From assembly GCA_016784105.1 (NCBI GenBank), contig JADHVG010000010.1, forward strand, positions 1 through 34,543: a DNA stretch of 34,543 nucleotides. The letters run 5' to 3'. Below, piece by piece: positions 1-34,543 of the stretch. A program made the translations under genes and the position numbers. Under the pieces are notes generated by a model. It was not told the origin of the DNA. It was given only the letters and a program-made list of their open reading frames with translations, and did no database searches. The stretch is from Candidatus Woesearchaeota archaeon (GTDB lineage: Archaea; Nanobdellota; Nanobdellia; Woesearchaeales; GW2011-AR4). Numbering within the stretch: the first letter of the stretch is position 1; each line of letters starts with the position of its first letter.

Positions 1-2
1 TT

Positions 3-161
3 GCACTTCCTGAGCTTGCAGAAACGTTTGCGCTGGTCTCTAGAATGTTAAAAGAAGGGGTAGCGTACACTGATATAGTTAATAGGAGTATAGCAAATAC
101 TGATAAAAATAATGTTTTATTCATGTTGACCCTTAAAGTGATATTATTGGAGAGTAGTTAA
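3..161 (+). CDS. C-terminal end of an unrecognised protein (partial)
   Basis: An open frame enters from the left edge and stops with TAA at 159-161, leaving 52 residues. The tail is helical and mildly hydrophobic, beginning ALPELAETFALVSRML and ending KVILLESS. It faces the minus-strand gene that ends at 206, so the two genes converge with about 44 AT-rich bases between them. I do not recognise the family, and too little is visible to infer a role. It could also be a chance open frame, but its composition and clean stop ahead of a convergent gene favour a real 3' end. Confidence 0.5.
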   Translation, partial: ALPELAETFALVSRMLKEGVAYTDIVNRSIANTDKNNVLFMLTLKVILLESS

Positions 162-205
162 TCTATATTTAAATATTGTGGTTTTTTATTGAAAAATTAA
201 GAATT

Positions 206-1030
206 CTATTTGTTAAAATTAAAAACATCAGAAATATCGATATTTTTTTCTGCATCATCTGAGGAAGATTCTTGCGTTTCTTCCTGCTCATCTTCAGAAT
301 CCGAATCTTCCGCTGCATCAGATTCTGGTTCTTCTGATCGTTCTTCCACTATCTCATCCACTTCCTCATTTATTTTGGAGATATCTTTTCTTATCTCCAC
401 CACCTTTTCAGGGTCATCTTGCACTTCCTGTATATCCCGCCTTACTTCCCCAATATCATCTATAATCTTGTCTATTTTTCCGTGTTCCTGCTCTTTAACC
501 TGCTGTTCTGAAACTCCGATCTCAGACATTAGTTCATTTAGGGAAACATCCTGATTGTTTGGATCTTTAACAACATCATCTTCATAATTTGAGGGTTCTG
601 CTTGTTGTTGAGTTTCTTGAACTTCATTATTTTCTGGAGGTAATTGAGGCTCTTGCTCCAGATTAGGACTTTCAACATTTTCTTCAGATTCTTGAATATC
701 AGGCATCTCTTGAACTTCATTGTTAATTGAATGATTAGGATTTTCAGAATCAGAAATTTCTTGATATTCTCTTGGTGGCGGAGGAATATCTGGTTCATTC
801 TCTAAATCAGCTTCTTGTAGCATGCTTTCTGGTTCAACAGAAGGAGTAGGTTCTTGTGTCACTTCTTTCTGAACTTCATTAGGCATTTGAGGAGCTTCTG
901 GTTTTTCTGGAGTTTTGTGTGAACTAATATTAAGAATGCTTTTTGCTTTTTCTGTTGCTTCATACATAGAAGCTGCAAGGCCTTGTTCTTTGAGTTTTTC
1001 AGCAAGCTCTTGTACTTTTGGATCTTCCAT
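206..1030 (-). CDS. Acidic, coiled-coil-rich protein with an N-terminal helical motif
   Basis: A 274-residue protein of unknown function. Residues 5-32 (QELAEKLKEQGLAASMYEA and on) form a short helix-turn-helix-like motif that I remember at the N-terminus of many unrelated small-genome archaeal proteins, where it looks like a docking or dimerisation element. Residues 35-170 are a low-complexity linker rich in Pro, Glu, Gln and Asn. Residues 175-235 (about GVSEQQVKEQEHGKIDK onward) are a predicted coiled coil, and the tail is very acidic (runs of E, D and S) before a last ISDVFNFNK segment. No signal peptide or membrane segment is present, so it is probably cytoplasmic. It lies 25 bases downstream of the methyltransferase gene on the same strand and has its own TATA box. 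Gene reality is supported by the start position and promoter; function is unknown. Confidence 0.75.
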   Translation of the reverse strand: MEDPKVQELAEKLKEQGLAASMYEATEKAKSILNISSHKTPEKPEAPQMPNEVQKEVTQEPTPSVEPESMLQEADLENEPDIPPPPREYQEISDSENPNHSINNEVQEMPDIQESEENVESPNLEQEPQLPPENNEVQETQQQAEPSNYEDDVVKDPNNQDVSLNELMSEIGVSEQQVKEQEHGKIDKIIDDIGEVRRDIQEVQDDPEKVVEIRKDISKINEEVDEIVEERSEEPESDAAEDSDSEDEQEETQESSSDDAEKNIDISDVFNFNK

Positions 1031-1049
1031 GTTACTTTCCTTGAATAAA

Positions 1050-1060
1050 GTTTATTTAAT
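1050..1060 (-). promoter_or_regulatory. TATA box for the acidic coiled-coil gene
   Basis: On the minus strand this reads ATTAAATAAAC, centred about 25 bases ahead of the ATG at 1030. That spacing predicts a leaderless or nearly leaderless transcript. The box overlaps the stop codon of the upstream methyltransferase gene. Confidence 0.5.
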
Positions 1061-1547
1061 CTTTTCGGTTGCAAAAAAATATAATGTCCTTGTCTGAATC
1101 TATTCTTTTCTTAATTAAAAAATTATTTTTTATTTCTTCTTCAATAATCTCAAAACTGTTTGCTTTTTTCAGTATGCTAAAAACAAATGTTTCTCTACCA
1201 ACTCTTTGTATTTCCAAAATCCCTTTTTTTATGTCTTGGAAGTTATGCAGAGAGGTCATGGAAACCACAACATCAAATTTGTTATCTGGAAAAGGAAGGT
1301 TCTCTCCAATAGCCAGAATTTTGTTTTTGTTTTTATTTTTCTTCAATAATCCTTCAGAAGGGTCTATCCCTATAACCTTGCAATTAAAATTAGACGATAT
1401 TCCAGTTCCGCATCCTACATCCAGCAAAAGATCCTCTTTTTTAAGTTTGATATGTTTTTTAATAATTTCTAGTTTGGATTTTTGTTCAGAACCATGCAAT
1501 TCTTCATATCCTTCAGCTATCTTGCTATAATATTCCATTTTTATCAA
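1056..1547 (-). CDS. Class I SAM-dependent methyltransferase (Methyltransf_11-like)
   Basis: A 163-residue Rossmann-fold methyltransferase; the second Met (start 1538, MEYYSKIAEGYEELHG) is an equally good start. Motif I is LLLDVGCGTG near residues 41-50, binding S-adenosylmethionine. The acidic end of strand 2 is VIGIDPSEGLL. The post-II region has GENLPFPDNKFDVVVSMTSLHN, typical of the Methyltransf_11 family. The substrate cannot be told. The C-terminus is short compared with UbiE/COQ5 enzymes (about 230-250 residues), so this is a minimal version, common in small-genome archaea. It is cytoplasmic with no membrane segment. It is transcribed divergently from the lipoprotein gene at 1630, with an 82-base shared upstream region. 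Confidence 0.85.
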   Translation of the reverse strand: MIKMEYYSKIAEGYEELHGSEQKSKLEIIKKHIKLKKEDLLLDVGCGTGISSNFNCKVIGIDPSEGLLKKNKNKNKILAIGENLPFPDNKFDVVVSMTSLHNFQDIKKGILEIQRVGRETFVFSILKKANSFEIIEEEIKNNFLIKKRIDSDKDIIFFCNRKD

Positions 1548-1592
1548 CTATTCTCTCAATTCTTTAACTTTTTTGTTAATTGATGCGAAAAG

Positions 1593-1600
1593 AATAAATA
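1593..1600 (+). promoter_or_regulatory. TATA box for the lipoprotein gene
   Basis: AATAAATA preceded by purine-rich GCGAAAAG (a BRE-like element), centred about 33 bases upstream of the ATG at 1630. This supports 1630 rather than the in-frame upstream codon at 1573 as the true start, because a start at 1573 would lie upstream of the box. Confidence 0.45.
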
Positions 1601-1629
1601 CCAGTTCTTTCCAAATAATTTTCTCGAAA

Positions 1630-2199
1630 ATGAAAAAAATATTTTTTTTGATGGTTTTTGCCTTGGTTTTTCTTTATAGTTGTACTTCTCCAGAATTAGA
1701 TTTTGAAGAAGGGGTTGATAAGCTCAACGAATTTAATTCAGAGTACGGGTCTACATTAAAAAACGCTCCTGAAACAAAGGAAAAGACTGATGAACTTATA
1801 GCACAGCTAACAGGTTTTGTAGCTCTTAATGCTTTGATTGATCCTCTAAACTCATTGTATAATTTTAGGATCAAGTTTCTGGAAGCAGAGAGCATGAGTT
1901 ACGAAGGGTGGGGCTGGGGTAGGGCATCCACAACAAAATACGGTTTTGGCTGTAAAAAAGGTTATGATAGGATAACTAACTCTTCTAGAATTAGAAACAA
2001 TTCTGTTGTCTTGGGTTACGAGGCTGTGGATTTGTTAGAAAGCTTTGTTGATTCGTATCCCGAAAAAACCAAAAGCTTAAATTTAACCCAAAAAGATGTT
2101 TTGATATTGAAAACTATTTATTTTCAGGAACAAGAAACAGCAGAAAGAGACGCAAGATTGATAAAGTCTGCCTGCAAGAAGGATGAAGATGGAAATTAA
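1630..2199 (+). CDS. Small predicted lipoprotein of unknown function
   Basis: A 189-residue protein starting MKKIFFLMVFALVFLYSC. This is a short basic N-region, a hydrophobic core and a lipobox-like LYSC with the Cys at residue 18, so export and lipid attachment at that Cys are likely. The mature part is helical and polar, with a short aromatic GWGWGRAS patch near residue 97, a Cys near 110 and a Cys near the C-terminus (SACKKDEDGN). I do not recognise a catalytic motif. The longer frame from 1573 is rejected because its first 19 residues would bury the signal sequence and the TATA box lies inside it. The last 17 bases overlap the start of the zinc-ribbon gene, so the two are probably translated from one mRNA. 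Confidence 0.7.
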   Translation: MKKIFFLMVFALVFLYSCTSPELDFEEGVDKLNEFNSEYGSTLKNAPETKEKTDELIAQLTGFVALNALIDPLNSLYNFRIKFLEAESMSYEGWGWGRASTTKYGFGCKKGYDRITNSSRIRNNSVVLGYEAVDLLESFVDSYPEKTKSLNLTQKDVLILKTIYFQEQETAERDARLIKSACKKDEDGN

Positions 2200-2590
2200 G
2201 AAACCAAACAGCATGTCTGAATGTTTGTTCTTTACCAATAGATCCTTAGGTGAAGGTTTTGCTGTTGCTTGGGTACGCAGACCAACCTGTTCATCGTGCA
2301 AGGAAGGTCTGATGGGAAAGCCATTAAAAAAAGATGGTAAACCAATGAAAAAAGCTGAGTTCTATGAATGTCCACAGTGTAAACATCAACTACCTAATGA
2401 AGAAATGGAATCTCAACTAAAAGTAGAAATTGAATATCAATGTCCTCACTGTATGAAGGAGGGTTTTGCAGAAACTGAATATGTGAGGAAAACTTTTGAG
2501 GGCGTTAAAGCTTTTGTCTTTGAGTGTGGAAGTTGTGATAAGAAACTCGGCATCACAAAAAAGATGAAGAAGACTAAAAAAGGAAATTAG
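2183..2590 (+). CDS. Zinc-ribbon protein with four CxxC knuckles
   Basis: A 135-residue basic protein with four CxxC pairs: CSSC near residues 36-39, CPQC near 58-61, CPHC near 82-85 and CGSC near 114-117. Together they can bind two zinc ions in two ribbon units. Between pairs the pattern GLMGKPLKKDGKP and the C-terminal KKLGITKKMKK are features I remember from a conserved uncharacterised small archaeal family, possibly linked to RNA or ribosome function; this is memory, not a search. It is cytoplasmic. The ATG at 2183 overlaps the lipoprotein gene; the ATG at 2189 is an alternative start two codons later. Confidence 0.8.
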   Translation: MKMEIKKPNSMSECLFFTNRSLGEGFAVAWVRRPTCSSCKEGLMGKPLKKDGKPMKKAEFYECPQCKHQLPNEEMESQLKVEIEYQCPHCMKEGFAETEYVRKTFEGVKAFVFECGSCDKKLGITKKMKKTKKGN

Positions 2591-2607
2591 TTTTTAACAA
2601 TCTTTTT
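2591..2607 (+). terminator. T-rich archaeal-type terminator
   Basis: Two T5 tracts at 2591-2595 and 2603-2607 directly follow the zinc-ribbon stop codon. Archaeal termination can be specified by T-tracts alone, and the next gene has its own promoter, so transcription plausibly ends here. Confidence 0.35.
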
Positions 2608-2715
2608 AAAACTAGTGATATACCTCAAACTAGGTGATTACACATTAATTTCTAATCTAATTACTACAATCAGGGTTATTAAAACACAGTTCTCACTGGA
2701 CATTTGCGCGTGAAG

Positions 2716-2724
2716 TATTTAAAC
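2716..2724 (+). promoter_or_regulatory. TATA box for the endonuclease-metG operon
   Basis: TATTTAAAC centred 27 bases ahead of the ATG at 2747, with purine-rich GTGAAG just upstream as a BRE-like element. It predicts a leaderless mRNA covering the homing-endonuclease-like gene and, through a 4-base overlap, metG. Confidence 0.6.
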
Positions 2725-2746
2725 CCATTTTTCATGGATATATCAT

Positions 2747-3835
2747 ATGAAAAAGATCAAAATATCACGGCAAAAATTGGTGAAGTTGTATATTGAAAAA
2801 GAGCTTAGTACATATTCAATTGCAAAACTGATTAAGTGTGATCCTACTGTTATTCAAAAGAGATTGAAAGAGTATGATATCCCTTCTAGGCAGCCTAAAA
2901 AGAAAATTGATCTCGATAAGGAAAAACTTGAAAATCTCTATCTTGAAAACAATTTATCTACGTATAAAATTGCAAAATTTCTAAATGTTAAAAGTAACAA
3001 TACTATTTCTAGAAAATTGAGAGATGCCGGAATCAGAGCTAGGCAGATTATTAAAACTCCAATAACTAAAGAAGATTTGGACTATCTCTATCACGTCAAA
3101 AAATGGCCGTTTTCTAAAATTGCTCACAAATTTTCATGCACCCCTACAATAATCTTTAGAAGAATGAAGGAATTTGGAATTGATGTTAGAACTGTAAGTG
3201 AAGCAAACACAATCTATGCAAAAAATGATTTTAGTGGTAACCTGATTGAAAAAGCATATCTGATAGGTTTTAGGTTGGGTGATTTAAATGTGAGACAGCC
3301 TGGAAGTCTAATCCAAGTTAAATCAAGCACAACGAAACAAGAACAGGTAGAGCTTTTTAAAAAATTGTTTCAAAGATATGGCCATGTTCGAGTAAGTAAA
3401 TCAAACCTTTGCTACAATCATCAAGTTGGATTGAACAAAAGTTTTGAATTTCTCACACCAAAAAAAGATAATATTGAAGAGTGGATTCTTGAAAGTGATG
3501 ATTTTTTTGTTGCCTTTCTTGCAGGATATGTTGATGCTGAAGGAAACATAGGAGTATATTCCAAGCAAGCAAGATTTAAAATAAAAACTTATGATAAATT
3601 TATCCTAAGATTAATCTATCAAAAATTGAATCAAATGCAGATTAATGCCAAATTTTCTCTGGATTCTCCAATGAAAAAGGGCAAGCACAACAAAGATCTT
3701 TGGTGTGTTTCGGTGAATAAAAAACAAAGCTTGTATCAATTATTTAATATATTGAAACCTCACATTAAACATGCAAAAAGATTTAAAGACCTTACCATTG
3801 CTGAGAGTAATGTCCAGGAGAGGTTAAAGCCATGA
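2747..3835 (+). CDS. Free-standing LAGLIDADG homing-endonuclease-like protein with three HTH repeats
   Basis: A 362-residue protein. Residues 5-50, 54-100 and 105-150 are three copies of a helix-turn-helix unit with the pattern LxxLYxxxxLSTYxIAKxL, followed by a recognition-like helix (IQKRLKEYDI, ISRKLRDAGI, IFRRMKEFGI). Residues 169-181 (KAYLIGFRLGDLN) and 256-267 (AFLAGYVDAEGN) are the two LAGLIDADG helices, each with its acidic residue (D179 and D263/E265), so one chain can form a monomeric two-motif nuclease. It is not inside an intein or intron: it has its own promoter and ends in an ATGA overlap with metG. It could still cut DNA, or it could be a domesticated DNA-binding regulator. The family is well supported; activity is not. 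Confidence 0.85.
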   Translation: MKKIKISRQKLVKLYIEKELSTYSIAKLIKCDPTVIQKRLKEYDIPSRQPKKKIDLDKEKLENLYLENNLSTYKIAKFLNVKSNNTISRKLRDAGIRARQIIKTPITKEDLDYLYHVKKWPFSKIAHKFSCTPTIIFRRMKEFGIDVRTVSEANTIYAKNDFSGNLIEKAYLIGFRLGDLNVRQPGSLIQVKSSTTKQEQVELFKKLFQRYGHVRVSKSNLCYNHQVGLNKSFEFLTPKKDNIEEWILESDDFFVAFLAGYVDAEGNIGVYSKQARFKIKTYDKFILRLIYQKLNQMQINAKFSLDSPMKKGKHNKDLWCVSVNKKQSLYQLFNILKPHIKHAKRFKDLTIAESNVQERLKP

Positions 3836-5814
3836 AAGAAACATACTATGTAACCACTGCCATAGCATATCCCAACCAGCCACCCCACGCAGGTCACATG
3901 CTTGAATTCATCCAGTCAGATTTTGTTGCTAGGTATCAAAGACTTCTTGGCAAGGATGTTCATTTTCTTACTGGTACGGATGAACATGGCCAAAAGATTG
4001 TTGAGGCTGCAAAGGATCAGGGTCTTACAACTCAAGAGTTGGTTGAAAAAAATGCCAAAATTTTTCTTGATTTTACTAAATTTCTTAACATGTCCAATGA
4101 TGATTTTATCCGTACAACAGACCAAAAGAGGCATTGGCCTTCTGTTGTCAAGCTTTGGAATAAGTTGAAAGAATCCGGAGACATCTACAAAAAAAAATAC
4201 GAGGGATTGTATTGTGTTGGTTGTGAAAAATTTGTTTTGGAACGGGAACTTGTAGATGGAAAATGTCAAAATCACAACACTGTTCCCAAAAAACTTGTTG
4301 AGGAAAATTATTTTTTTAAGTTGTCTAAGTACGCTAAAAAAATTGAAGAACTCATAAGTAAAGATGAGATAAAAGTTGTCCCTAAAACCAGAAAGAATGA
4401 GATCTTAAGTTTTCTTTCGGATGATGTTAAAGATATTTCTTTTTCACGTCATAAAGACTCTTTGACGTGGGGCATTCCGGTTCCCGGAGATGAAGATCAG
4501 GTAATGTATGTTTGGTGTGATGCCCTTACTAATTATATTAGTGCGCTTGATTATGATGCTGAAGGTTCTTTGTACAAAAAATACTGGCCGGCTGACGTGC
4601 ATGTTATCGGAAAAGATATTTTGAGGTTTCATGCTGCTTATTGGCCTGCTATGCATTTAAGTGCTAACATCCCGGTTCCTAAAAGTATTTTTGTGCACGG
4701 TTTTTTGAATAGTAAAGGCCAAAAAATGTCAAAATCTTTGGGTAATGTTATTGATCCTTACGAGCAGATTGAAAAATATGGTCTTGAACAGGTAAGATTG
4801 TATCTTTTGAAAAATCTTCCCAGCTATGATGATTGTGATTATTCAGAAGAAGATTTAACAGATACCGTTAATTCCGAGCTAGCGGATGATCTGGGTAATT
4901 TGATAAGACGTGTTATCGTTTTGATTGAGAAAAATTTTTCTGGAAACATTCCCAAAGTAAGTTCTTTGGAGGATATAGACAAGAAGCTTGTTGAAGATTC
5001 TAATTTTTTTGAAGATTTTGATGAATTCATGTTGGGATTTGAGTTCAATAAAGCCTTGAACAAGTTGTGGGAATTTATTCGGGCAACAAACAAGTACTTG
5101 ACTGATACTGAACCCTGGAAGATAAAGGATAAAGAACGTTTAGGAACAGTTTTGTATAATGCTCTTGAAGCAACAAGAATTATATCTTGCTTTTTGTATC
5201 CTGCTATGCCTACAACTTCTGAAGACATTTTGGAAAGGATTGGGCAAAAACTTCAAAACTTGAATGAGATAAAGTTTTCAACAAAAACTTCTGGAAAGAT
5301 AAACAAAAAAGATGAGGTTTTATTTAGAAAAATAGAGGTAAAAAAAATGGAAAGTACGTTCCCACTAAATCTCAAAGTTGCTAAAATAGTTTCTGCGGAA
5401 AACCACCCGGACGCAGACAAATTGTTAGTTTTACAACTAGACTTAGGTTCTGAGAAGAGACAATTAGTTGCTGGAATCAAAGGTTATTATTCCTTAGAAG
5501 AATTGGTTGGTAAAAAAATTATCATGATAACTAATTTGAAGTACGCTAAGCTTAGGGGTGTTGAAAGCCAAGGTATGTTGTTGGCTGCTGAAGCAGGAGA
5601 TGTTGTGGAAGTTCTGACTACTGATGCCCCGGAAGGAACTCAAGTTTCTGCTGGGAATTTGGAGAATAATGAAGAGCAAGTAACTTTTGAACAATTTGGA
5701 AAGCTAAAGATTGTGATTAAGGATGGTGTTCCTGTTTTCGAGGATAAGGTTTTAGAAGCTTCTGGTGAGAAAGTTTTTGTTACCCAAGTTTCTGATGGCG
5801 CAAAAGTAAGGTAA
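3832..5814 (+). CDS. metG: Methionyl-tRNA synthetase
   Basis: Attaches methionine to its tRNA in the cytoplasm. The 660 residues hold the class I signature HAGH at 19-22, a zinc knuckle with Cys 128, Cys 131, Cys 145 and His 148, the KMSKS loop at 298-302, an anticodon-binding helical domain to about 475, and a C-terminal OB-fold tRNA-binding domain at about 511-611 (NHPDADKL, GVESQGMLLAA). A further 49 residues follow. The single short knuckle with CxxH and the surrounding sequence (YCVGCEKF, ERELVDGKC) resemble bacterial enzymes of the Thermus type more than the usual archaeal enzyme with two longer knuckles, suggesting acquisition from bacteria. The start overlaps the endonuclease stop by 4 bases, and AGGAGAGGT at 3816-3824 is a good ribosome-binding site. 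Confidence 0.95.
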   Translation: MKETYYVTTAIAYPNQPPHAGHMLEFIQSDFVARYQRLLGKDVHFLTGTDEHGQKIVEAAKDQGLTTQELVEKNAKIFLDFTKFLNMSNDDFIRTTDQKRHWPSVVKLWNKLKESGDIYKKKYEGLYCVGCEKFVLERELVDGKCQNHNTVPKKLVEENYFFKLSKYAKKIEELISKDEIKVVPKTRKNEILSFLSDDVKDISFSRHKDSLTWGIPVPGDEDQVMYVWCDALTNYISALDYDAEGSLYKKYWPADVHVIGKDILRFHAAYWPAMHLSANIPVPKSIFVHGFLNSKGQKMSKSLGNVIDPYEQIEKYGLEQVRLYLLKNLPSYDDCDYSEEDLTDTVNSELADDLGNLIRRVIVLIEKNFSGNIPKVSSLEDIDKKLVEDSNFFEDFDEFMLGFEFNKALNKLWEFIRATNKYLTDTEPWKIKDKERLGTVLYNALEATRIISCFLYPAMPTTSEDILERIGQKLQNLNEIKFSTKTSGKINKKDEVLFRKIEVKKMESTFPLNLKVAKIVSAENHPDADKLLVLQLDLGSEKRQLVAGIKGYYSLEELVGKKIIMITNLKYAKLRGVESQGMLLAAEAGDVVEVLTTDAPEGTQVSAGNLENNEEQVTFEQFGKLKIVIKDGVPVFEDKVLEASGEKVFVTQVSDGAKVR

Positions 5815-5821
5815 TTTATTA

Positions 5822-5827
5822 TTTTTT
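5822..5827 (+). terminator. T-tract downstream of metG
   Basis: A T6 run eight bases after the metG stop codon, in T-rich context (TTATTATTTTTT). It fits an archaeal oligo-T termination signal and separates metG from the cassette A promoter. Confidence 0.3.
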
Positions 5828-5979
5828 CTGTTATAGTTTACATATTTTTACTATTGATAATCTATAAATCAATTATTTATAACATAATTCTAGTATCAAT
5901 AACATAATTTAAGCTTATTTTAATCATTTTTTACAAATTTCTAATATTCATAACAGAATTTATTGAATAAATAACAGAA
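5826..5979. repeat. Array of ATAACAKAA half-sites upstream of cassette A
   Basis: ATAACATAA occurs at 5879-5887 and 5899-5907, ATAACAGAA at 5950-5958 and 5971-5979, and the inverse TTCTGTTAT at 5826-5834. The direct copies are spaced 20, 51 and 21 bases apart, close to whole helical turns, so a bound protein would contact one face of the DNA. The last copy abuts the TATA box. This looks like an operator array for the promoter of cassette A, though AT-rich sequence raises the chance background. Confidence 0.45.
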
Positions 5980-5982
5980 AAC

Positions 5983-5991
5983 TTTATAAAT
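5983..5991 (+). promoter_or_regulatory. TATA box of cassette A
   Basis: TTTATAAAT centred about 27 bases upstream of the ATG at 6014, preceded by ACAGAAAAC as a BRE-like stretch that is shared with the last ATAACAGAA half-site. Predicts a leaderless transcript starting at the small basic gene. Confidence 0.65.
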
Positions 5992-6013
5992 CAAAATTTC
6001 AATTATAAGTTTA

Positions 6014-6289
6014 ATGCAAAAAGAGTCTCTTAATCAGTACATGATTGTTTCTTATACTCTGAAAAACATTTCTCAGAAAAAAAAGGTCAAGTTTCTTAGA
6101 AAGCTGCAAGGCTACAAAGAAAAAAAGGAAAAGAAAGAGTATTCTCATGAAGGTTTGATACAAAAGTTGAATGCCAAAAAGCTCGGAAGCAACGTTATAC
6201 TTTCTCCGATAGAAAATTTTTCAGAGATACATAACCTGTTGTCTAGTTATAACATAAAGGCTGAGGTCAAAGAAGCATGGATGAAATGA
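6014..6289 (+). CDS. Small basic protein, first gene of cassette A
   Basis: A 91-residue Lys-rich cytoplasmic protein of unknown function. It begins MQKESLNQYMIVSYTLKNIS, continues with a strongly basic helix (QKKKVKFLRKLQGYKEKKEK), then YSHEGLIQKLNAKKLGSNVILSP and an alpha/beta tail ending NIKAEVKEAW. The pattern of basic helix, then GLIxKLxxKKLGxNVI, then a short alpha/beta unit is one I remember from conserved small archaeal proteins of unknown role. By position it matches the ribbon-helix-helix and AbrB genes that open cassettes B and C, so a nucleic-acid-binding regulator is a reasonable inference, but no DNA-binding fold is proven by sequence. Its stop TGA overlaps the next gene's start (ATGA, 6286-6289). 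Confidence 0.75.
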   Translation: MQKESLNQYMIVSYTLKNISQKKKVKFLRKLQGYKEKKEKKEYSHEGLIQKLNAKKLGSNVILSPIENFSEIHNLLSSYNIKAEVKEAWMK

Positions 6290-8547
6290 AAAAGAAATCT
6301 CAAGTGACAATATTCATAATTCTAGGTCTTATCATCTTAGTTACCGCTTCCATGTTCTTTTTTATTGATGGAGAAAGTTCTGAGGATCCTCTCAGAACAG
6401 TTCAAGAACAACAGCCTTCACAGTTTGCTGGTCAAACCGAGATAGGAAGTTATGTTGATACGTGCTTGCAGGACTCTGTCCTGCAAGGTTTGGAAATAAT
6501 GAGACTACAAGGAGGATACATCGTTATCCCGGAAGACATCAAAACACTAAAAGTAAAAGATCTAGATAACAAACAAATTAAGCTTATTGATGGGAGCCTA
6601 AAAGTTGTGATTGATGAGAATGGTCCAGGAAATTCTGTTCCTTTCTGGATCGAAAAAGACAAAGTAGCAGTTCCTTCTCCAGAACATATTGGATTGCAGC
6701 TAGATAGGTATCTTTTCTTTGAAGTAAATAAATGTTTAAATGATTTTAAGCCTTTCAAAGAACAGGGATTTCAGGTTTCTTATGGTCCTGTTGAGACTAT
6801 TGTTGAAGTTGGAAATTCTGTTATAACAACACTAAATTTACCGATAGAAGCAAAAAAAGAAGATTTAGAAATTTCTTTGAATAAGTTTGTTTTTAGTGCT
6901 CCAATCAATCTTGAAGATCTCCAAGACATTTCATATAGCATTGCAGCATATCAAAACTCTTTTGGTTTTCTGGAAGATCACACAAAAAACCTTATCTCTT
7001 TGCATTCTGGTTTAGATGCCAATAAATTACCTCCTTTTTTTAGGTCCATAATCAACACTGATTGTAATTCTATAGAGTGGAGCAAGCAGACTTCAAAAGA
7101 ACGTCTTAAGAAGATACTTGAAGAGAATGTTCCTGAAATAAGGATAGATAAGACCGATTACAATCCCATAGAGTATAAGGATCTTATGTCTAAGGGAGTT
7201 TACGAAAGTTTTATCTATGATTTTTTGAATAAGAACCAGGATAGTACTCAAGTAAGTTTTAATTACAATCCTGAATGGGGTTTTATGGAGTATGATATTT
7301 TACCTAGCAGAGGGGATGCTTTAATCCCTAACATTGTTGAAAAAGATATTCCTTTGGTCTCAAAATTCTGTGTCCTGGAATATGAAAACAAGTATACATT
7401 GAATTATCCTGTCCTTGCTAGAGTAAACAACAAAGAATCTTCAGGCATAAATATTAAGAGTTCTTCTTTGATAAAAAATGCTGGCTTTGAAATGCAGTAT
7501 TTCATGGATTCTTATATCTGTGGCAATCAGGAAAAGACCTGCAGAACAAGACCTAACGTGGAAGTTGATTTACAATCTATCTCAGAGGAATTTGATGTTG
7601 AGATAATTCCAGAGACCCAGTTCTGTGATCCTGAACAAAGAACAAGTGAGGATATTTCTTTGGAATTTTCCGATGCTTCTGATGGTTCTGGAATAGAGGG
7701 ATTAAATTTATACTATTTTTGTGGAAATTATCAAAATAATTGTTTTATTGGCAGAACCAACAATCAAGGAACTATCATAGCTAAATTTCCTCAGTGCGTG
7801 AATGGAATTTTACACGCTTCCAAAAAAAATTATAGTGGTTTAATGGAACAATTAAGCATCTATGGAGATTATGCGAAGAGCTTTAGTTACCAATTGATGC
7901 CTCTGAAAGATGTTGAGGTTTTCGTTGAGAAAATAGATGCTACTTCTCTGGTAAGAAATTATTTTGAAACTGGAAAAGTAGAGATAGAAAAATCTTCTTT
8001 GCCTCTTGAAGCAGATGAAACCGTTTTTATATCAGGTTCGGGTCCCACCAGGATAAATTATTATCATCCAAAGATTCTTTTAAGTAGATTTGAGCTTGTT
8101 CCGGGAGATTATAGTTTTGGAGTTTCTTTAAGCAAGAATACTAATCTAAAAAGCAAAGTTATTGAGGGAAAAGAATTTGGAGGGATACAAGGAAATTTTC
8201 CTATGGGGATTTTGAATTTTGATTGGGATGTTAAAGAAGTTAAAGACAAGATGTTAGTTTATGCTCTTTCAAATTATGATTTAGGTGATGGAGGCATAAG
8301 CTTTGGAGATATCAGCGATCCATTGTTGGATAGTGAAGGGAGTCTTTCCGCGGAACTTGCTTACAGGTGCGAAAAGATAGTTTTAGATAATGAAGAATCT
8401 TGTAACTTAGATAATTGTGAATTTATTAATGCTAGTGGCATACTAAAAGATGATTTTGAAAGTGATTATGAAACTTGTGAGATAGAATTCAATGTTACTA
8501 TAGCAAAAGAAGATTATATAAATTTGATTAAACCAAGGTTCATATGA
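6286..8547 (+). CDS. Large class III-signal (pilin-like) surface protein, cassette A
   Basis: A 753-residue protein anchored by its N-terminus (MKKKSQVTIFIILGLIILV). The start at 6286 is preferred over 6277 because it gives the ATGA overlap and aligns with the paralogs at 13654 and 23432. Lys-Ser followed by QVTIF and a hydrophobic helix resembles class III signals cleaved by prepilin peptidase, but Ser replaces the usual Gly/Ala and the protein is far larger than a pilin. The extracellular part has C60, GGYI at 76-79, VPFW near 118-121 and C150, all matched in the paralogs. Around residues 480-530 is a Cys-rich beta-sandwich (CGNYQNNCFIGRT, FPQCVNGIL) resembling carboxypeptidase-regulatory-like domains. 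The function is unknown; it is likely the structural core of an envelope complex made with the next two genes. Confidence 0.75.
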   Translation: MKKKSQVTIFIILGLIILVTASMFFFIDGESSEDPLRTVQEQQPSQFAGQTEIGSYVDTCLQDSVLQGLEIMRLQGGYIVIPEDIKTLKVKDLDNKQIKLIDGSLKVVIDENGPGNSVPFWIEKDKVAVPSPEHIGLQLDRYLFFEVNKCLNDFKPFKEQGFQVSYGPVETIVEVGNSVITTLNLPIEAKKEDLEISLNKFVFSAPINLEDLQDISYSIAAYQNSFGFLEDHTKNLISLHSGLDANKLPPFFRSIINTDCNSIEWSKQTSKERLKKILEENVPEIRIDKTDYNPIEYKDLMSKGVYESFIYDFLNKNQDSTQVSFNYNPEWGFMEYDILPSRGDALIPNIVEKDIPLVSKFCVLEYENKYTLNYPVLARVNNKESSGINIKSSSLIKNAGFEMQYFMDSYICGNQEKTCRTRPNVEVDLQSISEEFDVEIIPETQFCDPEQRTSEDISLEFSDASDGSGIEGLNLYYFCGNYQNNCFIGRTNNQGTIIAKFPQCVNGILHASKKNYSGLMEQLSIYGDYAKSFSYQLMPLKDVEVFVEKIDATSLVRNYFETGKVEIEKSSLPLEADETVFISGSGPTRINYYHPKILLSRFELVPGDYSFGVSLSKNTNLKSKVIEGKEFGGIQGNFPMGILNFDWDVKEVKDKMLVYALSNYDLGDGGISFGDISDPLLDSEGSLSAELAYRCEKIVLDNEESCNLDNCEFINASGILKDDFESDYETCEIEFNVTIAKEDYINLIKPRFI

Positions 8548-9506
8548 TGAGAATAAGAAAACTTAATGCAATATTTTTGATTTCTTTAGTTTTAAGCATG
8601 TTCTTGTCCTTCCCTCTAGCTTCTGCACAATCTACTTACAATACCGCTCAGAGTTGTATTGAGAAGAACAAAGAGACTAATTTCATAACAGAGACCATGG
8701 AGAATGATATAATAAAAACTCTTGAGAGTCTTGTTACTGTCTTGCATGCGGTTAATAGTATCTGGCAATCACAACTTGTTGTTATCGATTTGTTAATTGC
8801 TTCAAATTATAACAATCTTTGGGGTAGCGCTTTTGCAGCATCTTTAGAAGAATATAGGAATATTGTTGAAGAGCCCTTAGCTGGAAGTCCAGGGAAAGTA
8901 TTGAATTACATGTTGACTTGTAGTCTTCCAGCCGGAGTTCCTTCTCTTTGTAATGTCAAGCCTGAAATTTTCGGACAAAATGTTGGAGTCAGCGGTTCTG
9001 AAAGCATATACACTGCCATAGGTTGTTTATGCTTACCCCAGATATTAAAGCATATGAAAAAATTGAATACTGTTTACAAAACTTACAACTGCTGTGTGGA
9101 ACAAGCCTGTATAAATGGGATGAGCACAGTTTCTTGTGAAGAAGAACTTGATGTTTCTATGTGTATGTATCTGGGAGTTGGTGGTTTGTTTAGTGCTGTT
9201 GCAAATATGGCGCTTGATCTAGGTTTTAGTTTGTTATACACAGAATTCGTGACCGAATGGATCGAAGAACTACCCCCTTATTTTGGGACTTTATTCAGTT
9301 TAGGTAACGTTTACTTCAAGATAGAAGGGTTGCTAGGTGCTTGGGAGACCATCCAGACTGCATTTGATGAACCTAATTGTGAAGACTTAGGATTTAAGGA
9401 ATTAAATGAAGAATCTGGAAGAGGTTCAAGCGAGAATTGTAATTATGTTGAAGTTGATCTCAATGGAGACGGGATTTATGATCGTTTAGATTACGTTTGC
9501 ACATAA
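8544..9506 (+). CDS. Secreted Cys-rich helical protein with a C-terminal calcium-loop motif, cassette A
   Basis: A 320-residue exported protein. Residues 1-29 form a signal peptide ending PLASAQ. Residues 155-235 are a Cys-rich helical module (CLCLPQILKHMKKL, CCVEQAC, then C198-x8-C207 and MYLGVGGLF) that recurs in the third genes of cassettes B and C. Two further hydrophobic helices follow (about 210-270), so membrane association is possible. Residues 308-319 read DLNGDGIYDRLD, a 12-residue loop with D, N, D, D and D at positions 1, 3, 5, 9 and 12, as in dockerin or EF-hand calcium sites; it lies next to the C-terminus and is flanked by Cys. The start overlaps the previous stop (ATGA). Its role is probably structural, in the surface complex. 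The family is unnamed as far as I know. Confidence 0.7.
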   Translation: MMRIRKLNAIFLISLVLSMFLSFPLASAQSTYNTAQSCIEKNKETNFITETMENDIIKTLESLVTVLHAVNSIWQSQLVVIDLLIASNYNNLWGSAFAASLEEYRNIVEEPLAGSPGKVLNYMLTCSLPAGVPSLCNVKPEIFGQNVGVSGSESIYTAIGCLCLPQILKHMKKLNTVYKTYNCCVEQACINGMSTVSCEEELDVSMCMYLGVGGLFSAVANMALDLGFSLLYTEFVTEWIEELPPYFGTLFSLGNVYFKIEGLLGAWETIQTAFDEPNCEDLGFKELNEESGRGSSENCNYVEVDLNGDGIYDRLDYVCT

Positions 9507-9508
9507 AA

Positions 9509-11014
9509 ATGGATTTAAGAAAAGAAAAAACGGTAATGTACCTGTACTTTTTTTCAGTTGTAGCTTTGATAGCTAGTTTTAGCTTTACTGTTGAAGGGAA
9601 TAAAATCTCTGGAGCCGCAGTCTTTGACGATCTTAAAGGTTATGTTTCTGGTTTTGATGTGTTTAGTGTTTCTTTGATCCTTTTTATCTTTCTTTCGTTG
9701 CTTGTTTTTTCTTTGTATTTCGTACATCATTCTCACAAGATAAGAAAAGATATCCATCATTCACACGTTAAGCTAATTAGTGTTTTAACAGTTCTTATTG
9801 TTTTGATTGCTTTTGTTAGTTTCCTTAATTACGATAATGAAAGTAATAGTGTTACTGGTGCCGCCACCGGATTAGAAGGAATTACCGGGTACGCTACCAA
9901 TCCCTATGAAGAAGATTCTGAATTCAAATTTTTCGGTGAAGGGGGTGTTGCTTATTTCGATTTCTTTGACCCTAGTATTAAGAATGTTGATGGTTTTAGA
10001 ATTAATTTAAGAAATGGGCAGGTTACTAAAGATGGAAAGCCTGTTTCCCTGCAAGAGACTCAAACTGCTTTGTGGAAATCTGGATATTATTTAGAGTCAG
10101 ACCAGCTGTTAATCGATCCCAGAGATGGGACAGTCTTAGAATTAGAAGTTACTGGTGAAAAAGAAGTATCTGATTTAATTTCAGGAAAGAAAAAAGTCAA
10201 AGAGTATGGCATATCTGAAAAAGAATCAAAATTAAGTTCCAAGGAAATTGTAAATGCTTGGGTTGATTCTGGTTTTATTCCTGTAATAAAAGATGAAGAC
10301 GGTAAAGAATATTTGAGATTTCCATCTTATGAAACTGATGAAGAGGGGAAGACTAAATTCGCAGGATACGAATATTATTCTAAAGAAGAATTGGAAAAAA
10401 CAGATGTAGTGACATCCAAAGAAGGCACATCCAGTCTTGATGGTGATTTAAAAATTTCTAAAAATTTAGATGGGGAGGAGTTAGCTAAATTCGAGGATTT
10501 ATCAAGGAAAAATTCTGCAAGAGATGCTATGAACCGTCAAGCAAGGCAATTTTTCAGAAACATGTTGAATATGATTCTTGGCGATGTTATTAATGAGCAG
10601 GCTGAGGCTATGTGTCGGGATGGTGAAGCATCTTCGGAGCCTTCTGAAGTTCAAGGAAGTTCTCCTCCTCCAGGTGGTTCTTCTGGTTCAAGTTCTTCTA
10701 GCTCTGGTTCTGGTAATTGTCCGAATCCTGTTACTACGCTAACTGCTCAGTCAACGAAATCTCAGGTTGGCAGTTCTTTCACTTATAGAAGTTCTTGGAC
10801 TGTTACGGCTTGCAAGCAAGATACACAGTATTCTATTTATTTAGCTAACAGCGTGAGTGATAGGCAAGAAATTGCTACGGGTTTTGCTTCTTTAGCTTCA
10901 ACAAGGTCCGCATCAAAAGTTTCTACTATAAACAGCGATTTTAATTCCATCTGTGTTTTAACGGATGATTCTTCTGTTGGAGATAGTGGTTATGTGTGTT
11001 TTGATGTTGTTTGA
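9509..11014 (+). CDS. Multi-TM surface protein with duplicated TGAATGLE-type box, cassette A
   Basis: A 501-residue protein. The ATG at 9509, two bases after the previous stop, is chosen over an in-frame TTG at 9497. Membrane segments are near residues 8-27, 51-72 and 88-106, with a His/Lys-rich loop (HHSHKIRKDIHHSHVK) between the last two. ISGAAVFDDLKGYVSG at 33-48 and VTGAATGLEGITGYAT at 115-130 follow TM1 and TM3 and are two versions of one box; the second is near-identical to a box in the protein at 18953. The rest is a long polar domain with KxGxx repeats, RQFFRNML near 350, a Pro/Gly/Ser linker and a Cys-containing beta domain. The role is unknown, probably an envelope component. It ends directly against the convergent toxin gene with no bases between stops. 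Confidence 0.7.
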   Translation: MDLRKEKTVMYLYFFSVVALIASFSFTVEGNKISGAAVFDDLKGYVSGFDVFSVSLILFIFLSLLVFSLYFVHHSHKIRKDIHHSHVKLISVLTVLIVLIAFVSFLNYDNESNSVTGAATGLEGITGYATNPYEEDSEFKFFGEGGVAYFDFFDPSIKNVDGFRINLRNGQVTKDGKPVSLQETQTALWKSGYYLESDQLLIDPRDGTVLELEVTGEKEVSDLISGKKKVKEYGISEKESKLSSKEIVNAWVDSGFIPVIKDEDGKEYLRFPSYETDEEGKTKFAGYEYYSKEELEKTDVVTSKEGTSSLDGDLKISKNLDGEELAKFEDLSRKNSARDAMNRQARQFFRNMLNMILGDVINEQAEAMCRDGEASSEPSEVQGSSPPPGGSSGSSSSSSGSGNCPNPVTTLTAQSTKSQVGSSFTYRSSWTVTACKQDTQYSIYLANSVSDRQEIATGFASLASTRSASKVSTINSDFNSICVLTDDSSVGDSGYVCFDVV

Positions 11015-11263
11015 TTATTGTTTGTCTTTGTGGTAGAATTCTAGGAAAGTTATTGTGTTTTCTGTGTAAGCATAAGATATCCTAAATGGTTTTATGTAAA
11101 GCTCTCTTGTTCCTTTTCTTACATTCTTCATTGGTTTCCCTATTGATGGGTTCTCAACAACTTTTTTTATTTGTTTGAATATTTTTATTTTGAGTTTTTT
11201 GTCTTTTATGTGTTTGAGAGCTTTGTCGAATGTTTGGGTTTTCTTTACTATTCTTTCGCCCAT
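11015..11263 (-). CDS. RelE/ParE-superfamily toxin
   Basis: An 82-residue basic protein with the RelE-fold layout: two N-terminal helices (FDKALKHIKDKKLKIKIFKQIKKV), then NPSIGKPMKNVRKGTRELYIKPFRISYAY and a final strand TITFLEFYHKDKQ. The family binds ribosomes and cleaves mRNA, or in the ParE branch inhibits gyrase; which branch applies cannot be settled here. Conserved features visible are Pro-x4-Lys-Pro, the RELYIKPFRISY strand pair and the C-terminal FYHKDKQ. The start overlaps the antitoxin gene by 16 bases, the usual coupling in such pairs. The stop is immediately adjacent to the stop of the convergent cassette A gene. Confidence 0.88.
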   Translation of the reverse strand: MGERIVKKTQTFDKALKHIKDKKLKIKIFKQIKKVVENPSIGKPMKNVRKGTRELYIKPFRISYAYTENTITFLEFYHKDKQ

Positions 11264-11523
11264 TTTTCCAATTCGTTCAAGAAATCTTCGGATTTTTGAG
11301 AAGTGAATTCCCCTTTATCCATTCTTTTCCACGCTTCTTCTGTCCTTCTTGCGAATTCCATATCTTCTTCTAGGTTCTTGCTTAAGTCTTTTACTTTCTT
11401 CATGATAAGTTGATCTCTATTTTTGATTATGGCCAATTTCTCCCCCCTCTTTATTCCTTTTCTCATCTCTTGAGGGATTATTACTTGTCCTTTTGAGCTC
11501 ATCTTGGTTATAGCAATGTCCAT
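11248..11523 (-). CDS. AbrB/MazE-type antitoxin of the RelE pair
   Basis: A 91-residue protein with an N-terminal SpoVT/AbrB swapped-hairpin DNA-binding domain at residues 1-45 (ITKMSSKGQVIIPQEMRKGI, then KRGEKLAIIKNRDQLIMKK). An acidic helical tail (about 50-91, LSKNLEEDMEFARRTEEAW and on) probably wraps and neutralises the toxin. The ATG at 11523 is preferred over an in-frame start at 11553, because the TATA box and palindrome lie between them and the AbrB fold begins at MDIAITKM. Antitoxins of this type repress their own operon by binding palindromes near the promoter, and one is present at 11535-11550. Confidence 0.88.
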   Translation of the reverse strand: MDIAITKMSSKGQVIIPQEMRKGIKRGEKLAIIKNRDQLIMKKVKDLSKNLEEDMEFARRTEEAWKRMDKGEFTSQKSEDFLNELEKWAKE

Positions 11524-11534
11524 ATTATCACCAA

Positions 11535-11550
11535 GTAAGATTAGTCTTAC
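11535..11550. promoter_or_regulatory. Palindromic operator of the toxin-antitoxin operon
   Basis: GTAAGA-TTAG-TCTTAC, perfect 6-base arms around 4 bases. It lies between the operon's TATA box and the antitoxin ATG, over the expected transcription start, where a bound AbrB protein would block initiation. Confidence 0.6.
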
Positions 11551-11553
11551 CAC

Positions 11554-11562
11554 CTATAAAAA
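11554..11562 (-). promoter_or_regulatory. TATA box of the toxin-antitoxin operon
   Basis: Minus-strand reading is TTTTTATAG, about 35 bases ahead of the antitoxin ATG at 11523. Transcription would start near 11532, at the edge of the palindrome. Confidence 0.45.
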
Positions 11563-11573
11563 TGTTTCTATAA

Positions 11574-12698
11574 TCAGACAAACTCAATAAAACTTTGATT
11601 CAGTAAACTTTCGTAGAATGCAACTTCTGATATGTTTAGTTTTGATAACTGCTTCAAACTATCACAACTTTGACGAAGATATTGATTCGTTACCTTGTTA
11701 CAAACTGAATAATCCTTTTTGTCTATGACAAAGTTCATGTAACAGCTATCCTTGCGAGAATCTTTGCTTATTTGTTCGCAGATTGCGCTGTTAGTCGTTT
11801 GTTTTGCTATGTTGCTTAAGCAAACATCTTTTGTCCTTTCATCTGCTATTCTTATGCAGTATGATCTGTCTCCTGTTTGCTCTGCTATTTTGTTGAAACA
11901 TAGGTCCTTAGAAGTTTGTAGCTGTAAGCTTAAGCATATCTTTTCTGCTTCTAATCTATTTTGTTTTGCTACATTCTCAACTTTCTCTAATGCCTCAAAT
12001 GTATTTAGGGCAGCATCTCCAGAACTTTCCCTTTCTTCTTCCTCTTCCTCAGGAACCTCTTCAACAACCTCTGGTATCTCTTCCAGAGCTTCTTCTATGG
12101 GTTCTTTTGTTTCCTCAGCAACTTTGGAGGCTGCTTCGATGTTAACTGGTAAGGTTGCTATGGCTCTTTGGCCAGAATATCGTGCTATCGCTCGCACCAT
12201 GTGATTTCCCGCAGCGGTTTCCGGAACCATAATCTTTATGGTCTTGGATCCTTTTGTTTCTATTGCTCGTGTCTCTTCTTTGAAAGTTACAACTTGATTG
12301 CTTTCTAAATTTATGAGTTCATATTTTAATTCTACATCATACCTATCCGCACTACCAAGGTTATCAATTTCTGATATGAAAGATATCTCGTTTCCTGCTT
12401 CAATTTCTGTCTTTAGTGATTCTAAATTTAGATCAAGTAATTGTGCGGGTTCTTTAGAAATGTTCATGAAGAAGAAAACAGAGACAATAACTGTGATGAA
12501 CACAACAGAAACTCCTATCCATGTTGCTGGAGAAAAATGTATGACATGATCCACTTGTGGACTATAAACTTTCCTTAAAGCCTGATCAACATCTTGTGGG
12601 TTGTATCCATAACGAACCAGAGCAGTTCTTAATTCTTGAGTGTTATACCCTTTTTGGATTTGCTGTCTTATATAGTTAACAAGCTTTTTGTCTGGCAT
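11574..12698 (-). CDS. Single-TM protein with Ig-like domain and 26-residue Cys repeats
   Basis: A 374-residue protein. Residues 4-44 (LVNYIRQQIQKGYNTQELR, then GYNPQDVDQAL) form a UBA-like three-helix motif on the cytoplasmic side. One TM follows at about 58-79. Residues 85-190 look like an Ig-like or CARDB-type beta domain (ISFISEIDNLGSADRYDVEL). Residues 190-235 are an acidic linker. The C-terminal domain has four units with exact C-x11-C spacing, separated by exactly 13 residues, giving a 26-residue period (CIRIADERTKDVC, CEQISKDSRKDSC, CNKVTNQYLRQSC). Each unit probably forms a disulfide-closed helical hairpin outside the cell. The role is unknown; the layout suggests a sensor or adaptor linking an extracellular ligand to a cytoplasmic partner. 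It lies between cassettes A and B with its own promoter. Confidence 0.8.
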   Translation of the reverse strand: MPDKKLVNYIRQQIQKGYNTQELRTALVRYGYNPQDVDQALRKVYSPQVDHVIHFSPATWIGVSVVFITVIVSVFFFMNISKEPAQLLDLNLESLKTEIEAGNEISFISEIDNLGSADRYDVELKYELINLESNQVVTFKEETRAIETKGSKTIKIMVPETAAGNHMVRAIARYSGQRAIATLPVNIEAASKVAEETKEPIEEALEEIPEVVEEVPEEEEEERESSGDAALNTFEALEKVENVAKQNRLEAEKICLSLQLQTSKDLCFNKIAEQTGDRSYCIRIADERTKDVCLSNIAKQTTNSAICEQISKDSRKDSCYMNFVIDKKDYSVCNKVTNQYLRQSCDSLKQLSKLNISEVAFYESLLNQSFIEFV

Positions 12699-12721
12699 AT
12701 GAAAAGATTGGTCCGTATTAT

Positions 12722-12731
12722 GTATTTAAAC
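12722..12731 (-). promoter_or_regulatory. TATA box for the Cys-repeat membrane protein
   Basis: Minus-strand reading is GTTTAAATAC, centred about 28 bases before the ATG at 12698. It predicts a leaderless mRNA. Confidence 0.6.
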
Positions 12732-12751
12732 TTTGTCAACCTATGGGAAAA

Positions 12752-12764
12752 TATTATATTTAAT
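12752..12764 (+). promoter_or_regulatory. TATA box remaining ahead of the pseudogene
   Basis: TATTATATTTAAT with GGGAAAA upstream as a BRE-like element, centred about 26 bases before the ATG at 12784. Its normal spacing supports that ATG as the former start of the broken gene. Confidence 0.45.
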
Positions 12765-12783
12765 TCTTCATTCCTTCAAGATT

Positions 12784-13298
12784 ATGTCATCTTTAGCCTA
12801 TAATTTGATTTACTCTGCGCTTGTGTCTTTAGTCGGTGTTTCTCAGTCGCAATATTCTTAGGTTATTCCGATAAAGGCTTCTCCGGGGTTCACGGAGAGC
12901 ACCAAACATGAAGGTTTATCTAATCTTGAAAGGTTTGTTGATCGTTCTTTGGATTTTGAACAAGGAGACTTTCCTGTTTTGGTAAGAAGTAGTTTAAGGA
13001 AGGTTGCGCAATTAGAGCATTATCATACTGGAATAAACCTTTCCTCTGGAGAGGTTAAGGATGAAGGAATGTTTCTTGATTCAGTGTTGAACTATCATAC
13101 CGCGAGAACTCATGAAGGTAAAATTATCCATCTTATCCATGACTTCAACACTTTGAATGGGTATCTACCCTTCAATATGCTGTTTTTATGGTTGATGATG
13201 ACAAGAAAGCTAACTTCGTTTTAGTTAATGGCAACAATTTTGATAAGAATCATTTTCAGCAAAAAATAGCAATTTACATCAAACAGCAAAAGCGTTAA
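12784..13298 (+). pseudogene. Broken gene: in-frame TAG plus a frameshift
   Basis: From ATG 12784 the frame reads MSSLAYNLIYSALVSLVGVS and meets TAG at 12859-12861 (codon 26). It then stays open (VIPIKASPGFTESTKHEGLS, DFEQGDFPVLVRSSLRKVAQ, HYHTGINLSSGEVKDEGMF) to about 13160-13173. There the reading moves to another frame (QYAVFMVDDDKKANFVLVN) and ends with TAA at 13296-13298. Rejoined, it would be about 170 residues with a good promoter. The ancestral function is unknown; the text looks like a small soluble alpha/beta protein with several His (YHTG, NYHTARTHEGK). An alternative is a short gene starting after the TAG, but the frame change would still truncate it. Reading errors in the assembly are a second alternative. 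Confidence 0.6.
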
Positions 13299-13430
13299 TT
13301 TATACTTTATTTATCCATTATTTTGTATAAATAATACTTAATTTATTCTTTATTTATACTAAATTTTGTATAAATAATTATAAACAATAGACTTTCTAAT
13401 GAAAATATTTATATATTAGTATACAAATAA
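13298..13430. repeat. Operator-like palindrome and half-sites upstream of cassette B
   Basis: GTATAAATAA occurs at 13325-13334 and 13368-13377, within 15-base direct repeats (13321-13335 and 13364-13378). Its inverse TTATTTATAC is at 13350-13359, giving a perfect 10-base inverted repeat with an 8-base spacer at 13350-13377. Partial copies are ATTTATAC at 13298-13305 and GTATACAAATAA at 13419-13430, the last just downstream of the TATA box. This is the expected arrangement for a small dimeric repressor such as the ribbon-helix-helix protein encoded next. Confidence 0.55.
13407..13418 (+). promoter_or_regulatory. Probable TATA box of cassette B
   Basis: ATTTATATATTA preceded by GAAAAT. Transcription would begin near 13440 and leave a leader of about 40 bases before the ATG at 13482. 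The GTATAC half-site lies between box and start site. Confidence 0.45.
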
Positions 13431-13481
13431 ATAACAAAAAAAGACAAAATTTAGCATAAATCGTGCACAATTAAAGCTAAA

Positions 13482-13652
13482 ATGGTTAATAATAGCATAC
13501 AAGTACGCATAACAATTTCTAAAGAAATCAATGATTTACTTGAAAGAGCAGCCAAAAAACTAGGCAAGAAAAAATCCATGTTAGCACGAGAATTAATGGA
13601 ACAAAAACTGTATGACTTAAACTTAATCCAAAAAGAACTCAAAGAATTGTAA
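13482..13652 (+). CDS. Ribbon-helix-helix (CopG/Arc-type) regulator, first gene of cassette B
   Basis: A 56-residue protein: MVNNSIQVRITISKEINDLL, then ERAAKKLGKKKSMLARELM and a C-terminal EQKLYDLNLIQKELKEL. Residues 5-12 (SIQVRITI) form the DNA-contacting strand, 14-26 helix A, a Gly-Lys-Lys-Lys-Ser turn, and 32-45 helix B. This matches the ribbon-helix-helix fold, whose dimers insert paired strands into the major groove at palindromes. The gene is separated by one base from the next start (13654), so it is co-transcribed with cassette B. The inverted repeats just upstream make autoregulation of the whole operon likely. It could instead be an orphan antitoxin, but no toxin gene is adjacent. 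Confidence 0.85.
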   Translation: MVNNSIQVRITISKEINDLLERAAKKLGKKKSMLARELMEQKLYDLNLIQKELKEL

Positions 13653-13653
13653 G

Positions 13654-15768
13654 ATGAAAAAAAGAGGGCAAGCATCTATATTTATTATATTAGGGTTGAT
13701 ACTAGTTATGGGAGCAGCATTATTTTTTTATACAGATTTAAACAAGAACAAGGAAGAGATAGCTCCGGGAGTCTTTGTTGCAGTAAATGATATCCCTCAA
13801 GAACTTAATCCAGTGAAAAATTTTGTTACACAATGTCTTGAGGATACTTCCTCCAACGCTTTAAAGCTTCTTGGACAGAACGGAGGATATATAGATCTTG
13901 ACAGTTCTTATTCCGGGAAAAATTTCAATATCGATAATGGTGCAACCGAAAGTGACATAGTATCTTTCACCGAGGAAAGCAACCTTAAGATACCTTACTG
14001 GTGGTACATGAACTCTCCCAACACCTGCAAGAATTGCAAGTTCACAAGTAATAGACCAGACCTAAGAGACGGTTCTTATTCAATAGAAGCCCAGCTCAGC
14101 AAGCATATAGAGCAAGAACTAAGTTCATGTCTTGGTGACTTTGAAAGCCTAAAACAACTGGGTTTCGAGATAAAAGAAAAAAGCAAGATAAAAGTTTCTT
14201 CAAAAGTTACAGAAGAGGATGTCATCTTTATTCTTGATTATGATCTTGAGTTCAAGAAAGGTGATACGACCTCCTCTTTAGATCAGTTTTTTGTGAGAGT
14301 TCCTATAAGCTTGCAGAAGATCTACAATCTCGCCACGGACATCATGAATATGCAACAGGAATTTAGGTTCCTTGAAAGACAAGTCCTAAACTTAATAGCT
14401 TCTTTCTCGTCCATAGATAGCAACAAATTACCCCCCATGTCTGATATGAGTTTTGAGTTCGGAAGCACAACTTCCTGGTCAAAGCAAGATGTACAAAACA
14501 ACCTCCAAGGCATTCTTGAAAGTTATGTTCCTTTGCTGAAAGTTGACAGTACAAAAAATTTCAACAGAGAATTTTACAGTTCTTCTTTGAAGCAAAGGCT
14601 CCATGACAGCATGATAATTCCGATAACTGACAGTTCTTATAATAACTTACAAGCCACCTTCTCTTATCTCGATTTCTGGCCCCCATATTTCGACATGAAT
14701 TGTAAAGGAGATATATGTCAACCAGAATCCGTTTCCTCTGACCTACTATCAGTTATTGGGATCCAAAGATACAATTTTTTTTATGACCTTTCATATCCCG
14801 TTTTAGTCAACATTTTCGAAGAAGATGCTTTGAACGGACGAGGGTACGAATTCAACTTATTCCTGGAATCTAATATCCGGAATAATAACGAACTCAGAAC
14901 AGGTTTTGCCCCATTAGAAGTTTCTTCAATAGAACTTGGTTCAGGACTTTGTGACCTTGGAAACAGGAACAGTAAACCAGTAACCATAACCACAAAAGAC
15001 AAATCATCCTCAACTCCGCTTGGTAATGTAAACATTGTCTTTAATGTCGCAGGAGAAAGTTGCTATATTGGTTCTACTTCCGATAACGGAACCCTTATCT
15101 CTAAGTTCCCAGCGGGAACAGTTGGTGGAACAATCAGCTTTATGCATGAAGATTATCTTTCAGAAAGCAAACTTTTCGATGCAAGTCTTACTGATGAAAA
15201 AATCATAGAGGAAAAACTTGAACCTATAGCTGATAAAAGCATCGAGATCAAGAAAAAACTTCTTGAAAAAGTTGGTAACGAATGGGTTTTTACAAATAAG
15301 GTCGAATCTTTAAGGAGCAACGAAGAGGCATTCATAACCTTAACAAGAATAAGCTCTCTTGAAGAGGATGATTTTAGTGCTGCTGCGAACATCCAAGGAA
15401 CTTCAAAAGAGCTTATACAGATTGTTCCTGGAAAATACACTCTCAATGTAAACATGTTCTTACGAGAAAACCTAAAAATTCCTGAACGAAAAGTTAAGAA
15501 AAGAACCGGACTTTTTGAAGAAGAAGAATTTGACATTCCAGGAACCGAATTCAATGAGAACAACCCTTTCCCTTCTGGAGGGGTAAACATCAACATAACA
15601 ATAACTAAACAGGATCTTGAAAAAAATGTTATAACAGTTTTTGCCTTGAGTCCTGCTTTGTATGATGTCCCGGAAAACTTGAGAGAATTAGAGGACTTAC
15701 AACAATCAGCAAACGTACATGATTATTCAAAGGTTTTTGAAGCTTTGTTAAAACCGGTTTTCCAATAA
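13654..15768 (+). CDS. Large class III-signal (pilin-like) surface protein, cassette B
   Basis: A 704-residue paralog of the proteins at 6286 and 23432. The N-terminus MKKRGQASIFIILGLILVMG matches a class III signal: Arg-Gly before QASIF and a hydrophobic helix, so prepilin-peptidase cleavage after Gly5 is possible; position +5 is Phe rather than the usual Glu. C61, GGYI at 77-80, PYWW at 114-117 and C159 align with the paralogs. A CKNC pair at 125-128 is extra. Near residues 425-480 a beta-sandwich unit (CYIGSTSDNGTLISKFP) matches the carboxypeptidase-regulatory-like domain of the paralogs but lacks the second Cys. The mature part is extracellular. It is the second gene of the operon, ten bases before the next start. 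Its biochemical role is unknown. Confidence 0.75.
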   Translation: MKKRGQASIFIILGLILVMGAALFFYTDLNKNKEEIAPGVFVAVNDIPQELNPVKNFVTQCLEDTSSNALKLLGQNGGYIDLDSSYSGKNFNIDNGATESDIVSFTEESNLKIPYWWYMNSPNTCKNCKFTSNRPDLRDGSYSIEAQLSKHIEQELSSCLGDFESLKQLGFEIKEKSKIKVSSKVTEEDVIFILDYDLEFKKGDTTSSLDQFFVRVPISLQKIYNLATDIMNMQQEFRFLERQVLNLIASFSSIDSNKLPPMSDMSFEFGSTTSWSKQDVQNNLQGILESYVPLLKVDSTKNFNREFYSSSLKQRLHDSMIIPITDSSYNNLQATFSYLDFWPPYFDMNCKGDICQPESVSSDLLSVIGIQRYNFFYDLSYPVLVNIFEEDALNGRGYEFNLFLESNIRNNNELRTGFAPLEVSSIELGSGLCDLGNRNSKPVTITTKDKSSSTPLGNVNIVFNVAGESCYIGSTSDNGTLISKFPAGTVGGTISFMHEDYLSESKLFDASLTDEKIIEEKLEPIADKSIEIKKKLLEKVGNEWVFTNKVESLRSNEEAFITLTRISSLEEDDFSAAANIQGTSKELIQIVPGKYTLNVNMFLRENLKIPERKVKKRTGLFEEEEFDIPGTEFNENNPFPSGGVNINITITKQDLEKNVITVFALSPALYDVPENLRELEDLQQSANVHDYSKVFEALLKPVFQ

Positions 15769-15778
15769 TAATATAAAT

Positions 15779-18700
15779 ATGAAAGTCAAAAAAATGAAGA
15801 TGCACAAAAAATCGAGGAAAATTTCTGCTATCCTCTTATTATCTATGCTTATTATTCTTCCAATAAACTCTTCTTTAGCCCTCGCTGGAATCATTGATGT
15901 AAATGCTGAAGGAAAGGACAAGGTTAATGGCTATATTAGAGAAACCGACCAGGTTGATTTTTCAGTCTCTGCTACGATAGCCGGAGACACTGAAATAACC
16001 ACTAATCAAGTTTTGTTAGGATCTAATGTGGAATTCGGCTCATGTACTGCAGGAATTGACGGTTTTGATTGTACTCTTAAATTTCCAGATTCCGGAGATA
16101 CTACTTTTGACGCTAAGCAGATACCTTATACCATAACCTTGAAAAGTGATTCCGGAACTGTTATTGATACTAAGACCGATAGCTTTTACGTTGACAATCT
16201 TCCTCCGACCGTCAACAGTTTCAGCGTTGACACAAGCGTCCTGTCTACTGGGAAGATAAGATTAAAATATGAAGTCCAGGATCGTGCCTGTTCCGGTTCA
16301 GGTTGTGAAGGTAAGTGCTCAGGCATAAGTAAGATAGAACTTTTTGAGACTGGAAGCAGTTACAAAGAAACCATCACTCTTAACACTAACTCCTGCTTAG
16401 TATCTGATAGGTCCATCGCTTCTATAACTCAGTTCAGCGAAGGTTCTCACACTGTTTTTGCTAAGGCTTATGATAATTTTGGTCTTGCTTCTTCCGTTTT
16501 ATCAGCTACTTTTGACTTTGATAAAAGCGCTCCTTCAATAGACACTTCTAGTTTTACGATAACTGATAGTAGCAATCTTCCTTTGGACCATTTTGGAAGT
16601 TCTCCAGTTCCGGTTATTGTCAAAATTAATATCCATGATTCTGATCTTAATAAAAACAATGTGTTTGCTGACTTAAGCCAAATTACTGGTAGCTCTGGAG
16701 ACAGCAACAAAAAAGCTTTGTGTTCCGGTGAAGATGCTGTTGAGTGTTCCTGGCAATTATCTTTGAATCCTGGAAATCCCGGAACTAAAACTATGAAGGT
16801 AGAAGCTACTGACGGCGCAGGTAATAAAGCAACAACTGACATCCAGAAAAATATGCAGTTGGATAATTCCGGACCAGTTGTTCTATCTATTACCTCTTTT
16901 CAGACTCAAGATGGGAAGAGTTTTGCAAAATTAACGGATAACAATTTCTTAGCAACTTTTTCCGAGCAAGATTCAGGCTTAAAGAAAGAAGATATTGTGC
17001 TTCACGCCTCCAATTCAAAGTCGGCAGATTCTTGTGTTAGTTCTGGAGGTATCTGGCAGTGTGAATTTTCCGGAATAAATTTTGCTAGCTCAGGAACATC
17101 TACTGTTTATATAGGTTCAGATTCAACTGATCGTCTTGGAAACAAAATAAACAGTCAATTTTCTCAGGAAGTTTTAGTGGATACTTCCCGTCCTTCGGTA
17201 TTGAAAGTAGTATCCAGAGGAATTGGAGGAAGTTCCAGCTTGTTAGCTAATTTAACAACTACCGGTTCCAAGATTCAGGTAGAAGCTGCAATATCTGATG
17301 ATAACATAGAATCCGCTTCCGGTGACTTTTCAAAATTTATATTTAACGCGGATAATATTCCGGCTGATTCTTGCATCAAGACTGCTGAAAAGACTTTTGT
17401 ATGTTCCTGGACAACTTCATCTATTGACATAGAAGGCCACATAAATGATTTCATAACTTTAAAGTTTAAGGATACTTCCGGCAACATTTTAGAAGCTAAG
17501 GAAAGGTTTGTTGTTTATGGTACTGATGGGGCTAGGACAGCTGACTTCTATACTAGCAATACTAGATGTTCTCCTGCTAATCTAGATAGGGGCACTATGG
17601 CCCTGATTGAGCAACGCGCTTACTGCATTGTTTCCTTAATCCCTCAAACTCTTGTGAACGATGTTGGAAGGTTTGAGGCTGTTGAACCAATCTCCATGAG
17701 TCTTGGAGAATGCACTGGTGATACTGGTTTTGTGCAAAATGTTGAGCTTCTTAATGATCAAACTGTTGAACCGGTCCTCAAGGTAACTTTCCAGAGGCAA
17801 GGAGGGAACATAGACAAAGTTGATCTTTTATGTCCTTTGAACATAATATCCAAACAAGGAAATACCATCATAACCACTCCTGAAACTGAAAACGCAGACA
17901 TTAATTTTCGGCTCTATAATCTTCCAGTTGGAGAACTAGAAGATTCTGTCCAGACAAAGATTGATACTGCGGTTGAAGATGCTGATAACGCTTTGAAGAT
18001 AGCAACAACTCTCAAGAAACTTTTCTTCTACGGAAAACAAATATGTCAAGTTGGAAATACCCTAGCTAATGTTGTTGTTTTGTATAGGACAGTGGGGGTT
18101 GTGTGGGACAATTGGGATGCTATAACAACTGGAACTCCCGTTAATGCTCCTGCCAAAGTAAAAAGGGAAGCGTGGAATGAGGTAACGGAGGCCATGCGAC
18201 AAAATGTTATTTCTGAATATCCTATGTTCAACAAAGCTTGTAATTTTGTAAATTGTAAGACCGTTGTGGACAGTGACGCTGCTACTTTTGATTTCGAAGG
18301 TCCTGATTCGATTCTAGGTAAGTGGCGTGCAGAAGGAAAAGACATCATTGGCAAGCTTGATGTTGGAAACGTTGTTTCTGAGTACGTTGGAGATGGAGGG
18401 GAAATTAGTGATCCTTCAAGGTTCATGAATCCTCGGGATAGTATCGCAGTTGCAACTCTTACTGCTTGCGTTCCGGGAATAATTCACGGTTTAGATAAGT
18501 ATAGGCAGATTCAGTGTATGTACGCTGACTGCTTAAAAACTGGAGTTGGTGTGCAAGGACTCCCAGTTTATGCTTGTGATGATCAAAAATCTTACGCAGA
18601 ATGCAAATATGTTGTTGGAGAAATCTTCCAGATACTTCCAATAACTGCAATGTTTGATTACTATGCTAACTTGATCAAGAACACTTTATCTAATCCTTTC

Positions 18701-18949
18701 AAGATCTTAGGTTCTGGTATCGCTCTGGTTTGTCAAACAGGTTCTGTTGAACCTTACTCTTACGGTCTTTGCTCCACAACAAAAATAATCTCGTTGTTAG
18801 GGTCAACAATCCAAGAAGTTACCTCCATATTTGATTCCAATCAGTGGACCGTACAAGATGATTTTTGCAAACGGCTAGATGAGAGTAATGATGATGACGA
18901 CAGCAGTGGAGATAGTGAAGAAAGCGGAGGACTCTTTGGCTGGTTTTAG
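15779..18949 (+). CDS. Secreted Ig-repeat and Cys-rich surface protein, cassette B
   Basis: A 1056-residue exported protein. Residues 1-37 form a signal sequence ending LALA. At least four Ig-like beta domains follow, their boundaries marked by DNLPPTV (about 138), DKSAPSI (247), DNSGPVV (361) and DTSRPSV (467), spaced about 105-115 residues. From about 585 the protein turns Cys-rich and helical (TRCSPANLDRGTMALI; VDLLCPLNI near 680; FFYGKQICQV near 745). Near 890-965 comes the module shared with the other cassettes (TACVPGIIHGLDKY; CMYADCLKTG; C-x8-C in ACDDQKSYAECKYV). The tail is acidic (DDDDSSGDSEES) and ends GGLFGWF. I remember the C-terminal half as a recurrent hypothetical family in DPANN genomes. 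It is probably the main exposed subunit of the cassette B complex. Starts at 15794 or 15800 are also possible. Confidence 0.72.
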   Translation: MKVKKMKMHKKSRKISAILLLSMLIILPINSSLALAGIIDVNAEGKDKVNGYIRETDQVDFSVSATIAGDTEITTNQVLLGSNVEFGSCTAGIDGFDCTLKFPDSGDTTFDAKQIPYTITLKSDSGTVIDTKTDSFYVDNLPPTVNSFSVDTSVLSTGKIRLKYEVQDRACSGSGCEGKCSGISKIELFETGSSYKETITLNTNSCLVSDRSIASITQFSEGSHTVFAKAYDNFGLASSVLSATFDFDKSAPSIDTSSFTITDSSNLPLDHFGSSPVPVIVKINIHDSDLNKNNVFADLSQITGSSGDSNKKALCSGEDAVECSWQLSLNPGNPGTKTMKVEATDGAGNKATTDIQKNMQLDNSGPVVLSITSFQTQDGKSFAKLTDNNFLATFSEQDSGLKKEDIVLHASNSKSADSCVSSGGIWQCEFSGINFASSGTSTVYIGSDSTDRLGNKINSQFSQEVLVDTSRPSVLKVVSRGIGGSSSLLANLTTTGSKIQVEAAISDDNIESASGDFSKFIFNADNIPADSCIKTAEKTFVCSWTTSSIDIEGHINDFITLKFKDTSGNILEAKERFVVYGTDGARTADFYTSNTRCSPANLDRGTMALIEQRAYCIVSLIPQTLVNDVGRFEAVEPISMSLGECTGDTGFVQNVELLNDQTVEPVLKVTFQRQGGNIDKVDLLCPLNIISKQGNTIITTPETENADINFRLYNLPVGELEDSVQTKIDTAVEDADNALKIATTLKKLFFYGKQICQVGNTLANVVVLYRTVGVVWDNWDAITTGTPVNAPAKVKREAWNEVTEAMRQNVISEYPMFNKACNFVNCKTVVDSDAATFDFEGPDSILGKWRAEGKDIIGKLDVGNVVSEYVGDGGEISDPSRFMNPRDSIAVATLTACVPGIIHGLDKYRQIQCMYADCLKTGVGVQGLPVYACDDQKSYAECKYVVGEIFQILPITAMFDYYANLIKNTLSNPFKILGSGIALVCQTGSVEPYSYGLCSTTKIISLLGSTIQEVTSIFDSNQWTVQDDFCKRLDESNDDDDSSGDSEESGGLFGWF

Positions 18950-18952
18950 AAA

Positions 18953-21900
18953 ATGAAAAACAAAAAAGCAGTTATCAAAGGCTTTGTCACATTCTTACTA
19001 GTGATGATGGGTTTCTTCTTCCTAGGATTCTATACTGAAGATGAAATGATAACTGGTGCCGTTACCGGATTAGAAAAAGTTACTGGAATGGTTACTGATG
19101 AAGAATTGAGTAAGATGAGTTCTCCAGAAAAAACTGCTGCTATCCGTACTGGGACTCTTAGCGCTGCTCAATTAGAAGTTTTAACTGGAGACAATAGTGC
19201 TGGAGTAAGGACTGTTGCTGAAGAATATTTAGGGAAAGGTGCTTTTAATCCTGGTTCTGTCTTTAATATGCCTAATGATGAAGATTTAACTCTTTCAGAA
19301 GGAGATGGAGATACAACAACAGAATCTGTTACATCCCCCCTTTCAATTAGACCTCCTACTCAAGAAGAGCAAGATAGGAGAGTTACTGCAGTGAGTCCTG
19401 CAGAAAAACCCACGAAAACTGCAACTGTTCTGATTGATACTTTAGGGATAAATAACAAGATGTATGAAATTGATTATTATGAAAATGGACAGATAGCTAA
19501 GATCACCAGCAATGGGGATGAAGTTTCAAGAAATGATTTTGATTCTGATTTAGAAAAAAATCTGGGAATTAATCCTGAATCTGATGCAGATGTATACAGA
19601 GTAGCTGCACTGGTTTCTCAAGGTGCTTCTAATGAAGGATGGTTAGATGATTCTTATGTCAAGATAGAAGATAAAACTTTCAATAGAAAAAGTGCAGGAG
19701 AAAATCTACCAGGAACAGAAGCAGCGATAAAAAGGCAAATTTTCAATGACGACACAGAAGCACAAGAAACAGGAACAGCAGGAGAATTAACTCCGACTCC
19801 TAAAGTAGAACAGGTTATACTGCCTGAATGGGTCAGGCCTCTTGAAGCAGACCAAACAAGAACAGAAGTAGAAGGGGATGTCGTAACTTTCTATAACGAA
19901 AATGGAGAAAAGATTGGAACTTATAATACAAAAACAGAAACACGGATTTATTCTCCTCCTTTGGGAGATGAAGATACTCACGCACAAGACATAGGGACAG
20001 CAGGGGAAATTTATGAAGTTGGAAATGCTTATGGTTCTCAGGAGGGTACTGGACTTCCTCAAAGTATAACCATTCTAGAATCCTATGAAGGATTTCTATT
20101 TGCAGAAGGGAGCTCAGATGGTCAGAATTATGTTTTTCATGATAATGAATGGAAGTCAATTAATAATTTTGAGGATATTAGTAAATTTAGGAATGAAAAT
20201 GGAAGGGTAATCTTATTCCATGAATCTGGAGAAGAATATTCAGTCATATATGACAATAAAGATGGTGATCTAACAGGCAAAACGTTAACCCTTACAGAAA
20301 GAGATGCACTCATAGGAGCATCAGAATTAGTGCCTGAATCTAAAACAGCTATTGAAGCAGATGATATAGACCCAGCAGATGGTACTCCTCCTGCATTATT
20401 ATCTGGATCTGGAACAACTACTGGGCAAACAGCCGCGAACGAAGACGCTTATGAAGGTTCCGAAAAAACAACATCTCCGCAATCTTCAGATGAATCTAGT
20501 TCTGATGCAAATTCCAATGCTGCGCCAACAACAAAAACAATTTACAAAACAACTCTTCCTGACGGCACAGTGATACAATCAGAAAACAAAAAAGAGATTG
20601 AAGATTATTTAACAAGGAAAAACATAAAGGCTAAGATAGAAACAATAACTTTGAAAGTTGGTGAGACTGTTGCTGAGGTAGAGGGTTTCAAGAGTTCTTG
20701 TGATAATAAATTAAATATTTGTGATGTTACCGGTCCGGATGGTTATTATAAGTCTTTTACTGGCGAAAATAGGCAATCTGAAGCGGAAAGCCATGGAAAT
20801 GAAAAAAATAATGAACTCTACAAAAAAAGATTAGAAGATTTAGTTAAAAAAGAAAAAGGAACTTTGATTGAGGGAGATAATGAGTTTTTCATGGAGAAGA
20901 ATGGGTTAGTGTTCCATTATGATCCAAACTCCAATACTTTTAGTAAAACACAATCAGATACTTACACTTCTGTTGAGAGTGTTGGTGATTTCAAAGTTTT
21001 TAGGAAGTTTGTTTATGATAAAAAAGAGGAGGAGTATGACGAAGAAGTGTTCTATCTGGAAAATGAACAAGGGGAGAAATTGTACTTAGATCCTCAAACT
21101 TTAGAAGAAATTAAGAAATTAAAGGGAGATTCTGAAAAAATTAAGGTGTCTGGTAATGGGGATAGTGCTTCTTACACTTTTTCTTTAGAGAATGGTAGAT
21201 CTCAAGAGATAGTTACGGAACCAGGCTTGAGACACACAAAATTTTTGGATACTATTTATGAAAAAGATGGTAAAAGGTTAACTCAAGAAGAATTTGATGC
21301 TCTCGGGGATGAGGAAAAAAAGAAGATACAAAAAAGTTCTAAGATTATGGTTGCAGAAATAATTCAAACTAGTTCTTCAACTACTCGGACTAATTATCGG
21401 TATGATTCTTCCCTAAAAAGAATGGTCGGAGATAGTGTAGTTACAAAAAGTGCTGATGGAACAACAAGTTATGAGTATAAGGAGTGTGATACTCCAACTA
21501 AGTGTGCGACCGTTACTTTTGATGATAAAGGCGAACCAAGTAAGTGTGTTGGAGAGAATTCTATTTGTAAGGACTTGGGGAATAAGATGGAAAGGGCTAA
21601 CACTGCTCAAAATAAACATTCTTCTAGGCAATTTTTCTCTCAATTAGAAACTACTTTAACTAGATTTTCTGGTTTGGGTTATTATGCTACTTTATTCTTC
21701 GAAGAGGGAGATTTGGATGAGTGGAGGAATAGTGTTGATGAAGCGTTCTCAACTCTTTATTTAGGTACGGAGTACTGGACTTCTGAGATTTGTGCGGCGG
21801 ACATAGAACGTGACCAGCAAGGTGTTGCTTACGTTGACACAAAATTAGGCCTTGCAGGAGTTGCTGCTCACATACAAGCGACAAGAAGTGAAGAGTTGAT

Positions 21901-22336
21901 TCTTCCTGGAATTGATTATGATGAAAAAGGAATAGTGAATAGTCCTAGAGAATTTTTGTATAAGGTAACGTTCAACGTAAGAAATGGTGATTATGATACT
22001 GACCCTAATGCTTTGGAAAAATTAAAGTTTAATGTAGAATTACGAGGAGAAAGAACAATAAATATTTACAAACAGAAGATAACTGTTGATAAGGGAAGTT
22101 CTCATGCTGCTTTAGCAGGTAATTCTTTTGTGCAGTACTCTAATTATTTTTATGATACTGTCTGTTTGATTTTTGATGATGCTCCTACTTCTTGGAGATT
22201 GAGTGATGACACTGTTTGCAATACCATACAAGGTCCTACCAGCCCTTCTTCTACTGGAGGTTCTAGCTCTGGAGGAAGTAGTAGTGGAGGTTCCAGAGAG
22301 AGCAATGAGGGAGATGGTGACACTAATGACGTTTAG
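18953..22336 (+). CDS. Large single-TM surface protein with TGAVTGLE box, cassette B
   Basis: A 1127-residue protein with one N-terminal TM (about 8-27) followed at 33-48 by ITGAVTGLEKVTGMVT, matching the box in the protein at 9509. Most of the chain is polar, with beta-hairpin units (KMYEIDYYENGQIAKI, YNENGEKIGTYNTK) and a local duplication (EAQETGTAGEL near 267, HAQDIGTAGEI near 342). From about 880 a more compact domain begins: SSRQFFSQLETTL, EICAAD, PREFLYKVTFNVRNGD, SNYFYDTVCLIF and VCNTI, i.e. helical then beta with paired Cys. A Gly/Ser linker and acidic tail end it. RQFF and the beta domain parallel the 9509 protein. It starts three bases after the previous stop. The function is unknown, likely an envelope complex subunit. 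Confidence 0.7.
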   Translation: MKNKKAVIKGFVTFLLVMMGFFFLGFYTEDEMITGAVTGLEKVTGMVTDEELSKMSSPEKTAAIRTGTLSAAQLEVLTGDNSAGVRTVAEEYLGKGAFNPGSVFNMPNDEDLTLSEGDGDTTTESVTSPLSIRPPTQEEQDRRVTAVSPAEKPTKTATVLIDTLGINNKMYEIDYYENGQIAKITSNGDEVSRNDFDSDLEKNLGINPESDADVYRVAALVSQGASNEGWLDDSYVKIEDKTFNRKSAGENLPGTEAAIKRQIFNDDTEAQETGTAGELTPTPKVEQVILPEWVRPLEADQTRTEVEGDVVTFYNENGEKIGTYNTKTETRIYSPPLGDEDTHAQDIGTAGEIYEVGNAYGSQEGTGLPQSITILESYEGFLFAEGSSDGQNYVFHDNEWKSINNFEDISKFRNENGRVILFHESGEEYSVIYDNKDGDLTGKTLTLTERDALIGASELVPESKTAIEADDIDPADGTPPALLSGSGTTTGQTAANEDAYEGSEKTTSPQSSDESSSDANSNAAPTTKTIYKTTLPDGTVIQSENKKEIEDYLTRKNIKAKIETITLKVGETVAEVEGFKSSCDNKLNICDVTGPDGYYKSFTGENRQSEAESHGNEKNNELYKKRLEDLVKKEKGTLIEGDNEFFMEKNGLVFHYDPNSNTFSKTQSDTYTSVESVGDFKVFRKFVYDKKEEEYDEEVFYLENEQGEKLYLDPQTLEEIKKLKGDSEKIKVSGNGDSASYTFSLENGRSQEIVTEPGLRHTKFLDTIYEKDGKRLTQEEFDALGDEEKKKIQKSSKIMVAEIIQTSSSTTRTNYRYDSSLKRMVGDSVVTKSADGTTSYEYKECDTPTKCATVTFDDKGEPSKCVGENSICKDLGNKMERANTAQNKHSSRQFFSQLETTLTRFSGLGYYATLFFEEGDLDEWRNSVDEAFSTLYLGTEYWTSEICAADIERDQQGVAYVDTKLGLAGVAAHIQATRSEELILPGIDYDEKGIVNSPREFLYKVTFNVRNGDYDTDPNALEKLKFNVELRGERTINIYKQKITVDKGSSHAALAGNSFVQYSNYFYDTVCLIFDDAPTSWRLSDDTVCNTIQGPTSPSSTGGSSSGGSSSGGSRESNEGDGDTNDV

Positions 22337-22340
22337 GAAA

Positions 22341-22350
22341 TATTTATAAA
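22341..22350 (+). promoter_or_regulatory. Possible internal TATA box ahead of the six-TM gene
   Basis: TATTTATAAA, centred about 28 bases upstream of the ATG at 22373, in a 36-base gap that is wider than others in the operon. It may let the membrane gene be expressed apart from the large genes. Confidence 0.4.
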
Positions 22351-22372
22351 AAGTATTTAGAAGGTTGAATAA

Positions 22373-23125
22373 ATGGTAAAAAAAGAGGGTTTGTTAAAGC
22401 ATAGTTATTCTTTATTTCTTGACTCGTTCAAGGACATTGATAAAAAATTTCCACTCGTTATCTTATATGATTTCTTATTTTATTTTGTGTTGGTGCAGGC
22501 TGGAAACTTGATGTTATTGTTCTTGCAAAAGAAAGCTTCTTCCATAAATTTAACTAATGATTTTTTGGCTTTGGATCCTGCGCAAGCAACAAGCATGCTT
22601 TCTTCTTTGAAAGGATTTCTTTTTTTTGTTGTTCTTGCTATGGTGCTTTTTGTGTTATTTAACACGATCAACGCAAGCCTTTTCAAAGGACTGGTATGGT
22701 CCACCTCTTCCAAGAAATCTTATAATAAAGAGACTTTCAAAAATTTCCTTAAGATAAACATCGTTTGGATTCCTTCCTGGGTAATCTTGGTTTTCTTGTG
22801 GAACGTTATCATGACTCAACAGGCAGCTACCATTGCAGGAGTCATAACCCTACTGCTTGCACTCCACCTTACTGGAATCATAAATGTTTCAATTCTAAGA
22901 AAAAGTAAAACTCCATTAAAAGATGCTTTTTCATTAGGTATTAAAAAGTTACATTTTTTCTTGATCCCTTACCTGGTGGTTTCGATTTTTTTCTTCATAT
23001 TTTTCAAGCTGCATTCGTTAATAGCAGCGTCTTTACATCTTTACTTTAATATTTTGATTTTGCTTGTATTTTTAGCGTGGACAAGATATTTTATTGTTAG
23101 GATTGTTGATAGCATAAGAAAATAG
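22373..23125 (+). CDS. Six-TM integral membrane protein, last gene of cassette B
   Basis: A 250-residue polytopic membrane protein with predicted helices near 27-50, 80-104, 128-147, 151-172, 192-211 and 220-242, and a basic C-terminal end. It is homologous to the last gene of cassette C: GLVW after TM2 (106-109), FSLGIKK ahead of TM5 (186-192) and AWTR in TM6 (235-238) all have counterparts at the same topological points. No ATP-binding, protease or transporter signature is visible. Its constant place behind the secreted genes suggests an anchor, export aid or assembly factor for the cassette's surface complex; this is inference from context only. Confidence 0.75.
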   Translation: MVKKEGLLKHSYSLFLDSFKDIDKKFPLVILYDFLFYFVLVQAGNLMLLFLQKKASSINLTNDFLALDPAQATSMLSSLKGFLFFVVLAMVLFVLFNTINASLFKGLVWSTSSKKSYNKETFKNFLKINIVWIPSWVILVFLWNVIMTQQAATIAGVITLLLALHLTGIINVSILRKSKTPLKDAFSLGIKKLHFFLIPYLVVSIFFFIFFKLHSLIAASLHLYFNILILLVFLAWTRYFIVRIVDSIRK

Positions 23126-23205
23126 TCACAAAAAGAGGGGTTTTCTTGATTAAAAGTTTGAACACCAAAAAACTTATAAATCCATATATGAATTAGATAT
23201 ATTTA

Positions 23206-23233
23206 ATAGTTAAAATTATGACTTAATAACTAT
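23206..23233. promoter_or_regulatory. Inverted repeat upstream of cassette C
   Basis: ATAGTTA at 23206-23212 and TAACTAT at 23227-23233 are perfect 7-base arms with a 14-base spacer, ending five bases before the TATA box. It is a candidate operator for the AbrB-fold protein encoded next. Confidence 0.45.
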
Positions 23234-23237
23234 AATC

Positions 23238-23247
23238 TATATATAAA
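23238..23247 (+). promoter_or_regulatory. TATA box of cassette C
   Basis: TATATATAAA centred 26 bases upstream of the ATG at 23269, giving a leaderless transcript. A second box-like CTTATAAATC at 23173-23182 further upstream is an alternative with a longer leader. Confidence 0.5.
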
Positions 23248-23268
23248 ACAGATATTAAACATATATAA

Positions 23269-23418
23269 ATGAAGTTTACAAAAAAAGTGATGAAGACTTC
23301 TGGAGGGATTGTAGTTAGGGTTCCTGCAGATATTTGCAAACTTCTTAATTTAACGGAAAAAGATTATGTTGAGATAGATTTGCAAAAAATAAATTTGAAA
23401 GAATTAAGTAAAAAATAA
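23269..23418 (+). CDS. AbrB/SpoVT-fold regulator, first gene of cassette C
   Basis: A 49-residue protein: MKFTKKVMKTSGGIVVRVPA, then DICKLLNLTEKDYVEIDLQK and a short Lys-rich tail. The sequence GGIVVRVPADICKLLNLTEKD fits the swapped-hairpin AbrB/MazE fold: strand, Pro, short helix, L-x-L turn, acidic strand DYVEIDL. It is the minimal DNA-binding domain with no toxin-binding tail, so it is more likely a transcription regulator than an antitoxin, and no toxin is adjacent. It sits 13 bases before the pilin-like gene, in the position held by the ribbon-helix-helix gene in cassette B, and an inverted repeat lies upstream. Confidence 0.8.
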   Translation: MKFTKKVMKTSGGIVVRVPADICKLLNLTEKDYVEIDLQKINLKELSKK

Positions 23419-23431
23419 TAGTGCGAGTAAA

Positions 23432-25294
23432 ATGTTTACAAAAAAAAGAGGTCAGGCATCTATTTTCATGGTATTCGCAATTGTAATCCTATTGGCAGGA
23501 TCATTTTATTTTTACACTCAAAAAATTTCATTAAAAGAAATTACTATCATAGATTCGGAAGCCGCTCCTGTCAAAAATTTCGTGGAAGAATGCATAAGTA
23601 ATGTCGCAAAACAAGGCTTAACTATCCTTGGAGCTAATGGTGGTTACATAACCTTCCCTGAAGAGATAGAACGTAACAAGAACTCTTATCTGCAAACAGG
23701 ACCAATAAGCAGCATAAAGAATCCTTATTGGTGGCATGATGGCATAGAAACAATACCTGGAGAAACTTTCATGATAAGCCAGATAGAATCTTATGTAAAA
23801 GAAAACTTAAACAGTTGTGTAAATAATTTCGCAGCCTTTACCAACAAGTTTGATGTTAAGGAACTCTCTGACTTGGAAGTAGATGTATCTTTGAATGAAA
23901 ATGATGTTACTGTTGATGTTTCCTGGAAATTAGATTTAATAAATAAGCTTAACAGCACAACCCTAAAACTAGAAAGCTTCAAAGAAATAGTGCCTATAAG
24001 ATTAAAAAAGATCTATCAGGCAGCAAGAGATATTTATGAAGCTGAAAAGAGAGATTTCTTCTTGGAATTTAAGACCATAGATCTCATAACCTTAGATGAG
24101 TCCATTCCCACAACCGATCTTGAAGCAACGTGCACCGAAAGAACATGGAATCAGGATGTTATTGAAAGCAAACTGAAAAGGCTTTTAGCGATTAATTTGC
24201 CGTACATTAATGTTCTGGGTACTGATTTTGATGATAACATTTACGTTCCTAATCCTTTTGGAGAGGACACTTACAAATCATCTTACTATAACCAGCATTA
24301 CAAGTGGCAAGTAAAAGATAAGAGTTATGATAATCTAAAAGTTTCTATTGATTACGATGAGAAGTGGCCTTTCGAATTTACAGCCCGTCCAAGCAGTAAT
24401 GGCATCTTAAAATCTAACGCGCAAAAAGGGCAAAATCTTCTTGGATTTTTATGCTTGCACATCTGGCATTTTACTTACGATGCTGTTTTCCCAGTAAAGA
24501 TAACGATAACCGATCCTGATTCAGAACAATTCCTATTTTCTTATGCTTTGAAAACCAGCGTAGATCATAATCAACCTAAGCGTGAAAACTTTGCATCAAC
24601 AATTTTTGAGCAACAAGACGTGATAAGCAACGAGGAATATTGCAATGATGTTGTGGACATAACAACCATTTCCACTCTCAGCAACTCCACAACCGAAGAA
24701 GCGATTGATGATGTTGAATTAAGTTTTACTTGCGGTATCTTCACTTGCGACATGGGTAAAAGCGAATGGGCAAGTTTTGGTGCTTCTGCTGAGTTAAGTA
24801 AACCGTTCCCTTACTGTGTGAATGGTATCTTAAGAGCAAATAAAGAAGGTTTTGAAGAATCTCAAATGTTTATAAATACGGAAGGGACAAGAGATTATAC
24901 TATTTACTTAAAACCAACAAAAACCTTTGAGAGCTATGAAATAGTAAAACATGAGGTGGATGATTTATCTATAACTAACAAGATGCAGGAAGATGAAATA
25001 GCTTCTATAACGCTTACCTCAACCACAAACGAGTTTGAAAGCTTCGGTATTATTCCAAGTGAAGACTTTCCTTTAAAGCTTCTTGACCAAGATCAGGAAT
25101 ATGACCTTACCATCCACTTGTCAGATAAAGAAAATGTTAAGGGCATGTACAAAACTGTATGGAAAGTTAAAAAATCAGAATTACAAGGTTCAAATAAAAT
25201 AATTTTCCATATTGTAGAAAGTGGCAACTCAGAATCATTATCAGAGAACATAGAACAATACTCGAACGAACTTCCAAAACCGGTAATAATATGA
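23432..25294 (+). CDS. Large class III-signal (pilin-like) surface protein, cassette C
   Basis: A 620-residue paralog of the proteins at 6286 and 13654. The N-terminus MFTKKRGQASIFMVFAIVIL carries the same KKRGQASIF class III-like signal, with possible prepilin-peptidase cleavage after Gly7. C54, GGYI at 70-73, PYWW at 98-101 and C129 align with the other two, and the C-to-GG distance (15 intervening residues) is identical in all three. The beta-sandwich unit near 425-480 (CGIFTCDMGKSEWASFG, FPYCVNGILRANKEGF) keeps FPxCVNGIL as in cassette A. The mature part is extracellular. Its stop overlaps the next start in ATGA, so it is translationally coupled to the giant protein. Function is unknown. 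Confidence 0.75.
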   Translation: MFTKKRGQASIFMVFAIVILLAGSFYFYTQKISLKEITIIDSEAAPVKNFVEECISNVAKQGLTILGANGGYITFPEEIERNKNSYLQTGPISSIKNPYWWHDGIETIPGETFMISQIESYVKENLNSCVNNFAAFTNKFDVKELSDLEVDVSLNENDVTVDVSWKLDLINKLNSTTLKLESFKEIVPIRLKKIYQAARDIYEAEKRDFFLEFKTIDLITLDESIPTTDLEATCTERTWNQDVIESKLKRLLAINLPYINVLGTDFDDNIYVPNPFGEDTYKSSYYNQHYKWQVKDKSYDNLKVSIDYDEKWPFEFTARPSSNGILKSNAQKGQNLLGFLCLHIWHFTYDAVFPVKITITDPDSEQFLFSYALKTSVDHNQPKRENFASTIFEQQDVISNEEYCNDVVDITTISTLSNSTTEEAIDDVELSFTCGIFTCDMGKSEWASFGASAELSKPFPYCVNGILRANKEGFEESQMFINTEGTRDYTIYLKPTKTFESYEIVKHEVDDLSITNKMQEDEIASITLTSTTNEFESFGIIPSEDFPLKLLDQDQEYDLTIHLSDKENVKGMYKTVWKVKKSELQGSNKIIFHIVESGNSESLSENIEQYSNELPKPVII

Positions 25295-28200
25295 TAAAAG
25301 GAAAAAATAAAGGAGTAGTATTTTTATTAGCTCTTCTGGTATTTACTTTACTGATCAATACTGCTTTTGCTATCAGCATAAGCAACGTAGAGATAAAGAG
25401 CATAACATCAAGTTCTGCAAGAATAACTTGGGATACAGATGTGGTTGCAGATGGTAAGGTTCGGTACGGAAAAACCAATGCTTTAGGTCTAACTTCCAGG
25501 CACAATACATACATTTTCGAACATGACCAGGTACTACAAGGTCTTGAATCCGGAAAGACTTATCTTTTTAAGATTGAGTCAGAGGACATAAATACTAATT
25601 TAGTTACTGATGATAATTCCGGTCAGCTTTATTCTTTCCAGACAAAAGACATCAGTCCTCCTCAAAAAATCAACAATCTTGCTCTTAATAGTAAAAGTAA
25701 AACTTCAATAAGCCTTGAATGGCAAGCTTCTCAAACAGATGACCTCGATCATTATAACGTTTATAGGAATCATGAAAAAATACTGGAAGTTTCTACCGCT
25801 AGCTTTACGGATGAATCCCTACAAACTGGAACTGCTTACTCTTACAAAGTTTCTGCTGTTGATTTTTCTGAGAATGAGGGCCAACAGTCTGATACGTTGA
25901 TAGTTACAACAGAACACCTGGACATAACCTCTCCGGATATCTCTGAACTGAAAGTTGAGAGTACTGGAAGCACTTCCGCTGCTATTTCCTGGACCACTGA
26001 TGAAGAAAGCACTTCTATAGTTTATCTTGGGACAGACTTAAACTTAAGCGATAAAAGAGGTTCAAGTAATCTTGTAACAACACATTCCATCAGTTTTGAG
26101 GGGCTTATTAACAATGTTAAATATTATTTTGTTGCAAGTTCTTGCGATAAAGAAAATAATTGCAAAAATTCTTCTTTAGTTAATTTTAATTCTGAAAACT
26201 CTCAAGGTCCTTCATTAAACGCTTCAATACCCAAGTTTTACAACAAAGGAAGCATTGACATTTACGGTATAACCGATCCTTTCTCTTCAATAAAACTTTA
26301 TGTTAATAATCTTAACATTCCGATAAGGGCTCTTGATGGTTCTGAGGTTTCTGAAGGAACCTTTAGATTCAGACAGGTGCAACTTCAAAAAGAGAATGTT
26401 ATCAAAATTGTTGCTACTGGAATTTCTGGAAGCAAAACTGAGAAGATTTATCGGGTTAGTGTTGATACTGAAGACCCTATTTTGATAATTGATGGCCTTC
26501 CAGGAATAACTTCTTCCAAGAATCTGACGATTGTAGGTACAGTAAATGAGCCAGTTACCATAAACTTTTTCCTGAGATTTGGAAGCAAGCAAGCCCCTGA
26601 CAAGATTGAAGGAATTTCTGCTATTACCAAGAACAGTTCAATAAAGTTAGAGTGGAATGAGACTAGTGAAGAAGATTTCTCTCATTACATAATCTATAGG
26701 AAAGATGTAGGTCCTATCGCAATAACCGACCAAAAATCCTACAACACCTATACAGATATTCTAGTAAATAAAAATGTAGAATATTCTTATAGGGTTAGTG
26801 TTGTTGACAAGTTCGGTAAAGAAAGTACATTATCGGAAGCTGCTGTAACATCTACTTCTTCTGGATTAGAAAACATAGAAAAGCCTTCTCCAATAGACAA
26901 ACTCATAATTGAAAAGCCTACTGAAATTTTAGAAACAAATTCTTCTTTCTCTCAATCTTTGAGAATAGGAAAAGACGGAACTTACACTTTGCTGATCGAA
27001 GTTTTAGATCGTGCATCCAATAGGTTAGTTATAGAAAAAACAATAGATGCTGACACTAAAAAACCTCCAATAGATATTATTTCTCCAAAATCAGGAACTT
27101 TCATTTATGAAAACTATGCTAATGAGATGGACATCAAAGGAATAACTGAACCCAATGCAAAAGTTTATTTGTACGTGGAAAGAACTCCTTTTGGTTCTTT
27201 AGATAAGAATTTTGACATATCTGGGCTTCCTAACCGTCTTGAAAACATTGATGATTCTAAGCTCGATGCGAAGTGCAGGTTAAAGATAGCTGGTTCTAAT
27301 TATTGTAATGAAGCTGCAGATTATGTTACAACTGCCGATGGTGCTGGAAACTTTGAGTTTGAAGATGTGGATTTAACAAGTTTCCTTAGCGGAGGTATAG
27401 GTATTAAAGAAGTTTCTGGTTCAGAATTAGGTAATGAAAGAAGATTAGATAAAAGTAAGTCTGCAAGCATGATCTTTATAGCAAGAGACCAGGCTGGAAT
27501 CTACAATGCAAAAAAACATGAAACCAGAATAGGAACTTGCTGGTCTGGAAACCAGAGTTGGGATCTTATTCCTTTAGCACAATATCAAAGTCCAACCCTA
27601 ATAAGTCCACAACGTCTTGCAGACAACAAAGAGAACATTTACTTTTACTTTAATTATTCTTATATTGGTAGAGGGAATGATGAAAAAGTTGATTCGGTTT
27701 CCATAAGCCGTGCTTGTGATGGCCTAGAAACTTTAGGAGAAAAACGTTTCAACACAAGTTGCCAAATACTTCCTTCAGGTGGTTTCTCAACAGCAGTAAA
27801 TCCGGATGGTAAAGTTACCTATACCCAGATAAAACTTAACCGGGCAGAGGGCATGGAACAATTTTTGGCAGAAGACTGGAAGTCTTTTGCAAACTCGGTT
27901 AGTAATGAACTTACTTTTCCGATGAAATTTACTATCAGGTATACTCATAAAGTGGATGGTAAAGACGTTCGTGAAACTCAAACAACGTGCCAGGAAGTTA
28001 GTTATGTTTTGGATAATAGCATAATTGATCCTAGATCTTACATGCCTGACTGGTTGTTATATGATGTGGTTGATTTTCTTCAAAATTCCATTAAGACAAT
28101 TGATAAGGTGAATAACGAACTCACAAAAGTATTGCAATTTGCAACTGTAGGCTGTGTTTCCAGTGGTTTGTTAAGAACTTCTTTTCAAATAATTAGAAGG

Positions 28201-31200
28201 TTCGACACTTTCTTAGAGGAAAAAAAGTTTTTGTTAAAAAATGCTGTTAAATTAACAGGATTAGATTTACTTAAATTTGATGTAAAAACAGAAGAAGACC
28301 AACAATATTGTAATGATGTTTCTAAAGCGATATTAGAATCCCAAGGTATTCCTAACAAAGCCGATGCTCCCAACATACTAAAAGGCTTAAAGCTAAAATA
28401 CTTTAGCAACCAAGACCTTGAAAGATGTTTCCCAAGTGTTGCATCTGTTTGGGAAACAGAAGCTGACTTGTACAAATTCTATAGATTCACTTGTGACCGT
28501 GTTTTTGGTCATCAAACACCTTCAGAATGGACTGAGAATCTAAAGGACGAAGACATATTCCAAAAACTTGGAGAAGGACAAACCTGTCAAACAGACCAGA
28601 GTGTATTTGGTCAGGCCTTGAGAGCTGAAAAGTGTGAGATTGTTGCCGGGAGCTTTGATAGAAATGTCAAAAATTTAGAGGGTAAGACTTGTTTCGTTAG
28701 GCCAGTATCCGGTGGAAAAGAGCTTTATGTTCTTGGAAGTCCTGTTCAGGGTACTGATAAATTGTATGAATTGGAAGCTCTTAAGACTTCTGGAAGAGCT
28801 ACTGAAACAGGTTATGCCATAAAAGTAACTGAAAACAATTTCCTTACAAGCCAGCCCACAACCTGCGAACAGGTTTGTACTGGGGGTTCAAAAGGAAAAA
28901 CCTCAGAAAATCTTATTTTCGATGGAACAACAATACCTTTAGTTGATAAAAAAGGATCTAAAGATAACAAGATAGGATATACTTGCACAACTTCTAATAC
29001 CTGCCAGTCTTGGGGGCAGAACAAAGAAGTGGACTATGGTGGTAAAAAAATAAAGATAGAATCTACCGCAAACAAAGGTTACACTTCTGATTGTTTCCCT
29101 CCAAAAACGGAAACTTCTACGATCAGTGATAGTCCTTCTCAAAGAGTGGAATGTTGCTGCTTGAACACACAAGGAGATTCCACCCCTCAGACATATTACG
29201 TGTTTGATGACTTAAACAAGTATGTAAGTCCACAGTATGCTGCTCCTGATGGAACTTCTCAAGATTCTGGACAGCAACCTGCTTTTTATAGAATTAACGA
29301 AAAAGGAGATAGAATAGAAGGGACTCCTGAAAAGTACGATGAAGTAGAATGGAGTTATAGATATTGGAAAGAACGTTATCAGACTGAAGCTAATGATGCT
29401 AAAAAGCATTTTGAGTACAATCCTAATAGGTATATAGAGGGTAGAGATTTTGCTGCGTGTTTTGGTCAGAATAACTGGCTTTACGATGGGGCTACTGTTC
29501 CTGAAGGTGAGACTGGAGAATTAGTTATGATTGATTCTAGGCAACAACATACCAGTGCCTTCCAATGTGCAAACATAGGCGGAATGCAAAACAGGTTAAC
29601 CATGCTCAACAATATTCAAGGAGCTTTATCTAATTGTTTAATAGATATCCGAGAAACCGGTACATCAGATGCTGCTGCTTGTAAAGAATTCTTTACTAGA
29701 TATGTTTGCTCAACCGTTTGGCAATTCATCGATTTTTTCTCTAATCAGTGCTCTCCGTTCTCATCCTCTTTAGACGAACTTGGTGATGATGACTATGCGG
29801 CTACTGTGGGGGCTGGATTTAAAAGCATAACTGAAAGTCTAGCAGATACACAATCGGAATTAGCTTCCGAATATGGGAATGCAGAACTGAACAATTTGTT
29901 AGGAAGTGGTGCGGGAGGTATAGCACGAAAGGTCTGTTTAGCAGCATTTGGTTATGATTGGGACTTTACCTTACAAAGTGTTCTTGATGCTGCTTATTCT
30001 CAAAGCTTTGAAAGTTTAGTGCAGAAAACTACTGGAACTAGAGAGTATCTTACCGTCGACCCTACAAACGCGCAGGCAAAATATGAATATCGTGCCTCAT
30101 GGATAATAAATCCTGGATGTGATATAGACAGTTATACTGCTGATTTATCATGTGTTGGAAGGGATGAAATAGACGGAGGAGGTTCTTTAGGATTTACTGA
30201 TCCTTTAAGCAACATAGGCATAGCTTCTCGCGGAATTAGATGCGATGCTGTTGGAAGTCCAGATGGTAACAATTGTGATTGTGCAGGTCTTGACAGTGAG
30301 AAGACAAAGAGGTTCTTTAGTTCTGGAAAAATATCCCAAAACAAGTTAGTTCAAGAATCCCATGATGAAATTGTTACATCTAACTATAGATATGATCATC
30401 TAAAACTTACTTTAAGAGCAGACAGAAAGCTTAGAGGAAATTTAAAAAATTCTTGCTTCCCTCCAGGACACGAAGATGGTGTGTTCTATTTTCCTTTAAC
30501 TGATAAAACTGCCAGAGACATCATCTCTTGTTCCGTTGATCCTCTCTCTGGAATTTTCCAATGCCCGGGAGCTTCTAACTTCTGGAGCAAGAAAGGTCTG
30601 GCAAGGATTGAAGATTTAAAGGTTAATAATCAGGATATTGTGTCAAACAAAATTACTATCTTCAAAGGAGATGATATTACTTTGACTCCAACAGTTTTTA
30701 AGACAGATGAGTCTCCAGATAAATGTTTGATTGCTCAACTAACAAAGCAAGGAGCTAAGTCCAGTCCTAAATATGAAACAATTAATATAAATGGGATCCA
30801 TAAATATCCACCTATGGTTTTAGATGAGAATATTCAGCCTGTACAAAATGCAAAAAGTATTCCTAAATCTTTGTTTGAAGGTTGTGAACCCTCTGGAACA
30901 TGCAAAAAAGATATGGAAAGAAGAATTCCTACATTAAGAGTTATAGAGCGAGATAACGCTGAAAATGTTGAATTAGAAATTAAATTTATTGACAGTAATA
31001 CTGATGGGATAAGTTTAAGTGAAGACAGTACTGATAAACTGGAAATAAGGTTCAATAACAGACCACCTCAAGAAAAAGTTCTTGGAAATGACGATGGAGC
31101 TGGTTGGTATGATATAGATGAAAAAGCTCCGGTCATTTCTTTGGATGCTTCTGGTGTAAGATTAAAAATAACTAAAGCTCCTTTGTTTGCAAAAGGAATA

Positions 31201-31866
31201 ATTTCATCAACTTATTCGTTGAATATTCCTTCAGTTACTGAATCTGAAACCGATAATATTTGGTATCTTAATCTTGGATTGTATGAAGCTGGAGAGAACG
31301 GACAATGCAGTAGGTATAATGCTGGAGAACTCATAACTTATCAAGGTTCAAAACAGGAAAGAAAAATAAGGTTGGATGTAAAGGCCTCAGCAGAAAAAGC
31401 TAATGCTCCTAAAATAACTTTAAGCTTTAAAGATAACAAAGATGAAGTAAAAAATGATCAAAATGTGATACTAAATATAGGTGTTGTTGATGAAAACCGA
31501 TTAAGGAAAAAATTGGATCTCTACATAGCCTCTCCAGATGGTCCAAAATCTAATTGGGATGGTTCTGGTGTTGAATGTAATGATTTAGAAAGAACTGTTG
31601 ATGGAGGAGAGAAGCTATCGTGCAGTGTAAAGATAACTAAAGATATTTTAGCTAAAATTCCTCCCGGAAAAGCAGGAGCTTTCAAGATTGGTGTTGAGGC
31701 TTGGGATCTTGATGATAATGCCAACAAAGCAGAAGAAGATATTTCTTTAGAATTGTGGTGTGGAGAAAATAGGAAGGAAGGATTGTGCTTAAATTCCTGT
31801 GATCCAAGAGATACAATAAATGAAGGGCTGCAATGTGGTCAGGGATTAACCTGCTGTGAAAGATAA
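25291..31866 (+). CDS. Giant FN3/Ig-like and Cys-rich surface protein, cassette C
   Basis: A 2191-residue exported protein, the longest in the window. Residues 1-27 are a signal sequence (hydrophobic core ending NTAFA). Fibronectin type III-like domains lie near 28-118 (SARITWDTDVVADGKVRYGK, as in purple acid phosphatase N-domains), 120-208, 213-300 and 437-530, with Ig-like or bacterial-surface beta domains between and after. From about 749 (CWSGNQSW) it becomes Cys-rich: a beta domain, then helices with the shared module near 1425-1480 (CLIDIRETGTSDAAAC, then C-x8-C in CKEFFTRYVC). Later come more beta domains and a final Cys cluster (CLNSCDPRDTINEGLQCGQG, then CCER). It corresponds to 15779 of cassette B with a longer FN3 stalk. 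It probably projects from the envelope and mediates binding; no ligand can be named. Confidence 0.75.
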   Translation: MIKGKNKGVVFLLALLVFTLLINTAFAISISNVEIKSITSSSARITWDTDVVADGKVRYGKTNALGLTSRHNTYIFEHDQVLQGLESGKTYLFKIESEDINTNLVTDDNSGQLYSFQTKDISPPQKINNLALNSKSKTSISLEWQASQTDDLDHYNVYRNHEKILEVSTASFTDESLQTGTAYSYKVSAVDFSENEGQQSDTLIVTTEHLDITSPDISELKVESTGSTSAAISWTTDEESTSIVYLGTDLNLSDKRGSSNLVTTHSISFEGLINNVKYYFVASSCDKENNCKNSSLVNFNSENSQGPSLNASIPKFYNKGSIDIYGITDPFSSIKLYVNNLNIPIRALDGSEVSEGTFRFRQVQLQKENVIKIVATGISGSKTEKIYRVSVDTEDPILIIDGLPGITSSKNLTIVGTVNEPVTINFFLRFGSKQAPDKIEGISAITKNSSIKLEWNETSEEDFSHYIIYRKDVGPIAITDQKSYNTYTDILVNKNVEYSYRVSVVDKFGKESTLSEAAVTSTSSGLENIEKPSPIDKLIIEKPTEILETNSSFSQSLRIGKDGTYTLLIEVLDRASNRLVIEKTIDADTKKPPIDIISPKSGTFIYENYANEMDIKGITEPNAKVYLYVERTPFGSLDKNFDISGLPNRLENIDDSKLDAKCRLKIAGSNYCNEAADYVTTADGAGNFEFEDVDLTSFLSGGIGIKEVSGSELGNERRLDKSKSASMIFIARDQAGIYNAKKHETRIGTCWSGNQSWDLIPLAQYQSPTLISPQRLADNKENIYFYFNYSYIGRGNDEKVDSVSISRACDGLETLGEKRFNTSCQILPSGGFSTAVNPDGKVTYTQIKLNRAEGMEQFLAEDWKSFANSVSNELTFPMKFTIRYTHKVDGKDVRETQTTCQEVSYVLDNSIIDPRSYMPDWLLYDVVDFLQNSIKTIDKVNNELTKVLQFATVGCVSSGLLRTSFQIIRRFDTFLEEKKFLLKNAVKLTGLDLLKFDVKTEEDQQYCNDVSKAILESQGIPNKADAPNILKGLKLKYFSNQDLERCFPSVASVWETEADLYKFYRFTCDRVFGHQTPSEWTENLKDEDIFQKLGEGQTCQTDQSVFGQALRAEKCEIVAGSFDRNVKNLEGKTCFVRPVSGGKELYVLGSPVQGTDKLYELEALKTSGRATETGYAIKVTENNFLTSQPTTCEQVCTGGSKGKTSENLIFDGTTIPLVDKKGSKDNKIGYTCTTSNTCQSWGQNKEVDYGGKKIKIESTANKGYTSDCFPPKTETSTISDSPSQRVECCCLNTQGDSTPQTYYVFDDLNKYVSPQYAAPDGTSQDSGQQPAFYRINEKGDRIEGTPEKYDEVEWSYRYWKERYQTEANDAKKHFEYNPNRYIEGRDFAACFGQNNWLYDGATVPEGETGELVMIDSRQQHTSAFQCANIGGMQNRLTMLNNIQGALSNCLIDIRETGTSDAAACKEFFTRYVCSTVWQFIDFFSNQCSPFSSSLDELGDDDYAATVGAGFKSITESLADTQSELASEYGNAELNNLLGSGAGGIARKVCLAAFGYDWDFTLQSVLDAAYSQSFESLVQKTTGTREYLTVDPTNAQAKYEYRASWIINPGCDIDSYTADLSCVGRDEIDGGGSLGFTDPLSNIGIASRGIRCDAVGSPDGNNCDCAGLDSEKTKRFFSSGKISQNKLVQESHDEIVTSNYRYDHLKLTLRADRKLRGNLKNSCFPPGHEDGVFYFPLTDKTARDIISCSVDPLSGIFQCPGASNFWSKKGLARIEDLKVNNQDIVSNKITIFKGDDITLTPTVFKTDESPDKCLIAQLTKQGAKSSPKYETININGIHKYPPMVLDENIQPVQNAKSIPKSLFEGCEPSGTCKKDMERRIPTLRVIERDNAENVELEIKFIDSNTDGISLSEDSTDKLEIRFNNRPPQEKVLGNDDGAGWYDIDEKAPVISLDASGVRLKITKAPLFAKGIISSTYSLNIPSVTESETDNIWYLNLGLYEAGENGQCSRYNAGELITYQGSKQERKIRLDVKASAEKANAPKITLSFKDNKDEVKNDQNVILNIGVVDENRLRKKLDLYIASPDGPKSNWDGSGVECNDLERTVDGGEKLSCSVKITKDILAKIPPGKAGAFKIGVEAWDLDDNANKAEEDISLELWCGENRKEGLCLNSCDPRDTINEGLQCGQGLTCCER

Positions 31867-31867
31867 A

Positions 31868-32716
31868 ATGAATTCTACTATCGTTAATTTAAAAAGTTCT
31901 TTTTCGATTATTAAGAACAATAAAATAATATTTTTACTGCTTTTTTTCTTGCAATTAATTCTTTTGATTTCTTTAACGTTCCTAGGTTCTTATTACAGTA
32001 TCATTATCTTGAGCAGTTCTAAAGACATAATAGAATACATGGAATCTATTAATTCTAATCTTGAAAGGGCTAAAGTTGAGATCTTGCAGGAAAAGATTCC
32101 TCTAGGAAACAATCCTGAGATGATATCTCAAAATTATGAAGTGATATTACATAACATCCTAAAATTATTCTTGTTTGCTTTCCTAATTTTTACTTTGCTA
32201 AATGGGTTAGTGTGGTTTTTAATTTCTAATATGGTTAAGAAAACAAAAAAAGGTTTCTCAGCAAAAAATATTCTATCTTTTGTTTTGAAATTTGCAATTG
32301 TTGGTTTAATTTTATTCCTATTGTCTTATTTTTTAATATCGAATTTAATGAAAATTGTTTTTAATGCATTCCTTGAGACTGATCCTTTGAGCTTCATTCC
32401 GTTATTTGTATTATCTTTAATATTGTTTTACTTTGTGTACGTTTCCATTCCCTTAATAAATAATATAAAATTAGATAAAAAAGGAATCAAACGTTTTGTG
32501 AAAGAAGTATTTTCTATTGGAACAAAAAAATTCGTTCCAGTAATAACTTCCTACTTAATAATTATTTTTTCAGTAATTTTATCTTCTTATCTTGTTTTTT
32601 ATTTTTTAGAATTAAATTTAGTGTTGTTATTACTAAGTTTATTGTTATTAGTAGAAATTCTTATCTGGACAAAAATCTATTTTTATATTGTAATAAATAA
32701 TTTAAACGGCTTCTGA
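31868..32716 (+). CDS. Six-TM integral membrane protein, last gene of cassette C
   Basis: A 282-residue polytopic membrane protein; the ATG at 31868, one base after the previous stop, is preferred over GTG at 31856. Helices lie near 18-48, 97-120, 137-160, 175-198, 221-245 and 248-276. GLVW after TM2 (113-116), FSIGTKK before TM5 (215-221) and IWTK in TM6 (266-269) match the cassette B protein at 22373, which has the same topology, so the two are paralogs despite low overall identity. The loop after TM1 is about 40 residues, longer than in B. The last 15 bases overlap the 3' end of the convergent gene at 32702. The role is unknown; presumed partner of the cassette's secreted proteins. Confidence 0.72.
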   Translation: MNSTIVNLKSSFSIIKNNKIIFLLLFFLQLILLISLTFLGSYYSIIILSSSKDIIEYMESINSNLERAKVEILQEKIPLGNNPEMISQNYEVILHNILKLFLFAFLIFTLLNGLVWFLISNMVKKTKKGFSAKNILSFVLKFAIVGLILFLLSYFLISNLMKIVFNAFLETDPLSFIPLFVLSLILFYFVYVSIPLINNIKLDKKGIKRFVKEVFSIGTKKFVPVITSYLIIIFSVILSSYLVFYFLELNLVLLLLSLLLLVEILIWTKIYFYIVINNLNGF

Positions 32717-33964
32717 TTGTGCTTCAGAGCATTCTGCTTCATTATCACTTGCTTCTTCATTATCGTTTACAGCTTCATAGTTCTCGTTAGATTTTTCTTC
32801 TGATTGATAATTCTCATTTGTAGCTTCTTCAGCTTCTTCTACAATCTCTTCTAGATCTGATGCTTCATTTTTATTTTCTTGCTCTCTTACTTTAGCAGCA
32901 ACATAGTTGCTGGCTTCTTCTCCTTCCAATCCTAGCTCTTCTGCTTCCGCTTCCAGCTTGCTTTCAAGGTTTGCTCTTTTTGCTGAATAAGCTTTTCCAT
33001 ATCTTTCAGGAGTCGTATCTCTATCACGTTTTATGTGCCTTGCTAGCCTAAAATAATGCTGTCTTGTGGCACTATCTCTTGAATTCTCTACCATATACTC
33101 ACAAAACTCTAGTAGTGCTTGTTTTGTTGCTACCTCTTCATTGACTCTATCCTTAGTAGATCCTCCTTTGTCGAAAGATTTTCTATAAAGATGCATGCGC
33201 TCTTCTCCTAAAATAATGTTTGTCATGGCATTTACATGTACCTTATAGTGATCAGCCAGTTTAGCTATTTCTTTAGCAGAATTAATTCCATTATATAATT
33301 TGATTTCTCCATGTTTTAATCTTCCTATTGCATTCACAACGTTTTTGTTTGGATGAACTCCAAATTTGGTTATTTTTTCTCCAGGTCCATACATTTCTTC
33401 CATTGCTTTTCCTAGTTTACTGGACTCAAACTTACGTGCATTAGCTTTTATATTGTAAGCTTGAGAAAGATAGTTTCCGAAATCATTCATAGGACCGGAA
33501 TATGTGCCTTTAGTGATGTATTTTCCAGGAAAACTTGTTTCAGTTTCATCCCTCATCATAGTTATTCCTTTGAACATAGGTCTTGGTCCATAAGAAGCGG
33601 ATTGATTTTGTTCTGTTGTGGCTTTCCATGCTTCGATATTAAGGTCATCTGCGTTAAAAACGGGACCAAATTTTTGGTAATTATCTTTTGAAACCGCTAT
33701 CTTATTTTGTGAAGTTGTAAATATAGCGTAATCACCCGCGAGGTGGGGTTTGTCATCAAATGCCATCAATCCTTTCATAGTTTTTGCAGTACACGGATTA
33801 TTGAATCCAACACTTATGGGGAACATTTCTCCATCTGTTCCGTAAGAATTATCATTAGGAGAAAGTAGATTACTCAACATGCCGCCATAAGAAGGTCCTT
33901 TATAGTGTCCACTATTAATCTTCTGGAATAGTACACTTTCACTTTGCAGTGCTGGTTTTACCAT
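32702..33964 (-). CDS. Unrecognised protein with GEERMH motif and acidic tail
   Basis: A 420-residue soluble protein; ATG at 33964 is preferred over TTG at 33979. The first 170 residues are Gly/Pro/Asn-rich with few hydrophobic runs (HYKGPSYGGMLSNLLSPND, FPISVGFNNPCTAKTM). Residues 195-330 are helical and include NAMTNIILGEERMHLYRKS followed about 20 residues later by NEEVATKQALLEF. This is reminiscent of zinc peptidase helices (HEXXH then a downstream Glu), but the first His is Gly, so an active zincin is doubtful. The tail from about 350 is acidic and coiled-coil-like (EEIVEEAEEATNENY; EEASDNEAE). There is no signal peptide. It ends inside the 3' end of the cassette C membrane gene. I do not recognise the family. 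Confidence 0.7.
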   Translation of the reverse strand: MVKPALQSESVLFQKINSGHYKGPSYGGMLSNLLSPNDNSYGTDGEMFPISVGFNNPCTAKTMKGLMAFDDKPHLAGDYAIFTTSQNKIAVSKDNYQKFGPVFNADDLNIEAWKATTEQNQSASYGPRPMFKGITMMRDETETSFPGKYITKGTYSGPMNDFGNYLSQAYNIKANARKFESSKLGKAMEEMYGPGEKITKFGVHPNKNVVNAIGRLKHGEIKLYNGINSAKEIAKLADHYKVHVNAMTNIILGEERMHLYRKSFDKGGSTKDRVNEEVATKQALLEFCEYMVENSRDSATRQHYFRLARHIKRDRDTTPERYGKAYSAKRANLESKLEAEAEELGLEGEEASNYVAAKVREQENKNEASDLEEIVEEAEEATNENYQSEEKSNENYEAVNDNEEASDNEAECSEAQSEAV

Positions 33965-33998
33965 TTTAGACTCTAACAAATATTGATTTAACTATTAT

Positions 33999-34018
33999 TT
34001 ACCATTTAATAGTGGTAA
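33999..34018. promoter_or_regulatory. Inverted repeat over the predicted transcription start
   Basis: TTACCA and TGGTAA are perfect 6-base arms with an 8-base spacer. It lies between the TATA box at 34025-34032 and the ATG at 33964, over the expected start site, so a regulator bound there could block transcription. Confidence 0.35.
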
Positions 34019-34024
34019 AACTAG

Positions 34025-34032
34025 TATATAAA
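34025..34032 (-). promoter_or_regulatory. TATA box for the GEERMH-motif gene
   Basis: Minus-strand reading TTTATATA preceded by CCGAAAGC (a good BRE). It predicts a start near 34002 and a leader of about 38 bases before ATG 33964. A second box-like CTTTATAAAC lies at 34048-34057. Confidence 0.5.
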
Positions 34033-34069
34033 GCTTTCGGTTTTATGTTTATAAAGAACTAAATCAGAA

Positions 34070-34543
34070 TTAAGCAGCTTTTTTCTTTTCTTTATAGAAA
34101 TGGTTTCCTTCCAGACTTTTTGGAGCAATAGATTCATTACTTTTAAAATATATCTGAGCTAATTGTTTTACTTCTTCAACCCTCATCTTGTCAGTATCAA
34201 CATAGTCAGAAATACCTAACCTTTTAACTAATTCTGGAATATGTTCCTCTTTAATCCTACCATAAATAACACCTTCAAGTTCTTTATCCTGTACATCTCT
34301 TAACTCATCAACAACCCCTTTATGTTCATCGATAGAGTAACCATGCTTTTTTTTGCTTATTTGATCTTTAAAGAACTGACTAGTTACTCCAGTATATGCT
34401 TGTATCAATAATTCTTCTTCAAGTTCTCCTTCAACATCTTTAGCACCAAGGCTTTTTTTAGCCGCCTCCAAGTAATGATCCCTTAAAGTTTCAACAAATT
34501 TTAGTTGAGTTTCAGAATTTTTTAATTTATCATAGTCTACCTT
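34070..34543 (-). CDS. Unrecognised helical protein (N-terminus beyond window)
   Basis: The frame is open from the right edge to TAA at 34070-34072, giving 157 visible residues that begin KVDYDKLKNSETQLKFVETL. A start at the TTG of 34471 is unlikely because the upstream codons read as the same helical, charged protein. Visible parts are an amphipathic helical region (QAYTGVTSQFFKDQISKKKH), a middle stretch VIYGRIKEEHIPELVKRLGI and a basic end YKEKKKAA. There are no membrane segments, Cys or known motifs. The protein is probably cytoplasmic and of unknown function. It lies 105 bases upstream of the GEERMH-motif gene on the same strand, but that gene has its own TATA box. Confidence 0.65.
   Translation of the reverse strand, partial: KVDYDKLKNSETQLKFVETLRDHYLEAAKKSLGAKDVEGELEEELLIQAYTGVTSQFFKDQISKKKHGYSIDEHKGVVDELRDVQDKELEGVIYGRIKEEHIPELVKRLGISDYVDTDKMRVEEVKQLAQIYFKSNESIAPKSLEGNHFYKEKKKAA

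Follow-up and report, generated by a model that had tools for sequence, protein, structure and literature searches.

The closest described counterparts of the genes analyzed here are the ribbon-helix-helix (RHH) proteins SvtR, AvtR and ORF56 and the AbrB-fold protein C68 of archaeal viruses and plasmids, tiny proteins that bind repeated sites cooperatively and regulate their own expression (PMC5569661). Most regulators of archaeal viruses are repressors, many of them autoregulatory, and the viral RHH and AbrB-like regulators behave as autoregulators (PMC5569661). The same folds, first-gene position and own-promoter repeats are found in the autoregulation of type II toxin-antitoxin (TA) modules with RelB/CopG-type or MazE antitoxins. 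We analyzed a stretch of 34,543 nucleotides (the window), one contig of a 1.19 Mb MAG (G000), in which three tandem cassettes (A, B and C) share one orientation and each opens with a small gene. The products of these genes are likewise tiny; they differ from SvtR, AvtR, ORF56 and C68 in being chromosomal, in occupying the fixed first cistron of paralogous surface operons, and in having orthogonal sets of predicted operators. Unlike type II modules, they come without a toxin, and the next gene encodes a class III signal-peptide surface protein. Our literature searches (open-licence papers) for regulator-led surface operons returned nothing relevant. We propose that each cassette is independently autoregulated by its own first-gene product, most likely through repression, that orthogonal operators insulate the paralogous operons from one another, and that regulator and operator are exchanged as a unit, a reading that we consider probable. 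The genes concerned are as follows:

6014-11014, cassette A, in tandem and in the same direction as B and C
6014..6289, plus strand, BAS1 (91 aa), first gene of cassette A, predicted DNA-binding autoregulator
6277..8547, plus strand, class III signal-peptide surface protein, A-type paralog
13482-22336, cassette B, same direction as A and C, followed by a membrane protein at 22373
13482..13652, plus strand, RHH1 (56 aa), ribbon-helix-helix, first gene of cassette B
13654..15768, plus strand, class III signal-peptide surface protein, B-type paralog
23269-32716, cassette C, same direction as A and B
23269..23418, plus strand, ABR1 (49 aa), AbrB/MazE-like, first gene of cassette C
23432..25294, plus strand, class III signal-peptide surface protein, C-type paralog

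The second gene of each cassette encodes a protein of 620-756 aa whose signal is of the class III type (KKRGQASIFIILG...). The three proteins are paralogs, as originally predicted (27-30% identity, E = 4e-42 and 1e-39, BLASTP). The genes 3' of them code for large proteins that are exported and that, in B and C, contain Ig-like and fibronectin III domains. Of 147 related genomes, 136 have a homolog of the class III gene when whole genomes are searched by alignment (a single-sequence query of contigs gave none), and the tandem order A-B-C recurs in two of them (G003 and G011). Two C-type class III genes carry one in-frame stop each (G009:C13:35587-37308, TGA; G021:C3:237100-238833, TAG), which may reflect decay or sequencing error.

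The small first genes at 13482, 23269 and 6014 exist as they had been described and are conserved across Woesearchaeota and Nanoarchaeota MAGs. RHH1 relatives were found in 39 of the 147 genomes (nearly always as a single copy), strong ABR1 matches in 25, and strong stand-alone BAS1 copies in about 9. In an independent scan of a separate collection, a class III gene lay just 3' of RHH1 in 39 out of 42 contigs, and all RHH1 records are, by name, MAGs of Candidatus Woesearchaeota, Nanoarchaeota or Nanoarchaeia. Residue invariance is high in all three small families, and RHH1 and ABR1 are conserved far above the class III proteins that they precede. The statement that the RHH1 and ABR1 genes are too short for usual gene callers was overstated, as they measure 150-171 nt and exceed common caller limits (the default lower limit of Prodigal is 90 nt). 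The close spacing that had been pointed out, at most 13 bases to the second gene, stands in the window (1 nt between RHH1 and the start at 13654, 13 nt between ABR1 and the start at 23432) and does not extend to the relatives, in which the arrangement ranges from overlap to gaps of several hundred nt. The 3' end of BAS1 overlaps the class III gene start at 6277. A few copies of RHH1, ABR1 and BAS1 precede exported genes outside class III (G064, G117, G052, G130, G066, G084 and G101); in G117, RHH1 also occurs as tandem duplicates at two loci without an adjoining class III gene (L161 and L162).

The three families appear to be unrelated or very distantly related. The AlphaFold model of RHH1 (pLDDT 88) has an extended N-terminus and helices at residues 14-27 and 31-55, and although the strand is left unassigned in the monomer, the model agrees with the short N-terminal strand and two helices (about 45-55 aa) by which RHH proteins are defined. 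Ranks 1-14 of its Foldseek matches are RHH proteins throughout (CopG, Arc, ORF56, TacA), with single E-values of about 0.3 owing to its small size, and the structures of both ORF56 and SvtR are among the matches. Pfam RHH_1 matches 3 out of 12 RHH1 family members (best 1.9e-5), with the window copy giving no match, and an NCBIfam RelB-like profile matches the RHH at 1.2e-5. Pfam MazE_antitoxin matches all 9 ABR1 members searched (best 1.5e-4); the window copy scores 17.6 bits, below the curated cut-off of 24.7, and the best PDB match of ABR1 is MazE (E = 0.11). For the BAS1 family, sequence searches of Pfam, NCBIfam and the PDB gave no match. Its confident model is a small alpha/beta protein (pLDDT 93.7) for which Foldseek returned nothing below E = 0.07; any likeness to ferredoxin-like folds (Cas2, UreE) is weak.

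NTP_transf_2/NTase proteins of about 200 aa, found across the class, have a C-terminal domain homologous to BAS1, with matches in 141 out of 371 genomes of the phylum; the NTase partner is MntA-like (3.6e-8). This domain is common to BAS1 and the MNT/NTP_transf_2 proteins, and BAS1 of the window differs from the fusions in having no NTase domain, in being operon-linked and in having its own predicted operator. The nucleotidyltransferase motif (GS...DxD) is absent from the 91-aa BAS1 and present only in the fused relatives. At L150-L153, L156, L158 and further loci the BAS1 domain forms the C-terminus of NTP_transf_2 proteins, several with a similar gene 5', suggesting a conserved two-gene unit. 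In G008 (L191, G008:C57, 1079-1956, minus strand), BAS1 is separated from the A-type class III gene by two ORFs, one HEPN-like and one for an MNT nucleotidyltransferase. BAS1, the most novel part of the system, would be a DNA-binding family for which no relative is recognised. We lean slightly towards a more specific view: that BAS1 is an archaeal domain, not recognised before, that binds DNA sequence-specifically and reads a WTWACAGAA palindrome next to the BRE/TATA, that it is widespread in this DPANN class, mostly fused to NTases, and that together with the RHH and AbrB proteins it represents exchangeable regulator-operator units, perhaps derived from antitoxins, that insulate duplicated surface operons.

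Each of the three promoters carries its own set of repeats, which we predict to be operators:

5826..5979, predicted BAS1 operator half-sites ATAACAGAA/ATAACATAA at 5826 (minus strand), 5879, 5899, 5950 and 5971, the last abutting the BRE/TATA
5983..5990, plus strand, TATA box TTTATAAA of cassette A; the proximal BAS1 half-site starts 12 bp away
13295..13378, predicted RHH1 operator array, GTATAAATWA at 13296 (minus), 13325 (plus), 13350 (minus) and 13368 (plus)
13408..13415, plus strand, probable TATA box TTTATATA of cassette B, read from the sequence
23174..23181, plus strand, probable TATA box TTATAAAT of cassette C
23183..23267, predicted ABR1 operator region, with CATATATGAATTAGATATA (23183-23201) right after the TATA box, an inverted repeat (23184-23212/23227-23255) and CATATATA at 23260

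An EM motif search ended in AT motifs of low complexity, and we therefore used word enrichment against dinucleotide-based shuffles; operator words were chosen by enrichment in relatives and by reading the window promoters, and then checked in unused contigs. In RHH1 promoters, GTATAAAT/ATACTTWAT half-sites are phased at 11 bp and form an array around the TATA box that lies mostly upstream of it, with further half-sites between TATA and start codon. Pairs of half-sites at 11-bp spacing number 29, compared to 0.2 in shuffles, and in the contigs outside word choice 28 half-sites were found compared to 2.6. The spacing of 11, 22 or 33 bp upstream in relatives is that of a helically phased array, as would suit cooperative binding. 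Within 200 nt upstream, GTATAAAT occurs at 23 out of 27 RHH1 loci and at none of 17 ABR1 or 3 BAS1 loci. ABR1 promoters have CATATAT boxes directly downstream of or over the TATA box, and CATATATR lies within 200 nt upstream at 16 of the 17 ABR1 loci and 1 of the 27 RHH1 loci. BAS1 promoters contain WTWACAGAA half-sites, often as dyads (e.g. TTCTGTTAT-GA-ATAACAGA), with 26 at BAS1 loci compared to 0.28 in shuffles; TTCTRTTAT is found within the same distance at 3 out of 3 BAS1 loci besides the window, 2 out of 27 RHH1 loci and 0 out of 17 ABR1 loci. In 10 out of 11 genomes, from several families, the proximal BAS1 half-site starts exactly 12 bp before the TATA box, a set that includes BAS1 before another gene (G066, G084 and G101) and an NTase fusion with its own promoter (G086). 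Within their own genome, RHH1 and BAS1 site clusters occur solely at the cognate promoters, the GTATAAATWA cluster being the only one, and the composite site of ABR1 is matched exactly only once. The original prediction that unrelated small regulators hold the same slot, each with its own operator set, thus agrees with these counts, in which cross-occurrence is near zero. In one relative (G011, L041, upstream of 9022), RHH1 is intact and the array is replaced by an unrelated, more GC-rich repeated sequence.

Promoters are very AT-rich here, and one could take the repeats for nothing more than this usual base composition and the small ORFs for incidental. This is extremely improbable, given that shuffles yield roughly 10- to 100-fold fewer sites, that 28 class III loci lacking a recognised regulator have 0, 0 and 1 RHH1, ABR1 and BAS1 sites, and that the small proteins are far better conserved than the adjoining class III proteins. 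The controls are concordant: shuffles, unused contigs, regulator-less class III loci and whole-genome counts. All genomes are MAGs and several test genomes are close relatives, so the locus counts overstate the number of independent events.

Exchange of regulators is seen on a tree of 65 class III proteins, in which BAS1 marks the A clade, RHH1 the B clade and ABR1 the C clade. The regulator labels require 11 changes compared to 29.7 when shuffled, a value reached in 0 out of 200 shuffles (one row labelled as having no regulator, L017 of G009, carries RHH1, the label being an artefact of the overlap rule used). The regulator swap that had been proposed also holds within orthologous A-type operons, where the slot is occupied by BAS1, by another RHH protein (RHH2, in G002) or by a canonical AbrB (in G081). 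RHH2 is also present in the B-clade operon of G060, and its site TAAAAAGTATGATTTATA is identical over 18 bp between the A-clade and B-clade operons, which indicates that operators travel with their regulator; the canonical AbrB locus, read from its sequence, has TTAACTTATTT repeats of its own. Many class III homologs at the order level have no small regulator, which makes the regulator a lineage feature that the surface system does not require.

The autoregulation that we propose is based on computed observations (gene conservation, slot linkage, cognate repeats, exclusivity and swaps), from which we infer DNA binding by RHH1, ABR1 and BAS1, the sign of regulation and their function in a loop. 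A locus-specific first-gene regulator would bind the operators in its own promoter and so set the level of its own operon by feedback. RHH, AbrB-like and BAS1 proteins with non-overlapping operators would then form three independent loops, which implies that the paralogous surface operons do not cross-regulate, and over evolution regulator and operator would move between operons as a unit. Counting against this reading are the replaced array beside the intact RHH1 of G011, the many class III homologs that have no small regulator, and the fold of BAS1, which matches no recognised DNA-binding fold. Repression is the most likely sign because the sites overlap or flank the BRE/TATA and the start region: the positions of the ABR1 and RHH1 sites favour it, and the BAS1 site overlapping the BRE fits it, with activation also compatible there since this site is upstream of TATA. 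That the small proteins instead recruit TBP/TFB and act as activators, including of their own genes, is unlikely overall. The 12-bp register of the BAS1 half-site upstream of TATA and the mostly upstream position of the RHH1 array would suit recruitment, but ABR1 sites overlie TATA or follow directly on it, some RHH1 half-sites fall between TATA and start codon, the BAS1 half-site overlaps the BRE, and regulators of archaeal viruses are mostly repressors (PMC5569661).

The original prediction went further and suggested that the regulators enforce switching, with A, B and C expressed to the exclusion of one another or phase-variably. Three tandem paralogous surface systems with separate regulators would lend themselves to this, yet in the window no regulator has its operator at another cassette's promoter, A and B operators cluster only at their own promoter across the genome, and the promoters have no flanking long inverted repeats able to flip them; we thus regard switching as very unlikely. 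Promoter inversion was rejected, as long inverted repeats were not found at the promoters. With neither cross-operators nor invertible elements, three independent feedback loops are the more parsimonious reading. Similarly small is the chance that the genes are antitoxins of TA modules that happen to adjoin surface genes. Their folds (RelB-like RHH, MazE-like, and the MntA-like NTase partner of BAS1) are those of antitoxins, and G008 has the HEPN-like and MNT ORFs described above. Against this, a toxin gene is not adjacent in the window or at most loci, where the neighbour encodes an exported class III surface protein of 600-700 aa, and the small genes have long stayed linked to class III genes in one copy, whereas TA modules are distributed patchily. 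TA as the current function was rejected, no toxins adjoining; descent of the small regulators from antitoxins is plausible.

If the proposed autoregulation is true, duplicated operons can avoid regulating each other when each captures an unrelated regulator along with its operator. Our analysis provides five predicted regulator/operator pairs for uncultured DPANN archaea, in which regulation is almost unknown, including BAS1, which has no recognised DNA-binding relative. Short synthetic DNA and small recombinant proteins would allow direct tests of these pairs.

Two further observations concern the surroundings of the class III genes. In G115:C10 (L090), a 47-aa protein without a profile match occupies the same slot before the class III gene and is possibly a further type of regulator. 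Upstream of cassette A, at 2747-5814 of the window, an HTH/LAGLIDADG-like ORF overlaps the start of methionyl-tRNA synthetase, and a MetG-like C-terminus also lies 5' of the class III loci in G041 and G046.
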